The notes under the pieces: model-generated | Seen by the model: only the letters and a program-made list of their open reading frames with translations | What the model was told of the DNA's origin: nothing | The model's database searches: none | In this document: one piece after another, positions 1 to 64,000 of the stretch | Numbering within the stretch: position 1 is the first letter of the stretch | How the letters are laid out: each line of letters starts with the position of its first letter | Source: Gammaproteobacteria bacterium | GTDB taxonomy: Bacteria; Pseudomonadota; Gammaproteobacteria; Steroidobacterales; Woeseiaceae | Length of the DNA stretch: 64,000 bases | Assembly (NCBI GenBank): GCA_024640305.1 | Contig: JAHEFG010000009.1 | Location: 1 to 64,000, forward strand | Direction of reading: 5' to 3' | Position numbers and translations under genes: made by a program

Positions 1-19
1 AATCTCTCCGGGCGCGCCA
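1..19 (+). tRNA. 3' end of a tRNA, probably tRNA-Arg (partial)
   Basis: Bases 1-3 fit the end of a T loop, 4-8 (CTCTC) the 3' side of the T stem, 9-15 (CGGGCGC) the 3' side of a 7-bp acceptor stem, 16 (G) the discriminator and 17-19 an encoded CCA. The acceptor sequence and discriminator G match what I remember of bacterial tRNA-Arg with a GCGCCCG 5' strand (CCG anticodon type). The 5' part and anticodon lie outside the window, so the isotype is an inference. A Rho-independent terminator follows 6 bases later, as expected for a tRNA transcription unit. Confidence 0.72.
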
Positions 20-25
20 AATGAC

Positions 26-52
26 AAAGGGTCCCCATCGGGGGCCCTTTTT
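26..52 (+). terminator. Rho-independent terminator after the tRNA
   Basis: An 11-bp stem (one T-G wobble) runs from 26-36 to 40-50 with a 3-base loop, followed immediately by a T run to 52. It sits just downstream of the tRNA 3' end and ends that transcript. Confidence 0.85.
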
Positions 53-94
53 CATTTTGGGTGTTCTGGATGACGATGAGGACTGCTGTTCGAC

Positions 95-112
95 AAAACG
101 CGTCAGCGTTTT
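95..112. terminator. small symmetric hairpin, possible second terminator
   Basis: AAAACGC (95-101) and GCGTTTT (106-112) form a perfect 7-bp inverted repeat with a 4-base loop. The stem itself carries the A and T tracts, so it could terminate transcription in either direction. The rest of the gene-free stretch 53-333 shows nothing I can identify. Confidence 0.35.
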
Positions 113-347
113 AGACGCCGCAGGCACCCCGAAGAGATGACGAGAATAGCGAGGGATTAGCCTCTCCGGAGGCGATAACACGTGTATCCCGAGCGAAATT
201 AGCGTATGAGTACTGCGCTAAATACGTTGTTCGGGCGACCCGTCGTAAGCTCATCGAAGACTGTCATAGGTAGACGATGTCGACCTGGTCCTTTTATTTG
301 CAGCAGCATTTCCTCATGAACGATTTCCAGTAACAGGAGCGAATATT

Positions 348-1382
348 TTGCAAGAGATCACTGTTTGGTTCCTTATTGCGTTTTGCGTGAGCCAGTCGGC
401 AATGTTCTCAGGCTTGAACTTGGCATTTTTCAGCCTGAGCCGACTACGGCTGGAAGCAGAGGCTGACCATGGCAATACGGCCGCCAGGAGAATTCTGGTA
501 TTGCGCCGCGACTCGAACTTCCTGCTGACCACGATACTGTGGGGGAACGTAGGCATTAATGTATTGCTCACGCTGTTATCAAGCTCCGTACTGGCGGGTG
601 TAGCAGCTTTCCTGTTTTCTACGGTCATCATCACTTTTTTCGGAGAGATCATTCCTCAGGCGTATTTCTCGCGCCACGCGATGAAAATGGCGACTCGCCT
701 TTCTCCCGTACTTCGGTTCTACCAGTGGTTGCTTTATCCAGTAGCAAAGCCGTGTGCTCATATGCTGGATAAATGGTTAGGCAAAGAAATGATCGAGTAC
801 CTGCGTGAGCGAGACCTAAAGAGGATATTGGCAGCGCATATCAGCGCAGAAGATGCTGATGTCGAGCACATAGAGGGTATCGGCGCGCTGAATTTTCTCG
901 AAATTGATGATCTGACGATCGCCGAAGAAGGCGAAATTGTCGATCCGGCAAGCATTGTCGCCCTGCCGATGACCCTGGATTTACCTATTATTCCCAAGGT
1001 GACAGACCCGACAAATGATTCTTTTGTTCAAAAGGTACAAGCGTCCGGGAAAAAATGGGTGATCCTGACTGGCGACGATGACCAGCCAAAGTTACTGCTC
1101 GATTCGGACAGCTACCTGCGAAGCGTGTTTATGCAGGAATCCCTTGATGACCCTTACAATCATTGTCATCGACCAATTATCCTCAAGAATCCAAAAACCA
1201 CGCTCGATGTCGTGATTAAGAAGATGAAACAAAGTCAGCCCGATGACACTGATGAAGCGATAAAGAAGGACATAGTATTACTCTGGCACGATGTGAGGCG
1301 CGTAGTTACAGGCGCAGATATTCTGGGACGCCTGCTGGACGGGATAGTAACGCCGGAACACGCTGCCCGGCAGCTGGACTGA
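348..1382 (+). CDS. DUF21/CNNM-domain membrane protein (CorC/HlyC-like family)
   Basis: A 344-residue inner-membrane protein. Residues 1-150 contain three to four hydrophobic segments and motifs typical of the DUF21 (CNNM) transmembrane domain: an early FSG turn near residue 21 and an FFGEIIPQ-type stretch near 98-105. Family members are linked to Mg2+/Co2+ or other cation efflux. The C-terminal half is soluble and would correspond to the regulatory CBS region, but it diverges and I cannot see clear CBS repeats. The start is TTG at 348, supported by AGGAG at 334-338; no ATG start is better placed. It stands alone between the tRNA terminator and the zinc group. The ion transported is not known. 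Confidence 0.8.
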   Translation: MQEITVWFLIAFCVSQSAMFSGLNLAFFSLSRLRLEAEADHGNTAARRILVLRRDSNFLLTTILWGNVGINVLLTLLSSSVLAGVAAFLFSTVIITFFGEIIPQAYFSRHAMKMATRLSPVLRFYQWLLYPVAKPCAHMLDKWLGKEMIEYLRERDLKRILAAHISAEDADVEHIEGIGALNFLEIDDLTIAEEGEIVDPASIVALPMTLDLPIIPKVTDPTNDSFVQKVQASGKKWVILTGDDDQPKLLLDSDSYLRSVFMQESLDDPYNHCHRPIILKNPKTTLDVVIKKMKQSQPDDTDEAIKKDIVLLWHDVRRVVTGADILGRLLDGIVTPEHAARQLD

Positions 1383-1559
1383 GCTTCCATAGTTCAGAAC
1401 CGATAATGTCTGCGTGAAACCGCTATTCAGGATGTACTTTTCCATCGTTGGGTCGTGGCTGGAAACCCATCGAACTAGGGAGCAGGCACTCCGAACCGGC
1501 GGTTACAGACCTAGGGCGTCTGCTTCAGTGCAGCGGCTCGCCAATCACTTTCAGCGTTA

Positions 1560-1595
1560 TTAATCGCCAGATTGTCTTGGTGTTACAATTGTCAC
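1560..1595 (+). promoter_or_regulatory. candidate promoter with an overlapping Zur-like dyad
   Basis: A possible -35 (TTAATC, 1560-1565) and -10 (TACAAT, 1584-1589) are separated by 18 bases. The -10 lies inside a dyad GTtACAATTGTcAC (1582-1595), symmetric at all but one base pair. Repressor sites of Fur/Zur type overlap promoters in this way, and the half-sites resemble GTTAYA/TRTMAC of gammaproteobacterial Zur boxes. It stands about 60 bp upstream of the DUF2946-like gene that opens the zinc-uptake group. Regulation by Zur is an inference. The rest of 1383-1655 shows no gene. Confidence 0.42.
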
Positions 1596-1655
1596 TAGAC
1601 TGGCCGCAACGAATGATCAAGCTGTTCGGTCGTGTGATCGAATCGCAGAACCGTG

Positions 1656-1937
1656 ATGAAAATGTCAATAAATCGTCAAAACTGTATTGCTTTGCTGCTG
1701 ATGTTGTTGATCAGCCACGCGGCAATGACGATTCACATTACCACACACAATGTCGCTGACCAGACGAGCTGCAAGTCCTGTACGGGGCACGCAAACCCGG
1801 TACATGCAATTCCGCCTTCCGCAACTGAAACGCTGCGGCCAATCCCTTACAAGATAGGCGTTGATACTACCCTTCCCGTCGCGCGAGCGGTGGAGCCCAA
1901 CTCTTACAGGGAACGAGCACCACCCACCCTTACCTGA
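1656..1937 (+). CDS. small exported protein, DUF2946-like, zinc-locus associated
   Basis: A 93-residue protein with an N-terminal hydrophobic stretch (roughly residues 11-25) followed by a mature part with a CxxC pair (SCKSC) and two histidines. Short proteins of this shape (DUF2946 family) are often found beside Znu or TonB-dependent metal genes in Proteobacteria. It precedes the porin-like and znuAB genes in the same direction and sits just behind a candidate Zur-type dyad. Two in-frame starts lie close together (GTG 1653, ATG 1656) and a third ATG at 1662; no strong ribosome site picks one. The family assignment rests on size, signal and context and is tentative. Confidence 0.55.
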   Translation: MKMSINRQNCIALLLMLLISHAAMTIHITTHNVADQTSCKSCTGHANPVHAIPPSATETLRPIPYKIGVDTTLPVARAVEPNSYRERAPPTLT

Positions 1938-2010
1938 CTTTTGATTCGGCGGCCGGAAGCTTCTGCAGGCGATCGGCATGAACTTTTCAGATTTGGCAAG
2001 AGGTGGTGCT

Positions 2011-3330
2011 ATGAGCATCAGACTGAGCGGCATTGCACTTTGTGTAATTGCTTCTTTATTTTCTAACAATGCATCAGCGCAAAGCAGTGAAATCGAGTCG
2101 CTGCGGATCGCGATTGATGAATTGCGCGCAGATTACGAGTTGCGTATCTCGGCACTCGAACAAAGACTGGCTGCTGCCGAGCAGGTTCAGGTGGCAGCGG
2201 TTGCGTCTGAGTCGCGTAGCGGCGGGGTAAATTCCGCATTCAACCCCGCGATCGGCGTGATATTTCAGGGCCAGGCCTGGAGTTACGCGAATAACCCCGA
2301 GGACTATTATGTGCAGGGTTTTCCCCTGGGTGGCGAGGCCGGGCCGTTTGAGGAGGGGCTCGCGATCGGTGAGACCGAGATAAACATCAGCGCCAATGTT
2401 GATGATAAGTTTACAGCGTGGCTAACAGCACCGCTGGTTATTGAGGATGGTGAAGCTGGTATCGAGGTTGAGGAAGCGTGGCTTGAGACCACGGCATTGC
2501 CTGCGGGCTTTTCTGTGCGTTTCGGCCGGTTCTTCTCCGGCATCGGCTACCTCAACAACAAGCACGCACATTCATGGGACTTTGCGGATCAGCCGCTGCC
2601 ATATCAGGTTTTTCTCGGTGACCAATATATCGACGACGGTGTGCAGCTTCGCTGGATTGCACCGACAGATTTGTATGTTGAGGCGGGCACCGAAGTGCTT
2701 AGAGGGGGCAATTACCCGGCCGCAGGAGCGGAAAAGTCAGGGTTCGGCAGTAACAGCCTTTTCCTGAATGTCGGCGGAGATATTGGCAGCGATGTCAGTT
2801 GGCTCGCTGGCATTTCGCATCTAAGAGCACAGAGTATTGACAGAGAGTCTGGCGACGAAAGTGATGCCTTGTTGTTCAGCGGCGACTCGGACACAACGAT
2901 TGCGCAGTTCGTCTGGAAATGGGCACCGAACGGAAACTGGAAGCAACGCAATCTTGTCATTCAAAGTGAGTTGATCTGGCGCTCGGAGAAGGGCGACTAC
3001 TCGTTACCGGGCCAGTTGCCACAGGCCTATGATGGCGATCAACGAGGTTGGTATTTGCAGGCAGTCTATCAACCGTTCCCGCGATGGCGATTCGGCACTC
3101 GCGTGGACAGCGTGTCCATGGATGACATCGGAGCGGTATTCGATGGCACTCTCCTCGCGGCGCCGATTGATGACCCGATGCGGTACAGCCTGATGACTGA
3201 CTGGTCGAACAGCGAGTTCAGCCGCCTGCGACTGCAGTACACGCGTGACGAGGCTGGGCCGGCCGATGAGCATCAATGGGGGCTGCAATACATATTGAGT
3301 ATTGGCGCTCACGGCGGACACAGCTTCTAG
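2011..3330 (+). CDS. outer-membrane porin-like protein of the zinc-uptake group
   Basis: A 439-residue protein with a clean signal peptide (residues 1-24, cleavage after NASAQ), a short coiled coil (about 27-55) with heptad leucines, then a long stretch of alternating, aromatic-rich beta strands ending close to a C-terminal Phe, as in outer-membrane beta barrels. Proteins with this coiled-coil plus barrel layout commonly precede znuA in Proteobacteria and are thought to let zinc or a zinc complex cross the outer membrane. I infer the same role here from the position 17 bp before znuA. The start at 2011 is chosen because AGGTGG precedes it and it begins the signal peptide; an upstream ATG at 1978 would bury the signal. 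Confidence 0.7.
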   Translation: MSIRLSGIALCVIASLFSNNASAQSSEIESLRIAIDELRADYELRISALEQRLAAAEQVQVAAVASESRSGGVNSAFNPAIGVIFQGQAWSYANNPEDYYVQGFPLGGEAGPFEEGLAIGETEINISANVDDKFTAWLTAPLVIEDGEAGIEVEEAWLETTALPAGFSVRFGRFFSGIGYLNNKHAHSWDFADQPLPYQVFLGDQYIDDGVQLRWIAPTDLYVEAGTEVLRGGNYPAAGAEKSGFGSNSLFLNVGGDIGSDVSWLAGISHLRAQSIDRESGDESDALLFSGDSDTTIAQFVWKWAPNGNWKQRNLVIQSELIWRSEKGDYSLPGQLPQAYDGDQRGWYLQAVYQPFPRWRFGTRVDSVSMDDIGAVFDGTLLAAPIDDPMRYSLMTDWSNSEFSRLRLQYTRDEAGPADEHQWGLQYILSIGAHGGHSF

Positions 3331-3346
3331 AACCGGGAGATTTGAG

Positions 3347-4243
3347 ATGAGCAAGTTTTTCACAACACTGGTTCTGGCGTTGCTGTCATTCGCATCGCAG
3401 GCAGACATCAGAATATTCGCCTGCGAACCGGAATGGGCGATGCTCGCAACGGAGATAGGGCGGGACAATGTCGATACCTATAGCGCGACTACTGCCTTGC
3501 AGGATCCACATTACATACAGGCACGACCCAGCCTGATCGCGAAGGTACGACAGGCGGATCTCGTCATATGCAGTGGCGCGGAGCTCGAAATTGGCTGGCT
3601 GCCGGTACTACTGCAAAAGGCCAACAATCGAAAGGTAATGCCGGGTACGCCTGGGTACTTCGAGACCAGCAGTATGGTCGAGCGATTCGACGCGACAAAA
3701 AACGTCGATCGGGCAGCCGGAGATATCCACCCGTTGGGAAACCCGCACGTGCAGGCTAACCCGCATAACATCGCCCAGATTGCGGTAGCGCTTGCGCAAC
3801 GCATGGGCGAACTCGACGCCGAAAATGCCGCGGTGTATCAAATGGGGTTAACCGATTTTTCACAGCGTTGGGGCGAGGCGATCAAGAACTGGGAGGCGAG
3901 AGCGGAGCCACTGAAGGGCAAGCGCGTGATTACTCACCACAAGTCCTGGGTGTACCTGGAACGGTGGTTGGAGCTGGTAGAGGTTGCAAATCTTGAAGCA
4001 GTTCCCGGATTGCCGCCGACAGCCGGGCACCTCAGCCAGTTGGTATCGAGGTTCGAACACGGTGGCGCAGATTTCATCATTCGATCGCCTTACCAGGATG
4101 ACCGTGCCTCGTCGTGGCTGTCGGAGCGCACCGGTATACCGGCGCTCGAGGTGCCGCTGACAGTCGGTGGAACGGATCGCGCAACAGACTTGTTCAGTTG
4201 GTTCGACGACATCATCAACATATTACTGGGGGCATCGAAGTGA
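3347..4243 (+). CDS. znuA: zinc ABC transporter, periplasmic substrate-binding protein ZnuA-like
   Basis: A 298-residue cluster A-I metal-binding protein. A signal peptide (1-19) ends at ASQA. Metal-ligand signatures are visible: DPH near residue 53-55, NPH repeats near 130-140, and a THHKSWVYL segment near 200. The acidic/His-rich loop found in many ZnuA proteins is absent, so Mn2+ or another metal cannot be fully excluded. Start 3347 is preceded by GGGAG and begins the signal peptide. The stop overlaps the znuB start by 4 bases, so the two are translationally coupled. It delivers zinc to the ZnuB permease. The likely control is the Zur-like dyad at 1582-1595. Confidence 0.86.
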   Translation: MSKFFTTLVLALLSFASQADIRIFACEPEWAMLATEIGRDNVDTYSATTALQDPHYIQARPSLIAKVRQADLVICSGAELEIGWLPVLLQKANNRKVMPGTPGYFETSSMVERFDATKNVDRAAGDIHPLGNPHVQANPHNIAQIAVALAQRMGELDAENAAVYQMGLTDFSQRWGEAIKNWEARAEPLKGKRVITHHKSWVYLERWLELVEVANLEAVPGLPPTAGHLSQLVSRFEHGGADFIIRSPYQDDRASSWLSERTGIPALEVPLTVGGTDRATDLFSWFDDIINILLGASK

Positions 4244-5007
4244 CTCTGGAGTTGCTGGATTGGACAATCATCGGCCCTGCCTTCGTAGCTGGTCTGATCG
4301 TGCTAAGTACTCACGTACCGTTGGGTCATGAAGTCCTGAAGCGTGGCATCATTTTTATCGATCTCGCCATCGCTCAAATTGCCGGGCTCGGTGTTATCGC
4401 AGCCCACAGCATGAATTGGGAACAAGACGGGCTTGAAGTGCAGATTGCCGCTGTCAGTGCAGCATTGATCGCTGCCATCGGCCTTAACTGGACTGAAAAA
4501 CGCTGGCCCAGGCAACAAGAACCGCTTATCGGCATCCTTTTTATACTTGCTGCGACAGGCGGCATTTTGTTGCTGACAGGAAACCCGCACGGCAGCGAAC
4601 ATCTGAAAGAACTCCTGGTTGGGCAGATTCTGTGGTCGACCTGGGAGTCGCTGCTGCCGGTTGCGGGATTGTATGCTGGCTTGTTGCTGTTCTGGTTTAC
4701 GCTTGGTGAACGTTTCGGTGCGTTGGGTTTCTACGTGATCTTCGCGATCGCGGTAACTGCATCTGTGCAGATTGTCGGAATTTACCTGGTGTTCGCTAGC
4801 CTTATCATTCCGGCGCTGGCGACCCGATCCATGAACCGGGGCAGGCGATTACTTCTCGGTTACGGTATTGGCGCGTTGTCCTATCTTGTAGGAATCATGC
4901 TGTCAGCAATATTCGACTTACCTACTGGCGCAATCGTGGTTTGGGCTATGGCGGCGGTAGCGCTTATTATCGGTTTGCTCCTGCCGAGCAAGAGCCGTGC
5001 ACGGTAA
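4240..5007 (+). CDS. znuB: zinc ABC transporter permease ZnuB-like
   Basis: A 255-residue polytopic permease (about 7-8 hydrophobic segments) of the ABC-3 family. It has the family features STHVPLGHEVL near the N-terminus, IDLAIAQIAGLG near 40-52, and a conserved YLVFASLIIPALATR segment near 180-197. Translation starts at GTG 4240, overlapping the znuA stop. A longer upstream reading frame overlaps znuA heavily and lacks support. The ATPase ZnuC is not in the locus nor anywhere in this window, which is unusual because znuC normally sits next to znuB. The partner ATPase must be encoded elsewhere or be shared. Confidence 0.84.
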   Translation: MTLELLDWTIIGPAFVAGLIVLSTHVPLGHEVLKRGIIFIDLAIAQIAGLGVIAAHSMNWEQDGLEVQIAAVSAALIAAIGLNWTEKRWPRQQEPLIGILFILAATGGILLLTGNPHGSEHLKELLVGQILWSTWESLLPVAGLYAGLLLFWFTLGERFGALGFYVIFAIAVTASVQIVGIYLVFASLIIPALATRSMNRGRRLLLGYGIGALSYLVGIMLSAIFDLPTGAIVVWAMAAVALIIGLLLPSKSRAR

Positions 5008-5067
5008 ACTGATGATGCAGTTCGCTCCTGTTCCCATGGAGCGGTCAGCCAAAGGATTACGCCGCTA

Positions 5068-5850
5068 GTGCCGATTTCGATATTTGCATGGCCCGGAGCT
5101 GTCGCTATTGGTGTGAGCCTTGGTCTGTTGGGATCCGGCGGGTCCATTCTCACGGTTCCAGTGCTCGTCTACCTGATGGGGCAGGAAGAAAAAGTCGCGA
5201 TTGCCGGGTCGCTGTTCATTGTCGGCAGTATTGCCCTGGCGGGAAGCATGCAATACCTCAGGGTGGGGTTTATTGACTGGCGTAATGTTGTGATTTTTGG
5301 TGTTCCGGGGATGGTGGGCACTTACCTCGGCGCACTTAGTGCCGCTTATGTATCAGGTATTATTCAGTTATCTCTTTTCGCCGTCGTAATGCTGCTCGCG
5401 TCGTACATGATGCTCAGGCCGATGAAGCTGGACCAGACCAGGCATGCGCCCAGGGCATCCTGGAAAATAGCAACGGATGGATTATTGGTTGGCGTTATTA
5501 CCGGGCTGGTTGGTGTTGGCGGTGGTTTCCTGATCGTGCCGGCTCTCGCATTATTAGGTGGCTTGTCCATGCACAGGGCGGTCGCGACAAGTCTTGTCAT
5601 CATTGCCTTGAAATCCTTCAGTGGCTTCTACAAATACCTGGATGTACTGGACAAGCAGAACCTGCAGCTGGACTGGCCGGCCCTGGTGCTTGTGACAGGA
5701 CTGGGCGTCGCGGGAAGTTTCGCGGGCGCGAAGATTGCGCATCGAGTGCCGCAACATAAACTCAAGCAAGGTTTCGGCGTGTTTCTCGTCGTCATGGGAG
5801 TCTACATTCTTTACCGTTCGCTACCGGAGGCGCTAGGCATTGCCGCCTGA
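5068..5850 (+). CDS. sulfite exporter TauE/SafE family permease (first copy)
   Basis: A 260-residue inner-membrane protein with two homologous halves. Each half carries the glycine-rich signature of the family (GLLGSGGSILTVPVL near residue 13-27, GLVGVGGGFLIVPAL near 145-159). TauE/SafE proteins export sulfite, sulfoacetate or related sulfur anions. It starts at GTG 5068 with AAAGGA 11 bases upstream and is followed after 18 bases by the DUF442-SQR fusion, so the two are probably co-transcribed. In context it may remove sulfite or thiosulfate made by sulfide oxidation. The exact anion is unknown. Confidence 0.85.
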   Translation: MPISIFAWPGAVAIGVSLGLLGSGGSILTVPVLVYLMGQEEKVAIAGSLFIVGSIALAGSMQYLRVGFIDWRNVVIFGVPGMVGTYLGALSAAYVSGIIQLSLFAVVMLLASYMMLRPMKLDQTRHAPRASWKIATDGLLVGVITGLVGVGGGFLIVPALALLGGLSMHRAVATSLVIIALKSFSGFYKYLDVLDKQNLQLDWPALVLVTGLGVAGSFAGAKIAHRVPQHKLKQGFGVFLVVMGVYILYRSLPEALGIAA

Positions 5851-5868
5851 GCCGGGGAGTTCCAGACC

Positions 5869-7602
5869 ATGAATATCAAAAAATTATCGCCACGGTTTTT
5901 CGTGTCGGAGCAAATTACAACCGCAGATCTTGGCGTTGCTTCGGCCCAGGGCATAAAGACAATCATCAACAATCGTCCCGACAATGAAGCCCAGGGACAA
6001 CCCAACTCGGCCGACCTGGCAGCCGCGGCGGCAGAACTCGGTATGCAATTTGTCAACATTCCCGTAGTGGCAGGCAGACTAACGGACGAGAACATTGACG
6101 AGTTTGAGCGCGCCAACCGCACTCTTCAGGGGCCAATCCTGATGTATTGCCGTACCGGAACGCGCTCAACGTGCCTGTGGGCGTTGAACGAAGCAAAAAC
6201 CCTGGATATCAATGCGGTGATGGAGACGGCTGCCAAGGCTGGCTATGACCTGACGGCAATGCGTGCCAGGCTTATCAGTCGTTCTGCGGCAACGCCGGCC
6301 GCTGCGAGCGAATCAATTCGAAAAGCCGCATCTGCCGATAAGCACGACGTCGTAATCGTAGGCGGCGGTACAGCTGGTTTGGCGACGGCTTCGAGCATGC
6401 TGAGACGCAAGCCGGATCTGGATATCCTCCTCATCGAACCACGCGAGGCACACTATTATCAGCCAGGATGGACGCTGGTAGGTGCCGGTATTTTCGATCG
6501 CAAAAAGACCGAGCGTGCAATGGCATCGGTGATACCGGACGGCGTCAAGTGGAAACACGCGGCGGTGGCCGGATTCGAACCTGAAAACAACAACGTCGTC
6601 CTTGAAGATGGAGAGCGCATCGGTTATCGCGTCCTGGTAGTCGCCGCCGGAATCAAGCTCGATTGGGATGCTGTGGAAGGTCTTGGCGACGCGCTCGGCA
6701 AGAATGGCGTCACCTCGAACTATCGTTACGATATGGCTCCGTATACCTGGGACCTGGTGCAGGAATTGCACCAGGGCAGGGCGGTCTTTACGCAGCCGCC
6801 CATGCCTATCAAGTGTGCGGGAGCTCCGCAAAAGGCCATGTACTTGTCATGTGATCACTGGCGCCGTGAAGGAAAGCTGAAAAATATTACAGTCGAGTTT
6901 CATAACGCTGGTGGAGCCCTGTTCGGCGTATCTGACTATGTGCCGGCACTGTTAAAGTATGTCGACAAGTATGGAATTGACCTGTGCCTTAACGAAAACC
7001 TCGTTGCCGTGGACGGCCCGGCCGGCAAAGCATGGTTTGACCGAACTAATGGCGAAGGAGCTACCAGTCGCGTCGAGGTTGAATTCGACATGATGCATGT
7101 CTGCCCGGTGCAAACCGCACCAGATTTTATTCGCCAGAGCCCTTTGGCCAATGACGCCGGATGGGTCGACGTTTCTGCGGAGACTCTGCAGCACAGCAAG
7201 TTCGGCAATATATTTTCAGCCGGGGACGTTTGCTCGGCACCGAACGCCAAGACGGCTGCGGCGCTCAGGAAACAGGCACCGGTGGTGGCGGAGAACGCAC
7301 TCAAGGTGCTTTCTGGTGGCACACCTCATGCGGTCTATGATGGCTACGGTTCTTGTCCGCTGACCGTTGAACGTGGAAAAATTGTCCTGGCTGAGTTTGG
7401 TTACGGCGGCAAACATCTGCCGAGTTTCCCGCAGTGGTTAATTAACAGTTATGAGCCATCAAGGCTTGCATGGTTGTTGAAGGAAAAAATGTTGCCTGGC
7501 ATCTACTGGGAGTTGTTATTAAAAGGCAGGGAATGGTTGGTGGAGACGGAGCTACTGCCACAGGTTCCCGCACCGCGTGAACATAAAGACGCTGTCGACT
7601 AG
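5869..7602 (+). CDS. DUF442 (BLH) - sulfide:quinone oxidoreductase-like fusion protein
   Basis: A 577-residue fusion. Residues 1-135 are a DUF442/BLH domain (phosphatase-like fold, TIGR01244 type) with the active loop C94-R-T-G-T-R-S, a persulfide or rhodanese-like site. Residues 158-560 form an FAD-dependent SQR-like enzyme: dinucleotide motif GGGTAG at 165-170, and two conserved redox cysteines C316 (KCAGAP) and C412 (HVCPVQ), plus a FAD-binding SAGD near 450. SQR oxidises sulfide to sulfane sulfur and passes electrons to quinone; the BLH domain may take the persulfide product. Such fusions are known in Proteobacteria. The TauE/SafE gene upstream and the haem protein downstream suggest a sulfide-detoxification operon. 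No persulfide dioxygenase domain is present. Confidence 0.85.
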   Translation: MNIKKLSPRFFVSEQITTADLGVASAQGIKTIINNRPDNEAQGQPNSADLAAAAAELGMQFVNIPVVAGRLTDENIDEFERANRTLQGPILMYCRTGTRSTCLWALNEAKTLDINAVMETAAKAGYDLTAMRARLISRSAATPAAASESIRKAASADKHDVVIVGGGTAGLATASSMLRRKPDLDILLIEPREAHYYQPGWTLVGAGIFDRKKTERAMASVIPDGVKWKHAAVAGFEPENNNVVLEDGERIGYRVLVVAAGIKLDWDAVEGLGDALGKNGVTSNYRYDMAPYTWDLVQELHQGRAVFTQPPMPIKCAGAPQKAMYLSCDHWRREGKLKNITVEFHNAGGALFGVSDYVPALLKYVDKYGIDLCLNENLVAVDGPAGKAWFDRTNGEGATSRVEVEFDMMHVCPVQTAPDFIRQSPLANDAGWVDVSAETLQHSKFGNIFSAGDVCSAPNAKTAAALRKQAPVVAENALKVLSGGTPHAVYDGYGSCPLTVERGKIVLAEFGYGGKHLPSFPQWLINSYEPSRLAWLLKEKMLPGIYWELLLKGREWLVETELLPQVPAPREHKDAVD

Positions 7603-7664
7603 CCAGCCAAAGGAAGCAACTGGAACCGGTCGTGGCTCGGAAATGAACAATTCTGGAGGTAGGT

Positions 7665-8216
7665 ATGAAACATGAGCGATTATTAGTGTATACGTGGTCG
7701 ATCCTGCTGGTACTGTTTCTGATACCTGGAACGACTTTCTCGCAGGAAGAGGACGTGGTGCATGGTGCCGAGTTACTGGCCCCATTAAAAAAGGAGTTGA
7801 AGCAAGCGCTCATGGCCGGAATGACGGATGGTCCTTTGAGTGCGATCAGCGTTTGCAAGGAAAAAGCGCCGGCAATCGCGGCGTCTCTTGCGGTCGACGG
7901 CATCGAGATTGGGCGTACGAGCCACCGTCTCCGCAACCCGGCCAACTCGGCACCCGACTGGGTCTACCCTGTCCTCAACAGATATCTTGGCGAGGAGCTG
8001 GATCGTGCGCCAACGGTTGTTTCTCTGCAGAACAATCGGCGGGGCTACGTCGAGCCAATCATCGTGGCGCCGCTGTGTCTCGCCTGTCATGGCAAGACAT
8101 TGGCGCCTGAAGTCGCGACTCACATTAGTGAGGTATACCCGCAGGACGAGGCGACAGGATTTGACGTCGGTGATTTACGGGGTGTGTACTGGGTGGAGTA
8201 TCCTGCCGAGAAGTAA
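7665..8216 (+). CDS. DUF3365 (Tll0287-like) periplasmic haem c protein
   Basis: A 183-residue exported protein: signal peptide 1-26 (ending TTFS), then a Tll0287-like/DUF3365 domain. A single c-type haem motif CLACHG lies near residue 140, together with the family's ICEKAP-like early segment (SVCKEKAP near 62-69) and a C-terminal GDLRGVYWVEYP. Members are thought to sense redox state or gas, or carry electrons, but the function is not established. GGAGG precedes ATG 7665. It follows the SQR fusion by 62 bases on the same strand and could accept or sense electrons from sulfide oxidation. Confidence 0.78.
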   Translation: MKHERLLVYTWSILLVLFLIPGTTFSQEEDVVHGAELLAPLKKELKQALMAGMTDGPLSAISVCKEKAPAIAASLAVDGIEIGRTSHRLRNPANSAPDWVYPVLNRYLGEELDRAPTVVSLQNNRRGYVEPIIVAPLCLACHGKTLAPEVATHISEVYPQDEATGFDVGDLRGVYWVEYPAEK

Positions 8217-8241
8217 ACAAACGGAGTAAGCGGAGAAGAAA

Positions 8242-8529
8242 ATGGCGAACGAGGGCTATCACGAACCAATTGACGAACTCTCAGAAGATACGAGAGATAT
8301 GCACCGAGCAATCACTTCCCTGATGGAGGAGTTGGAAGCTGTAGATTGGTATAACCAGAGGGTTGACGCCTGCAAGGATGACGACCTTAAGGCAATCCTT
8401 GCGCACAACCGCGATGAAGAAAAAGAACACGCAGCGATGGTTCTGGAGTGGATTCGTCGTAAGGATCCGTCATTCGATAAAGAGTTAAAGGACTATCTTT
8501 TTACGGATAAACCAATCGCACATGCCTAG
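8242..8529 (+). CDS. encapsulated-ferritin (EncFtn) homologue without a targeting tail
   Basis: A 95-residue protein strongly like the ferroxidase core of encapsulated ferritin, for example the Rhodospirillum rubrum protein. Shared blocks are HEPIDELSEDTRDMHRAI, MEELEAVDWYNQRVDAC and DEEKEHAAMVLEWIRR. The metal ligands known in EncFtn are present: Glu in the EELEAVDWY helix and the ExxH of EKEH. EncFtn oxidises Fe(II) as an annular decamer inside an encapsulin shell. Here the chain stops right after the KPI that ends the folded core. The usual C-terminal encapsulin-targeting peptide is absent, and no encapsulin gene is in the window. It follows the haem protein by 25 bases. Confidence 0.85.
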   Translation: MANEGYHEPIDELSEDTRDMHRAITSLMEELEAVDWYNQRVDACKDDDLKAILAHNRDEEKEHAAMVLEWIRRKDPSFDKELKDYLFTDKPIAHA

Positions 8530-8584
8530 CGAGCGGTTGGTCATTCTGTTCGGCTTGTCAAAACTCGTCGCAAGCAACCCGCGC

Positions 8585-10762
8585 CTAAATCTCGTCTTCT
8601 TCCGGCGTCGGTTGTGACGACGGCTGCAGCGGAGGTCGTGGCTCCGGCCATCCGGAACGAAAATTCAGGTCGCGTTGTGGGAATGGAATCTCGATGCCGT
8701 ACTCGCCCAGCTTGGTTTCCAGCGCCCAGAGATAAGCAGAGCGAGTTCGGGTCGGGCGCCGGGCGCCCTGCCGATTCACCCAAACCAGCATCAGGAAATT
8801 TAAACTACTGTCGCCAAACTCAGTCAACCAGACATCGGGCTCTCTGCCTTTCATGTTCGTTAGCGTATACGGTACTTCCGCTGCAGCTTCCAATGCAGCC
8901 TTTTTGACCAGTTCCTTGTCGGTTCCGTATGCCACACCGAAAGGGATGCGGACGCGCAATATTCTCTCGCCAAGCGTCCAGTTCGTGAGACGCGTTGTAA
9001 CGAATTCAGAATTAGGCACAACAATATCTATATTGTCGTTGGTGTTGATAAGCGTGCTACGCACATTGATTGACTTGACCGTACCGGTGAGGCCGGTATC
9101 GAGCTCGATGTAATCACCGACCCGTAGCGTATGTTCAAATAAAATGATCAGGCCGGATACGAAATTATTGACGATCGACTGCAGCCCAAAACCGATTCCG
9201 ACACTGAGTGCACCGGCGACGAGTGCCAGGTTGCCAAAGTCCAGCCCGATTGATGACAACGCGATGAACACCGCGAAAATGACAATTGCATAGTGGGTCA
9301 GACGACTTACTGTATACAGTGAGGCCTGCGTGCCACTGGAGTCGCTGCCAGCAACGCGTCGGATTGCGTGGCGGATGCCGCGTGACAACAGCATTGCCAC
9401 GAGCAGGATAACGAAGGCGCGAATGATGTCGCCGCCCGTGACGGGAGTTTCTCCGACCGGAAACAACGTAACGTCAGCCAGGTCTGCAACCCGAAGATAG
9501 GCGGTTTTCGCCTTGAGGCTAACGCTCGCGAGCCAGGATCTGAACGCACCCGTGTATTCGGCCGCAGCGCTGTTCACAACACCTATTAGTAATTCCAGGT
9601 CGGCGATCGCTGTATTCAGGTCTCCTACCCAGGCGAGAGTTTCCTGTGCTGTTCCCAGTCGCTGGTCAAGTAGTCGACGCGACGCGCGGTCGAGGTCATC
9701 CCGATTGATGCTTTGGACGGCGAGTAGCTCGTCTTCCGTCTGGTGTTTCCATTCGATAGCTTGTTGGCTGACATTTCGAACGAACTCTGACCAGGCCAGT
9801 TCCTGGTCTGCCAGCGCTTGAGTATCCGGCTCTGCGAGCAGATCGATCTCAGTCCACCAGCGCTGAGCCTCGTTTTGCGCGAGCGTGGTTTTCGCAAGCG
9901 CTAAGCTGACTTCTGCGCCCCGCAACTTCTGTTGCTGCAGCCTCTGTTGTGACCGACCCTGAGCGGCATCCAGGTCAAGACTGCTGGCCGCGATTTCGGC
10001 TGCGCGTAGCTTTTCCTGGGCCTTTTCGACATCCAGCTGATTGCTGTCTATACGCTCGGTAAGCTCTTTCAGCGTTGCCGACTCTTGAGTGACCGCCAAT
10101 CGATTTGCTGCAAGCTCGACACGAGAGGTGGTTGCCTGGGCATAAGATGTAGCGAGCCCGAAGCTCTGCGTTAACAGCGCCAGGCGGCGCGCGGAAATTG
10201 CCTGGGCCGATCGCGCCTGTACTAGTCTTGCGGCGACAAGCCAGCGCTCATCTCCCGCTGCCGCATTGGCGTAGTCCTTGAATACCGCGTCACGAACCTG
10301 GCTCGCGCCATTGAAAATCCGCCTTTCCCGGTCTACTTCGAGCTTTTCTGCCAGGGCGCTGGCGTGGGCGTCACGTGAGGTGGCGGCGAGCCCGAGCAGC
10401 TCATCTATCGAATAGTTCTCAGCCGCTTCAGGCAGCTCCTGTGGTGCCAAAACAGAATCATCGAGCAGAGCGAGGTACGCGGTAAAGTTGTCGCGAATCG
10501 CAACCAGCATCGACTCTGCAATCTCTTGGTTTTGGGGCGCGAGGTCGACGATTTGTGTGCCGGCTTCCGTCAAGAACGCTTCGACTCTCGGCTCAACCTC
10601 GTCCCGCGGACCTTCAAAGTAAGTCCACCAGTCAGATTGCAGGGAATTCGGGTTCGGGGCGACTGGCGCGATGGTGTCGCCAGAATCCTGCGCCGGACTG
10701 TTCACAGCGAACAGGATGCTCAGCAGCAACGCGATGATGCGTGTTGATCGCGCGATTTTCAT
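8585..10762 (-). CDS. large mechanosensitive channel, MscS family (MscK/MscM-like layout)
   Basis: A 725-residue protein. A signal peptide (1-24) is followed by about 400 residues of charged, helix-rich periplasmic domain with coiled-coil character. The C-terminal 290 residues hold the transmembrane helices and MscS core. Its pore-lining helix is a Gly/Ala-rich segment (LVAGALSVGIGFGLQSIVNNF, only partly quoted) near 500, followed by the beta domain with VGDYIEL and VPNSEF. It opens on hypo-osmotic stress to release solutes. It converges with the ferritin-like gene. Only about four membrane helices are visible, fewer than the 11 of MscK. Confidence 0.86.
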   Translation of the reverse strand: MKIARSTRIIALLLSILFAVNSPAQDSGDTIAPVAPNPNSLQSDWWTYFEGPRDEVEPRVEAFLTEAGTQIVDLAPQNQEIAESMLVAIRDNFTAYLALLDDSVLAPQELPEAAENYSIDELLGLAATSRDAHASALAEKLEVDRERRIFNGASQVRDAVFKDYANAAAGDERWLVAARLVQARSAQAISARRLALLTQSFGLATSYAQATTSRVELAANRLAVTQESATLKELTERIDSNQLDVEKAQEKLRAAEIAASSLDLDAAQGRSQQRLQQQKLRGAEVSLALAKTTLAQNEAQRWWTEIDLLAEPDTQALADQELAWSEFVRNVSQQAIEWKHQTEDELLAVQSINRDDLDRASRRLLDQRLGTAQETLAWVGDLNTAIADLELLIGVVNSAAAEYTGAFRSWLASVSLKAKTAYLRVADLADVTLFPVGETPVTGGDIIRAFVILLVAMLLSRGIRHAIRRVAGSDSSGTQASLYTVSRLTHYAIVIFAVFIALSSIGLDFGNLALVAGALSVGIGFGLQSIVNNFVSGLIILFEHTLRVGDYIELDTGLTGTVKSINVRSTLINTNDNIDIVVPNSEFVTTRLTNWTLGERILRVRIPFGVAYGTDKELVKKAALEAAAEVPYTLTNMKGREPDVWLTEFGDSSLNFLMLVWVNRQGARRPTRTRSAYLWALETKLGEYGIEIPFPQRDLNFRSGWPEPRPPLQPSSQPTPEEDEI

Positions 10763-10902
10763 GCGAATTCTTGTCTTTCCGTGGGTATTAATAAGGCTAA
10801 CAGCGACATGCTACGAGAATTCAGGAGTTCATGCATTCAAGATTTTGGGCACCCGATGCGAACGACGATAGTAATCAGCGCTGCGGTTCCGAGCCACCTG
10901 AG

Positions 10903-11325
10903 CTACTGCGGTGGATATTCATCGAAACAAGGAATCTCGGTGTCATCACATGACCACGGAGCGCGGGAGTTTCCGAATATCCGGCCCTGCGGCAAGATTG
11001 TCAGCTCCGATGTAACTGTGCCCGCCGGTACTACGGCGAAACCGAGAGTTACGTTGCCACGAGGCAGTGGGCTACCGCAGGTCCTGCAGAAGTGAGTGGT
11101 GAAGCGCTCCGCGCCTGGCAGTTTAAAGCTGCCGCGATCGTCTGCACTGCCGGTCCACCGAATTTCGGAAGTGATGGGGACGATAAGATTGCTGGCGTGG
11201 CCCGTTCCGGTTGTCCTGCGGCAACGTGAGCAGTGGCAATGGAAGAATCTTGCTGGTTCGCCGTCAATTTCCCAGCTTACCGCGCCGCAAACGCATCCGC
11301 CGGTCATGGTTTTTTGTTCATTCAT
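10903..11325 (-). CDS. GFA/CENP-V family zinc protein
   Basis: A 140-residue protein of the GFA fold, a family named for glutathione-dependent formaldehyde-activating enzyme. The zinc ligands are in place: CVCGAVSW near the N-terminus, HCHCSRCRRTTG near residue 34-45, and HFCRTCGSPL near 79-88. The enzymatic role of most family members is unproven; many simply bind glutathione or zinc. It lies alone, 140 bp from the MscS gene start and 35 bp from the membrane protein upstream, all on the minus strand. No dependence on formaldehyde metabolism is visible. Confidence 0.85.
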   Translation of the reverse strand: MNEQKTMTGGCVCGAVSWEIDGEPARFFHCHCSRCRRTTGTGHASNLIVPITSEIRWTGSADDRGSFKLPGAERFTTHFCRTCGSPLPRGNVTLGFAVVPAGTVTSELTILPQGRIFGNSRAPWSCDDTEIPCFDEYPPQ

Positions 11326-11360
11326 TTGTATTGCCCCTGTTTGTTGCCCTTTAAGACAGA

Positions 11361-13001
11361 TTATCGAGTGCGCTCGCGGGTTACCGTTAATTCGACTTTA
11401 CTTGGCCTGATGTAGCCAATCCAGTTGCCCGCCGCGTTAAACAGCCAGTTTTCAGGAATAGCGTGCAATTCATAGAATGCCAGGTGCTTGCTGTCGGTGA
11501 GAGGTGCCAGTTGCGGTGGCAGTGGAATTCTCTGCCGCATGGCCGAGTATTTTTCGGCCTCTGTCAGGTAGATGACTTTACCAACATCGGGCGAGGATGC
11601 TTGTGTTGTGCCCGGCTGGAACTCATTCGGGTCAAGGACAAATATGCGCCTGTAAGACCCCCAGTCCTTCTTATCGAATGCGGTAATCAAGCCAGACCTG
11701 GTACCCAGAAACCAGTTGCCAATCGGATTGACCCCATATTGAGTCAGTACAAGGTCATCTTTACTTAGCTGATATTGCTGCCGGAGTTGCAGTAGCTCCG
11801 TGTGAATCTCGTCCTTGTCCGGATAGAGCATGAGCAGGTTCATTGATTCGCCAAACAGCATGGCGACAACGCCCAGAGATGCGAGACCTGGCACAAGACG
11901 ATTGCTGAGCTTCGCCTTGTGGTATTGCAGGTGATAAGCGGTGACGATCAGCAATGGCAGTGGCATGAACAGGACGAGTCTCGGGACAACGCTCAGATCG
12001 AACACAGGAAGAACCAGCGCGTAGGCCAGCAGGACGTTGCCGAGCCAGAATATACGGTCGGCCAGCGGCAATGTTTCGCAGTTTCGTTTGTATGTTCTTA
12101 GCAAAACGAATAGCAGCAGGAGTGGCAGCCCAATCGCCGCCAGGAACATTAACTTCTCGGCCGAAGATCCGGACGAGTAAAGGCTGCCGAGCAGAGAATT
12201 TGGAACGCTTGTGATCGCGTAGCGCAGGATTCGTGCGCAGGCTTCCGCGTCGAGCGTATAGACTATCGTTATAGCAACCGTCGTTAGGCCGACGACGACA
12301 AGAGATGTCGCAATAATATGGCGTGACCCGGATCCGGTGTGAGTGAATGCTGCGAGCAGGGATGCAGCGAACAACAAGGCGACTGCAAGAGTGCCGAGAT
12401 GAGTTAGTGCGACGAGAACGAAAAGCGACAGCACAGCAATCAGCCAGCTTATGGTGCGACTTTGCAGCAGCACGTAAGTGGCAAACATAAGCCCGCTGAG
12501 CAACAGCATACCAAGAGTATTTTTCTGCAGAAGCTCGGGCATGTGGGCGAATGTCAGCGGCAAGAACGCCGCGATGGCGACGAGGAGCCATTGGCGACCG
12601 ATAAGTGGTTTTGAGCCCTGCATGCGGCGGATCAGGAGATAAATGGGTATCGCGATCAACGCTGGCACGATGCTCATAACAAGCCGCGAGGAATTCACGA
12701 TCGCCGATGGCATTTCCATGCCGAACAGTTCGAACAGACTGGCTACACCGGCGTAGAAGTAAAACAGCAAAGGTAAGTCAGCGTAGGGTAACTGGCCGGT
12801 CTCAAGGATGCCCCTGACCTGAACCCAATAGTAATAGCAGTGGTTGAACCAGCCGACGAACTCTGGCCGAAAAACCCAGATTGCTATAGCCCTGGCCGCA
12901 AATGCACCTGCAACGATGAACAATAAGATCGCTCTGTTTCTATCGCCTAAGTGACTTCTACCCATAAACAACTCGACACATTCTGGCTCGCGCTCTGGCA
13001 C
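11361..13001 (-). CDS. polytopic membrane protein, GT-C glycosyltransferase-like
   Basis: A 546-residue protein with about 11-12 hydrophobic helices and a C-terminal soluble domain of roughly 130 residues. An early periplasmic loop with a YYYWVQVRGILETGQ stretch and the overall shape resemble GT-C (ArnT/PMT-like) glycosyltransferases. I do not see the usual acidic DE/ED pair clearly, so the enzymatic role is open. The start is uncertain. GTG 13001 gives the longest form, but on this strand a TGCTATAGT extended -10-like element covers that codon, so ATG 12965 (12 residues shorter) is a good alternative. It is divergent from the BamA-like gene. Confidence 0.6.
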   Translation of the reverse strand: MPEREPECVELFMGRSHLGDRNRAILLFIVAGAFAARAIAIWVFRPEFVGWFNHCYYYWVQVRGILETGQLPYADLPLLFYFYAGVASLFELFGMEMPSAIVNSSRLVMSIVPALIAIPIYLLIRRMQGSKPLIGRQWLLVAIAAFLPLTFAHMPELLQKNTLGMLLLSGLMFATYVLLQSRTISWLIAVLSLFVLVALTHLGTLAVALLFAASLLAAFTHTGSGSRHIIATSLVVVGLTTVAITIVYTLDAEACARILRYAITSVPNSLLGSLYSSGSSAEKLMFLAAIGLPLLLLFVLLRTYKRNCETLPLADRIFWLGNVLLAYALVLPVFDLSVVPRLVLFMPLPLLIVTAYHLQYHKAKLSNRLVPGLASLGVVAMLFGESMNLLMLYPDKDEIHTELLQLRQQYQLSKDDLVLTQYGVNPIGNWFLGTRSGLITAFDKKDWGSYRRIFVLDPNEFQPGTTQASSPDVGKVIYLTEAEKYSAMRQRIPLPPQLAPLTDSKHLAFYELHAIPENWLFNAAGNWIGYIRPSKVELTVTRERTR

Positions 13002-13066
13002 TATAGCAGGGTCTAAGATGACAACGTCAAGACGCTGTGCTTGTCAGGAAAAGGGCGCTGGGCTTA

Positions 13067-14740
13067 ATGATTGATCGGTTTTTCGCGGCCACGGCAATTG
13101 CTGCATTGCTCGCAATTGGGTGCGGAGTGAAGGAACTGCGCGCTGAGGAATCAGACGGGCAGATTCCGGCGGCCAGTACTGCGCGCGATGCGCTCACAGC
13201 AGAGCGCCTCGAAGCCGACAACGCGAAAATCGGTTCGGTTACGATTATTGCAAACAACATATTCAATCTGGATGATCCACTGGAAGACCGCCGCCTGTTC
13301 CGCCTCGCCAACAAGCTGCACATTCGATCCAGGCAAGAACTCATTGAATCGCAATTGCTGTTTGAAGAGGGCGATGCGTATTTAAAACGGCTATTGGATG
13401 AGTCTGAGCGAATCCTGCGTGCCAAGCGCTACCTGCGTGAGGCGACGGTTTTGCCGATTGCTTACAAGGACGGGCTGGTTGATCTGGAGGTCAATACCTA
13501 CGACGTTTGGACATTGAACCTGGGGCTCGGCCTGTTCCGCAGCGGAGGGGAGAGCGACACGAGCGCTGGTCTTCAGGAATACAATCTGTTTGGCATGGGT
13601 GCTCACGTGGGAGTCAGGTACGAGTCGAACGTTGATCGCAAAACCAAATCCTTCGAATACAGCGACGATAGTTTTCGGCAATCCCACGATCAGCTGGGCC
13701 TTGTCTACGAGGACAGCGACGACGGATTCGAAAGGGCCATGAGTTTCAGACGGCCGTTTATTTCGCTCGATACCAGGCGCTCCTGGGGAATGTCTGTCCT
13801 GAATGGCGAGCGCATCGACAGCCTCTATGATCGTGGCGAAATTGCGCAGGAATTTAAACATCGGGTTCAATTCCACCGGGCCTTCATTGGCTGGTCGAAA
13901 GGTTTGCATCGTCGCCGCGTATTAAGATTTTCCACTGGATTGGCTTACGATTCTCATCACTTTTCGGCAACAGATGACCCGCTGTTGACCGCACCTGTCC
14001 TGCCCGAGGACAGGGAGTATCTCTACCCTTTCTTCGGCGTGGAACTCATTCGGGAGCAATTCGAGAAAGCCAGCAATGTTGACCAGATTAATCGCACTGA
14101 GGATCGTTTTCTGGGTTCTCGATTGCAGGCGAGCGTGGGTTACTCCAGCGAAAAAGCCGGTTCCACTGCAAACGCAATTCACTTCAACGGAGCGTTTAAC
14201 CACGGTTTTGTAACGTTGCCGGGAAAGACCCTGCTCCTGCGGGGCAATTTTGGTTCTCGTTTTGAAGACGGTGAATTACGCAATGGGCAGCTGTCAGGCG
14301 AGTTGCTTTATCATAACCGCGAGAGCGAAAAACGGTTGTTTTTCACGAAACTCAGTGGCGTGCTCGGGAAAAACCTGGATCTTGATAATCCACTCTACCT
14401 CGGTGGTGACAGTGGCTTGAGAGGTTACCCATTGCGTTACCAGGGCGGCGACAAGAAGCTCTTGCTGACTATCGAAAAGCGATATTTCACCGACTGGTAT
14501 CCATTTCGTCTGTTCCATATTGGTGGCGCGGTGTTCTTCGACGCAGGCAGAACCTGGGGCGATAATCCTGCGGGTGGGCCCAATCTCGGTTTGCTGACAG
14601 ATGTTGGTTTCGGACTTCGCATAAGCAATGTTCGATCCGGCATCGGGCGGATGATACATATAGACCTGGCGTTTCCTCTTAATGGCGAAGATGACATCGA
14701 CAACGTACAGCTGTTGATAGAAGCCAAGAGGAGTTTCTGA
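13067..14740 (+). CDS. BamA/Omp85-family outer-membrane protein with a POTRA-like domain
   Basis: A 557-residue protein. A signal peptide (about 1-26, ending ELRAEE) precedes one POTRA-like region (roughly 45-150, with hydrophobic beta and helix pattern and YLREA). Then comes a 16-strand-type surface-antigen barrel with the family motif GGDSGLRGYPLRYQGG near residue 440 and a terminal aromatic Phe. Omp85 proteins insert or secrete proteins, or move lipids, in the outer membrane. Full BamA has five POTRA domains, so this is a short paralogue of unknown substrate. Start 13067 has AAGGG upstream and begins the signal; GTG 13037 lacks a ribosome site. Confidence 0.75.
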   Translation: MIDRFFAATAIAALLAIGCGVKELRAEESDGQIPAASTARDALTAERLEADNAKIGSVTIIANNIFNLDDPLEDRRLFRLANKLHIRSRQELIESQLLFEEGDAYLKRLLDESERILRAKRYLREATVLPIAYKDGLVDLEVNTYDVWTLNLGLGLFRSGGESDTSAGLQEYNLFGMGAHVGVRYESNVDRKTKSFEYSDDSFRQSHDQLGLVYEDSDDGFERAMSFRRPFISLDTRRSWGMSVLNGERIDSLYDRGEIAQEFKHRVQFHRAFIGWSKGLHRRRVLRFSTGLAYDSHHFSATDDPLLTAPVLPEDREYLYPFFGVELIREQFEKASNVDQINRTEDRFLGSRLQASVGYSSEKAGSTANAIHFNGAFNHGFVTLPGKTLLLRGNFGSRFEDGELRNGQLSGELLYHNRESEKRLFFTKLSGVLGKNLDLDNPLYLGGDSGLRGYPLRYQGGDKKLLLTIEKRYFTDWYPFRLFHIGGAVFFDAGRTWGDNPAGGPNLGLLTDVGFGLRISNVRSGIGRMIHIDLAFPLNGEDDIDNVQLLIEAKRSF

Positions 14741-14772
14741 CGCCAGATAGCTGTGACCAACGGAGCCGAATA

Positions 14773-15533
14773 ATGATCAAGAGAACAAACTGTCTGATAC
14801 TTTTTGCCATCGCAATTGTCGCCGGCTGCAATTCCAAAACTGAGCCAGAACTGATATCTGGTGTGCACCTGGACTCTCTTGATAGGTCGACACGGCCACA
14901 GGACGACTTCTACCAGTTTGCTAATGGTGGATGGCTTGATAGCACCGAGATCCCTGAAATTTACTCTGGTTATACGGTCTACCACGAGGTTAATGAGCGT
15001 GTTGAAAAAGCGTTGCGCGAGATTATCGAAACCGCAGCCGACTCGCCAGGTAAAAAAGGAAGCGAATCGCAACAGGTTGGTGATATCTACGGCAGCTGGA
15101 TGGATGTCGATACTATTAACGCGGCGGGCATTGCTCCGGTGCAAAGGGAGCTCGAGCTGGTTGCCGCCGTTGATTCCGTCAGCTCACTTGTTGGCGCAAT
15201 GGCTGAACTGTCCCGGCGTGACATCATGGTTCCGTATGCCAGATACGTAGAGCCAGACCGCGAAGACTCGACCAGCAACACGCTCTACTTCTATCAGCGC
15301 GGCATCACGATGCCAAATCGTGATTATTACCTGCAGCCGGATAACGAGAACTTTACCCAGGCGCGTTCAGAATTGAGGCCTTACATCGGCAAGATGTTAC
15401 TGCGATCAGGTTTGGATGAAGCAGCGGCGCATGCTGCGGCCGAACGTGTATTGACGCCTTTCATGAAGCATTTGGCACACAGGAGGGCGACGGAATGTGG
15501 TTGCCACCCGAGGAGCGTGTGAAAATCTGGTGA
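14773..15533 (+). pseudogene. M13 (neprilysin/PepO-like) metallopeptidase with a large internal deletion
   Basis: Bases 14773-15452 encode a lipoprotein signal (AIVAGC lipobox) and the N-terminal M13 region, including RPQDDFYQFANGGWL and the RNYY-like MPNRDYYLQPDN. At about 15452 the frame breaks. The next bases (15453-15533), in the +2 frame, encode the family's C-terminal tail: DAFHEAFGTQEGDGMW, then LPPEERVKIW, then stop. The zinc-binding HExxH region and about 430 residues between are missing. So roughly 1.3 kb has been lost and the ends joined out of frame. In frame, translation continues to 15522 with 24 foreign residues. The product cannot be a peptidase. An assembly collapse is the alternative explanation. 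Confidence 0.85.
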
Positions 15534-15572
15534 ACGGCTAACCAATTCGACGTCGAGCGCATCCAATATGGG

Positions 15573-16109
15573 ATGGTGGCTGTACTAAAACAACAGGGCG
15601 GACCCACGCAGGCGGAGTTTCACGAAGTAATTTCGAGAAGCTCGGGCCGCTGGTTTTCTGCGTGCCTGAAAATTACTCGGAACCGTGATCTTGCCGAGGA
15701 TGCAGTGCAGGACGCACTCCTCAGTGCGTGGGATAAGCGCCGGCAGTTCGATAGATCCGCAAAGCTGGATACCTGGATCCACCGTATTGCAATCAATGCC
15801 GCCTTGCAGTTACTTCGCAAAGGCCGACCAGGCGTATTCGAACCACTCGAAACCGACGTCGAAAGCTCCGCACCAACACCCGAAAGTATCCAGGCCGAAG
15901 AAGAGCTTGGTCAAAGCCTGTCACTAGCAATGACACACCTTAGCGAAATCGAACGTGTGTGTTTCGTTCTGAAACACCTTGAGCAATGGCGGCTAAAGGA
16001 AATCGCGGCGGAACTCGATACAAACATTGGCACAGTCAAGCAGGCCATTTTTAGAGCAGTGCGCAAACTGCGTGTACGAATGGTCAGCCTGCAAAGTGAG
16101 ATCTTATGA
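15573..16109 (+). CDS. ECF-family RNA polymerase sigma factor
   Basis: A 178-residue sigma-70 factor with only regions 2 and 4. Region 2 has AEDAVQDALLSAW (about 41-53) and the -10-recognition stretch; region 4 has the helix-turn-helix WRLKEIAAELDTNIGTVKQA near 139-158. A Pro/Ser-rich linker separates them. It is followed by an overlapping (ATGA) gene for a membrane protein that is probably its anti-sigma factor, then by a HEAT-repeat and an exported protein gene. The four genes therefore look like one regulon unit. It starts 40 bases after the M13 remnant. The inducing signal is unknown. Confidence 0.9.
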   Translation: MVAVLKQQGGPTQAEFHEVISRSSGRWFSACLKITRNRDLAEDAVQDALLSAWDKRRQFDRSAKLDTWIHRIAINAALQLLRKGRPGVFEPLETDVESSAPTPESIQAEEELGQSLSLAMTHLSEIERVCFVLKHLEQWRLKEIAAELDTNIGTVKQAIFRAVRKLRVRMVSLQSEIL

Positions 16110-16837
16110 ACGACGACACATTATTACTCTACTACTACGACGATGGGCTCAGTGTTCAGGAGCGCCGCGACGTTGCAACAGCAATTGCGACCGACATATC
16201 CGTAAGAGCGAGATATGAAGAACTGAAGCTCCAACTGGATGTACTCGATACAGGATCAGACGTTGCTGCGCCGATGCACATGATGCAACGATGGCACGAC
16301 AGTATAGATCGCGCAGCTCAACGCGAGCAGGTGCAAGCGACGGGCAAGTCTAGTCCATTTAACGCGATGTCATTCTTCTGGGGCGCGGCGGTTTCAGCTG
16401 CACTCGCGATAGGTATTGGGATAGGTGTGATCTGGTCGGGAAGCCCCGCACCGGTGGAACTCGCCCCCTCAATTGCCTTTGTGGATCCTGACAGGAGCTA
16501 CATGGAATCAGGTGCTTTCGCCCGTGGAATGCAGGTACATCTTCGCGATACGCAGCAGAATATTGCCGCGCTGTCTGGCAACAGCAGGGAAGATCGCACA
16601 CTGCTGGTCATGCGGATCATCCAGCAAAATCGACTTTTTGAAAGTGCTGCTGAGCAAAATGATGCGGCAGGCCTGGCAAGAGTGCTGCGTGCTTTCGAAC
16701 CAATTTTGCTGCGGCTGGCAGCTGACGATATTGCTCCCGAAGACGCCGACGCCTTGCGTCGGAAACTCGCATTTGAGCTTAACGTCATGCTAACCAAACT
16801 TGAACGCGACACATCCAAAGAGACACACAAGACCTGA
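16106..16837 (+). CDS. single-pass membrane protein, probable anti-sigma factor
   Basis: A 243-residue protein: cytoplasmic N-terminus (about 1-90) opening with LLLYYYDDGLSVQERRDVA, as seen in putative anti-sigma factors; one transmembrane helix near 93-113 (AAVSAALAIGIGIGVIW); and a helical periplasmic C-terminal half. It lacks the HxxxCxxC zinc motif of ZAS-type anti-sigma factors. It overlaps the ECF sigma gene by 4 bases, so one-to-one synthesis is likely. I infer it holds the sigma factor at the membrane and that the periplasmic part senses a signal. Confidence 0.72.
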   Translation: MNDDTLLLYYYDDGLSVQERRDVATAIATDISVRARYEELKLQLDVLDTGSDVAAPMHMMQRWHDSIDRAAQREQVQATGKSSPFNAMSFFWGAAVSAALAIGIGIGVIWSGSPAPVELAPSIAFVDPDRSYMESGAFARGMQVHLRDTQQNIAALSGNSREDRTLLVMRIIQQNRLFESAAEQNDAAGLARVLRAFEPILLRLAADDIAPEDADALRRKLAFELNVMLTKLERDTSKETHKT

Positions 16838-16852
16838 TTGAGGCATCCGAAC

Positions 16853-17755
16853 ATGCGCACCTACACAAGACTGATCTTCATTTTCTGCTTTTTGCTTATG
16901 GCGAATCCAGCACCCGCCCAGGACAGTGGTGACGTCGCGAACGACGAAGCGCTCAAAATGGTGGCGCTCGAAGCGCTGATGTCTGCGCCATCAGAACGTG
17001 CGCTGCCTATTGTTATCAGAGTTCTCGAAGGTGATGGCAGCGATGAGATGAAAGAGGCGGCCCTGTTTATTCTGAGCCAGATTGAACACCCGGACGCGAG
17101 TGCGCAGCTATTGAATATGGCACGAAGCGCAAGCGGCGAATTGCGTCTGGATGCAATCCGAATGATAGGAATCAGCGGTGGCGATGCGGTCGATAGCCTG
17201 GCCGCGGTATTCAGCTCCGGTGGTTCCGATGTTCGCGAGGCGGTTCTCGAGGCTTATATGATTGCTGGAAATAAGCAGGGACTTTATGACATTGCGGTTA
17301 GCGCAGAAAACAATGATGACTTCGAAGCAGCGGTCGAAATGCTCGGTGCTATGGGTGCGAGCGAGGAACTGAGCAAGATCCGCGCGAGTGCCGGTGTATC
17401 TGATGCGATAATCAATGCTTACATTATCTCCGACGATGCCGATGCTATTCGGGAACTCGCGTTGGACAGAAGCGACCTCAAGCAGCAGGCCAGGGCAATC
17501 GAAGCCCTGGGGATTGTCGGCGCCGACGATGCAGAAGCGCTGTTGACGCAAATCTATCGGGAGTCAGATTCCGAGTTCATTAAAGAGGCCGCACTCAATG
17601 GCTTGCTCATCGGAGATTACGACGACAGCGTCTTGCAGCTGTATCGTTCCGCCACAAGCGTCTCCGAAAAGCGCGCACTGCTTCAGATGCTGGTAATGAT
17701 GGATAGCGATCAGGTAATGGACATTATCGACGAGACATTAGCGGGTGATCAGTAA
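16853..17755 (+). CDS. exported HEAT-repeat protein of the ECF operon
   Basis: A 300-residue protein with a signal peptide (1-23, ending ANPAPAQ). The rest is a regular array of paired helices: about seven HEAT-like units of 30-35 residues (for example EALMSAPSERALPIVIRVLE, DEMKEAALFILSQIE). HEAT repeats bind other proteins. Start 16853 has GAGG just upstream; a TTG at 16838 would place the signal peptide internally. The stop overlaps the next start (TAATG). In an ECF operon it may be a periplasmic scaffold or sensor arm, but its partner is unknown. Confidence 0.72.
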   Translation: MRTYTRLIFIFCFLLMANPAPAQDSGDVANDEALKMVALEALMSAPSERALPIVIRVLEGDGSDEMKEAALFILSQIEHPDASAQLLNMARSASGELRLDAIRMIGISGGDAVDSLAAVFSSGGSDVREAVLEAYMIAGNKQGLYDIAVSAENNDDFEAAVEMLGAMGASEELSKIRASAGVSDAIINAYIISDDADAIRELALDRSDLKQQARAIEALGIVGADDAEALLTQIYRESDSEFIKEAALNGLLIGDYDDSVLQLYRSATSVSEKRALLQMLVMMDSDQVMDIIDETLAGDQ

Positions 17756-18363
17756 TGTTCGGTCGGACACGAATCCGGGGTCTGGGCGTGATCGCACTCA
17801 TGGTGATCGCCTGTCTGGGCAATGAAACGATTGCGTCCAGTATTCTGGATATCAACGAGGATGGATGGCACACCTGGCGTGCGCCGGCTATAGAGAATTC
17901 ACGGACATTGTGTTGTTTTAGCTGGACCGGGTCCGGCGCTCGTCAACGTATTTGCGACCTTGATCGAGGTCACGGCGACTACAGTTCGTCGAGCACCATT
18001 GCGAGGTATTCGGGCGAGATCCAGGTCTACGTATTTATTGAGTCCGGCCAGGCGAGCAAGATTTCCGTACTCAGCCCGCAATGCGAAGTGGTGGCGAGCA
18101 CCGAGATCAGCGATCTCGGCTCGGTTAGCGCCGATGACAGCATCGATTGGCTGCGGCCATACCTCAATGCCAGTTCAGATGTTGCGTCTGACGCGCTTGC
18201 TGCAATATCGCGGCACTCAGGAAACTACGCGTTTCAGGTGCTAACCGAAGTCGTAGAATCAAATGCCGATTTTGATTTCCGTGAAGAAGCTGTTTTCTGG
18301 ATGGTGATGTCAGAGACCGACAACGCCTTCGCCTACATTGACCGACTTATCATGGGTAAATAA
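17755..18363 (+). CDS. exported protein of unknown function, last gene of the ECF operon
   Basis: A 202-residue protein with an N-terminal hydrophobic signal (about 10-28, ending TIAS). The mature part has two cysteine clusters near the start (LCCFSW and ICDLDRG) and a third at SPQCEVV. The C-terminal half is helical and resembles one or two HEAT-like helices. It overlaps the HEAT-repeat gene by one base and is probably its functional partner. I do not recognise a named family. A short gene-free gap and a convergent gene (DUF4153) follow. Confidence 0.62.
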   Translation: MFGRTRIRGLGVIALMVIACLGNETIASSILDINEDGWHTWRAPAIENSRTLCCFSWTGSGARQRICDLDRGHGDYSSSSTIARYSGEIQVYVFIESGQASKISVLSPQCEVVASTEISDLGSVSADDSIDWLRPYLNASSDVASDALAAISRHSGNYAFQVLTEVVESNADFDFREEAVFWMVMSETDNAFAYIDRLIMGK

Positions 18364-18415
18364 CCAGGTGACGCAGGACCATTTTTTGCTTGTACCAATC
18401 GTTCATGTTCGACGG

Positions 18416-20128
18416 CTAGTTGTCGTCTAAAATGGGTTTGAGCCAGATATTTCCGATCTTTATATACTTAAAACGTGGCTCGACGAGTTCAATTTTTTTG
18501 TCATTCAGCTGATCCCACAGAGCATCATAGTCCTGGTTCTGCACCGAGTATCGGAGACCACCGGCCTGCCAGCCTTCGTCAGTCCAAAAATAAAACTGAG
18601 TGTTACGCAGACCATGTTCATGTGTTGAGACGCGCACGTACTCGAAATCTCCATCACCGTCGAGGTCTATCTGGATCAGCATTGTCTCCTGAGTATTCTT
18701 CAGCAGGGCATCGTCAAAGATCAGCGGTTTGAGTTTGGCGGGTACATCGAACGGTGCCGGCCGATAAGTAATGTCGGCCCAGGCGCTGTCCCTGGCTTCC
18801 TGGCTCGTACTTGCGCTGCGCCACGTCGGGTTTTCAATCATGCTTAGAAGATAAGGATCCGAATCTCCAATACTGGCCTTCATTTCCTGCATCGCCAGAT
18901 ATCCTGGTCGCCCCAGGTGGTTCTTCGCGTAATAAAAATCGAATTCCCGCAAATCGATCTCGCCGGCCTCAACTCTCGCCAATTGGCTGGCCAGAGAAAT
19001 CTTGCGGAAGTCGAGAGCCGGGCTATTGGCAAGCAACATGATCGCCAGCACGATCAGTCCCATTGCCGTATTCACCCGAGCAAGTTCGGTTGTCCATTGC
19101 GAGCGTCGGCGGACGATGCCGATAACGTACCCCAGAGAAAACAGGGCGAGGATTAGCCAGACGACGAACGCCCAGCAGCGTTCAACCGTCCAGCCGTACT
19201 GGTTCAGTCGCAGGACGAGTCCATAGAGGCTTAACGCCGAGACAAATGGCATGACGCACAGCCCGACGTAAATCGCTCGGTGCACCAGGGACGGGTATGG
19301 GCTGGTCTCCCGACCGTCCTGATAAACGGCATTCGTGAAGAACAATATGATCGCCAATAGCCACAGTAGCAACGCCGTGCCCCTGCCGGTCGACCAGAGA
19401 ACCCCGAAACCGACGACCGGAAGAGCCGCGAGGAAAATAACGGCTATGACAACGACCAGGGGCAGCAGCAGTTTAATTAGCCAATGTAGTAACTTGCTGA
19501 TGTTGTCGATCACATGCGTCAAATCGCGAAACATGATCATGCCAAGGCCGAAGGCGACGCTCAGCGCTGGAAATATGAACCACTCTTCTCCGAATAACTC
19601 GTGAAAAAAGTCGATTTCGATAATTTTAAAAAGCTGCCCCCACAGCATCAGAACCAGCCAGAAGACCAATACGAACAGAGCGGAAAGAGCAGCGACGAGG
19701 AAATTTCGCCATGAGTTCGTAAACAAGACCTGGTATGTCAGAGCTACTCTGTCCGCTCGTTGTTGCAGGTACATCAGCGCTTTGAAGCAGGCCAGGCCGA
19801 TGCTAAAAATGAAGGCGAAAGACAGGCTGGAGACTGGAAATTCACCAAACGGCTCTGCCTGCCAGCCTGTGTAAATGGCGAGCAGGGCCAGAATGGCGGC
19901 GAATGCCGTCACATGTCTTGCAATTGCGATGGTGTTGCTGCGGGTTAACGACAGCAGCAACATTAGTGGTACCGCTGCGGTTATCGTCAACATCGGGTAC
20001 GACCACAGCGGGGACTCGCTGGGCCACGTATTGTTATCGAACGCGCGATAAAGGGCATACAACAGGACGCCCTGAATCGTCGAGATGACCAGCATTCGGA
20101 CTTTGGGCAATGGTGACGACGTGCTCAT
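18416..20128 (-). CDS. DUF4153-family polytopic membrane protein
   Basis: A 570-residue protein with about 10-11 transmembrane helices in the first 370 residues and a soluble C-terminal region of some 200 residues that ends in a charged beta-like segment. The layout (helix-rich, a WTVERCWAFVVW signature, LDFRKISLASQLARVEAGEIDL near 375-395) matches DUF4153 proteins, whose function is not known. It is convergent with the ECF operon and precedes the malic-enzyme gene on the same strand with 115 bp between. Confidence 0.72.
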   Translation of the reverse strand: MSTSSPLPKVRMLVISTIQGVLLYALYRAFDNNTWPSESPLWSYPMLTITAAVPLMLLLSLTRSNTIAIARHVTAFAAILALLAIYTGWQAEPFGEFPVSSLSFAFIFSIGLACFKALMYLQQRADRVALTYQVLFTNSWRNFLVAALSALFVLVFWLVLMLWGQLFKIIEIDFFHELFGEEWFIFPALSVAFGLGMIMFRDLTHVIDNISKLLHWLIKLLLPLVVVIAVIFLAALPVVGFGVLWSTGRGTALLLWLLAIILFFTNAVYQDGRETSPYPSLVHRAIYVGLCVMPFVSALSLYGLVLRLNQYGWTVERCWAFVVWLILALFSLGYVIGIVRRRSQWTTELARVNTAMGLIVLAIMLLANSPALDFRKISLASQLARVEAGEIDLREFDFYYAKNHLGRPGYLAMQEMKASIGDSDPYLLSMIENPTWRSASTSQEARDSAWADITYRPAPFDVPAKLKPLIFDDALLKNTQETMLIQIDLDGDGDFEYVRVSTHEHGLRNTQFYFWTDEGWQAGGLRYSVQNQDYDALWDQLNDKKIELVEPRFKYIKIGNIWLKPILDDN

Positions 20129-20243
20129 ACCTAACTCCAGTCCGGCGCAAAGAGCGCCTTTATTGGAGCGATACTAATACTAAAACGTGGCGCACAGGTG
20201 GCTGACCTGTGCAATTACGTGGCCTGACGCAATTCTGCTGATA

Positions 20244-21887
20244 CTAAGCGTAGTGCGGATAAATCGGCTGATACATGTATTCGTGTATGTCAGCGAGGAT
20301 GTCGTCGGGCTCTTCCTTGTCGGTCAGCCCTTCGTCATACGCGATCTTTGCAACATCTCGAGCGATGAGCGCCGAAACCTGGCGGATCCTGGTCAACGAC
20401 GGATAAATGCGACCTCGTTCGAGATCCGACTCGGAGACCTGGTTGGCCAGGGAATGCGCTGCCGCAAGAAACATTTCATTCGTGACTGTGCGAGCCCGGC
20501 TGACAATGACGCCGAGGCCAACGCCGGGAAAGATGTACGCGTTATTTCCCTGCCCGGGCACAAACGTTTGGTTGCCGATTTTAACTGGGTCAAATGGGCT
20601 GCCGCTGGCGAAAATGGCACGGCCTTCGCTCCAGCTATAAGCATGTTCCGCTGTGCATTCTGCCTGTGAGGTCGGATTTGAAAGGGCGAATATAATCGGT
20701 CGATCATTGAATTCCGCCATCGCCTCAACAACGTCTTTGGTGAATGTGGAGGGCTGCCCTGACAAGCCCAGAATGGCGGTTGGCTTCAGCGCTTTCACGG
20801 CCTCCAGGAAGTCGACAATATGGTGATGCGGATGTGCGTAAGGCAATTTTTGCGAGGTCATGTTGCCACGGCCCTGCACCAACAGCCCCTTGCTGTCGAA
20901 AAACCAGCACTGCTTGCGGGCCTCTTCGGCAGCTATGCCGAGCTCCGCCAGCGCCGCAACGAAAGAGTCCGCGATGCCGATGCCGGCTTCGCCGGCACCG
21001 AGGAATAGTATTTTCTGCTCCTCCAGTCTGCTACCTGAAACACGCATCGCGGCGATGATTCCGGCCAAGGCAACTGCGCCAGTTCCCTGAATATCGTCGT
21101 TAAAGATGCAGGCCCTGTTGCGATATTGTTCAAGGAACCTGAATGCGTTGCGGTTACCGAAATCTTCGAACTGGATCAGAATACCGGGGAAGACCTCGTT
21201 GGCCGCTTCGATGAATTCTTCGACGAGTTCATCGTACCGTTCGCCACGTTCTCGACGTCGTTCAAGACCATTGTATAAAGGATCGTTAAGTAATTTCTCA
21301 TTGTCCGTGCCGACATCCAGCATTACCGGCATGCAATGCGTCGGATGGATTCCCGAGCACGCCGTGTACAGGGCCAGCTTGCCAATCGGAATGCCCATCC
21401 CGTCTGCGCCCAAATCGCCAAGCCCAAGTATTCGCTCGCCGTCGGTTACGACCATAATCCGCGCTTCCTTGTGCGGCCAGTTCTGCATGAGCTCCCTGAT
21501 CTTGCCGCGATCCTGCAATGACACGTAGAACCCTCGTGGGGTTCGGTAGATATGTTGAAATTCCTGGCAAGCTTTGCCCACAGTCGGTGTGTAGATGATC
21601 GGCATCATCTCTTCGATATGGTTCATTACCACCTGGTAGAACAGAGTCTCGTTACGATCCTGTAGTGCAACAAGGTACAGGTAGCGCTCAAGATCGGTCG
21701 GTTTCTCGCGGATGTTGCCGAGAACGCGCAGCTCCTGTTCGGCTGGCGTGTGGATACGAGGTGGCAGCAAACCCCTTAACTTCAAGAAATCGCGTTCGGC
21801 ATCGGTGTAAGCAGTGCCTTTGTTGCGTACCGGATCATGGAGAATTTTTACACCCCGATACAGTTCGGGTTGCGATCGCATGCTCAC
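20244..21887 (-). CDS. NAD-dependent malic enzyme
   Basis: A 547-residue full-length enzyme of the MaeA/SfcA family, which converts malate to pyruvate with CO2 release and NAD(P)H formation. Signatures are YTPTVGKACQEF near residue 100, the malate-site FNDDIQGTGAV near 260, and FLGAGEAGIGIAD (nucleotide-binding) near 295. Length and order match the large bacterial NAD-type enzyme. ATG 21887 and ATG 21881 are both possible starts. Together with the oxaloacetate decarboxylase genes near the right end, it points to C4-to-C3 flux, but the two loci are far apart. Confidence 0.92.
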   Translation of the reverse strand: MSMRSQPELYRGVKILHDPVRNKGTAYTDAERDFLKLRGLLPPRIHTPAEQELRVLGNIREKPTDLERYLYLVALQDRNETLFYQVVMNHIEEMMPIIYTPTVGKACQEFQHIYRTPRGFYVSLQDRGKIRELMQNWPHKEARIMVVTDGERILGLGDLGADGMGIPIGKLALYTACSGIHPTHCMPVMLDVGTDNEKLLNDPLYNGLERRRERGERYDELVEEFIEAANEVFPGILIQFEDFGNRNAFRFLEQYRNRACIFNDDIQGTGAVALAGIIAAMRVSGSRLEEQKILFLGAGEAGIGIADSFVAALAELGIAAEEARKQCWFFDSKGLLVQGRGNMTSQKLPYAHPHHHIVDFLEAVKALKPTAILGLSGQPSTFTKDVVEAMAEFNDRPIIFALSNPTSQAECTAEHAYSWSEGRAIFASGSPFDPVKIGNQTFVPGQGNNAYIFPGVGLGVIVSRARTVTNEMFLAAAHSLANQVSESDLERGRIYPSLTRIRQVSALIARDVAKIAYDEGLTDKEEPDDILADIHEYMYQPIYPHYA

Positions 21888-21978
21888 GAGCGAGATCCTT
21901 CGATGTTGGAGCTTGTGTAGTTACGTTACGCCATTTACACCGTGTTCATATGCCGGAATTCACCTAGATCCGATGTCG

Positions 21979-24012
21979 CTACATCGCAGAGCTTGTCGTA
22001 GCGGACTCAATAAAGTCCGGTGACACCTCGGCATAGTGACTGAAGTCCATGGTGAAGCTGCCATCGCCACCGGTTAAGGATTTGAGTCGCGAGTGATAAC
22101 CCTGCAATTCCTTGAGAGGGGCCTGGCCGGATATCACAATGCGATCTTCAGGCAGGGCTTCTGTACCGCTTATCATGCCGCGCATCGATGAGAGGTCGCC
22201 TGTAACGCCACCCGCACAGCGGCTTGGCACGGTGATGCTCACGTCAACGACTGGCTCCATGACGATCGGTGAAGCGTTGGAGATGGCATCAAGAAACGCC
22301 TTCTTGCCAGCCTGGACGAAAGCAATTTCCTTGGAGTCGACCGGATGATGTTTGCCGTCATAAACGGTTACTTTAATGTCCTGCATCGGATAACCAAAAT
22401 TGCCACCTGAGTCCATGACCTGACGAACCCCTGTCTCAACTGCCGGCAGGTATTGAGATGGAATCGAACCGCCGACGACCTTGCTCTCGAATTGAAACCC
22501 TTCGCCAGTGGGTAGCGGTTCTATGCGCAGATACACCTCGCCAAACTGGCCCGCGCCGCCGGTCTGTTTTTTGTGCCGATGATGACCCTCTGCATTTGCA
22601 GTGATCGTCTCGCGATAGGCAATCGAGGGCAGGGAGGTAATAAGCTCCAGATTGTAGCGGTCGGATATCTGCTCGATTACCGTACGCAAATGCAGGTCTC
22701 CGAGCCCACGCAACACTATTTCATTGAGCGAGGCGATATGTTCTACCTGGAGTGATGGATCCTCGGCCTCCATGGTGTGCAGGGCATCCGAGGCTTTCTG
22801 TGACTCGGCGTCATTGGCGGGTTTGATGGCCAGGCCATACATCGGGCGTGGCATATGCACCGATTTCAGGTGGAAGTGATCCTCGTCGTGTGAGTCGTGT
22901 AATACAGCATCGAAGTACACTTCGTCCACTCGCGGAATGGCGCAAATGTCGCCGGGCAGAGCTACTTTCATTTTCTTGTGCTCATTGCCGTTTATTCTCA
23001 GAAGTTGATTAACCTTGATCGGTTTTCTAGCGTCACCAACGAATAGCTGGTTGCCTGGCCGAATCGTTCCCTGATGTACACGCATAATTCCCAGCCGGCC
23101 CTTGAACGGGTCGATGTTAACTTTCACGACATGCGCGATTGCATGCAAGTCCGGATCCGCGCTTACTAGAACTTCTTTCGCGCCTTCGCCTTCGCCTTTG
23201 AGGAACCGCGGTGGCTTACCTTCGGTCGGGTTTGGCATCAGGCGTTCGAATACTTCGAGCAGTTCTTTAATGCCAGCTCCGGTTTTGGCGGAGACAAAAC
23301 AGACTGGTATCAGGTGGTCGTCGCGAAGGGCTTTCTCGAACGGATCGTGAAGTTGCTCCGGTTTGAGTTCCTGACCCTGTTCAAGGTAAAGCTCCATTAG
23401 CTTCTCGTCGACTTCCACGACCTGGTCGACAATTTGCGTGTGCATCGCCTCGACGGAGCCGAATGCTGTCTCGACTGGAGAATGCCTGAAAAAACAGTCG
23501 ACAACGCTTTCGCCGTCGGCTGCAGGCAGGTTCATTGGCAGGCATTCTGGCCCGAACGTCGATTGAATATCCTCAAGCAGTGCTTCCAGGTTTACGCCTT
23601 CTGCATCGATCTTGTTGACGATGATCATGCGACAAAGCCGTTGCTCGCTCGCCGCGTTCATCATTTTGCGGGCAATCATTTCAATGCCGGACTGGGCGTC
23701 GATAACGATAGCGGCAGTCTCAACCGCAGATATGATCGACAAAGCGCGGCCGTAAAAATCTCTGTATCCCGGCGTGTCTACCAGATTGACATGTATGCCT
23801 TTGTGATCGAGGTGACAAACGGCAGAGAACTGTGAGTGGCCGAGCTCTCGCTCGCGCGGAGTGAAGTCGGACACAGTATCGCCACGATCAACGGAACCAC
23901 ACTCACTAATTTTGCCACCGGCATGCAGCAGCGCCTCTGTCAGCTGCGTCTTGCCGGAGTTGCCTGGTCCTACCAGGCATACATTTCGAATGTCGCTGGA
24001 ACCATATGCCAT
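21979..24012 (-). CDS. elongation factor G-like GTPase (EF-G2/FusA2 type)
   Basis: A 677-residue translation GTPase with all five EF-G domains in order. The P-loop is GPGNSGKT rather than the GHIDAGKT of canonical EF-G; G3 is DTPGY and G4 NKID. This pattern fits the EF-G2 (FusA2-like) paralogues, whose role in translation is uncertain and which may not replace EF-G in translocation. The ATG at 24012 follows AGGGAG and is preferred to the TTG at 24027. It is divergent from the MFS gene, with about 137 bp between the two starts. Confidence 0.85.
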   Translation of the reverse strand: MAYGSSDIRNVCLVGPGNSGKTQLTEALLHAGGKISECGSVDRGDTVSDFTPRERELGHSQFSAVCHLDHKGIHVNLVDTPGYRDFYGRALSIISAVETAAIVIDAQSGIEMIARKMMNAASEQRLCRMIIVNKIDAEGVNLEALLEDIQSTFGPECLPMNLPAADGESVVDCFFRHSPVETAFGSVEAMHTQIVDQVVEVDEKLMELYLEQGQELKPEQLHDPFEKALRDDHLIPVCFVSAKTGAGIKELLEVFERLMPNPTEGKPPRFLKGEGEGAKEVLVSADPDLHAIAHVVKVNIDPFKGRLGIMRVHQGTIRPGNQLFVGDARKPIKVNQLLRINGNEHKKMKVALPGDICAIPRVDEVYFDAVLHDSHDEDHFHLKSVHMPRPMYGLAIKPANDAESQKASDALHTMEAEDPSLQVEHIASLNEIVLRGLGDLHLRTVIEQISDRYNLELITSLPSIAYRETITANAEGHHRHKKQTGGAGQFGEVYLRIEPLPTGEGFQFESKVVGGSIPSQYLPAVETGVRQVMDSGGNFGYPMQDIKVTVYDGKHHPVDSKEIAFVQAGKKAFLDAISNASPIVMEPVVDVSITVPSRCAGGVTGDLSSMRGMISGTEALPEDRIVISGQAPLKELQGYHSRLKSLTGGDGSFTMDFSHYAEVSPDFIESATTSSAM

Positions 24013-24149
24013 CTGCTTCTCCCTCAATTCGAGTCGTTTTACGTATTGACGGCAAGTTCAGGCGCAATGTCTATAGTGGACTTCCTCAACATTGGGCCAG
24101 ACGTGTTAGGGTGGCCGGCTTCCCGGCTCGTGTGGACAAGAATAACAAG

Positions 24150-25424
24150 ATGCATTCAAAGAACCTGCTGAGCACCAGAAAAGGCCGCTTTTTAACATTT
24201 GGGGTGCTCTATATATCTGAGGGAATCCCATACGGATTCACGTCTACGGCGATGGTCGCCTTCATGCGAACGCAAGGCCTGTCACTTGAGCAGATAGGTG
24301 CATTTGTCGCAGCACTCTTTCTGCCGTGGGCGTTCAAGTGGGTATGGGCTCCACTCATCGACCTCGTAAAACTTAATCGCTTCGGTGGCAGGAAAGCATG
24401 GATCGTGTTCTGCACGACCATGATGACAGTGACCTTGCTCTTTACAGCGGCCGTGGATTTCGTCGAAGACTTTCAAATGCTCTTACTCATGGTTGTGCTG
24501 AATAATTTCTTCTGTGCTACCCAGGATGTCGCGATCGATTCGCTGGCAGTGAGTACGCTTGAAGAGAGTGAGCGAGCTCGTGGCAACGGTTTCATGTTCG
24601 GCGGGCAGTATTTCGGTATTGCCCTTGGCGGTGGCGGCGCGGTATTCGTATTCGGTTTTTGGGGGTTTGACGTCGCGTTGATGTACGTCAGCGCCCTGCT
24701 GATGCTTAACCTTGTTTTCGTGGCATTTTTCGTTACAGACCCGGCTGCAACAGCTACTGTGGCAGCGCCCAAAAGCGATGTTCTCGGATCGTTTGCCCGC
24801 GAACTGGGGTCATTCATGCACGTGCTTTATGAGAGTTTTCTAAAGTCCGGGCGTGGGCCGAAGATAGGACTTCTTTTCTCACTCTTGCCTGTGGGCGCCA
24901 TGGCGCTCGGCTATGCCACGCTGGGCACTATCCAGGTTGACTTTGGTCTTGTCGAGACTCAGATCGCCGAGATCAGTGTGTATAACACGATTTGTGGCGC
25001 GGTTGGGTGCCTGATCGGCGGTTGGCTCGGGGACAGGTACGGCATCAAGAACATGCTGGCTTTGTTTTATGCCCTGACCGCGGTACCGACATTGGTACTG
25101 GCTATGCAGATTTCGAGCCTCGGCCTGGAATCAGTCTCCATTCAGCTCTTGTACGGTGTGATTATGGCGCACGGGCTAATTTACGGCATGGCCTTTGCGG
25201 TGCACGCTGCTGTTTTTATGGGCATGACGAATCCGGCGGTTGCGGCGACGCAGTTCACAGCATTTATGGCGATGAGTAATCTCGCCATTAGCGTGGCAAA
25301 CTACTGGCAGGGAATCGTTGCCGAGCGGATAGATTACGCCATGGTGTTCTACGTGGATTCACTGCTTGTCCTGATTCCGTTAATGGTCATTCCGTTCCTC
25401 AGAAATCGGGATGCGGGCGACTAG
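24150..25424 (+). CDS. MFS permease, AmpG-like
   Basis: A 424-residue 12-helix major-facilitator protein. The loop motif EGIPYGFTSTA after helix 1, the ATQDVAIDSLAV motif near residue 130 and GGWLGDRYGIKN near helix 8 are typical of the AmpG/SLC33 branch, which moves muropeptides or acyl-CoA-type compounds. The substrate cannot be read from sequence. ATG 24150 begins the hydrophilic N-terminus; the frame upstream of it (from 24006) overlaps the divergent EF-G2 gene and is not credible as protein. Confidence 0.78.
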   Translation: MHSKNLLSTRKGRFLTFGVLYISEGIPYGFTSTAMVAFMRTQGLSLEQIGAFVAALFLPWAFKWVWAPLIDLVKLNRFGGRKAWIVFCTTMMTVTLLFTAAVDFVEDFQMLLLMVVLNNFFCATQDVAIDSLAVSTLEESERARGNGFMFGGQYFGIALGGGGAVFVFGFWGFDVALMYVSALLMLNLVFVAFFVTDPAATATVAAPKSDVLGSFARELGSFMHVLYESFLKSGRGPKIGLLFSLLPVGAMALGYATLGTIQVDFGLVETQIAEISVYNTICGAVGCLIGGWLGDRYGIKNMLALFYALTAVPTLVLAMQISSLGLESVSIQLLYGVIMAHGLIYGMAFAVHAAVFMGMTNPAVAATQFTAFMAMSNLAISVANYWQGIVAERIDYAMVFYVDSLLVLIPLMVIPFLRNRDAGD

Positions 25425-25507
25425 CCGGCTCTTCCTGAACACGCCTCGCAACGGTTATCATGGTGGCCCTGTTCTAAACAGCCCACTCCGGAAATTGGAG
25501 CAATATT

Positions 25508-25951
25508 ATGGATATCGCGTGGATACAGGTGTTCGTACTTACCTTGGCTGAATGTGTCGCGCCAGCTGGCAAGTCCATCTGTCAGGAACAAGAGTTCCAA
25601 CTGCAATTTCTCACCAAGGCGGACTGCGAGATCGCGCTCAACCAGCTCGTGTCACTCAAGGAAGAGTCCGAGACGGTCATCGTAAATGCCAATCGGTCTA
25701 ATTGCGCACCAGCGGCTCGTCAGAGTGATGTTTTTGAGAGTCTCGAAGCAATCAACCAGGCATTCGACGCGAGTTGGGAAGCGCCCGAAGCGGGTGAGAC
25801 TGACTCGAGCGCCAGTCAAATTTCACACAAGAGCCGCCTTGAAGAGCTGAAAAGCTGCGAGGAGACTGAAGGTATTACGCCATGCAAGGTTGGCGACATC
25901 ATAATGGAAGGTACGGGGGGGGATTCCGTTGAGGTCTGGCGCCGAGACTAG
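25508..25951 (+). CDS. small cysteine-containing protein of unknown function
   Basis: A 147-residue protein. The N-terminus (MDIAWIQVFVLTLAEC) is weakly hydrophobic and not a convincing signal peptide. Six cysteines are spread along the chain (near 16, 25, 40, 66, 118 and 126), and residues 80-105 are acidic and Ser-rich. GGAG sits at a good distance before ATG 25508. It lies between the MFS and OPT genes on the same strand. No family recognised. Confidence 0.5.
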   Translation: MDIAWIQVFVLTLAECVAPAGKSICQEQEFQLQFLTKADCEIALNQLVSLKEESETVIVNANRSNCAPAARQSDVFESLEAINQAFDASWEAPEAGETDSSASQISHKSRLEELKSCEETEGITPCKVGDIIMEGTGGDSVEVWRRD

Positions 25952-26036
25952 AACAGTTATTTGAACACAGGTAACGGTCTATGCGCTCCGTCGGCTGTGG
26001 TAGGCTTCAAAAAAACAAGAAAAGGGGGGGTAACCC

Positions 26037-27773
26037 TTGACCGCACAAAACCAAACTGCGCCTTATCCTGAGCTAACCTGGGTTTCGGTCAGTGTCGGCT
26101 GGATACTCGGTGTCATCATCGCTGTATCGATCGGCTACGCCGCCCTGATCCTGGGCTTTTCCATCGAAGGTTCCGAACTCGCCGCAATTCTGGGTTTCGG
26201 CATTCTTCGCGGTGTGCTGCGGCGCAAGAGCATTATCGAGAACAACATCGTCCAGACGATTGCGAGCGGCGTGAACGGCGCGTCGTCCGGCATGATGTTT
26301 TCGGTTCCTGCGATTTTCTTGCTGGGATACGGTGACCGTTTCGATCCGGTTATCCTCACCTTTGGCTGTATTGCGGGCGCTTTCCTCGGTATCGCCTTCA
26401 TCATTCCATTGCGTAAGCACATGATCGACTATGAGCGGCTCACCTACCCGGGTGGCGTAGCCGTAGCGACGATCCTCAAGTCCCCTGGCGCAGGTGTTCG
26501 CAAAGCAATTATTCTGCTCGGCGCAGCTGCGCTGAGTGCGGCCGTGCAGTTCGCCACGATCAAGACAGGTGTCGCCAATTGGAATCTCGGTGCGCTTGTC
26601 GGCATGCCCGAGTTTATGAATGGCATCTGGTACCTGTCTCTGATGACGGTTGGTGTCGGTTTTATCGCCGGGCGCGGCGGTGTTGCCTTTATTATCGGCG
26701 GTTTCGTCGCCTATTGGTTCCTTTCGCCAATGCTTGCGGCGACAGGCAGTTTTCCACTTGACGAGGCTGGGCAAGCTATCAGCGCGCCGGAATCATTGCG
26801 GCTGTTGCTGTATCGCCCCCTGGGCATAGGTATGTTGATTGGCGGCGCGATCATGGGCGTCATTCTTGCCGCGCCGCTTATCCTGAGCGCGATTCGTTCG
26901 ATGCAGAAAGCGGCCAAGGTGGCCGCTAGTCACGCCAACGAAGAGATGCCGATCAAGTTTCTGTACTTCGCGATTCTCGGCGCGGTAATTCTCATGTGCA
27001 TCATGGCCGTAACTTCGGTGGATTCGATAGGTCTTGGCGGCGGAATCGCGATGGCTGTGCTTGGCACTCTTTGGGTCTGGATGGCTGGCATTATCCTGTC
27101 CGAGGCCATCGGTCGCACGAACTGGTCGCCGTTGTCGGGTATGACGCTTGTTGGCATTACGTTGCTCATTGTCGTGACACAGGCTCTCGGCCTGGATCGA
27201 GCCGACTCGATCATTGCCGCGATCATGGTTGGCGCCGCTATGTGTGTCGCAATGTCGCAGGCGACAGACCTTATGCTCGACCTGAAGACCGGTTACCTCG
27301 TTGGCGCGACGCCGCGCATGCAGCAGATCGGTCAGTTTGCCGGCGCCTGGCTTGGTCCTATCGTCGTTATCTTCGTCATATTCGCGTTGAACGAATCCTA
27401 TGAATTTGGCAGTGCGCGATTGCCGGCGCCACAGGCACAGGCACTTGCCAGCACAATTGACGGCATCATGGGCGGTGACGTACCAGCGCAGAAGTATGCG
27501 GCAGGTGCTGTTCTCGGTGGCGTATTGTCCGCGCTGATCGGCGGACTTGGCATAACAGTAGGGCTCGGATTCTATCTGCCCTTTAACATCGTCCTGACCT
27601 ACTCTCTCGGCACTCTGGGCCGCGAGCTGACCGACCGCTTCAAAGGCAAGACCTGGAGCGAAAATGTCGGCATACCGATTGCGGCGGGTTTCATCGTTGG
27701 AGAAGCGCTTGTTGGAGTCGGTGACGCCATTCGGATAGCGCGACCAGCGCTCGCGGCGCTTTTGGGGTTTTAA
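26037..27773 (+). CDS. OPT-family oligopeptide transporter
   Basis: A 578-residue polytopic protein (about 14-15 helices) of the OPT family. It has the characteristic LTYPGGVAVATIL segment near residue 135-147, LMLDLKTGYLVGATPRMQQ near 405-423, and a long helix-rich core. OPT proteins move peptides or metal chelates with protons. The start is TTG 26037, preceded by a run of Gs (AAAAGGGGGGG) that provides a strong but unusual ribosome site. The next gene begins one base after the stop, so the two are coupled. Confidence 0.9.
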   Translation: MTAQNQTAPYPELTWVSVSVGWILGVIIAVSIGYAALILGFSIEGSELAAILGFGILRGVLRRKSIIENNIVQTIASGVNGASSGMMFSVPAIFLLGYGDRFDPVILTFGCIAGAFLGIAFIIPLRKHMIDYERLTYPGGVAVATILKSPGAGVRKAIILLGAAALSAAVQFATIKTGVANWNLGALVGMPEFMNGIWYLSLMTVGVGFIAGRGGVAFIIGGFVAYWFLSPMLAATGSFPLDEAGQAISAPESLRLLLYRPLGIGMLIGGAIMGVILAAPLILSAIRSMQKAAKVAASHANEEMPIKFLYFAILGAVILMCIMAVTSVDSIGLGGGIAMAVLGTLWVWMAGIILSEAIGRTNWSPLSGMTLVGITLLIVVTQALGLDRADSIIAAIMVGAAMCVAMSQATDLMLDLKTGYLVGATPRMQQIGQFAGAWLGPIVVIFVIFALNESYEFGSARLPAPQAQALASTIDGIMGGDVPAQKYAAGAVLGGVLSALIGGLGITVGLGFYLPFNIVLTYSLGTLGRELTDRFKGKTWSENVGIPIAAGFIVGEALVGVGDAIRIARPALAALLGF

Positions 27774-27774
27774 T

Positions 27775-28290
27775 ATGAAGAATATCGCTTATTTAATGAT
27801 CGCTGCCGGGTTCCTGGGCGCTGCTTTCGCGACCTCTCTCCACGCCCAGCAAGTTAACTGGACGCTGTTCGCTATCTCCGCACTCATATCCGCCGCTGGT
27901 GTCATCATCGCCAAGCGCATGGACAGCGCCGACGCTCGCTCCGAATCTGTGCTCGATAACAATCGCGCCGAACTCAATGAGTCCATCGCAAATATTGTCA
28001 AGCGGTTGGGTGAAACTACTAGCGCGTCTGGCGAACAACTGCGTGACTGGATTGACGAACAATTGCGCCCTGACCTGCGTCGCTTTGCAGATGCTCGCGA
28101 GAGCATGGTGCACCTCTATGGTTTGCAGGTTTACGCCGACATCATGAGTAATTTCGCGGCAGGTGAGCGCTACATCAATCGTGTATGGTCTGCGTCGGCA
28201 GATGGCTACGAGAGCGAGGCAGCGACCTACCTCGAGAGAGCTGCCGAGCAGTTCGCGGAAGCACAGACCCAGCTATCGAGCGTCGCCTAG
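27775..28290 (+). CDS. membrane-anchored helical protein coupled to the OPT transporter
   Basis: A 171-residue protein. Two hydrophobic segments at the N-terminus (about 4-22 and 30-46) are followed by a soluble helical part with frequent charged and Ala residues (RAELNESIANIVKRL onwards), probably coiled coil. It starts one base after the OPT stop and is presumably an accessory or regulatory subunit of that transporter. No family recognised. Confidence 0.62.
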   Translation: MKNIAYLMIAAGFLGAAFATSLHAQQVNWTLFAISALISAAGVIIAKRMDSADARSESVLDNNRAELNESIANIVKRLGETTSASGEQLRDWIDEQLRPDLRRFADARESMVHLYGLQVYADIMSNFAAGERYINRVWSASADGYESEAATYLERAAEQFAEAQTQLSSVA

Positions 28291-28410
28291 AACCGCGCCA
28301 ACAGCATCATTTTCTGTCCCTGGACGGTTGCATGCGGATTATTTTGCGACCAAATCGGCGTTGTGAGCATCTCTGGTTCGTGAATAAACAAAATATGGGG
28401 TATTGAGATC

Positions 28411-28983
28411 ATGAAAAGCGCAAGAATTCTGCTGTTAGCTATGGCCCTGGGTCTGGCTTCAAGTGCGTTTGCGAGCGAAGAGACACATATGAAAATCGCT
28501 GTCGTAAAAGATGATGGCGATGGAGATATTCGAGTCGAACTCGACAGTGACGATATCGGTTTCAATCTGGATGAATTGCAGGTCGGTGAAAGCCGCTCGG
28601 TTGTCGACAAGTCCGGCCAGTCAATTCTGATATCTCGAACGGCCGATGGCTATACGTTCAACGTCGATGGCGAGACTATTGATATGCCAATGCTTGGCGG
28701 CGATCACGAAGAGCTGGTCTGGGTCGACGAAGATGGCGAGACCGATGTCGATTTTCACGTGATGCGGAAGGCCAAATTCGTCGGTGAAGATCATATGGGC
28801 ACAACCATGATAATGAGTGCCGAGCCGATCGACGAGACAACGCAACAGGTAATCAAGTCCGCTTTGGAGTCAGCTGGCCACGAAGGCGAGGTGCACTTTG
28901 TTACTCACGAGATGCATCACAAAGGCCGTCATGGCGACGGGCACCAGGTCAAAGTGATTAAGAAGGTCGTCGAGGCCGAATAA
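28411..28983 (+). CDS. exported acidic protein of unknown function
   Basis: A 190-residue protein with a signal peptide (1-22, ending SSAFAS). The mature protein is acidic and beta-rich with several DGD-like turns, and it ends in a histidine-rich tail (THEMHHKGRHGDGHQ near 168-182) that could bind metal. It stands alone and is followed by a strong terminator. I do not recognise the family. Confidence 0.58.
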   Translation: MKSARILLLAMALGLASSAFASEETHMKIAVVKDDGDGDIRVELDSDDIGFNLDELQVGESRSVVDKSGQSILISRTADGYTFNVDGETIDMPMLGGDHEELVWVDEDGETDVDFHVMRKAKFVGEDHMGTTMIMSAEPIDETTQQVIKSALESAGHEGEVHFVTHEMHHKGRHGDGHQVKVIKKVVEAE

Positions 28984-29005
28984 CAGGCCGATCCTGGATA
29001 CCAGA

Positions 29006-29048
29006 ATCTTCCCGCCGCCTTCCTTAAGGTGCCGGGGAGATTTTTTTT
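29006..29048 (+). terminator. Rho-independent terminator
   Basis: An almost fully paired 16-bp stem (29006-29021 with 29026-29041, one mismatch and two wobbles) is followed by a run of eight Ts to 29048. It closes the gene ending at 28983. Confidence 0.8.
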
Positions 29049-29117
29049 GCTGCGTTCTAGGGCACAATACAGCGGCCCGTACCGGGCTGATGTCGTGTTT
29101 ACCGAGGACTAGCCAAA

Positions 29118-31844
29118 ATGCGTTACCTGTTTCTTAGTTTTTGCCTTGTTTCAATTCTGCTTACGTTCCACGCTGCGCCCGCGCAGTCTGCCGGAACGCT
29201 CCACGATGAGCGCGAGGTACACCTTGCGGACGTTCGTCAGCTAACCTCAGGTGGAGAAAATGCGGAGGCCTATTGGTCACCAGACGGCAAAGAGCTGATT
29301 TTCCAGTCAACAAACCCGCCGTTTGGCTGCGATCAGATCTTTCGCATGCCAATTAGCGATCCCGCGGCACTGTCACTCGTATCAACCGGTATCGGCCGAA
29401 CGACATGCGCGTATTTCACTGCCGACAATGAGCGCGTGATCTACTCTTCCACTCATGCAACCAACGACAAGTGTCCCGCGCCGCCGGATCACTCGCGTGG
29501 CTACGTCTGGCCAATCTACGATTCCTACCAAATTTACAGCGTCAAACCGGACGGCTCAGATTTGCAGGCATTAACATCGACTGATGCGTATGACGCTGAA
29601 GCGACAGTATGTTCAAAAGACGGCTCCATCTTATTTACGTCAACCCGCGATGGAGACCTCGATCTCTATCGAATGGACGCCGATGGCGGCAATGTGAAAC
29701 GGCTTACGGATACGATGGGATATGATGGCGGTGGATTTTTCTCGCCTGACTGCTCGAAAATACTTTGGCGTGCGTCGCGACCGACAGGCAAGGCGCTTGA
29801 TGACTACAAAGCACTGTTGGCCGATGGGATGATTCGCCCCAGCGCGCTTGAGATATGGATGGCCAACGCCGATGGCAGTGAACAAAAACAGGTCACTTAT
29901 CTTGGTGGTGCCAACTTCGCGCCTTTCTTCTATCCGAGTGGTGATCGCATTATTTTTTCAAGCAATCACCATGATCCCCAGGGCCGCGAGTTCGACATCT
30001 GGGCCGTGAACACGGACGGCACCCAACTCGAGCAGATTACGTATTCTGAGGGATTCGACGGTTTTCCGATGTTTTCGCCCGACGGCAAGTCACTGGCATT
30101 TGCCTCCAACCGCAATCAGGGAAAACCCGGCGAAACCGACATTTATGTGGCTCGCTGGAGCGATTCGCAGCCAGAGGTTCCAACCGCAGCGGCTGATCGG
30201 TACCGGCACGATGTTGCCTGGCTTGCCGATGACGAGCGTGGCGGTCGCGGCCTCGGATCGCAGGGACTGGCGGATGCCGCCGATTGGCTGGAAGAACAAT
30301 TTGTTGCGATGGGCCTGGAGCCGGCAGGTGAAAACGGTGGATTTCGGCAACGATTTGAAGCCGTCGTCGAAGTTGAGCGCGGCCCTGCCGCGCAATTGCT
30401 CATCGGCGCTGATGGGATACCCGCCGATGAGTTCATGATTCCCGGTTTTTCGGCCAGTGGCACGATCAACGCAGACGTCGTATTCGCCGGGTGGGGCATA
30501 GATTCTGATGAGCATGGCGTCAACGACTACGAGGGTATCGACGCCGAGGGGAAAATCGTCCTGGTACGTCGTTTCTCACCAAAGGACGGTGCCTTTGAAG
30601 ATGAGAAAATACAACGCCGTCTGGGCGATCTGCGTTACAAGGCATTTACGGCCAGAGAACATGGCGCCGTAGGGCTGCTGATAGCCGACTTACCGGTCGG
30701 GGACGAGCAGGACGAGGAAGAGCCGCCATTTCCGAAACTGCGCGCCGACCCGCAGGGTGATGCCGGTATTCCGGTGGCGCTGATTAAGCGCAGCCAGGCT
30801 GAGGACCTCATGCAACAGCCGCAGGAGGTCAAGTTGACCTCCGAGCTGATCGAACACAAGAAGAACGTCGACAACGTCGTTGCGAGGCTAAGTGCCAAGC
30901 AGCGCCTGGCAGGTTCGGTGTTGCTGGGTGCACATTATGATCATCTTGGTTACGGTGGTGAGGGCTCACTCGCGCCCGAATCCGATGAACCACACAACGG
31001 AGCTGACGATAATGCTTCTGGCACTGCGGCGCTGCTCGAGGCTGCGCGATCGCTCGTTGAGCGCAGAGACGAGTTAAAGCGCGACGTGGTGTTTGTTGCA
31101 TTTACCGCCGAGGAATCCGGGCTGCTCGGATCCAGCGAGCTGGCACGCAACCCATTGCCTGGGCTTGCGCCAGATGGGCTTGTTGCGATGTTGAATATGG
31201 ACATGGTTGGCCGTCTGCGTAACAACCGTGTGTCGATACTCGGCAGCGATTCGGCAGAGGAATGGGACGCCCTGATTCAGCCGCACTGCGATGAGCTCAA
31301 GATTGGCTGCAAACTCGGCGGTGACGGCTATGGGCCATCCGACCAGACGCCGTTTTATGCAGCGGGCGTACCGGTCTTGCATTTTTTTACTGGCGCACAC
31401 GATAACTACCACCGGCCATCCGATGACGTCGTCTATCTCAATGCCTCCGGTGGTGCTCGTATTGCACAACTGGTCGCCGATATAGCGCTGGATCTGACTG
31501 CATCAGAGGGGCTTACTTACAAGGAATCAGAGGCACCGGCACCCCAGGGCGATTCGCGCAGCTATGGCGCGTCCCTGGGCACTATCCCCGACTACACGGG
31601 CGCACCTGACGACCGACTTGGCATGTTGTTGGCGGGTGTGCGGGCAGGTGGTCCGGCAGACCAGGCCGGCCTGCAACGAGGTGATCGGATCATCGAGCTG
31701 GCAGGGCGCGAGGTGCGTGATATTTACGACCTGATGTACGTGCTACGTGATGCCAAACCGGGTGAAGAAGCAACCTTCGTTGCCGAACGCGGGGATGAGC
31801 GTATTGAAGGCAGCGTTACTTTTGGCACCAGCACGCGCAGGTAG
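29118..31844 (+). CDS. exported TolB-like propeller - M28 aminopeptidase - PDZ fusion
   Basis: A 908-residue exported protein (signal 1-22). Residues 30-360 form a TolB/WD40-like propeller with repeated PDGK and DGS turns. Residues 370-810 are an M28 zinc aminopeptidase: zinc ligands in GAHYDHLGYG, NGADDNASGT, TAEESGLLGS, LNMDMVGR and the final GAHDNYHRPSDD. A PDZ domain occupies about 825-900 (GPADQAGLQRGDRIIEL). A PA-like insert is likely around 440-580. The enzyme probably degrades exported peptides, with PDZ or propeller for substrate capture. The three-part order is characteristic of some marine gammaproteobacteria. Confidence 0.88.
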   Translation: MRYLFLSFCLVSILLTFHAAPAQSAGTLHDEREVHLADVRQLTSGGENAEAYWSPDGKELIFQSTNPPFGCDQIFRMPISDPAALSLVSTGIGRTTCAYFTADNERVIYSSTHATNDKCPAPPDHSRGYVWPIYDSYQIYSVKPDGSDLQALTSTDAYDAEATVCSKDGSILFTSTRDGDLDLYRMDADGGNVKRLTDTMGYDGGGFFSPDCSKILWRASRPTGKALDDYKALLADGMIRPSALEIWMANADGSEQKQVTYLGGANFAPFFYPSGDRIIFSSNHHDPQGREFDIWAVNTDGTQLEQITYSEGFDGFPMFSPDGKSLAFASNRNQGKPGETDIYVARWSDSQPEVPTAAADRYRHDVAWLADDERGGRGLGSQGLADAADWLEEQFVAMGLEPAGENGGFRQRFEAVVEVERGPAAQLLIGADGIPADEFMIPGFSASGTINADVVFAGWGIDSDEHGVNDYEGIDAEGKIVLVRRFSPKDGAFEDEKIQRRLGDLRYKAFTAREHGAVGLLIADLPVGDEQDEEEPPFPKLRADPQGDAGIPVALIKRSQAEDLMQQPQEVKLTSELIEHKKNVDNVVARLSAKQRLAGSVLLGAHYDHLGYGGEGSLAPESDEPHNGADDNASGTAALLEAARSLVERRDELKRDVVFVAFTAEESGLLGSSELARNPLPGLAPDGLVAMLNMDMVGRLRNNRVSILGSDSAEEWDALIQPHCDELKIGCKLGGDGYGPSDQTPFYAAGVPVLHFFTGAHDNYHRPSDDVVYLNASGGARIAQLVADIALDLTASEGLTYKESEAPAPQGDSRSYGASLGTIPDYTGAPDDRLGMLLAGVRAGGPADQAGLQRGDRIIELAGREVRDIYDLMYVLRDAKPGEEATFVAERGDERIEGSVTFGTSTRR

Positions 31845-31859
31845 CAGGTCGGGATTTGC

Positions 31860-32324
31860 ATGACGACTCTCATGGGAGTGGCTGATACCCGGCTGGAACA
31901 AATGACTGGCCTCGAGGTTCTCAACGCAATTGTGGACGGCACGATTGCGCACCCTACGATGGCGCACACCCTCGGTTTTCGGTTGACCGAAGTTGCAGAG
32001 GGTCGCGCAGTTATTACGGGCGAACCGAGTAGCGACTATCTCAATCCAAACGGTTCCATTCACGGTGGCTGGCCCGCCGCGGTACTTGATTCGTGTATGG
32101 GGTCGTCAGTCCACTCAACCCTGCCAGCTGGTGCCGGATTCACGATCGTCGAGTGCAAAATCAACTTCGTGCGGCCCATCGTGGCAAAGACCGGTACCGT
32201 GCGCGGGGAGGGGAAAATCATAAACGTCGGTCAGAGGATCGGTTTGGCAGAGGGCATTCTGCGCGACAGCGCCGGTCGGATACTTGCCACTGGTACGACG
32301 ACCTGCCTGATTAATCGGCCCTGA
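31860..32324 (+). CDS. PaaI-family hotdog thioesterase
   Basis: A 154-residue hotdog-fold protein. The conserved NGSIHGGWPAAVLDSCMG block (about 62-79) carries the HGG active-site signature of PaaI/YiiD-type acyl-CoA thioesterases. The substrate is unknown. It follows the peptidase gene by 15 bases and converges with the sulfite-dehydrogenase haem gene. Confidence 0.85.
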   Translation: MTTLMGVADTRLEQMTGLEVLNAIVDGTIAHPTMAHTLGFRLTEVAEGRAVITGEPSSDYLNPNGSIHGGWPAAVLDSCMGSSVHSTLPAGAGFTIVECKINFVRPIVAKTGTVRGEGKIINVGQRIGLAEGILRDSAGRILATGTTTCLINRP

Positions 32325-32348
32325 TCTGCCTGGCGGCGAATCAAGTTC

Positions 32349-32732
32349 CTAGTCGGCCGGTGTTGTTGGTGGGGCGTACGGGTTGGGCGGCATAAGGTCC
32401 GGCGGAATAGCCGCACGACGCCGGTCTTCCTGCGGCGGATAGTTATCAGCCAGGTATGTAGTGATTCTGGATTCGGTGTCAGGGTCGAATTGCCACAGGT
32501 TTTGTTTTTCCTGCATCCAGCGAATCAGTTTCAACCAGTGATTCTTGGAGCCCCGCTGTTGAGTAATCAACTTGGGCGAATGACAGGAAATACAGTTGTT
32601 GCGCACGAGTTCCCAGTCGCCGGTCATTTTCAATCCGCTGAAAGCGTCAAGCGCCGGTTCTTGGGCTACAGCAGTAGCGGTGAGGGCACAGGCGCTGGCC
32701 ACCATCAGCAGCCGTCTTGCCTGGTGTTTCAT
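32349..32732 (-). CDS. monohaem cytochrome c, sulfite dehydrogenase small subunit (SorB-like)
   Basis: A 127-residue periplasmic c-type cytochrome with a signal peptide (1-23). The single haem motif is CISCH near residue 47. The gene overlaps the large-subunit stop/start by one base and ends next to a convergent thioesterase gene. In SorAB enzymes this subunit takes electrons from the molybdenum subunit to the respiratory chain. SoxD would be larger with two haem sites, so SorB-type is the better match. The distal haem ligand is probably a Met in the second half, not verified. Confidence 0.82.
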   Translation of the reverse strand: MKHQARRLLMVASACALTATAVAQEPALDAFSGLKMTGDWELVRNNCISCHSPKLITQQRGSKNHWLKLIRWMQEKQNLWQFDPDTESRITTYLADNYPPQEDRRRAAIPPDLMPPNPYAPPTTPAD

Positions 32733-34048
32733 CAGGCTACCTGCAAAGCAATACGGTGGCAGGCATTGTTCAGATAACCCTTTGGATTCCAGCCCGGCAA
32801 GACCATAGGTTGGGATCTTCCGGCAGTGTCAGTGGCGCGCACCCAGACTTCATAGTAGCCGGCTTCCGGAAACTCAACTTCAGCGCTCCAGCGCTGCCAG
32901 GCCAGGCGATTGGCCGGAGCGCTGAGCTTCGCTTTCTGCCAGGTTGCGCCAAAGTCGATGGAGACGCGAACTTTGTGAACTTCGAGGTCGCCTGCCCATG
33001 CGTGGCCGCGCAGAGCGAGTTTCTTGCCAAGTTCGTGTTGCAGGCCTGACTTCGGAAACGTGATGAGAGACTTGACTGGCATCGACTCGATAATGCACAT
33101 CTCGTCTGTCGGCACTTCGCTACCGGGAGCAACTGGTTTACAGGGTACTCGGTACGACGTACCCGTCATTTTCGGTCCGTCATGCACCTGGTTACGTACG
33201 ACTATCTTCCGGAGCCACTTGCCACATACAGAACCGGGCCAGCCGCCGCACACGAGGCGCAACGGGTAGCCATTCATTGGCGGAATATCTTCACCGTTCA
33301 TTGCCCAGGCGATGAGCGTTTCGTCTTCGAGCGCCTTGGCAACCGGTACGCCACGAGAGATTGGCACCTTGTTCGGGTCGCTGCTGACGTGCTTGTCCGC
33401 GCCGTAGTAGGCAACATACACGGCGTCGTCATTAATGCCGACGTGCTCGAGCACATCCTTCAAGCGGACCCCCGTCCATGACGGGCAACCGACAGCACCG
33501 ATAGACCATTGGTTGCCTGCTGCCGGCGGTACAAATTCGCTACGGCCATTGCCGCCGCATTCAAGTTGCAGTTGATACGTGTAGTGCTTGAATTTCTTTT
33601 TGAGCTCGGCGGCTGTAAAAGACATCGTGCGAGTGGCTGACTCCCCGCCGATCTCGACTGTCCACGCGTCGGGGTCAATGTCGGTGGTTATCGGTGGCGT
33701 GCCATTATTGCGAACGAATAGATACTTCGCCGGAGTTACCTCGTCATCGAGAAGGTGTGCCGGCGTTTCGGCATTCACCGGCCGATCGTTCAGCACGATC
33801 AGGCCTTCTTTACCTGGAATCTCGAATGGCTGTGAAGTCTGTGCTATAGCAGCTGGAATCAGGCCGCCGGGCATAAGATGCGCAAATGGAATCGATGCTC
33901 CAACCGCAGTCGACATTGCGACCAGGCCGCCTTTGGTCAAAAAGCCACGTCGTGTTATCGGATCAACGCTGCGCCCCCACACCAGGTCGTCTGCTGTGGA
34001 TGGATCCTTGCCGTACAACTCATGAATTCCGCGCTTCTTGTCTGACAT
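32732..34048 (-). CDS. molybdopterin sulfite dehydrogenase catalytic subunit (SorA/SoxC-like)
   Basis: A 438-residue protein. A twin-arginine signal (TRRGFLTKG, R33-R34) sends it folded to the periplasm. A sulfite-oxidase-type molybdopterin domain follows; Cys164 in LECGGNGR is the Mo ligand. Residues 330-438 form the dimerisation domain ending in VLPGWNPKGYLNN. It oxidises sulfite to sulfate and passes electrons to the SorB-like cytochrome. GGAGG precedes ATG 34048. Because the sHdr pathway makes sulfite in the cytoplasm and this enzyme is periplasmic, an exporter is required. Confidence 0.87.
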   Translation of the reverse strand: MSDKKRGIHELYGKDPSTADDLVWGRSVDPITRRGFLTKGGLVAMSTAVGASIPFAHLMPGGLIPAAIAQTSQPFEIPGKEGLIVLNDRPVNAETPAHLLDDEVTPAKYLFVRNNGTPPITTDIDPDAWTVEIGGESATRTMSFTAAELKKKFKHYTYQLQLECGGNGRSEFVPPAAGNQWSIGAVGCPSWTGVRLKDVLEHVGINDDAVYVAYYGADKHVSSDPNKVPISRGVPVAKALEDETLIAWAMNGEDIPPMNGYPLRLVCGGWPGSVCGKWLRKIVVRNQVHDGPKMTGTSYRVPCKPVAPGSEVPTDEMCIIESMPVKSLITFPKSGLQHELGKKLALRGHAWAGDLEVHKVRVSIDFGATWQKAKLSAPANRLAWQRWSAEVEFPEAGYYEVWVRATDTAGRSQPMVLPGWNPKGYLNNACHRIALQVA

Positions 34049-34083
34049 CGGAATCCTCCGCTAGATGGCGAATCATAGCTCTG

Positions 34084-34109
34084 GGCGCCGAGAACGAGTT
34101 CTCGGCGCC
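34084..34109. repeat. perfect 12-bp inverted repeat between tusA and sorA
   Basis: GGCGCCGAGAAC (34084-34095) pairs fully with GTTCTCGGCGCC (34098-34109) around a 2-base spacer. It lies 15 bases after the tusA stop and 35 bases before the sorA start, on the transcript of both. No T run follows in the direction of transcription. It could act as an attenuator, RNA-processing site or mRNA-stability hairpin separating the two gene pairs, or be a dimeric protein site. Confidence 0.7.
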
Positions 34110-34124
34110 TGAAAACACCCTGGG

Positions 34125-34355
34125 CTACGATGCCGTGTGCTTGATCAGGAAACGATAAATCTTGTCATCGACCGAATGTTCTACAAGCTCATTGCCCGTT
34201 TGACGGCAAAAGGCCTCGAAGTCTGCGACCGAGCCGGGATCTGTTGCCAGGATTTCCAGCGTACCGCCGGCAGGTACTTCTTTGAGGGCTTTTCGAGCCT
34301 TGAGGATAGGCAGCGGGCAATTGAGCCCCTTTGCGTCGAGTGTCTGGTCAGCCAT
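34125..34355 (-). CDS. tusA: TusA-family sulfur carrier protein
   Basis: A 76-residue cytoplasmic sulfurtransferase. The sulfur-carrying cysteine is in the CPLPILKARKAL motif near residue 13, the CPxP signature of TusA. In sulfur oxidisers TusA accepts sulfane sulfur and hands it to DsrE-type proteins or to the oxidising complex. It follows dsrE2 by 15 bases on the minus strand, as in the tusA-dsrE2 pairs of other sHdr loci, and faces the HDAC/LipS cluster divergently. Confidence 0.92.
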   Translation of the reverse strand: MADQTLDAKGLNCPLPILKARKALKEVPAGGTLEILATDPGSVADFEAFCRQTGNELVEHSVDDKIYRFLIKHTAS

Positions 34356-34370
34356 TTCTTTTTGCTCCGA

Positions 34371-34859
34371 TCAAATGAATAGATTGATGTCGGCCTGCGT
34401 TGCACATTCAATATAGGTTGCAGCGCCACCGATTTCGATACCGTCGATCATATCTTCCTGGCCATACTCGAAGAGATCCATGGTCATCTGACAGCCGATC
34501 ATACGAACTTCGAGATCGACTGCTGCTTCTCGCAGGTCGTCGATTGATGCGACGCCCTTCTTCTTGATTAGGTTCTTCATCATCACGGAGCAGGCAGCGT
34601 CCACTCCAGGAATGGCCGTGACGAGATTTGGCAGGCCCATATGGCCGCCCATCATCGGCATTTTCATCGCCGGGTTGCCGGCAGCAGTGACCTGCAAATC
34701 GAGTTTCTTGAATAGCAGGGGCAAGCCGTAGAATGTAAAAAACATCGTGACCGGGAGGCCCATCGCCGCTGCGGTCGTTGCAAGAATGAACGGCGGGTAA
34801 GCCCAGTCCAGGCTACCTTTCGTAACGATGATTGACATACTTTTTTGTTCGTTGGACAT
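34371..34859 (-). CDS. DsrE2-type sulfurtransferase
   Basis: A 162-residue DsrE/F/H-like protein of the DsrE2 class. A hydrophobic stretch lies near residues 20-50 (ILATTAAAMGLPVTMFFTFYG) with a Met-rich segment after it. Conserved cysteines lie at SVMM-preceding C88 and in IGCQMTMDLF. DsrE2 proteins are partly membrane associated and take part in sulfur transfer with TusA. The start has AAGGTGAAG upstream. It opens the minus-strand operon leading to tusA, divergent from the lipoate/sHdr genes. Confidence 0.86.
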   Translation of the reverse strand: MSNEQKSMSIIVTKGSLDWAYPPFILATTAAAMGLPVTMFFTFYGLPLLFKKLDLQVTAAGNPAMKMPMMGGHMGLPNLVTAIPGVDAACSVMMKNLIKKKGVASIDDLREAAVDLEVRMIGCQMTMDLFEYGQEDMIDGIEIGGAATYIECATQADINLFI

Positions 34860-34902
34860 TTGACTTCACCTTTTTTTCAGTGGGGGCCGCCCTCCGCAGG
34901 GC

Positions 34903-34948
34903 ATATTAGAATATCAGAATTGTCTTTATTAGGGGAATAGAATATTCT
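34903..34948. promoter_or_regulatory. divergent promoter region of the tusA-dsrE2 and HDAC-lipoate operons
   Basis: Plus strand: TTGTCT (34920-34925), a 17-base spacer and TATTCT (34943-34948) form a candidate promoter for the lipoate operon. Two dyads overlap the region: ATATTAGAATAT (34903-34914) and the perfect palindrome AGAATATTCT (34939-34948). Each contains the octamer RATATKCT: AATATTCT at 34941-34948 on plus, and GATATTCT at 34915-34908 on minus. The same octamer recurs at the dsrE3 promoter near 40386. These are candidate sites for the ArsR-type regulator at 47514. Confidence 0.45.
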
Positions 34949-34996
34949 CGATCGCCGCTTTTGCCGGAACTCGGTAGTCGACTATCGTGCCATTAT

Positions 34997-36184
34997 ATGC
35001 GTCACTCGCAAGCAGAAAAATCAAAAATAGGGGGCGCGGCTACAGCGTCTGCTTCCAAACATCTGGCAACTGATCCGGCCGGGCTGAGACCTTTATTCGT
35101 TGGCAGTGATGTCTTCCGTCGCGCTGCCTTCGGTCAGAGCCACCCCCTCAAAATCGTTCGCCATGCCACTGTGCTCGACCTGGTCCGTATGCTTGGCTGG
35201 CTCGCAGACGAAGAGTTTCATACCAGCACACCAGCGACGATGGATCAACTCACCGAATTTCATGATCGGGACTACGTGGAGGCGCTGCAATACGCAGATT
35301 CCACTGGCAAGGTCGACCCGGACATCCGTTCTCGGTACCACATTGGAACGATGGAAAACCCACTGTTTCCGGGCCTGTTTGAACGAGCCGCTACGACCGT
35401 CGGCGGATCGATACTGGCGGCGCAACTGGCTTGCGAGGGTCGAGTTATATTTCATCCTTCCGGCGGTACCCATCATGGCCGTCGCGACAGGGCCAGCGGC
35501 TTCTGCTATTTCAACGACCCGGTATTTTGCATTCGAACATTGCTGCGCGAAGGGCAGCAACGAGTCTTATATCTCGATCTGGATGCTCATCATGGTGACG
35601 GCGTTGAAAATGCATTCGTTGCTGAGCCCAGAGTAATGACAGTATCGGTCCACGAAGCGGAGCGGTGGCCATACACCGGTGCAGCAGACGATCGGCGCGA
35701 CGGCGGTGCTCGCAATTTACCCGTGCCCAAAGGCGTCAACGATAGTGAACTCAAGTACTTGATGGAATACGCCATCGTGCCGCTGGTTGAATCGTTTTCG
35801 CCCGATGCATTTGTGGTTTGCTGCGGAGCGGACTGCCTCGCTGGGGATCCGCTGTCAGGCATGCTGCTCAGTAACGTCGCATTGTGGGAGACTGTCGAGC
35901 AAATAACCGCTTTGAACAAGCCTACGGTCATTCTCGGCGGGGGCGGGTACAATCCATGGACCGTGGCACGTTACTGGGCCGGCATGTGGGGGCGTCTTAC
36001 GGGGCAGGTATTTCCCGATCGCTTGCCGGACGCCGCTGTCGAACTGCTCAGGGGAATGGAATGCGACCTCGTGGATGAGGACGATATCGAGGACGATTGG
36101 CTCAATACGCTGGCTGATAAGCCATTTGCCGGGCCCGTCCGAGAGGCGATAAGATCATTGGCAACCGAAGTAACGAGGGTCTGA
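34997..36184 (+). CDS. HDAC/AcuC-like zinc deacylase in the lipoate-sHdr locus
   Basis: A 395-residue class I/II histone-deacetylase-fold enzyme. All catalytic features are present (numbering from ATG 34997): HH at 159-160, zinc ligands D196 and H198 in LDLDAHHGDG, third ligand D279 in CGADCLAGD, and the transition-state Tyr318 in GGGGYN. Bacterial relatives remove acetyl or other acyl groups from lysine (AcuC) or from small amines. It is the first gene of the plus-strand operon, 3 bases before a LipS-type gene. That suggests an acyl- or lipoyl-lysine substrate, which is not shown. A TTG start at 34961 lacks a ribosome site; 34997 is preferred with some doubt. Confidence 0.86.
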   Translation: MRHSQAEKSKIGGAATASASKHLATDPAGLRPLFVGSDVFRRAAFGQSHPLKIVRHATVLDLVRMLGWLADEEFHTSTPATMDQLTEFHDRDYVEALQYADSTGKVDPDIRSRYHIGTMENPLFPGLFERAATTVGGSILAAQLACEGRVIFHPSGGTHHGRRDRASGFCYFNDPVFCIRTLLREGQQRVLYLDLDAHHGDGVENAFVAEPRVMTVSVHEAERWPYTGAADDRRDGGARNLPVPKGVNDSELKYLMEYAIVPLVESFSPDAFVVCCGADCLAGDPLSGMLLSNVALWETVEQITALNKPTVILGGGGYNPWTVARYWAGMWGRLTGQVFPDRLPDAAVELLRGMECDLVDEDDIEDDWLNTLADKPFAGPVREAIRSLATEVTRV

Positions 36185-36187
36185 GGC

Positions 36188-37225
36188 ATGGCATGGCTAG
36201 ACGCGATCGCTGAGATTGAAGATCTCGAGGATGCAGAATTCGACGAGACTCTGGTCAGGCAATTTGAAAGTGCTGCCGACGGCCGCGAGCCACGTTTGAT
36301 CCGGTTTTCGACGCCGACCTTCAAAGAATACGAAACGACCGAGCTAAGCGGCTGCAGCAAGAACAGCTTCCCTGCGTTTTCAATTACTGCCGGCGCCTGC
36401 GGCCTCAATTGCGACCATTGTCAGAAAAAGATTCTCGAGCCGATGATTGCGGCGACCAACCCCGAGATGCTGGATCAGAAAGCGAGGCAGCTGATCGAAT
36501 TTCAGGGGCTTAATGGCTTCCTGTTATCGGGCGGCTCGAACAAGCGCAACGAGATCAACTACACGCGTTACCTGCCGGTCGTCGAGAAGCTCAAGTCCGA
36601 TTTCCCTGATCTCAGGATCGCCGTACACAGCGCACTGATGAAGGAACAACAGGCAAAAGCCATGGAGTCCGCCGGCGTCGATACGGTCATGATGGATGTC
36701 ATCGGTGCCGCAGAGACTATTCAGCAGGTCTACAAACTGGATCGTCCGGTTGCGGACTTTGAAGAGACTCTGGCTGCTTTGTGCAGTACGTCGATGGAGG
36801 TCACGCCACACATAGTAATCGGCCTGCACTACGGGCAGATATTGGGTGAAGCGAATGCGCTCGATATTGTCAGCCGTTACGACGTCACGGCATTGGTGCT
36901 GGTTGTCATCATGCCGTTCTATGCGAAGCCCGGCACGTTCGTCACACCGAGCACGACAGATGTCGGCAACATCTTTTATGAGGCGCGCAAGAGGTTGCCC
37001 GACAAGCAGGTGCTGCTTGGCTGCGCTCGCCCGCCGGGCATGCACAAACGCGTTACGGATGCATACGCCATCATGGCAGGTCTCGATGGTATTGCGTTTC
37101 CGGCAGATGGCGCTGTGTCTGTTGCGCATACCATTGGCAGGCCGTTCGAGCAGGCACACTCTTGTTGCTCGATAAAACTTGGCAGCGAATTCAATAAGTC
37201 GCTTGGTCGCTCGTTCGCCGCTTGA
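36188..37225 (+). CDS. radical SAM protein, lipoate sulfur insertion (LipS1/LipS2-type, COG1856-like)
   Basis: A 345-residue radical SAM enzyme. The SAM-cluster cysteines are C71, C75 and C78 in ACGLNCDHC. Further cysteines that may hold an auxiliary cluster lie at C56 (SGCSKN), in LLGCARPPG and in HSCCSI near the end. The type is that of one member of the LipS1/LipS2 pair, which together insert two sulfurs into protein-bound octanoyl to make lipoyl. I cannot say which of the two this is. It is followed by the second radical SAM gene and then by the lipoate ligase, all in one operon. Confidence 0.8.
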   Translation: MAWLDAIAEIEDLEDAEFDETLVRQFESAADGREPRLIRFSTPTFKEYETTELSGCSKNSFPAFSITAGACGLNCDHCQKKILEPMIAATNPEMLDQKARQLIEFQGLNGFLLSGGSNKRNEINYTRYLPVVEKLKSDFPDLRIAVHSALMKEQQAKAMESAGVDTVMMDVIGAAETIQQVYKLDRPVADFEETLAALCSTSMEVTPHIVIGLHYGQILGEANALDIVSRYDVTALVLVVIMPFYAKPGTFVTPSTTDVGNIFYEARKRLPDKQVLLGCARPPGMHKRVTDAYAIMAGLDGIAFPADGAVSVAHTIGRPFEQAHSCCSIKLGSEFNKSLGRSFAA

Positions 37226-37265
37226 ATTACACACCGATAAGGCAATACCACGTCAGGGATTTTTT

Positions 37266-38480
37266 ATGAGTTGTTTTGAAACCAAAGGAAGCGTGGCGAT
37301 GGAGCCCCGCGCACCTATTAAAACGCCGGTTGACCGTAAGAATGGTAAACACGTAAAGGCGAATGACATACCGCCGCAAGGTGTGTATCTGCCGAATAAC
37401 AACATCCTGGCACCACACATGAAGTCACCGGAGTATGTGCAGCTGTCGACAGCTGCAGCGATTACGTTGGGAATCATGGGTGGTCGCATGCACCGCTGTG
37501 GTTGTACGCGTTGCCTGAACCTTTTGCTTACCTACCCGGAAGGCTGCAGAGCCAACTGCGCGTATTGCGGACTCGCTCGACATCGTGAAGCGGACCGTGA
37601 TTATGCCGACCGCAATTTCATTCGCGTCGACTGGCCTGCGGTGCCGATGACGGACATCATCGACATTGTTGCGAAGGATCCGGAGAACAGCCCGTTTCAT
37701 CGCATGTGCATATCGATGATCACGCACCCGCGTTCGGAGGACGATACGTTTACGGTACTGAAACAATGGACCGACAAGATAGACCCACAGGCGATCCCCG
37801 TATCAATTCTGTCGAACCCGACGACGATGACGCGCGACGACGTGCAAAAGACGAAGGATCTGGGCGCAGATATTTTCACTGTTGCCCTGGATGCCGCGAC
37901 GCCCGAGTTGTTTGATCGAACTCGTGGCAAGGGCGTGCAGTCGCCGCACAAATGGTCGAAATACTGGGACATCATGCTTGAGGCAAGGGATATCTTCGGG
38001 CCGCAAAAATTCGGCGCGCACATTATCGTCGGCATGGGCGAAACAGAGTACGAGGTGCTGCAGCTTGTGCAGGAGATCGTTGCACTGGGAGGGCACAGCC
38101 ACATGTTCTGTTTCTTCCCGGAGCAGGGCTCATTAATGGATCACTTGCCCGCGACGCCTCGCGATCAGTGGCGGCGCGTACAGCTCGCCCGATACCTTAT
38201 TGATTATCGCGATGTGCGGGTCGAGCAGATGAAGTTTGATGAGCTCGGACGGGTCACCGATTACGGTATTCCGGAGGCGGAACTCTCCGATATCGTGAAC
38301 GAAGGAATCGCATTTCGCACCTCCGGCTGCCCCGGTAAGTTTCAGGATGATGTTTCGGCCTGCGATCGCCCTTACGGCGATTCACCGCCAAGCGACATTG
38401 CGAGCTTTCCTTTCCAGCCAGTCAAAAAAGACATCAAGAAGATTCGCAAACAACTGGAAATACCGGTCCGCGTGGAATAG
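37266..38480 (+). CDS. radical SAM protein, lipoate sulfur insertion (LipS1/LipS2-type, COG2516-like)
   Basis: A 404-residue radical SAM enzyme. The canonical cluster motif is C94-x3-C98-x2-C101 (EGCRANCAYCGLA). An extra N-terminal set C78/C80/C83 (RCGCTRC) and C-terminal cysteines (GCPGKF and SACDRP) could bind the auxiliary cluster that donates sulfur. Partner of the preceding radical SAM protein in the two-enzyme lipoyl synthase. ATG 37266 (CAGGGA upstream) and ATG 37299 (AAAGGAAG upstream) are both plausible starts; a longer frame from 37179 overlaps the preceding gene. Confidence 0.8.
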   Translation: MSCFETKGSVAMEPRAPIKTPVDRKNGKHVKANDIPPQGVYLPNNNILAPHMKSPEYVQLSTAAAITLGIMGGRMHRCGCTRCLNLLLTYPEGCRANCAYCGLARHREADRDYADRNFIRVDWPAVPMTDIIDIVAKDPENSPFHRMCISMITHPRSEDDTFTVLKQWTDKIDPQAIPVSILSNPTTMTRDDVQKTKDLGADIFTVALDAATPELFDRTRGKGVQSPHKWSKYWDIMLEARDIFGPQKFGAHIIVGMGETEYEVLQLVQEIVALGGHSHMFCFFPEQGSLMDHLPATPRDQWRRVQLARYLIDYRDVRVEQMKFDELGRVTDYGIPEAELSDIVNEGIAFRTSGCPGKFQDDVSACDRPYGDSPPSDIASFPFQPVKKDIKKIRKQLEIPVRVE

Positions 38481-38501
38481 ACGACCGGAGGGTTTGCGAA
38501 G

Positions 38502-39584
38502 ATGGCAGATACGTTTCGAATCATCGATACGGGCGTGCGTGAAGGTCGCGCAAACATCGCTTTTGATGCTGCTCTTATCGAAGAACGGCAGGCAAACCGC
38601 GTTCCCGATACGATTCGATTCCTGCGTTTTCCACCGACGGCATTAATCGGGCGGCACCAGGATTTAAGCAGGGAGGTTAATCTCGACTACTGCAAAGAAA
38701 ATGACGTTGGTGTTGTCCGGCGCATTACCGGCGGCGGCGCCATCTATCTCGATGAGGGCCAGCTGGGGTGGGAGCTGGTCTTTCACCGCGCGTCGCTGGG
38801 TATTCCGGCGCTGCCCGATCTTGCGAGAGAAATATGCAACGCAGCTGCAAACGGGTTGAGCCAACTAGGTATCAATGCGCAGTTTCGCCCACGCAACGAT
38901 ATCGAAGTCGATGGCCGAAAAATTAGTGGTACGGGCGGCTTCTTCGACGGCGACACACTCATTTACCAGGGGACAGTGCTCGTAGACATGAGCGCACAGA
39001 AAATGGTCAAAGTACTTAATGTTCCCGAGGGCAAACTTGCAAAACGCAAACTCGACTCTGCGGCGGAGCGGGTTGTCACCCTGAAAGAGCTACTCGGTGA
39101 TCAGCTTCCGGATATAGAGACGATCAAACAGGCTTTGACAACGGGGTTCACCGAGGCATTCGGCATAAAAGCCGAACCGGGAGAAATAACAGCCAATGAA
39201 GAGGAACTCGCAGAGCAATACTTCAGAGAAGAAATTGGCACGGATGAGTTTGTCGCGGAGATCGATAACCCGGGTGGCGCAGATGAGGTCCTTAGCGGCT
39301 CGCACACCGGGCCCGGCGGCACGATCGAGTCCTTTGTGAAGCTCGAGGGAGCCACAAAGAGTATCTTGCAGCGCGTTTTGATTAGCGGTGATTTCTTCGT
39401 CACCCCGCCGCGCGTTGTGTTCGATCTCGAGGCGCACTTGCTGGGCACGCGGGTTGATGAAATCGGCTCGGCTATCGAAGATTTCTTTATTAACAATGAC
39501 GTCGACATGCTGAGTGTTGCGCCGTCTGATTTTGCGGCATCCATAACGGCGGCGCTGACATCCGGAGAAGCGGCTAATGTCTGA
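38502..39584 (+). CDS. slpl(AB): two-domain lipoate:protein ligase, sLpl(AB)-type
   Basis: A 360-residue ligase with an LplA-like catalytic domain (1-250) and an LplB-like C-terminal domain (about 260-350) in one chain. Catalytic motifs: R73-R-I-T-G-G-G79 and the acyl-accepting K140 in GRKISGTGG. The sLpl(AB) group attaches octanoate or lipoate to LbpA in sHdr organisms and is distinct from the LplA serving pyruvate dehydrogenase. It stands between the two radical SAM genes and gat, overlapping gat by 8 bases. Confidence 0.87.
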   Translation: MADTFRIIDTGVREGRANIAFDAALIEERQANRVPDTIRFLRFPPTALIGRHQDLSREVNLDYCKENDVGVVRRITGGGAIYLDEGQLGWELVFHRASLGIPALPDLAREICNAAANGLSQLGINAQFRPRNDIEVDGRKISGTGGFFDGDTLIYQGTVLVDMSAQKMVKVLNVPEGKLAKRKLDSAAERVVTLKELLGDQLPDIETIKQALTTGFTEAFGIKAEPGEITANEEELAEQYFREEIGTDEFVAEIDNPGGADEVLSGSHTGPGGTIESFVKLEGATKSILQRVLISGDFFVTPPRVVFDLEAHLLGTRVDEIGSAIEDFFINNDVDMLSVAPSDFAASITAALTSGEAANV

Positions 39585-40362
39585 TTGCAGCCCTGACGCA
39601 TTCGTACTGGCGGACAGGGGTGATACGCCGATGAACGTCGTAGCTGTTATTCAGCACACGTCAGGAGAATACCTCGGCCTGATGGAAGATCACCTCGAAG
39701 GGCGGCGCATTCGATTTCAGTATTACCGCCCGTTTGCCAGCGGTGGCAAATTGCCGGCGGAAGATCTGCCGGCCGACGCTGTCATTTTGCTTGGTGGCGG
39801 GCCATGGGGTTCGGCCGGCGGCCGGGATTTGCCAACCCTGGCCGCAGAGATAGAGCTGACGAAAGCTCGACTTGATGAAGGGACACCGGTTATCGGTATA
39901 GGCGTCGGTGCTCAGATTCTCGCCATCGCGGCCGGCGGTTCGGTGCAAAGCACGGAACTCGAGTTTGAGTGCGGTATGGCGAGGAGAATCTGTGATGACG
40001 CCCTGAATGGCTTTCTGCCCGAAGAATTTGAGCAAGTCACCTATATGCGTGACCGCCCGGTGCCCCCGGATGACGCCCGGATCCTGGCCGTTGACGAAGC
40101 GGGCCGCCCGGCTGTTTTTCAGATTGGTTCGGGCGACGGCAGCAGTTCGTTCGGATTTGTAGGCAATCCGGGCATCAAGGTCGGCATGGTCGAAGACCTG
40201 ATCATGGAGTTCGAGGAAGTGCCTGCCGGAGTAGCTGAACAACTTGAAATATTGCGCTCGCTACAGACACGTCTTGAAGACAGTCTGGTTCCAATTATGA
40301 CAGGGCTGGTACAATGTACAGCGCTGATGTCAACACCAAAGGCTGCGAAAAATGCCGGGTGA
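39577..40362 (+). CDS. gat: Gat-type class I amidotransferase-like protein lacking the nucleophilic Cys
   Basis: A 261-residue class I glutamine-amidotransferase fold: oxyanion segment LLGGGPWGSAGG near 71-82 and a nucleophile-elbow region GIGVGAQILA at 107-116. In active enzymes this elbow reads GxCxGxQ; here the Cys position (109) is Gly. So it is probably not a glutaminase. Gat genes are regular members of the sHdr-lipoate locus, but their role is unknown. It overlaps sLpl(AB) by 8 bases. ATG 39631 is an alternative start 18 residues in. The operon probably ends here, as a promoter follows. Confidence 0.75.
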   Translation: MSDCSPDAFVLADRGDTPMNVVAVIQHTSGEYLGLMEDHLEGRRIRFQYYRPFASGGKLPAEDLPADAVILLGGGPWGSAGGRDLPTLAAEIELTKARLDEGTPVIGIGVGAQILAIAAGGSVQSTELEFECGMARRICDDALNGFLPEEFEQVTYMRDRPVPPDDARILAVDEAGRPAVFQIGSGDGSSSFGFVGNPGIKVGMVEDLIMEFEEVPAGVAEQLEILRSLQTRLEDSLVPIMTGLVQCTALMSTPKAAKNAG

Positions 40363-40364
40363 AT

Positions 40365-40396
40365 TTGGATAACTTAGTAATTTAGGATATGCTAAT
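40365..40396 (+). promoter_or_regulatory. promoter and possible operator of the dsrE3-sHdr operon
   Basis: TTGGAT (40365-40370), a 17-base spacer and TATGCT (40388-40393) make a good sigma-70-type promoter about 60 bp before dsrE3. An imperfect dyad TTAG-N6-CTAA (40382-40395) covers the -10, and the octamer GATATGCT (40386-40393) matches RATATKCT found at the divergent promoter near 34908-34948, in the same position relative to the -10. A shared regulator is likely. Confidence 0.5.
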
Positions 40397-40452
40397 GTGC
40401 TGTTGAATGCCGGTGTTTTGCCCCGGTTGATTTACGCCAAAGGAAGAGGACT

Positions 40453-40830
40453 ATGGCCGAAAAACTCGTAATTGTAATGGCGAACACAGACCCACGTAAT
40501 GGGGAGGAACTCGGCGCGCCGATCTTCCAGGCTTCCGTTGCAGCGGCGATGGATTACGACGTCGATGTTATCTGCACGGCGACATCTGGCAAGCTGATGA
40601 AGAAAGGTGTTGCTGAGCAGTTGTTCGTCAAAGAGGGCTCACCGAAGTCTGTTTACAGCTTTATCCAGGATGCTCACGAAGCAGGCGTCAAATTTTACTG
40701 TTGTTCACCGAACCTCGACTTGTTCGATATGACGCAAGAGGATTTGATACCGGAATGCGAAGGCATTGTTGGTGGCGCACACCTGATTGAAGAAGTCATG
40801 GAAAGCGACTGCAAGGTTCTCAGCTACTAG
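40453..40830 (+). CDS. DsrE3-type sulfurtransferase
   Basis: A 125-residue soluble DsrE-fold protein. The sulfur-binding cysteines are in FYCCSPNLDLF near residues 76-86. DsrE3 proteins of sHdr loci exchange persulfide with TusA and probably feed the sHdr complex. GGAAGAGG precedes ATG 40453. It is the first gene of the operon that runs through sHdrC1B1A-hyp-C2B2. Confidence 0.88.
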   Translation: MAEKLVIVMANTDPRNGEELGAPIFQASVAAAMDYDVDVICTATSGKLMKKGVAEQLFVKEGSPKSVYSFIQDAHEAGVKFYCCSPNLDLFDMTQEDLIPECEGIVGGAHLIEEVMESDCKVLSY

Positions 40831-40839
40831 GTAGAAAGT

Positions 40840-41583
40840 ATGTCTCACTCATCGACGTCTCGAATTCAGGAATATATCGGCGACCCTCTGTCGGATGAGG
40901 CACCGGTAGATCGTGGCAAACTCGAAGAGATATTTCAGGATATTCAGGGCGATCTTCGGTTCGACCATGAACTGAACGGATGTCTGAATTGCGGCATTTG
41001 CACAGCAACTTGCCCGGCGGCGCACTATTACGATTTTAGTCCACGCGAGATAGTCCAGCTGCTTTGGACCGAAAATCTTGACGGCATATATGACGCGATG
41101 CAGGAAAAGATCTGGTCCTGTGCGCAGTGTTATACCTGTGCCGCCCGCTGTCCATTCGGCAACTCTCCAGGTGGCCTGGTTATGATAATGCGCGAGACCG
41201 CTATCAAACACGGCATGGAGTCCGCCAAGAGCGTTTTGCGCCCGTTTAGCCGCGTTATGCTCAAACTCATATCAACGGGCAATCAACTTTCACCCGACAT
41301 GATTAACCCGGAAGGCTTTGCTGACTGGGGGCCGAATATTTCAAAGGTTGACGCGCCGCTTGAAACACTGCGCAAAGCAATACCGATGCCTACGCTACAC
41401 ACCACGAAGACGGCGTGGGAAGTGAATTTAAAAACGTCTGTCGAGCTCTACACTATTTGGGAAGAAACCGGTGTGCTCGACAGTCTGGAAGTAATAGACG
41501 AGAACCTGTTTGACGTTATCAGCGACATCATGGATGAGAAACGCGATGACTACGAAGACTGGCTCGACGATCAGGACGACTAG
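40840..41583 (+). CDS. hdrC1: sHdrC1, Fe-S subunit of the sulfur-oxidising heterodisulfide reductase-like complex
   Basis: A 247-residue protein with two 4Fe-4S motifs: C48-x2-C51-x2-C54-x3-C58 and C94-x2-C97-x2-C100-x3-C104. The C-terminal 90 residues are acidic, ending in DDQDD. HdrC subunits carry electrons between HdrB and HdrA. It is nine bases after dsrE3 and nine before hdrB1. The order C1-B1-A-hyp-C2-B2 is that of the sHdr complexes of Hyphomicrobium and Thioalkalivibrio. Confidence 0.9.
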   Translation: MSHSSTSRIQEYIGDPLSDEAPVDRGKLEEIFQDIQGDLRFDHELNGCLNCGICTATCPAAHYYDFSPREIVQLLWTENLDGIYDAMQEKIWSCAQCYTCAARCPFGNSPGGLVMIMRETAIKHGMESAKSVLRPFSRVMLKLISTGNQLSPDMINPEGFADWGPNISKVDAPLETLRKAIPMPTLHTTKTAWEVNLKTSVELYTIWEETGVLDSLEVIDENLFDVISDIMDEKRDDYEDWLDDQDD

Positions 41584-41592
41584 GAGGCTCGA

Positions 41593-42945
41593 ATGGCGAC
41601 AGGCAACGGAAACGACGGGGAACGATTTACAGGTCACGGCAGCGAATGGTCGGACGCAAACCTGAGCAAGGACGAGGCTCATGTTGCGACCGTTTGGGTT
41701 GATCAAATTGTTAACCGACGATCGATGCTGACTAACAAGGACCGAGTCGAGGATGTCCGCGACGTCATGTGGGATCTTGAGAAAGACGGCGAGATCATCG
41801 TTCATCGGGTTAAGGATGAACACGAGCCGGTTACGGTCAATACGCTTTATGGTTGGGAAAAGAAAATTCCAACGCAGCAGTTGTGGCATCACAAGTCCTG
41901 CGGTCAGTGCGGCAATATTCCGGGTTACCCGGCATCTCTGTTGTGGCTAATGAACCAGATGGACATTCGCTATCTGGACGAGACCGATCAGACATCCTGT
42001 ACGGCATGGAATTATCACGGCTCGGGTATTGGCAACATTGAAAGTCTCGCCGCAGTTTTCTTGCGTAATTTCCACCAGGCGTATGTTTCCGCGAAGGCGC
42101 AGGGACTGCCGGACGGATATTTCTATCCGCTGGTGCATTGCGGCACGTCTTTCGGCAACTATAAAGAAGTGCGTGGGTACCTGTTGCAGTCGGCGAAGCT
42201 CCGCGCCAGCGTCAAGAAAATTCTTGGTAAGCTGGGTCGATTGGTCGATGGCAAGCTGCTTATTCCGGAAGAGGTTGTGCATTACTCGGAATGGCTGCAT
42301 GTCATGCGCGACAAGATCGCGGAAAGGCAAGTCATCGATTGCAGCCACATTCGGGCCACTGTCCACCCGGCATGTCACGTCTACAAAATGGTTCCTGAAG
42401 ACGCCATCTATGACGACAAAATTCTTGGTGGCAACCGCGTTGCGGTGACGACCGGCGTTCTTGAGGCACTCGGTACGCAGGTCATCGATTATCGTACCTG
42501 GTACGACTGCTGTGGCTTCGGTTTTCGCCATATTATCTCCGAGCGAGAGTTCACTCGATCATTTGCGATCGATCGCAAGTTACGTGTGGCGCAGGAAGAG
42601 GCAAGGGCGGATATGATGATCGGTCACGACACCGGCTGTATCACAACTCTCGACAAGAATCAGTGGATCGGTGCGGCGGGCGGTAAGCCCGTTGACTTGC
42701 CGGTTCTTGCGGACTGCCAGTTTGCGGCACTGGTTTGTGGGGCACACCCGTACAAGATAGTGCAGTCGCATTGGCATGCTTCGTCAACGGAAACGCTGAT
42801 GGAGAAACTGGGCATCGACTGGCAAGCTAAAAAGGCGGAGTTCGAGGCCTATCTTAAGGACGTGGAAGCCGGTAAGGGTGAGAGTCTTTATGATCCTAGA
42901 AAGATGATCACTTCGGGCCCGGGATTCAAACAGATCGAAAAATAA
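41593..42945 (+). CDS. hdrB1: sHdrB1, CCG-domain-like subunit of sHdr
   Basis: A 450-residue subunit, longer than sHdrB2. The first cysteine site (KSCGQCGNIPGYPAS near 102-116) and later ones (HCGTSFG, WYDCCGFGF, GHDTGC, LVCGAHP) form the modified cysteine-rich core of HdrB1. It is expected to hold a noncubane 4Fe-4S cluster; I cannot assign every ligand. The CCG motifs are less regular than in B2. In HdrB proteins this cluster site is where disulfide or persulfide chemistry occurs. Adjacent to hdrC1 and hdrA on one transcript. Confidence 0.88.
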   Translation: MATGNGNDGERFTGHGSEWSDANLSKDEAHVATVWVDQIVNRRSMLTNKDRVEDVRDVMWDLEKDGEIIVHRVKDEHEPVTVNTLYGWEKKIPTQQLWHHKSCGQCGNIPGYPASLLWLMNQMDIRYLDETDQTSCTAWNYHGSGIGNIESLAAVFLRNFHQAYVSAKAQGLPDGYFYPLVHCGTSFGNYKEVRGYLLQSAKLRASVKKILGKLGRLVDGKLLIPEEVVHYSEWLHVMRDKIAERQVIDCSHIRATVHPACHVYKMVPEDAIYDDKILGGNRVAVTTGVLEALGTQVIDYRTWYDCCGFGFRHIISEREFTRSFAIDRKLRVAQEEARADMMIGHDTGCITTLDKNQWIGAAGGKPVDLPVLADCQFAALVCGAHPYKIVQSHWHASSTETLMEKLGIDWQAKKAEFEAYLKDVEAGKGESLYDPRKMITSGPGFKQIEK

Positions 42946-42964
42946 TACAGATCGAGCGATAAGA

Positions 42965-44014
42965 ATGAGCAAACCAATTTTGATCGTAGGTGGCGGACCT
43001 GCTGGCCTGGCCGCGGCGCATAGCCTCGGCTCCATCGGTAGATCCAGTATTCTGGTTGAGAAAGAAGGCGAGTTGGGTGGAGCACCGATATTGTCGGGCT
43101 ACGCGAAACTCGTGCCGACGGGCGAGTGGGCCAAGGACGCAATCGGCGGCATGGTAAAACGTGTTGTCGACGACAGTTCGGTTCGGGTTCAGACTGGAGC
43201 GACAGTCACATCGTTCGATGGCGAGCCCGGCAACTTTAAGGTCGAGCTGTCCAATGGCGACAAGCACGAAGTCGAAGCGGCCATCCTCTGCAGCGGGTTC
43301 ACACATTTCGATTCCGTGAATAAGCCCGAATGGGGGTTTGGCACATTTCCTGACGTCGTTACGACGACCCAGGTCGAGCAGATGATTTCGTCAGGCGGTG
43401 GCGTTCGATGCCCGTCAGATAAACGTAAGCCAAAACGCGTCGCCATCTTGCTGTGTGTTGGCTCGAGAGACAGACAGATAGGCAGGGAATGGTGCTCCAA
43501 GATTTGTTGCACTGTCTCGTCGAATATTGCCATGGAAATTCGTGAAGAATTACCGGACTGTCATGTCTATATCTACTACATGGACATTCGCACATTCGGG
43601 CTTTATGAGACCAAGTACTACTGGCGCAGCCAGGAGGAATTCAAGGTCAAGTACATCAAGGCCAGAATCGCCGAGGTGACGTCTGATGGCGATAAGTTGA
43701 TCGTCAAAGGTGAAGACACACTGGTCAAGCGGCCGATTACGATTCCGTTTGACATGGTGGTGCACGCCGTGGGCATGGATCCAAATGTCGATAACCCTGA
43801 TATCGCCGCGACATTCGGCATTGACCTGGAAGAACACGGCTACGTCGGCGTTGCAAATCGCTACGGTGCAATGGGCGCGACATCCCGGCCGGGCGTCTAT
43901 GTTGCGGGATCTGCGACGGGTCCGGAGACCATCGACGACTCGATTGCGCAAGGTCACGCCACAGCGATGGCAGTGCTTACAGATTTGAAACAGCCTGTCG
44001 GCGAAACCGCGTAA
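42965..44014 (+). CDS. hdrA: sHdrA, FAD-binding subunit of sHdr
   Basis: A 349-residue flavoprotein. FAD-binding motif VGGGPAGLAAA at 8-18, a second dinucleotide-contact region, and YVAGSATGPETIDDS near the C-terminus. A cysteine cluster (LLCVGSRDRQIGREWCSKICC near 158-178) matches the HdrA Fe-S region. It is shorter than methanogen HdrA. It probably forms the core to which B and C subunits attach, though the electron acceptor is not known. GAGCGATAAG precedes ATG 42965. Confidence 0.9.
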   Translation: MSKPILIVGGGPAGLAAAHSLGSIGRSSILVEKEGELGGAPILSGYAKLVPTGEWAKDAIGGMVKRVVDDSSVRVQTGATVTSFDGEPGNFKVELSNGDKHEVEAAILCSGFTHFDSVNKPEWGFGTFPDVVTTTQVEQMISSGGGVRCPSDKRKPKRVAILLCVGSRDRQIGREWCSKICCTVSSNIAMEIREELPDCHVYIYYMDIRTFGLYETKYYWRSQEEFKVKYIKARIAEVTSDGDKLIVKGEDTLVKRPITIPFDMVVHAVGMDPNVDNPDIAATFGIDLEEHGYVGVANRYGAMGATSRPGVYVAGSATGPETIDDSIAQGHATAMAVLTDLKQPVGETA

Positions 44015-44025
44015 GGCCGCAGGTT

Positions 44026-44883
44026 ATGGCCCGCGCAAAATCTCTGCAGCCAGCCGGCATAGAACGGCCCGTGCTCGAGTTGTCGGGTGAGTTACTGCAA
44101 AAGTCTCTGCAGACGATGATCGTAGGCAGTGAAAGCCATGGCGGCATAGAAGCTTATGTCGAGGCCGTTAAGCTGAAAAGCGTAATGTTCAAGCAAGCGC
44201 TTGCCGACGACGCTCTCGATGGTCTCGAACTCGAGACTTTCAAGGGTCTTTGCACTTTTATGGCGACTGTTCGGCGGCGTGTCGGTCCCTGGCTCAATGA
44301 AGAATCATTTGCCGAGCTGAAGGTCGGTATCGGAGACTTGCTCGTCGACGACAGCGATATTGACGCGCGTATTGCAAATTTCTGCGATCGCTTTCCACAG
44401 GACAAGAAACACCGCTGGGTTCGCGATCTTGCAACTGAACTGCTGCATAACCTTGATCCCGAACGCGTACCGCTAATGAACCGGTGGATCTGGGATGCGA
44501 AAGCAAATACCGGTGTTATTCGCGAAATCTGGTTCTCGGATGACATCGATCACCTGACTATTCCGGTTGGTGATAGCTATGGTACGTACCTGATGTTGCG
44601 TGAGGAGCTTAGCCAGTTTCTAAGTGACAACGGTTTCTTCCGTGATGTGCTGGAATACGTCGACATCATTTCTGCCCAGGTTTATGCGAATTACATTTGC
44701 GAGCAGGGTGGTAGTTATTTACGCACCGACTTTTCTGCACCGGAAGACCCGATGCAGCACACACGGCGGCTGCTGGGGTTGGACGGCGTCCGACCCGGTA
44801 ACGGCAAGACCCGCCTGAAATCGATTGATGGTGAGGCCTACGTCCTCGATGACACTGACTTGTTGACCCAGGCGACGAACTAA
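44026..44883 (+). CDS. sHdr-cluster conserved protein (Hyp)
   Basis: A 285-residue protein found between hdrA and hdrC2, the position of the conserved hypothetical gene (hyp) of sHdr operons. It is mainly helical and lacks Fe-S cysteine motifs (only isolated Cys). The coding ends directly at hdrC2 (adjacent codons), so the genes are tightly coupled. Its location between subunits suggests it is a structural part or assembly factor. I know no catalytic function. Confidence 0.75.
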   Translation: MARAKSLQPAGIERPVLELSGELLQKSLQTMIVGSESHGGIEAYVEAVKLKSVMFKQALADDALDGLELETFKGLCTFMATVRRRVGPWLNEESFAELKVGIGDLLVDDSDIDARIANFCDRFPQDKKHRWVRDLATELLHNLDPERVPLMNRWIWDAKANTGVIREIWFSDDIDHLTIPVGDSYGTYLMLREELSQFLSDNGFFRDVLEYVDIISAQVYANYICEQGGSYLRTDFSAPEDPMQHTRRLLGLDGVRPGNGKTRLKSIDGEAYVLDDTDLLTQATN

Positions 44884-45651
44884 ATGCCCATTCACGAAAA
44901 ATCATTGATCCGCCCCGAGAATTTAAAGACTCACGACGAGCTGATTCTCGATGGTGTGGATGTGTCCGGCCACTGGAGCACGTTTATCGAAACGCGCGTG
45001 GTTTCCGATTATAACGAGGCTATTGAAGAGGAAATTGCGGCGCTTCCGGGTGGAGAAAATATACATCGCTGCTGGCAATGCGGATCCTGTACCAACTCGT
45101 GCACGGTCAATGCAATTAATCCGGAGTTCAACCCGCGCTATTGGATTTACCTGATACGCATGGGTATGGAATCGGAACTTCTCCGTGACAAAGACATTAT
45201 CTGGCAGTGTGTCTCATGCAATAAGTGCACCTACGCCTGTCCGCGTGACGTGTTCCCGGAAGGTGTCATGAAGGCGACATCGCATTGGTTGGAACGCAAA
45301 GGGCACACGCCGAAATCACCTTCCATGCATTTCGACGAGGTCTTCACCGAGCAGATTTTGAAGACTGGCAAGATCGAAGAAAGCAGAACGATAAGGCGAT
45401 TTTTCAAGCGCACCAGCCAGGGACTGATGCAGCCATGGATGATCGAGATGGTTAAACGCTTGTTGAAGAACCTGCCGGTTGGCATGCTGACACGCATGGG
45501 CATCGCGACCTTCGTGGCGCCGCGAACGAGCAACTGGTCTGGCGCATCAAGCGCGATCCAGGAATACATCGACGAGCAGCATCAGAAGCAGGAAGAGTTA
45601 CTGAATCTTTCTGAGTTGATCGACATCGCACAAAAAGACGCGGCGGCCTAA
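44884..45651 (+). CDS. hdrC2: sHdrC2, Fe-S subunit of sHdr
   Basis: A 255-residue protein with two 4Fe-4S motifs: CWQCGSCTNSC near 60-70 (the usual fourth-site Pro is lost, CTVNA follows) and CVSCNKCTYACP near 105-116. It is the second HdrC of the cluster, pairing with HdrB2. It begins at the first base after the hyp stop, so translation is coupled. Electron path from B2 to the rest of the complex. Confidence 0.9.
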   Translation: MPIHEKSLIRPENLKTHDELILDGVDVSGHWSTFIETRVVSDYNEAIEEEIAALPGGENIHRCWQCGSCTNSCTVNAINPEFNPRYWIYLIRMGMESELLRDKDIIWQCVSCNKCTYACPRDVFPEGVMKATSHWLERKGHTPKSPSMHFDEVFTEQILKTGKIEESRTIRRFFKRTSQGLMQPWMIEMVKRLLKNLPVGMLTRMGIATFVAPRTSNWSGASSAIQEYIDEQHQKQEELLNLSELIDIAQKDAAA

Positions 45652-45674
45652 AGAGTTCTGAGGAAAAAGCAGCA

Positions 45675-46607
45675 ATGACGAAGAAAGACAAATACAAGAA
45701 GGTCGCCTACTACCCGGGCTGCGCGCTCGAAGGAACTGGCCACGCCTACAACCGTTCGACCAAGGCGGTTGGCAAGAAGCTGGGGCTCGATCTCGTCGAG
45801 GTCGAGAACTGGAACTGCTGTGGTGCGATGGAGGTCAAGAACGTAGACCCGAAAATACAGACCTACCTGTCGTCAAGAGTGATGTCGACCGCGGCCAACG
45901 AAATGAATATGGACGTTGTCATGGCGCCATGTAACGGCTGCTATCACAACCTCAAGAAAGCCGAGTACGACCTGAAGAACGACACGGAGTCGGTTGACGT
46001 CGTTGATCGCTTGTCGAAAAAAGCGGGCCACAAGACTTATGAATCGGGCCAGGTAGAGACCATTCACGCTCTCGATTGGATAAAAGAAACGATCGGTGAA
46101 GACGGTCTTAGAGAGCGTGTAAAGAACTCGCTCAGCGGCATCAAAATTGCTAACTACTACGGCTGCATGTACACACGACCACGACATATCTTTCCTGAGA
46201 AAGACGCCGGACCGGGTAGCGAGTCGACATCGAAGCCGCATTTCATGGACGACTTGCTGGAGGCAGCGGGCGCAGAAAATGTCGACTTCCCGCTGAAGAC
46301 CGCGTGTTGTGGTGGCGCGCATACGTTGTCCGATAGCGACACCTCAACGAAGCTGGTGCTCAATATCCTGAAGACTGCCAAGTTGGCTGGTGCCGATGTC
46401 ATCGCCACAGAATGCCCAACTTGTCACTCCGGTCTCGAGATGCACCAGATTCGTGCCGAAAAGACACTGGGCGAGGTGGTCGACATTAAAATTCTGTATT
46501 TCACACAATTGCTCGGCATGGCATTGGGGCTCAAAGCAAAGAAAGTCGGCGTGCACGAGAATATCTCTAATTCCATCGGTTTCCTTAAGGAGAAAGGGCT
46601 CGGATGA
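45675..46607 (+). CDS. hdrB2: sHdrB2, two-CCG-domain subunit of sHdr
   Basis: A 310-residue protein with two complete CCG motifs: C16, C48-C49, C86-x2-C89 (spacing 31 and 36) and C164, C211-C212, C247-x2-C250. In HdrB, these bind two noncubane 4Fe-4S clusters that cleave or form disulfides. This intact pair makes B2 the best candidate for the catalytic site acting with lipoyl-LbpA. GAGGAAAAAGCAGCA lies before ATG 45675. Its stop overlaps the start of the next small gene. Confidence 0.91.
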   Translation: MTKKDKYKKVAYYPGCALEGTGHAYNRSTKAVGKKLGLDLVEVENWNCCGAMEVKNVDPKIQTYLSSRVMSTAANEMNMDVVMAPCNGCYHNLKKAEYDLKNDTESVDVVDRLSKKAGHKTYESGQVETIHALDWIKETIGEDGLRERVKNSLSGIKIANYYGCMYTRPRHIFPEKDAGPGSESTSKPHFMDDLLEAAGAENVDFPLKTACCGGAHTLSDSDTSTKLVLNILKTAKLAGADVIATECPTCHSGLEMHQIRAEKTLGEVVDIKILYFTQLLGMALGLKAKKVGVHENISNSIGFLKEKGLG

Positions 46608-47047
46608 TGTCGCTGGCTGCAATCGAGTCAGCCATTCAGTCGATATCGGCAGAGCCAGACGCGAGCGCGTCTGCCAGCGAATTGCTCAAGCTTAGCGAAG
46701 CTGTAATTGAGCATTGGATCGTTGCGCGAGGCGAAAAGCCAACCGATGAGAAGCGCGAAGGTTTTCGACTGCTGGCGCTGCATCGCCAGGGCGCCAAGGG
46801 CGATCCGAGTTTTAATGCTTGCCGCGAGACCTGCCGGGAGGTGGTTTACCACTATAATCTCATCACGATGCAGGCGGACGATTCGGAAATTACCAATCGC
46901 CTTGATATGATGAAGATGATATCTAGTCATTTATTTTTGTTTATCAGCGGCAAGATGCAAGTCGCTGAGTTGGGGGAGTTTTGCTGTTCGGCAAAACCGA
47001 TCCGTTTATCGTCAGATTTAGAAACAGGAACAGCAAAGGAGCCCTAG
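46604..47047 (+). CDS. small protein of the sHdr operon, unknown function
   Basis: A 147-residue helical protein. Cysteines occur in NACRETCREVVYHYN (CxxxC near 73-77) and in GEFCCSAK near 125. It overlaps hdrB2 by 4 bases and ends two bases before lbpA, so it is inside the operon. I do not recognise a family. Position suggests a role in sHdr or LbpA function, for example assembly or binding of a metal or sulfur species via the cysteines. Confidence 0.65.
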   Translation: MMSLAAIESAIQSISAEPDASASASELLKLSEAVIEHWIVARGEKPTDEKREGFRLLALHRQGAKGDPSFNACRETCREVVYHYNLITMQADDSEITNRLDMMKMISSHLFLFISGKMQVAELGEFCCSAKPIRLSSDLETGTAKEP

Positions 47048-47049
47048 CG

Positions 47050-47490
47050 ATGCCAGTTGTACGCGGATGTAATATGCCCGACGAGCTTCTGTACGACGTC
47101 GATAACCATATCTGGTTTCAGGAGTTAGGCGACGGCAGCGTAAAAGTCGGAATGACGACGGTGGCCACAGCAATGGCCGGTAAATTGGTTGCTTTTACAC
47201 CCAAGCGCGTGGGCAGATCTGTGCGAGCCGGCAAGTCATGCGGAACGCTGGAATCCGGCAAGTGGGTCGGCCCGGCCAAGTCTGCGGCGGGGGGCGAGGT
47301 TATGGCAGTTAATGATGACATGGTCGCCAACCCCAGCATTGCCAACGACGATCCCTATAACGCCGGCTGGCTGGTCGTATTAAAGCCCGATGATTGGGGC
47401 TCTGTCGTCAGTACACTACTGACAGGCGACGCTGTTACCGCACCTTACGAAGCCAAGATGGATTCGGAAGGGTTCGCTGGTTGCGAATAG
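47050..47490 (+). CDS. lbpA: lipoate-binding protein LbpA (GcvH-like)
   Basis: A 146-residue protein of the glycine-cleavage H-protein fold, found only in sHdr loci in this form. K71 in TLESGKWVG aligns with the lipoylated lysine of H-protein (ESVKA). It is the swinging arm that presents dihydrolipoate-bound sulfur to sHdr. AAAGGAG precedes ATG 47050; a longer frame from 46981 overlaps the preceding gene and is not favoured. The dedicated LipS1/LipS2-type enzymes and sLpl(AB) upstream lipoylate it. Confidence 0.92.
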   Translation: MPVVRGCNMPDELLYDVDNHIWFQELGDGSVKVGMTTVATAMAGKLVAFTPKRVGRSVRAGKSCGTLESGKWVGPAKSAAGGEVMAVNDDMVANPSIANDDPYNAGWLVVLKPDDWGSVVSTLLTGDAVTAPYEAKMDSEGFAGCE

Positions 47491-47513
47491 TAGTGGCTTG
47501 GGACAATTAGACG

Positions 47514-47864
47514 ATGAATGCACCGCAAAGCGTCGAGGCCGCAGTGGCTTCTGAGAAGTTTAACGAGTTACACGGCATGGCGGCGCAGGCTTGCGAGTTG
47601 CTAAAAGCCATGGCTAACGAGTGGCGCCTGATGATTCTCTGTCAGTTGTCAGAAGGTGAAAAAACCGTAAGTGAGTTGCAGAGCCTGCTTGGCCTAAGTC
47701 AGTCAGCGCTGTCGCAACACCTGGCAATACTACGGCGGGAGAAGATTGTCCGATCAAGAAAACATGCCCAGTCTGTGAGTTATTCATTGACTGGCGACGA
47801 TGCGAACAAAGTAATGGAGTCGCTCCATGATGTGTTTTGCGGAGCAGCATCCTCACAGGAGTAA
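47514..47864 (+). CDS. ArsR-family repressor, sHdrR-like
   Basis: A 116-residue winged-helix regulator (recognition helix SQSALSQHLAILRREK near 62-77). Cysteines C27, C43 and C109 are present. C43 and C109 are 66 residues apart, the spacing I recall for the paired cysteines of Hyphomicrobium sHdrR, which senses oxidised sulfur through a thiol switch. It lies 23 bases after lbpA and 4 bases before the FadL gene. Its probable sites are the dyads at 34903-34948 and 40382-40395. Confidence 0.8.
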   Translation: MNAPQSVEAAVASEKFNELHGMAAQACELLKAMANEWRLMILCQLSEGEKTVSELQSLLGLSQSALSQHLAILRREKIVRSRKHAQSVSYSLTGDDANKVMESLHDVFCGAASSQE

Positions 47865-47868
47865 ATAA

Positions 47869-49254
47869 ATGAAGACCAAAAACGTAAATGCCACAGCCTG
47901 GGTTTCGGCTCTTGGACTACTGGCGATAAGCGGTGCTGCGACAGCTACCAATGGCTATTTCACGCACGGCGTCGGTACCGAGTCCAAGGGGATGGCCGGT
48001 ACGGGTGTCGGCTCTAACGCCGCACGCGGGTCGATCATTGTCGCCTCGAATCCTGCCCTTGGCGTATTTGCAGATGACAGCTGGGAGGTCGGTCTGTCCA
48101 TATTTAGTCCGATGCGAGACTATGAAGCGGATGCCGGATATCAAGGTAACTTCGGCGCATTTTCGACAGGTGCCGGTAAGTTTGAGAGCAGCAGCGAAAC
48201 GTTTCCGATTCCATACGTTGCCAAGAATTGGCGCCTGGGCGACGACATGGCAATGACGTTTGTGTTTTACGGTCGCGGCGGAATGAACACAGATTGGGAC
48301 GATCCGAATACAGTCGCGTATTTCGATCCCACCGGAGCAGGTGGACCCGGTCAGGAGTTTCCAGGCTTGTTCGGTGCCGGTGATGCAGGTGTCGATTTGT
48401 CCCAGGCATTTATAGCACTCAATTTCGCGGGCAAATCGGGCGATAATTTCGCCTGGGGCATTGGCCCGGTCGTCGCAGTCCAGATGTTCGAAGCGAATGG
48501 GCTGGCTAACTTTGCACCGTATACCAAGACGTATATCGAAGAGTTTTTTGCTACCGGTACGCCGGGCAATCCAACATCTCTGACCAATAATGGGCACGAC
48601 ACCTCGACAGGTTACGGAGCCGCTGCAGGTATCTGGTGGGCGATGGGGGACGCAGTGAGTGCTGGTCTTTCTTATCAAACGAAGATGTCGATGAGCGAGT
48701 TGGATGACTACTCGGATCTTTTCGCTGAAGCTGGTGGATTCGATATTCCGGCAAGCACGAAGTTCGGCATATCGTTTAAAGGGAGCAACAACGTTCGCCT
48801 TAACGTCGACATCGAGCACACAGAGTTCAGCGACGTCGCGTCAGTTGGTAATGCGATGATCAACTTCCTCGACTGCCCGAGCCTGGGTGGTGCGGACTTT
48901 GAATCGTGTCTGGGTGGCAAGAACGGGCCTGGTTTCGGCTGGGAAGACATGACGACTTACAAGTTCGGCATTGAATGGACGCCTTCCGATACGACGTCCT
49001 ATCGATTTGGTTACAGCTACGGCGAGCAGCCAATTCAGGAAGCTGACGTATTGTTCAATATTCTGGCGCCTGGTGTCATGGAGCAACACATCACGTTCGG
49101 AATGACCAAGAGGAAGCCTGATGGTGGCGCATGGAATTTCATGCTGATGTATGCCCCTACGAACACGGTTGAGGGCATCAGCCTGTTCGATCCTGGTCAG
49201 ACGGTCGAGCTGAAAATGAGCCAGTTTGAGTTTGAGGTTTCCTATCTCTGGTAA
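47869..49254 (+). CDS. FadL/OmpP1-family outer-membrane transporter
   Basis: A 461-residue protein with a signal peptide (1-26, ending ATATN) and the family's N-terminal TNGYFTHGVGTESKGMAGTG hatch motif (first 20 residues of the mature chain), then a beta barrel ending in SYLW. FadL proteins let hydrophobic molecules through the outer membrane. Placed four bases after the sHdrR-like gene, in the sulfur operon, so it may import hydrophobic sulfur compounds. The substrate is unknown. Confidence 0.83.
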   Translation: MKTKNVNATAWVSALGLLAISGAATATNGYFTHGVGTESKGMAGTGVGSNAARGSIIVASNPALGVFADDSWEVGLSIFSPMRDYEADAGYQGNFGAFSTGAGKFESSSETFPIPYVAKNWRLGDDMAMTFVFYGRGGMNTDWDDPNTVAYFDPTGAGGPGQEFPGLFGAGDAGVDLSQAFIALNFAGKSGDNFAWGIGPVVAVQMFEANGLANFAPYTKTYIEEFFATGTPGNPTSLTNNGHDTSTGYGAAAGIWWAMGDAVSAGLSYQTKMSMSELDDYSDLFAEAGGFDIPASTKFGISFKGSNNVRLNVDIEHTEFSDVASVGNAMINFLDCPSLGGADFESCLGGKNGPGFGWEDMTTYKFGIEWTPSDTTSYRFGYSYGEQPIQEADVLFNILAPGVMEQHITFGMTKRKPDGGAWNFMLMYAPTNTVEGISLFDPGQTVELKMSQFEFEVSYLW

Positions 49255-49272
49255 AGAATTGGTGATCTGCTT

Positions 49273-50316
49273 GTGAAAAACTTTGTAGTAGTTTCGTTGC
49301 TGGCGTTCGTATCATGGGCGCCAGCAGCGCTTGCCGCCGAGAGTATCGGCATATTCGAGACCCTTCACGAATCTTCTGTCTCGTTTTCTGAAACCACCGA
49401 TGCGATCGAGTCGGCTCTCGCCGGCTCGAAGACAGGGCTCGTACTACATGCCTCGCATGTTGTGCGTGTGCCGGACGATATGCACAAGGCCAAGCTCTAC
49501 GTTCTGACGTCGCCAGCCTACGCCGAGGCTGCGGCCGAGGAATCCCCCAGGACTGTTTCAGCTCAGGTGCTGCGTATCGCGGTGTTCACATCAGGAGACG
49601 AGCAGAAGACGTTCATTAATATGGCCAACCCGGTAGCGCATGCGATGGTGTATTACGCGGATTCGCCGAACTACAAGACGGCGAAATACAAGGGTTTGCT
49701 GGCGGCATCACAGGCGGTTGCAGCGCAGATTCGCGAGATTGTCGCCAACGTACCGGGCCAGACGGTCAAGTACCCGGCAGGCCCGACTAGAACAGAGAGC
49801 AAGTATCGCAAGTTCAATGGCGATGGCCCTGCCAAGATGATGGCCAAGTGGAGGAATTGGCAGGAAAGTCAATTAGTTATAAAAGAGGGTGCGGCAGCTG
49901 AGTTTGACGCGATCGTCGAAGAAGTGGCGGCGGCGCTGGCCGCTGGAGCGGTTTCAGATGCTTCTGATTCGACCGGCTGGGATGTCATTACCCGGTTACG
50001 GCTAAGAGATGACGCGGTCTACATTGGCTTGAGCAATCCATACATCGAAGACAAAATGATACGCATCAATTCGCGCTTCCGCAGCGAGGGCAAGAGCGAG
50101 TTGTCGCCGTTTCCGGGCGTTGACCATGTAACAGCCTTACCGACAGAAGTACTGGTGGTCAAAGAAGACGGAAAAACCCTGGTACTGCACTACGGTCAAA
50201 TGTGGCGGATGCAGTTATACTTCTGGGATTCAGGTTACCGGGCGTTTACGGCCAATGTAGGCGTTCCGGGAACAATCGTAGATTCGATAGAGGATGCGGT
50301 CGGCGCGCCCCGGTAG
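49273..50316 (+). CDS. exported protein, possible DUF302-like N-domain
   Basis: A 347-residue protein with a signal peptide (1-21, ending PAALAAE). Residues 25-150 resemble DUF302 (an alternating beta/alpha domain with FSETTDAIESAL and TGLVLHASHVV); the rest has no recognised match and includes a DDAVYIGLSNPYIED segment near 252-266. DUF302 proteins occur beside sulfur-oxidation genes but have no proven role. Start GTG 49273 lies 18 bases after the FadL stop. Confidence 0.6.
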   Translation: MKNFVVVSLLAFVSWAPAALAAESIGIFETLHESSVSFSETTDAIESALAGSKTGLVLHASHVVRVPDDMHKAKLYVLTSPAYAEAAAEESPRTVSAQVLRIAVFTSGDEQKTFINMANPVAHAMVYYADSPNYKTAKYKGLLAASQAVAAQIREIVANVPGQTVKYPAGPTRTESKYRKFNGDGPAKMMAKWRNWQESQLVIKEGAAAEFDAIVEEVAAALAAGAVSDASDSTGWDVITRLRLRDDAVYIGLSNPYIEDKMIRINSRFRSEGKSELSPFPGVDHVTALPTEVLVVKEDGKTLVLHYGQMWRMQLYFWDSGYRAFTANVGVPGTIVDSIEDAVGAPR

Positions 50317-50356
50317 TTATTGACTGTCGGCGGCGCAATCCGGCGGCCAACAGTAT

Positions 50357-52093
50357 ATGTCCGAGCACAAACTCGAGCCTGCCTATCTGAGGCAGCAAAT
50401 CGTCGGTGTAGATTCGACGTTTGAGACGCCTTTCGGTGAGCGGTTGATGGTCTATTGCGACTACACTGCTTCCGGGCGTTGTCTGCGTTTTGTTGAGTCC
50501 TACCTGCAGAGTCTGCAGCGCGTATACGCCAACACTCACACCGAAGACGATATCACCGGCCGCAGCATGAGCCAGCTCCTGCATGAGGCGGAGGAGGCCA
50601 TCAAGGAATCCGTTAACGCCGGGCCAAACGGACGCATTATTGCCTGTGGTACAGGGGCAACCGGTGCGATCGAAAAATTGCAGCAAATTGTCGGTGTTGC
50701 TTTTCCGCCGGCGACGCGACAGAACGTGGAAAAACTACTCGACGACCCAGGCTGCAGTTTTGACAGCGAGTGTTTTCACACCCTGCTCGGCGAAAAACAG
50801 CCTGTGGTTTTTGTCGGCCCTTACGAGCACCATTCCAACGAGATATCCTGGCGTCAGTCGTTGGCAACCACGGTTGAGGTTCAGTTGGATGCCAGTGGCA
50901 ATATCGATCTGGCTCATCTTGAAGAATTGCTCACGTCACCGCAGTACGAGAATCGTCTGCGAATTGGCTCTTTTTCGGCGGCGTCGAACGTAACCGGTTT
51001 ACGCAGCGACGTTCAAAAAATTGCCAGCCTGTTGCACAAGCACGGTGCGATGGCCTGTTTCGATTACGCGGCCTGCGCGCCGTACGTTGATATCGATATG
51101 AACCCGGAGTCGAATGACGGTTCGGATGCCGCGATCGATGCCATATTTATTTCACCGCACAAGTTCCTTGGCGGCCCGGGGTCCAGTGGTGTGCTCGTGT
51201 TCAATGAGCGTATCTACCACCGAGAACTTCCACCCAGCGTTGGCGCCGGCGGAACCGTTGACTATGTGGGTCCGAGCGACCAGGATTTTATTCGCGGGAT
51301 TGAAGAGCGCGAAAAGGCCGGCACACCAGGTGTGTTGCAGACACTGAAAGCCGCGTTGGTTTTCCAAATAAAGGACAGGGTTGGAGTCGACGTCATTCAC
51401 AGGCGAGAAAGAGAGTTGACCGAACGCGCTCTTCAGGCTTGGGGTTCTAATGAGAATATTGAGATTCTCGGCAGCCCGGATCCGGATCGGCGCGTTGGCA
51501 TAATCTCTTTCAACCTCAAGGATGATAGCGGCAGGTACCTTCACCACAAGTTTGCGACGGCCCTGCTCAACGACTTGTTTGGCATTCAATCGCGGGCAGG
51601 CTGTTCCTGTGCTGGTCCCTATGGGCACAGGTTATTGAATATCGATAACGAAACGTCCGAGCGGTATCGGAGCGTTGTGCAGCAAGGTTACTGTGGCATG
51701 AAGCCCGGCTGGTGCCGTGTTGGTTTGCACTGGGTCATGGACGACGCCGAGGCAGACTATGTTATCGATTCCGTGAATTTCATTGCCCGATATGGGCATC
51801 GCTTTCTCAGCCTGTACAACTTCGATCTGTGTTCGGGTACCTGGTCCCATAAACAGGGCGGCAACACGTTGCCCCAGTTTTCGCTGGATGCGGCGTTGAC
51901 CGAAGATGCTGGTGAGCCCGCGATTCTTTCGCTGGCGGTTCGCAAACAGCTCTATGACCACTATCATACAGAGGCAGCCCGATGGGCCGAGCGACTGCTG
52001 CAGGAGCCGGGTGAGAGGTTCGAATCCCTCGAGGGCGAGCTTGGCGAACTACAGTTCTTCGCGCTACCTGAAGACGCGACGCCGAAGCACTAG
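50357..52093 (+). CDS. class V PLP enzyme, cysteine-desulfurase-like
   Basis: A 578-residue PLP-dependent class V protein, longer than SufS/IscS (about 400). The Schiff-base lysine is in ISPHKFLGGPG near 273-283 and a Cys pair in RAGCSCAGPYGH near 413-424 lies where desulfurases hold the active cysteine. A C-terminal extension of about 100 residues carries no named domain. Placed at the end of the sHdr operon, it could release sulfane sulfur for TusA/DsrE or act on an imported sulfur compound. Specific substrate unknown. Confidence 0.75.
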   Translation: MSEHKLEPAYLRQQIVGVDSTFETPFGERLMVYCDYTASGRCLRFVESYLQSLQRVYANTHTEDDITGRSMSQLLHEAEEAIKESVNAGPNGRIIACGTGATGAIEKLQQIVGVAFPPATRQNVEKLLDDPGCSFDSECFHTLLGEKQPVVFVGPYEHHSNEISWRQSLATTVEVQLDASGNIDLAHLEELLTSPQYENRLRIGSFSAASNVTGLRSDVQKIASLLHKHGAMACFDYAACAPYVDIDMNPESNDGSDAAIDAIFISPHKFLGGPGSSGVLVFNERIYHRELPPSVGAGGTVDYVGPSDQDFIRGIEEREKAGTPGVLQTLKAALVFQIKDRVGVDVIHRRERELTERALQAWGSNENIEILGSPDPDRRVGIISFNLKDDSGRYLHHKFATALLNDLFGIQSRAGCSCAGPYGHRLLNIDNETSERYRSVVQQGYCGMKPGWCRVGLHWVMDDAEADYVIDSVNFIARYGHRFLSLYNFDLCSGTWSHKQGGNTLPQFSLDAALTEDAGEPAILSLAVRKQLYDHYHTEAARWAERLLQEPGERFESLEGELGELQFFALPEDATPKH

Positions 52094-52097
52094 CCGC

Positions 52098-52127
52098 CCG
52101 CTGTATACCCCGCAGGGTACGCAGCGG
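52098..52127. terminator. bidirectional hairpin between convergent genes
   Basis: CCGCTG (52098-52103) pairs with CAGCGG (52122-52127), and TACCC (52106-52110) with GGGTA (52115-52119), around a 4-base loop and a 2x2 internal loop. It is placed between the convergent PLP enzyme and HdrD-like genes. There is no T tail, so termination is likely but not certain. Confidence 0.5.
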
Positions 52128-52139
52128 ATGAGCGTAACT

Positions 52140-53492
52140 CTATTCGACCAGGTTTTCCGCAACGAGCTCGAGCAGGCTTTCCATGTTCTTGTCCCAATGG
52201 AAGTGCTCTTTGGCGTCGTTGTAACTCTGCCGGCAATTCGAACAGGTTGACAGTACGGTGTCTGCACCAGTCGCTTCCACCTGATCCATCTTGAGCTCGA
52301 ATACTTTATATCGCAGCTTGTCGGCTCGATGAATAGTGACAACACCACCGCCGCCACCGCAGCACCAGTTGAAGTCCCCGGTTGGGGCCATTTCCTTCAG
52401 GTCGAGACCGAGGGCTTCCATAACCACGCGCGGTGCTTCGGTAGCTCCACCGCGACGCGCCACCTGGCAGGGGTCGTGGAAGGTGACAGTTTGGTCGACT
52501 TTTTTCACTTTTAATCGGCCAGAACTGATTACGTCCGCAAGGAACTCGGAGATGTGCTGAACCTTGAACGGCAGAGGCTTGCCATACATGGCGGCTCCCT
52601 GCCAGCGCAACGCGCCATACGCGTGGCCGCATTCAGGCAGGACAACGAGCTTCGCACCACAGGCAATAGCCGCGTTGATGATTTTCATTGTGGCGGCTTT
52701 TTGCCACTCGGTATTACCGGCCATCATGCCGAAATTCGTCGCTTCATAGCCTTCAGTGCGGAACGTCCAGCTCTCACCCAAAGCATTCAGTACTTTGGCA
52801 GTCGCGCCGATGGCGTGCGGATACTTCATGATCTCGATCGACGACATTGCTACCAGAATATCGGCTTGTTCCTGGTCGATATTTACCTCCGTATCGAACT
52901 CGTCACCCATCCACTCTGCACGATCTTCGAAGACCGATGCTGTGGCGCCGAGCGGGCTGCCTTCTTCTTTTGCGCGCTGCGCAACTTCGTGTAACTCGTC
53001 AGGGATCAGGCCTGCTTTGAACATGCCGTGTCTTGCCTGGCCGACAAGCGTAGCAATGTCGATGCCCATCGGACAGATCAACGAGCAGCGGCCACACATC
53101 GTGCACGAGTCATAGATAAGCTCCTGCCATTCACCAAGTTGTTCGACAGTAATATGCCGTTTGAAGCCGAATAGCCGGTAGAAAAACCCGAACGGACTGT
53201 TTTCACGTTTATACGCCTGCTTGAATATTTCCAGCTTCCAGATCGGCGTGTACTTCGGATCTTCCGTCTGCACATAGTAGTGACACGCCTCAGCGCACTG
53301 ACCGCAGTGCACGCAAGCTTCCATGTAAGTCGCTGTAGTGCGATTCATATTCTTGGCAAAGTTCGCCATTGCGCGTCGCAGGCGCTCGTCCTCGTCAACA
53401 TCGCCTTGCGTGTCGTGACGCGGGTGTGGGTCTTTTACGGTCAGCCGCTGTTCGTGAGTATCGAGGGGATATTTCTCAGTGACCTTACTCAT
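52140..53492 (-). CDS. DsrK/HdrD-like Fe-S subunit of a membrane complex
   Basis: A 450-residue protein with two 4Fe-4S motifs (ACVHCGQCAEAC near 60 and SCTMCGRCSLICP near 128) and a C-terminal CCG region: C in FHDPCQVARRGG, CC in FNWCCGGGGG, and CSNC. This is the layout of DsrK or HdrD, which couples disulfide or trisulfide chemistry to quinone via a membrane cytochrome b. ATG 53492 overlaps the stop of the upstream gene (ATGA) and has AAGG near; the longer frame from 53585 is not credible. Confidence 0.87.
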   Translation of the reverse strand: MSKVTEKYPLDTHEQRLTVKDPHPRHDTQGDVDEDERLRRAMANFAKNMNRTTATYMEACVHCGQCAEACHYYVQTEDPKYTPIWKLEIFKQAYKRENSPFGFFYRLFGFKRHITVEQLGEWQELIYDSCTMCGRCSLICPMGIDIATLVGQARHGMFKAGLIPDELHEVAQRAKEEGSPLGATASVFEDRAEWMGDEFDTEVNIDQEQADILVAMSSIEIMKYPHAIGATAKVLNALGESWTFRTEGYEATNFGMMAGNTEWQKAATMKIINAAIACGAKLVVLPECGHAYGALRWQGAAMYGKPLPFKVQHISEFLADVISSGRLKVKKVDQTVTFHDPCQVARRGGATEAPRVVMEALGLDLKEMAPTGDFNWCCGGGGGVVTIHRADKLRYKVFELKMDQVEATGADTVLSTCSNCRQSYNDAKEHFHWDKNMESLLELVAENLVE

Positions 53493-54142
53493 ACCTTGGC
53501 CCCCCTGCGCGTGAAAGTAATGCCGGTTGTATATCGCGAGCCGAACACAATGATCGAGTGCATAAGTTTGCCGAACGGGAACCAAATCAGGAACGCCTCG
53601 AAACTCAGGATATGCAGTGCCAGCAGCGTTTCATAGCGTCCGCCAACGTGCGCAACCGTGAGCAATCCCGTAACAACTGGCAGAGTTGTTATCAACCAGG
53701 AAAAGTAGTCATCGAAGTTGGATATCATTCGCAGCACGGGATGCCGTAATCGCCGGCCAAGTCCAACCAGCAGCGCGGCTACTGTTACTGCTGCGGCGAG
53801 GTGGATAACGAGTGTGGGAAGTGGGGTCCAGTCGAGCCCGGTGAAGCTCTCTATGAAAAGAATATGCGGGGCGCTACCGAGCACAACGATAACCAGTCCG
53901 ATGTGCATGGTATAGGCAAGGACTGAACCGTTCCTGGTCCTTTCGCGAAAGGGCTCATGATGACGGAATCTCGAAAAAATCGTCTTCAGGCCGCCTGCGC
54001 GTGCTCCGCCCATGCGAGCCTCCGAAATATCGGATTTCTTCGCGGCCAGGAATAGGTGCACAAGTCGCCAGACAAGTCCGGCAACGAATATCAAGACCGC
54101 AATCTGCAGTCCCGGGCCTCGGGCGAAGTCTAGGAGTTCCAT
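53489..54142 (-). CDS. DsrM/NarI/HdrE-like membrane cytochrome b subunit
   Basis: A 217-residue membrane protein with about five helices and conserved His in or near them (MHIGLVIV, HLAAAV, HILSFE), fitting the haem-b-binding NarI/DsrM family. It is co-transcribed with the DsrK-like gene (4-base overlap). Together they would pass electrons from cysteine-rich sulfur chemistry to quinone, or the reverse. Starts with AGGGGGA before ATG 54142. Its location beside the sHdr operon suggests it serves that pathway. Confidence 0.85.
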   Translation of the reverse strand: MELLDFARGPGLQIAVLIFVAGLVWRLVHLFLAAKKSDISEARMGGARAGGLKTIFSRFRHHEPFRERTRNGSVLAYTMHIGLVIVVLGSAPHILFIESFTGLDWTPLPTLVIHLAAAVTVAALLVGLGRRLRHPVLRMISNFDDYFSWLITTLPVVTGLLTVAHVGGRYETLLALHILSFEAFLIWFPFGKLMHSIIVFGSRYTTGITFTRRGAKV

Positions 54143-54315
54143 GCGTGCATCCCCCTGATTTGAATTTTCTGCTGGAGCCCCATACTCGCAAGCTTCCGAT
54201 GTCTGATTATCTTAGGCTGCCATTTCGTTTTGGATAAGGGTATCTGCTTACTTTGTCTGTTCTGACCCGCTAGACTCAGGGTTGTGTACATCAATAACGT
54301 AAATCGGATGTCGGC

Positions 54316-56097
54316 ATGCAGCACTTGATCACCGAGCTGAAGGAAAGACGTATCTGGCGCGTTCTTGTCGCTTACCCGAGTCTTGTGTTCGTCGCTCTCC
54401 AGGTCGTCGAGTTTTTCGTAAACAACTACAACCTCGATGCACGCTTGTTAACGGCAACAATTGTTGCTGCGATCGTGCTCTTGCCCGCCGCGTTTATCTG
54501 GAACTGGCGTCATGGCGAGGTTGGCACACAACCCTTTTCAAAAGGCGAGGCCACCGTCTACGCAATGTCTGCAATTGTCGCGTTTGCTGCTGTGGGTTGG
54601 TACTGGGGCAGTACGCCGGCGAGTAATCGCACATTGGCGCAACATTTTGAACCTGCCAGGTCTGTCGCGGTTATGCCATTCGAAAATGCGGCTGACGATG
54701 CCAACGTACAATATCTTTGCGATGGGATTGCTGAAAGCCTGATCAATTGGCTGGCGACTATTCCCAATGTCAAAGTCGTTTCGAAAGGCGCGTCTTTTCG
54801 GCTGCGTGATGATATTGACGATATCGAAAAACTTGCCAGTGCATTGGGAGTGGATAGCGTCATTCGCGGAAAGCTCGAACTAATCGGCGACCAGGTAGTT
54901 GTTTCTGCGTCGCTCGTGGATACACGGGATGACAGCCAGCTGTGGGGCGAACGACTGGTGCAACCCAGCGAAGATGTCATTTTCCTTGAGCGATCCATAG
55001 TGGCAGCGATCAAGGATGGGCTTCGGCTGAAGGTCAGCGACAGTCAACCTGCACACAGTGCGTCAGGAGGCACTGAACACCCGGCGGCTTATGAGCATTA
55101 TTTGCGCGGCCATTACCTGATCCAGTCAACTAACATTGAATCAGTCATCGGTGGCCTTGATGAGCTACGCGAAGCGATAAAATTAGATCCACAATTTGCA
55201 CTTCCCTATGCCGATATTGCCGACTCTCTTTCGCAGATGCTCTACTACGGGTTGTTGCACGGTGACGAGCTGCTGGGCGAAGCGCGTAATGCGGCGTACA
55301 CGGCAATTGCTTTGGCGCCGGAACTCGCAGAAGCACACACGGCGCTCGCGATGATACGCCAGCATTTCGAATTCGACTGGGCCGCGGTGGACGAAGCCTA
55401 CGAGGCGGCGATTGCTCTCTCGCCGCAGAGTCCGGCACCGTATCACCGCTACTCGGTTTTTCTTGTTCTGACGTTAAGGATCGAGGCAGCCAGGGAAATG
55501 GCCAGTCGGGCGTTGGCAGTTGACGCACTGGACAGTAGTTCGCTGCATGCAGTGGGGCTGGCAAATATGTTCGCGAGTGACTTTTCGGCCTCCGCTTCCG
55601 CATTCGGTGATTGGAACCGCTTTCACCCGAATAGTCGCTGGTCCTACATTAAGCACGCATTGGCATTATCGCTTGACGGCCAGTGCGATGCGGCGCTTGC
55701 CCAGGCTAATTCCGTTGAAGCGTTGCTCAACGGCGCGCCGTCACCGTTAATGGATTCCTGGCTGGCGTGGGGGTACAAGGTCTGCGGTAATGACGAGAAA
55801 TACGCGGCATCTATTATTCGACTTCAAGCGGCTCAGCAGCAAGACCCGGAGGGCCTGAACCCGGGTTTTCTCTACATGCATGCTCTGGAAGGTGATACAG
55901 ACAAACTCATTGACCTCATCGATGCTGTAATCAGAGCGCGAGACCCGATGTCCCCGTTTGCACAGATTTTCATATTGGATTACCTGGGCTGGGGCGTGTC
56001 TGACAGCATGGCGACAAATCCGCGTTACATGGCGATACTCGAAAAAATGAATTTCCCCGCGCACGATGACCTCAGCGCATACGGCCAGAAGCACTAA
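54316..56097 (+). CDS. membrane TPR protein with a TolB/FlgO-like domain
   Basis: A 593-residue protein. Two N-terminal hydrophobic helices (about 15-35 and 45-62), another near 77-95, then a FlgO/TolB-like domain (110-245, starting SVAVMPFENAADD and DGIAESLINWLA), then about eight TPR-like units to the end. Such proteins are common in marine gammaproteobacteria, often with an N-terminal DNA-binding or adenylate-cyclase domain, which is absent here. Function unknown; probably a scaffold. Two bases separate it from the TauE gene. Confidence 0.72.
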   Translation: MQHLITELKERRIWRVLVAYPSLVFVALQVVEFFVNNYNLDARLLTATIVAAIVLLPAAFIWNWRHGEVGTQPFSKGEATVYAMSAIVAFAAVGWYWGSTPASNRTLAQHFEPARSVAVMPFENAADDANVQYLCDGIAESLINWLATIPNVKVVSKGASFRLRDDIDDIEKLASALGVDSVIRGKLELIGDQVVVSASLVDTRDDSQLWGERLVQPSEDVIFLERSIVAAIKDGLRLKVSDSQPAHSASGGTEHPAAYEHYLRGHYLIQSTNIESVIGGLDELREAIKLDPQFALPYADIADSLSQMLYYGLLHGDELLGEARNAAYTAIALAPELAEAHTALAMIRQHFEFDWAAVDEAYEAAIALSPQSPAPYHRYSVFLVLTLRIEAAREMASRALAVDALDSSSLHAVGLANMFASDFSASASAFGDWNRFHPNSRWSYIKHALALSLDGQCDAALAQANSVEALLNGAPSPLMDSWLAWGYKVCGNDEKYAASIIRLQAAQQQDPEGLNPGFLYMHALEGDTDKLIDLIDAVIRARDPMSPFAQIFILDYLGWGVSDSMATNPRYMAILEKMNFPAHDDLSAYGQKH

Positions 56098-56099
56098 GT

Positions 56100-56909
56100 G
56101 TGGAGTTGCTTGGCCTGATACTTGCCATGATCCTGACCGGCGCAGTCGCCGGGGTCCTGGCTGGTTTACTGGGTGTAGGCGGCGGTATTGTTATTGTACC
56201 GGCGCTGGAAGCTGCATTGGCAATTGTCGGTGTCGATGCTTCGGTTCGCATGCATATTGCCGTCGCCACGTCGTTAGCGACGATCATTCCAACATCCATC
56301 TCATCGGCTGCCGCCCACAACCGTAAGAACGCCATCGATACCGGGGTTGTACGTTACTGGTCGCCATTCATATTTGTGGGCGCAGTCGCGGGAATTGTAA
56401 TTGCGGCGAATGTAACAGGGCAGGTACTGGCTGCCGTTTTCGCCGTTGTCGCACTGAGTGTCGCAATCAACATGATGAGGCCGAACCAGGGCAAGACTAT
56501 CTGGAGTGACGTGCCGCATGGAATTGCCGGTTGCATGATCCCAACCGGTATAGGGTCAATTTCTACTCTAATGGGTATCGGCGGCGGATCAATGAGCGTG
56601 CCGGCCATGACTTTGATGAGTAGACCGATTCACGTCGCGGTTGGTACATCGGCTTTGCTCGGCCTGGTTATCGCTGTGCCGGCAACGGTCGGATATGTGA
56701 TCGCGGGGTGGGGGAATCAGTTATTGCCGGAGTGGAGCCTGGGCTACGTTAGCCTGATCGGGTTTGTTGCCATTACGCCCGCCACTGTTTTGTTCGCACC
56801 GCTGGGTGCAAAGCTTGCACATGCACTGTCGCACCGCTGGCTAAGCCTGTTGTTTGGCGGCTTTCTTTTTATTGTGGCGATCAGGATGGGCATTAGGGCC
56901 ATGGCTTGA
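56100..56909 (+). CDS. sulfite exporter TauE/SafE family permease (second copy)
   Basis: A 269-residue two-half membrane protein with GVLAGLLGVGGGIVIVPAL near 18-36 and GSISTLMGIGGGSMSVPAM near 152-170. A second member of the sulfur-anion exporter family in this window, not closely similar to the first (5068-5850). It starts at GTG 56100, two bases after the TPR gene. A second exporter would support sulfite or another anion leaving the cytoplasm. Confidence 0.85.
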   Translation: MELLGLILAMILTGAVAGVLAGLLGVGGGIVIVPALEAALAIVGVDASVRMHIAVATSLATIIPTSISSAAAHNRKNAIDTGVVRYWSPFIFVGAVAGIVIAANVTGQVLAAVFAVVALSVAINMMRPNQGKTIWSDVPHGIAGCMIPTGIGSISTLMGIGGGSMSVPAMTLMSRPIHVAVGTSALLGLVIAVPATVGYVIAGWGNQLLPEWSLGYVSLIGFVAITPATVLFAPLGAKLAHALSHRWLSLLFGGFLFIVAIRMGIRAMA

Positions 56910-56993
56910 TCAGATGAAGATACTGGCAGCCCAATCAGCAGCGATCAGGTGAGCAAGAAGAGGCCGAAACGTAATTCGAAAAGGAGTTGAGTT

Positions 56994-58148
56994 GTGCGCT
57001 TGAAAAATTGTTATCGCACCAGTGATTTTCGACAATTGGCTAAACAACGTTTGCCGTCACCGATATTTCACTATATCGACGGTGGTTCTGATGATGAAGT
57101 GACACTGGCGCGCAATACCAGCGCGTTCGATACAGTTGATCTGGTTCCGAATGTGCTTGCGGGTGTCTCCGATGTGGATCTGTCGGTTTCTGTGCTGGGA
57201 CAGTCACTGGATATGCCGTTGTTCATGGCACCCACTGCGATGCAGCGATTGTTTCACCATGATGGCGAATTGGCACTGGCGCGGGCTGCTGATGAGTACG
57301 GCACAATGTTCGGAATATCGACCATTGGCACGCGCAGCATCGAAGAAGTCGGCGCATACAATAGTGCTGCGAAGTTCTTTCAAATTTATGTTCATCACGA
57401 TCAGTCACTGACGTCGGATCTGATCGCACGCTGCAAAGCGTCAAATTTTGGCGCGCTGGCGCTCACTGTCGACACGGTAGTCGCCGGCAATCGTGAACGT
57501 GACTACTTAACCGGATTCACGACACCACCTAAACTGACGCCGAGGAGCTTGCTAAGTTTTGCTGCGCACCTGCGTTGGACATTCAATTATCTGTTGCGCG
57601 ATTCACTTGATTTGCCCAACGTCTCCGGGTTCGGCAAGAACGGCAAAAGCGCACCGCCGTCCGTAATCGAATACATTAATACACAAATGAAGGGTTCGAT
57701 TTCCTGGGATGACGCCGCAGCCATGATCGAGGAGTGGGGTGGTCCGTTCGCTATCAAGGGCGTGATGTCAGTGGACGACGCCAGGCGTTGTGTGGACATC
57801 GGCGCGAGCGCAATAATGATCTCGAATCACGGCGGCAGACAGCTGGACGGCTCACGTGCGCCGTTCGACCAACTTCAGGAAATTCTGGATGCGGTCGGTG
57901 GCGATATAGAGGTTATTGTCGATGGTGGTATTCGCCGGGGAACGCACGTTCTCAAAGCAATGGCTATGGGAGCAACGGCTTGTTCTGGCGGCCGAATGTA
58001 TCTGTATGCTTTGGCCGGGGCGGGGTATCCGGGCGTGGCGAGGGCCATCGCTCTTCTGCGCGATGAACTGGTGCGCGATATGAAGTTAATGGGTTGCAGT
58101 TCACTACGGGATCTGAAGCCATCGATGCTGGCGGAGCGGCGCGCATGA
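56994..58148 (+). CDS. FMN-dependent alpha-hydroxy-acid oxidase/dehydrogenase (LldD family)
   Basis: A 384-residue flavoenzyme that oxidises L-lactate or another 2-hydroxy acid. Visible signatures: FHYIDGGSDDEVTL near 25-38, the catalytic SNHGGRQLDG near 278-287 and DGGIRRGTHVLKAMAMGA near 308-325. Full length for the family. Start GTG 56994 with AAGGAG upstream. The real substrate (lactate, glycolate, mandelate) cannot be told from sequence. Confidence 0.88.
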   Translation: MRLKNCYRTSDFRQLAKQRLPSPIFHYIDGGSDDEVTLARNTSAFDTVDLVPNVLAGVSDVDLSVSVLGQSLDMPLFMAPTAMQRLFHHDGELALARAADEYGTMFGISTIGTRSIEEVGAYNSAAKFFQIYVHHDQSLTSDLIARCKASNFGALALTVDTVVAGNRERDYLTGFTTPPKLTPRSLLSFAAHLRWTFNYLLRDSLDLPNVSGFGKNGKSAPPSVIEYINTQMKGSISWDDAAAMIEEWGGPFAIKGVMSVDDARRCVDIGASAIMISNHGGRQLDGSRAPFDQLQEILDAVGGDIEVIVDGGIRRGTHVLKAMAMGATACSGGRMYLYALAGAGYPGVARAIALLRDELVRDMKLMGCSSLRDLKPSMLAERRA

Positions 58149-58175
58149 TGCCAGGACATCGCGGAAACAGCTAAC

Positions 58176-60398
58176 GTGACTAGTCGCACCAATCCGCTCA
58201 CCATACCGTCGCTCCTTCTCATTGCGGGACTGGTCGGTGCGTGCGGTGGCGGCGGCGCAAAAACGCAAGGTAACCCGCCACCACAGCCACCACCAGAAGT
58301 CGTCGGTCTGGATGCGCGGCCAGATAACCTGACCTGCGTGGCGCCTGCGCGGGCGTCGGTTGGGGCAGCGATTGACGTAACAGACGCATTTCCGGGTCTG
58401 CCAGCCATTGCACAGCCGGTTAAAGTGCTGGTAGAGCCGGTGGCAAATCCTCGCTGGTTCGTCTTGCGAAAGTCGGGGCAGCTCGTCGTGTTTGATCCGG
58501 ATGCTGCGACCAGTTGGTCAACGTACGTCGATTTATCCGCTGTCGTCCGCGCTAATTCAGAAGGCGGCCTGCTGGGCATGGCATTCCATCCGGATTATCC
58601 GGCGGTTGCGGAGATATTTCTTTACTACACCATCAACGGTCCAAGCACTGAAATGCAATCGGTAATCTCGCGGTTTATCCTCGATGACATAGTGTCACCG
58701 AGTGCCCCAGGTGCCGGAACTATCGAGGAAGTGATTCTCCAGGTCGACCAGTTCGCGAGCAATCACAACGGCGGAGACATTGCTTTTGGTGCAGATCGAA
58801 TGCTCTACATTGGCTTTGGGGATGGTGGTGGTGGCGGCGATCCACAGGAGACCGGGCAGGACACCACTCGACTGCTCGGAGCTTTTCTGCGAATCGATGT
58901 CATCGGCACGGGCACAGGCTACGATATTCCGGCGGGTAATCCGTTTGCTGGTAACGCGAAATGTGGGCCGGGGGTGAATGCCGCCAGTTGTCCGGAAATT
59001 TACGCCTGGGGAGTTCGCAACCCCTGGCGTTGGAGCTTCGATCCACCGACAGGCGATCTGTGGGCTGGCGATGTTGGTCAGGGCGCCTGGGAAGAAATCG
59101 ATCAAATCGAAGCGGGAGGCAATTACGGTTGGGATTGCCGCGAAGGCGCGCACGATTTTGAGCTCAGTGGTTGCGCCGGACCGTTTATCGACCCCGTTTC
59201 CGAATACGCTCACACAAGCGGCAACGCTTCGATAACAGGGGGCTTCGTTTATCGCGGTACCAATATTCCGACGCTGCAGGGTCGCTATGTATTTGCGGAC
59301 TTTGCATCGGGTCGAATCTGGGCACTGCAGTCGGATGGCATGGGCGGTTACACGAACGATGAGCTGCTCGTTTCGTCAACGCAGCCATCGTCATTTGGTA
59401 TTGATCAGGATGGTGAACTGTATTTCACGGACTATAACAATGGTCGCATCATGCGACTGGTGACGAGCGGTGGCGGTGCAGATCCTGTGCCTGAACTCCT
59501 GTCAGATTCCGGTTGCGTAGATCCGGCTGACATCACCCATCCGTACTCGGGCCTCGTTCCTTATGAGATCAATGCACCGTTCTGGTCCGACGGTGCAGCC
59601 AAAGACAGACATATTGGCTTGCCAAATAGCGCTACGATTTCTATCGACACCAATGACGACTGGGTTTTTCCTGCAGGCACTGTGCTTGTTAAGAACTTTC
59701 GCTTGAATGGTCGGCTCATCGAGACGCGCCATCTCATGCGGCATCCCGACGGAGTCTGGGCAGGTTACACCTACGAATGGAATGTGACCGAGACTGAAGC
59801 AACACGAGTTCGCGGCGGCAAAACCGAGGTAATTGACGGCCAGAACTGGGTGTTTCCCGACGAGGCTGAATGCCTCCGTTGTCATACTAACGTGGCGACT
59901 GTCGCGCTGGGTCCGGAAACCGCACAGCTCAACCGTGATTTTACGTATCCGTCTACCGGTCGTACGCATAACCAATTAGAGACCCTTGACGCTATTTCGA
60001 TGTTCTCGTCACCGCTGCCCGGCGACCCGGCGACGTTGCCGGATATGCCGGATCCTGCGGACACAGCGGCCGATCTTGGTCAAAGAGCTCGCTCGTACCT
60101 GCACACAAACTGCTCGCAGTGTCACCAACCGGGAGGGCCGACACCGGTAAACATTGATCTACGCTATACAACGGAGTTGCCCGACACCAATGCCTGCAAT
60201 GTTGTGCCTGACGCTGGTGGGCTTGGCATCATGATGCCGAGGATCATTGCCCCGGGCGACGCGGCAAGATCGGTGCTGGTAGAACGCGTCAGTCGACGCG
60301 ATATTTTCGGCATGCCGACGCTTGGCTCGACGATACCGGACACAGCAGGTGTCGCGCTGCTTACTGATTGGGTGAACGGCCTGGTCAATTGCAACTGA
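58176..60398 (+). CDS. lipoprotein fusion: PQQ-type sugar dehydrogenase plus dihaem cytochrome domain
   Basis: A 740-residue lipoprotein (lipobox VGAC near residue 23). Residues 60-430 form a six-bladed PQQ-dependent sugar-dehydrogenase (GSDH-like) propeller with GGLLGMAFHPDYP and NHNGGDIAFGADRMLYIGFGDGG (quoted only in part). Residues 450-735 carry two haem motifs, CLRCH near 570 and CSQCH near 651. The fusion would oxidise a sugar or aldose and pass electrons straight to its own haems. Starts at GTG 58176. Confidence 0.83.
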   Translation: MTSRTNPLTIPSLLLIAGLVGACGGGGAKTQGNPPPQPPPEVVGLDARPDNLTCVAPARASVGAAIDVTDAFPGLPAIAQPVKVLVEPVANPRWFVLRKSGQLVVFDPDAATSWSTYVDLSAVVRANSEGGLLGMAFHPDYPAVAEIFLYYTINGPSTEMQSVISRFILDDIVSPSAPGAGTIEEVILQVDQFASNHNGGDIAFGADRMLYIGFGDGGGGGDPQETGQDTTRLLGAFLRIDVIGTGTGYDIPAGNPFAGNAKCGPGVNAASCPEIYAWGVRNPWRWSFDPPTGDLWAGDVGQGAWEEIDQIEAGGNYGWDCREGAHDFELSGCAGPFIDPVSEYAHTSGNASITGGFVYRGTNIPTLQGRYVFADFASGRIWALQSDGMGGYTNDELLVSSTQPSSFGIDQDGELYFTDYNNGRIMRLVTSGGGADPVPELLSDSGCVDPADITHPYSGLVPYEINAPFWSDGAAKDRHIGLPNSATISIDTNDDWVFPAGTVLVKNFRLNGRLIETRHLMRHPDGVWAGYTYEWNVTETEATRVRGGKTEVIDGQNWVFPDEAECLRCHTNVATVALGPETAQLNRDFTYPSTGRTHNQLETLDAISMFSSPLPGDPATLPDMPDPADTAADLGQRARSYLHTNCSQCHQPGGPTPVNIDLRYTTELPDTNACNVVPDAGGLGIMMPRIIAPGDAARSVLVERVSRRDIFGMPTLGSTIPDTAGVALLTDWVNGLVNCN

Positions 60399-60505
60399 TT
60401 TTTTGCGGAAATAGCGTTGCAAGTGCCCGTTTTCGTCGGTTTCTGTGACGCCAATCAAGTGAAATGAGGTCTCCAAAGCCCATACTTGTAACCACTGGAG
60501 GCGCC

Positions 60506-60988
60506 ATGATTCGCATTCTCACGACAACTGTACTTTTGATCGGACTTTGCCTGACCGCAAACGCCGATGTGTGGAAGTGGAAAGACGCGCTCGGCAAGAC
60601 CCATTTTGTCGATACACTGACTCCTATCTACACCTGGGTGGATGACGTCGGCAAGGTGCATTATGCCGACAAACCGGATCACGAAGATGCCGTTTCGGTC
60701 GAGCTTGTCTGGCACTCCAGCGGCACAATTGCCGACGTAAAAAATGCCGCGGATAGTCCTGATTCGGGCGGCTATGCCTTTCCCGGCGAGACCGCGGAAG
60801 AGCGGGCTGAGCGAGAGAAAGCCGAGGCTTACTATTGCAAGCGCGCGACTGAAATCTATGAGTCCTACCTGAATGCTCCGCAGCTCTATCGAACAGGTGA
60901 TGATGGCAAGCGAGAATACCTGGGCAAGAAGGAAGCAGCAGCCACAATCGCCGAGACCAAGGCCAAAAAAGACGAACTCTGCAGCTAG
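60506..60988 (+). CDS. exported DUF4124-like protein
   Basis: A 160-residue protein with a signal peptide (1-20, ending TANA) and two DUF4124-like motifs: VWKWKDALGKTHFVD and YTWVDDVGKVHYAD. The C-terminal half is charged and helical. DUF4124 proteins bind the cell envelope in unknown ways. Start 60506 has GGAGG upstream and begins the signal. Confidence 0.7.
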   Translation: MIRILTTTVLLIGLCLTANADVWKWKDALGKTHFVDTLTPIYTWVDDVGKVHYADKPDHEDAVSVELVWHSSGTIADVKNAADSPDSGGYAFPGETAEERAEREKAEAYYCKRATEIYESYLNAPQLYRTGDDGKREYLGKKEAAATIAETKAKKDELCS

Positions 60989-61054
60989 CAACAGATCCTG
61001 TTATCCCGAATTATCCGGATTGCCACAGATCGTCGTCGGATCGCAATTTGGCAC

Positions 61055-61082
61055 TTCATAGGTCAACCTAAACACGTATAAT
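61055..61082 (+). promoter_or_regulatory. promoter of the oadGAB operon
   Basis: TTCATA (61055-61060), a 16-base spacer and a consensus TATAAT (61077-61082), 30 bases before the oadG start. Clear sigma-70-type promoter by sequence; not tested. Confidence 0.55.
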
Positions 61083-61112
61083 TGGCCGTACGATAATTCC
61101 CCGCGACTCGAC

Positions 61113-61319
61113 ATGACGAATAGCCTGATTGATGAAGGACTGAAACTGATGCTCGTTGGTATGGGCACCGTTTTCGTGTTCCTGACTGCACTCGTCATTG
61201 TCACTACCCTGATGTCTCGCCTCATCATGCGCTTTCAACCCAGGCCAATCGCATCAGACATTACGGATGAGGAAGTCGCAGCAATAAGCGCCGCGATCGC
61301 CCAGCACCGGCGTAAATAA
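61113..61319 (+). CDS. oadG: oxaloacetate decarboxylase gamma subunit
   Basis: A 68-residue protein with one transmembrane helix (about 13-34) and a Pro-rich then charged C-terminus, the shape of OadG, which assembles the decarboxylase complex. Upstream of oadA and oadB in the usual order for this sodium pump. The Zn-binding His near the end of longer OadGs is limited to a single His. Confidence 0.85.
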   Translation: MTNSLIDEGLKLMLVGMGTVFVFLTALVIVTTLMSRLIMRFQPRPIASDITDEEVAAISAAIAQHRRK

Positions 61320-61334
61320 ATCAGTGAAGGATGA

Positions 61335-63116
61335 ATGGAAATGAGTGACATGGGTCCACTTGGAATCACGGAAGTTGTCTTGAGGGATGGTCATCAGAGT
61401 TTGTTGGCTACACGCATGCGCATCGACGATATGTTGCCGATTTGCGAAAAACTCGATCAGGTAGGCTTCTGGTCGCTGGAGAGTTGGGGCGGTGCGACTT
61501 TTGATTCCTGCATTCGCTATCTTGGTGAAGATCCCTGGGAACGAATCCGTCGATTCAAGGCTGCAATGCCGAATACGCCGCAACAGATGTTGTTCCGCGG
61601 CCAGAGCATTCTCGGTTATCGGCACTATGCAGATGACCTCGTCGAAAAGTTCGTCGAACGAGCGGCTACGAATGGCGTGGACGTATTTCGTATTTTTGAT
61701 GCGCTCAATGACATGCGGAATCTCGAGACCGCGGTCAAGGCAACCATAGCCGTTGAGAAGCACGCGCAAGGAACGCTTTCCTACACAGTGAGTCCTGTCC
61801 ACACGATAGAGTTGTGGGTTGACCTCGGTAAACAGGTCGAAGACATGGGTGCACACTCTATCTGCGTCAAAGATATGGCCGGACTACTCAGGCCGTACGT
61901 TGCTTTTGATCTTATTAGTCGGCTTAAAGAGGCCGTCGATATCCCTATCCACTTGCACTGTCATGCGACAACCGGCATGTCGACGGCGACCTGTGTGAAA
62001 GCGGCAGAGGCAGGAGTTGACAGGATAGATACTTCAGTCTCGTCGATGAGCATGACCTACGGCCATTCGCCGACGGAATCACTGGTCGCAATTCTCGAGG
62101 GAACCGAACGAGCAACAGGCCTTGATCTACCGCTGCTGGAGGAGATATCCGCCTATTTTCGGGACGTGCGCAAAAAGTACGCGAAATTCGAAGGCGGGCT
62201 TAAAGGCGTTGATTCTCGAATTCTCATTGCCCAGGTGCCCGGTGGCATGCTGACCAACCTGGAGGGCCAGCTGCGAGAGCAGAATGCCAGCGACAAGCTC
62301 GATGAGGTTCTCGATGAGATTCCACGAGTGCGTGAGGATCTTGGCATGCTGCCACTCGTAACACCGACGTCACAAATCGTCGGGACCCAGGCGGTCATTA
62401 ACGTATTGTCGGGACAGCGCTATGCAAATATCACCAAGGAAACATCGGGCGTCCTCAAGGGCGAGTACGGTGCCACACCGGTAGCGGTTAACGCTGAATT
62501 GCAGGCGCGAGTGCTCGAAGGAGCCGAGCCGGTCGTTGGTAGGCCGGGAGACCTGCTTGAGCCGGAAGTCGATCGTCAGACTGAGGAACTGTCGCGAATA
62601 GCGACGGAAAAGGGCATGCGCCTGGCCACCGATGTTATCGACGATGTGCTCACCTATGCGTTGTTTCCGCAGATAGGCCTGAAATTCCTGGAGAATCGCG
62701 ATAATCCAGCTGCATTCGAGCCGCTGCCTGACGTAGCTGCGGCGCCCGTGGCGCCGCCGGATGCGGGTGGTGGCGCAACTGGCGCGTGCGTCTATTCTGT
62801 TCGTATTAACGGCAAGAGCTACACGGTGGAGGTTGCTGAAAGCGGTCAGTTATCGAGCGTGCAGCCTGCGGCCGTTGCTTCGCCGGCGCCATCTGCGGTG
62901 TCCGGAGATGCCGTCAAGGCAGTGTTAGCTGGCAATATTTTCAAGGTTCATGTGCAACCGGGTGACATTGTCGAGGAAGGCCAACCGCTGATCGTGGTCG
63001 AGGCCATGAAAATGGAAACGGCGATTGCGGCACCCAAGGCCGGGACGATTACGGACGTATTTGTCGCCGAAGGTGATGCTGTCGCTGTCGGAGACCAGCT
63101 CGTTGCAATCGGCTGA
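61335..63116 (+). CDS. oadA: oxaloacetate decarboxylase alpha subunit
   Basis: A 593-residue biotin protein. N-terminal carboxyltransferase domain with [13 protein letters not shown] near 14-26 and [11 protein letters not shown] near 207-217, a PYC_OADA-type middle, a Pro/Ala-rich linker (about 470-510), and a C-terminal biotinyl domain with EAMKMET (biotinylated Lys). Decarboxylates oxaloacetate to pyruvate, driving Na+ export through OadB. AAGGATGA precedes ATG 61335. Confidence 0.94.
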
Positions 63117-63119
63117 CGC

Positions 63120-64000
63120 ATGGAGATGATCGAACAAATATGGCACGGCTCGGGCCTCTATCAAATATCGATAGGGCAGGCAGCAATGCTCGTTATTTGT
63201 CTGCTGTTACTGTACCTCGGTATCGTCAGGAAATTCGAGCCGCTATTGCTCGTGACCATTGGTTTCGGTGGGTTGCTCTCGAATATTCCTGGCGTTGAAA
63301 TAGCGACGGGTGAAGGTCTTCTGCACCTGACATATGTTGTCGGTATCGAGACCGGGGCATTTCCGTTAATCATCTTCATGGGCGTTGGCGCGCTTACGGA
63401 CTTTGGGCCGCTGCTCGCCAACCCACGCACCCTGTTCCTTGGTGCCGCAGCTCAGTTTGGAATCTTCGCGACCCTGATTGGTGCGCTGGGATTGACATCG
63501 CTTGGCGTGATGGACTTTTCCGTTCGCGAAGCGGCAGCAATAGGCATCATTGGTGGTGCTGACGGACCGACTGCTATCTACGTCGCGGGCAAGCTCGCGC
63601 CAGAACTGCTGGGCGCCATTGCCGTTGCTGCCTATTCGTACATGGCACTTGTGCCGCTCATTCAGCCGCCCATTATGAAAGCGCTGACAACAGAGGCTGA
63701 ACGCAAAATAGAGATGCGGCAGCTGCGCGACGTTTCAAAAGCCGAGCGAATCATCTTCCCGCTGGTTCTGTTGCTGCTGGTTGCCTTGTTGTTGCCGTCC
63801 GCAGCTCCTTTGCTCGGCATGCTTTGTTTCGGTAATTTGATGCGCGAATGTGGTGTCGTGGATCGCCTGTCCAATACTACTCAGAATGCGTTGATCAATA
63901 TTGTCACGATCTTTCTCGGTCTGGCCGTTGGCTCCAAGCTCAGCGCGGAACAGTTTTTGGTGCCGAGCACTCTCGGTATTCTCCTGCTGGGTATGGTCGC
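63120..64000 (+). CDS. oadB: oxaloacetate decarboxylase beta subunit (partial, cut by window end)
   Basis: The first 293 residues of the polytopic sodium-pump subunit. Motifs seen: GGLLSNIP near residue 40-47, GALTDFGPL near 92-100 and [15 protein letters not shown] near 140-154, the Asp of which is the Na+ site in characterised OadB. It begins 3 bases after the oadA stop and runs out of the window in frame. Confidence 0.93.

Follow-up and report, generated by a model that had tools for sequence, protein, structure and literature searches.

An intact HDLP-type zinc HDAC gene is a conserved accessory of the sLpl-LipS1/S2 lipoate-assembly module

To our knowledge, zinc HDACs are widespread in bacteria and few of them have a known substrate. 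The HDLP of Aquifex aeolicus (PDB 1c3p/1c3r) reportedly provided a bacterial HDAC structure in 1999. It carries, like the HDAC described here, a Glu at the position of HDAC8-Asp101 and the motif GGGGY. Its host lineage, the Aquificae, is credited with group I hdr-lbpA clusters in a passage of PMC6067878. AcuC of Bacillus and the AcuC-type HDACs of proteobacteria belong to the same Pfam family as the present protein, with the same catalytic residues and the same kind of pocket motif. Removal of a lipoyl group from lysine, a reaction akin to that proposed below, is attributed in part of PMC5596343 to the lipoamidases CobB/SrtN; these are NAD-dependent sirtuins of a different fold, whereas the present protein is of the zinc-HDAC type.

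The assembly of lipoate on LbpA by sLpl(AB) and LipS1/S2 is treated in the main texts of PMC10332631 and PMC6067878. The same module, together with sHdr genes, was found in the 64,000-nucleotide stretch of DNA analyzed here (the window), and the HDAC gene that accompanies it is an addition to the module as those main texts describe it. The term "deacetylase" is absent from the main texts of PMC10332631, PMC6067878 and PMC12423496, though a published cluster drawing may show the gene without a name. Among the matches listed from the open-access literature, no title joined sHdr or LipS1 with an HDAC, and open-access searches demanding the two subjects together found no paper. The features of the locus are as follows.

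34137..34355, minus strand: matched stretch of a TusA-like sulfur carrier, divergent from the HDAC gene (73% identical in tblastn to the TusA-like protein of a related locus, over 73 aa)
34371..34859, minus strand: DsrE2 sulfur carrier, divergent neighbour of the HDAC gene (NF047629, 213.8 bits, above the cut-off of 210)
34997..36184, plus strand: HDAC/HDLP-type zinc deacylase, predicted from PF00850 (233 bits), the best PDB match 1c3r and the catalytic residues
36188..37225, plus strand: LipS1 lipoyl synthase subunit (NF053742, 7.6e-58, 196 bits against a curated cut-off of 230)
37266..38480, plus strand: LipS2 lipoyl synthase subunit (NF053743, 5.4e-55, 187 bits against a curated cut-off of 270)
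38502..39584, plus strand: sLpl(AB)-type lipoate-protein ligase (PF21948, 2.4e-48; sub-threshold NCBIfam matches to lipoyltrans, 157 bits, and LplB, 50.5 bits)
39577..40362, plus strand: class I glutamine amidotransferase (GAT), LipX-like (PF00117, 2e-5; the name LipX is used in a passage of PMC10332631)
40453..40830, plus strand: DsrE-like protein (PF13686, 4.7e-13)
40840..46607, plus strand: sHdr genes C1, B1, A, Hyp, C2 and B2 (ORFs, order and conservation in related loci)
47050..47490, plus strand: LbpA, lipoate-binding protein (PF01597 GCV_H, 1.9e-29)
47514..47864, plus strand: ArsR-type regulator, sHdrR-like (PF01022, 8.1e-15; NF040642 BigR, 84 bits, below its cut-off)
47869..49254, plus strand: FadL/LipY-like outer-membrane protein (many related loci have a homologous ORF next to HDAC-DsrE2)

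The sHdr genes were named by analogy to the order hdrC1B1A-hyp-hdrC2B2 given in part of PMC6067878, and the label FadL/LipY-like reflects resemblance, the name LipY coming from a passage of PMC10332631. By hand count, K71 of LbpA is the lysine of the ESGK motif. The HDAC gene ends with TGA 36182-36184, three bases ahead of the lipS1 ATG at 36188, as the preliminary description had noted. That description also had the HDAC open the lipoate/sHdr operon: its membership in the operon is supported, and the divergent orientation of the upstream dsrE2-tusA pair suggests that it comes first in the transcript. A scan for consensus promoters upstream of the HDAC gene found none, against a mean of 1.2 in shuffled sequences. 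Between the sHdr genes and lbpA, a 147-aa ORF (46604-47047) has no Pfam or NCBIfam match; a homologue (27–36% identity) occurs in the HDAC cassette of classical gammaproteobacteria presented below. Near the sHdr locus, and in related loci too, an oxidoreductase with molybdopterin-binding and Mo-co dimerisation domains (32732-34048, minus strand; PF00174, PF03404) is possibly a sulfite dehydrogenase.

The ORF 34997-36184 (plus strand) encodes 395 residues counted from ATG 34997. Residues 49–331 match PF00850 Hist_deacetyl (4.8e-69, 233 bits, cut-off 27.9), and the residues listed in the preliminary description for a complete HDAC/AcuC-like enzyme were all correct: the HH dyad (H159, H160), the Asp-His-Asp zinc ligands (D196, H198, D279) and the catalytic tyrosine (Y318). 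With this set, the protein is a complete, intact classical zinc HDAC, with predicted zinc-dependent deacylase activity. Its best solved relative by sequence is the Aquifex HDLP (1c3r; 1e-67, 232 bits), followed by HDAC8. An AlphaFold2 model (mean pLDDT 89.6) had 1c3r as its top PDB fold match (TM 0.88/0.93, 32% identity), which places the modelled protein in the arginase-deacetylase fold. Since residues 1–28 have a pLDDT below 50 and the alignment of many homologues begins only around residue 31, the real start codon may lie downstream of ATG 34997; an in-frame TTG is present upstream, at 34961. Two further PF00850 proteins are encoded in the same genome, both on contig C12.

Homologous loci were collected from one-per-species genome contigs. 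The best 80 of 337 homologous stretches (52–90% identity) were retained and then searched with the lip/sHdr proteins of the window; nearly all are metagenome-assembled genomes (MAGs) of alpha-, beta- and gammaproteobacteria, and the similarity ranking makes the set lean toward the relatives of the window. LipS1 was present in 69 of these best 80 loci. In 66 of the 69 the HDAC gene precedes lipS1 on a common strand, and in 64 the two genes share the strand with a gap below 300 bp (median 47.5 bp). A divergent dsrE2 lies upstream of the HDAC gene in 50 of the 70 loci of this set with at least 1.5 kb of upstream sequence. The order survives rearrangement: L187 and L188 have the lip operon turned around with respect to sHdr, and the HDAC gene remains upstream of lipS1. 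Chance proximity in one genome was rejected on the strength of this linkage. Two of the records, L103 (HDAC-lipS1 at a contig edge) and L115 (lip/sHdr locus), are MAGs titled "Bordetella parapertussis"; their loci resemble those of environmental betaproteobacteria and the records are probably mislabelled.

The 11 loci lacking a LipS1 call are heterogeneous. LipS1 is truncated in L081, lipS2 and slpl are present in L083, L093 and L098 stop no more than 230 bp from a contig edge, and the divergent dsrE2 is still there in L101, L117 and L119. Neither a lip-type nor a dsrE2 neighbour was seen at the locus in L088, L090, L096 and L118. When the genomes of seven of the 11 were searched, LipS1 was found elsewhere in five, and none was found in those of L090 and L118. 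The L118 assembly may be incomplete, as a piece of sHdrB1 sits at a contig end.

Co-occurrence was examined in samples of genomes at three taxonomic depths. In the order sample (147 genomes), LipS1 was found in nine, the HDAC family in nine (at least 440 bits, next best 151) and both in eight, G066 having LipS1 only and G134 the HDAC only. In the phylum sample (398 genomes), LipS1 was found in eight and the HDAC (at least 338 bits) in 25; the two genes were adjacent on one strand in all seven shared genomes, and 18 genomes held an HDAC relative without LipS1. In the gammaproteobacterial sample (94 genomes), all four genomes with the HDAC (at least 273 bits, next best 147) were among the six with LipS1, the latter count being combined from the LipS1 searches of other samples covering the same 94 genomes. 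With the own genome excluded and the bit threshold placed at the gap in each list, Fisher P values for LipS1 against the HDAC family, which are inflated by shared ancestry, were 2.6e-10, 1.7e-7 and 7.7e-5, respectively. Over four samples, leaving out genomes reached via an HDAC match, 38 of 48 distinct LipS1-containing genomes carried the family, 18 each with a copy of the A or the B kind and two with a C-like one, as defined below. The C-like copies (G551, G756) are unlinked to lipS1 and are the sole family members there. The family was not found in the other 10 of the 48 (G066, G147, G722, G872 and six classical gammaproteobacteria: G927, G937, G1061, G1069, G1148 and G1189, two of which are only 72 and 81% complete); the HDAC is therefore dispensable for LipS1-containing genomes. 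Among 72,556 plasmid records, LipS1 gave no match at E 1e-30, and the HDAC matched four Roseobacter-group records at an E limit of 1e-60 (43–46% identity).

By conserved adjacency and co-occurrence beyond chance, the HDAC is a regular component of lipS1/S2 loci, and an accessory one since the family is present in 38 of 48 LipS1-containing genomes. The preliminary description, which did not recall such a gene as a regular part of sHdr loci, is contradicted by that count; the first ground that it named for refutation, a linkage confined to this genome, does not apply, as LipS1 accompanies the HDAC in 69 of the best 80 of 337 loci, across alpha-, beta- and gammaproteobacterial records. Its reading is partly supported: the intact HDAC in a lipoate operon and the linkage stand, the pocket motif is of the open kind, and the tie to sHdr is not strict. 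Removal of octanoyl, lipoyl or acetyl groups from LbpA K71 would be possible, whether as an erasing step of a cycle or in repair, recycling or regulation. In L105 (Pinisolibacter aquiterrae), L106 and L186, the HDAC, lipS1, lipS2 and slpl genes lie together with dsrE and lbpA nearby, and the corresponding genomes (G1242, G1243 and G524) yielded no sHdrB1 homologue at E ≤ 1e-15. Because these three genomes keep the HDAC, lip genes and lbpA in this way, the association is with lipoate assembly and LbpA, not strictly with sHdr, and the HDAC was rejected as a strict sHdr component. The absence of sHdr is judged from sHdrB1 alone, which was detected in five of the 11 genomes searched; G756, G545 and G134 also gave no match.

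Stretches of note in these loci, where LbpA accompanies a complete set of lip genes in a genome with no sHdrB1 match, are L105 17893-19035, L186 14392-19998 and L106 16960-17909. Pfam identified a [NiFe]-hydrogenase small subunit adjoining the cluster in L105 and L186; in L186 it also identified the large subunit, the maturation protease and an iron-sulfur protein. LbpA may serve a hydrogenase-linked system in loci of this type.

A looser arrangement was observed in classical gammaproteobacteria. Among 24 such genomes with a LipS1 of 45–53% identity, 18 have an HDAC (39–44% identity, 249–313 bits). It shares a contig with lipS1 in nine of the 18, at a distance of about 8–31 kb, lies about 205 kb (G911) and about 744 kb (G1234) away in two, and on another contig in seven. 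In 11 of the 18 loci it follows or adjoins genes for a CbbQ/NorQ-type ATPase and an 840-aa protein with a VWA domain (Pfam). The surroundings also encode a second ligase-like protein (25% identical to sLpl; PF21948, 79 bits in L263), a protein resembling the ORF 46604-47047 of the window, and an aldo/keto reductase. The ligase-like protein, CbbQ/NorQ-type ATPase, VWA protein, HDAC and aldo/keto reductase form a conserved cassette, as in L263 (8472-16957), L270 (2281-11500) and similar loci.

Phylogenetic relationships were examined with two midpoint-rooted trees. For the FastTree phylogeny, six duplicate loci were dropped and nine more of 183 loci held no HDAC match; a length filter removed no protein. 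Group A comprises 93 HDACs: 80 with LipS1 in the same locus (69 from the 80-locus set, that of the window and 10 found by other searches) and 13 others. As its support as a clade was low (0.206, and 0.054 in the second tree), A may be a grade rather than a clade. Next to A is a clade made up of C and D with the G551 and G756 copies, mostly from alphaproteobacteria without LipS1. The union A+C+D has a support of 0.999 and is followed by the classical gammaproteobacterial clade B (1.0). The 32 paralogues that are here labelled AcuC-type, all proteobacterial, are separate from the A/B/C family (0.996). The HDAC of the window lies outside their clade and was rejected as a strict AcuC orthologue, Bacillus AcuC not being in the tree. 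In the second tree, which includes 21 of the 80 A proteins, the partial HDLP sequence joins A+B+C (0.996) as the sister of B (0.914), apart from the AcuC-type paralogues and HDAC8. HDLP also shares AGGMHH with clade B, and differs by its long branch.

The catalytic residues and the GGGGY motif are kept in all 93 A and all 18 B proteins. The position aligned with HDAC8-Asp101 (120 in the window protein), an acidic residue which we take to hold peptide backbones, is Glu in 93/93 A and 18/18 B proteins, and Asp in 32/32 AcuC-type paralogues, which differ from the window protein in this respect. In clade C (18 proteins from LipS1-free genomes) it is Ser in ten, Gly in five, Asp in two and Thr in one; it is Gly in the three D copies and the G756 copy, and Glu in the G551 copy. 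The position of HDAC8-M274 and HDAC10-E274, presumably that of the gatekeeper Glu of polyamine deacetylases, is occupied by Leu (Leu286) in 93/93 A proteins, and an acetylpolyamine deacetylase was rejected on this ground.

Residues 155–160 read xGGTHH in 93/93 A proteins (SGGTHH in the window) and AGGMHH in 18/18 B proteins. A passage of Graf et al. 2024 (PMC11532494) states that RPPXHH closes the foot pocket to all but acetate and that GGGXHH with GGGY opens it to longer chains. The VcHdaH of that passage (SGGYHH), whose first letter departs from GGGXHH as does that of the window protein, held decanoate; it removed decanoyl groups only weakly, and one peptide was demyristoylated by RPP-type enzymes too (PMC11532494, same part). 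With SGGTHH and GGGGY, the window HDAC is predicted, from the motif only, to be of the long-chain-capable kind. Such an open-type motif allows octanoyl or lipoyl removal and does not prove it. Nor is it diagnostic, as IGGLHH is found in 12 of the 32 AcuC-type paralogues and I/VAGLHH in 20.

The sLpl-LipS1/S2 lipoate-assembly module thus includes, as a conserved accessory, the gene for an intact HDLP-type zinc HDAC. The conservation of the family beside lipS1 points to this module as its substrate area, and suggests that the lipoate system of many sulfur oxidisers includes an enzyme that removes acyl groups besides those that add them. It is proposed, with a probability somewhat short of even, that the HDAC hydrolyses an N6-acyl-lysine made by, or interfering with, the module, most likely at K71 of LbpA, in an editing or recycling role. 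The enzyme would strip octanoyl or lipoyl, or wrong or chemically added acyl groups, from the LbpA lysine, which would then be open to (re)lipoylation. Freed octanoate or lipoate could be re-used by sLpl, which accepts only the free acids according to part of PMC10332631. Water and zinc would do what the NAD-dependent CobB does in E. coli; as a lipoamidase, CobB offers a precedent for enzymatic removal (PMC5596343, in part). A section of PMC10272112 reports that the human HDAC1, 2, 3, 6, 8 and 10 bind reduced lipoic acid and lipoamide, so that such a zinc site is accessible to a lipoyl group, albeit one acting as an inhibitor. Since 10 of the 48 LipS1-containing genomes do without the gene, repair or recycling is a better fit than a step that the lipoyl cycle requires. 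If LbpA is its target, the HDAC would extend the sLpl-LipS1/S2 pathway by one step, constitute a zinc-dependent counterpart of the sirtuin lipoamidases and give a lead on the role of the Aquifex HDLP. The narrower form of the proposal, a putative dedicated zinc-HDAC lipoamidase or octanoyl-amidase that makes LbpA lipoylation reversible and has in the Aquifex HDLP a relative with a lipoate-linked job, is considered rather unlikely. The work presented in parts of PMC6067878 and PMC10332631 already draws on LbpA, sLpl and the genetics of Hyphomicrobium.

The best-surviving alternative, doubtful to a similar degree as that narrower form, is an AcuC-like lysine deacetylase switching on an enzyme of the module, most likely sLpl. 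AcuC reactivates the AMP-forming AcsA by deacetylating a C-terminal lysine and has XGGxHH/GGGY motifs, according to part of PMC11532494; the window HDAC shares these and the fold class, and sLpl is likewise an adenylating enzyme. A gene for a GNAT acetyltransferase adjoins that of one LipS1-free relative, carried by a plasmid of Roseobacter litoralis. However, no acetyltransferase was noticed as a regular neighbour in the lip-linked loci, and the AcuC-type paralogues, of which several of these genomes encode one besides the present HDAC, fall in a clade of their own. Covariation of distance matrices over 31 loci, LbpA not being included, singled out no partner: the partial correlation with the HDAC was highest for sLpl (0.41), barely above the DsrE-like protein (0.39), and reached 0.33 for LipS2, 0.32 for GAT and 0.31 for B1.

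Action on a small molecule is improbable. Octanoate or lipoate would be freed from non-protein amides, such as lipoamide, lipoyl-lysine left by protein degradation or imported acyl-amides, to feed sLpl. Leu286 at the presumed gatekeeper position argues against this, as does the Glu kept in A and B at the position presumed to hold peptide backbones. In its favour are the FadL/LipY-like gene often found near the HDAC, the requirement of sLpl for free acids (PMC10332631, in part) and the polyamine deacylases that a passage of PMC11532494 counts among the bacterial members of the superfamily.

Least probable is a general deacetylase travelling as a passenger of the cluster with no role in lipoylation: the family is absent from 10 of 48 LipS1-containing genomes, the HDAC occurs with no LipS1 match in the L118, L090 and G134 genomes, and related proteins lie beside varied genes in LipS1-free alphaproteobacteria, but adjacency holds across the three proteobacterial groups and through rearrangements, the catalytic residues are kept in 93/93 proteins, and LipS1 is still present in five of the seven genomes of the 80-locus set in which an unlinked copy was looked for.

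No common function was found in the gene contexts of the LipS1-free alphaproteobacterial clade, where neighbours include DUF1178, DUF192, NDUS4 and NMT1-type proteins (Pfam) as well as NUDIX- and SDR-like proteins (by eye). G712, G799 and G870 (L285-L287) possess a second HDAC copy (42–44% identity) beside NMT1-type ABC genes and apparent multi-subunit antiporter or hydrogenase genes (by eye). In G114 and G134 (L039, L040), the only family copies adjoin an apparent group 4 hydrogenase cluster, also identified by eye.
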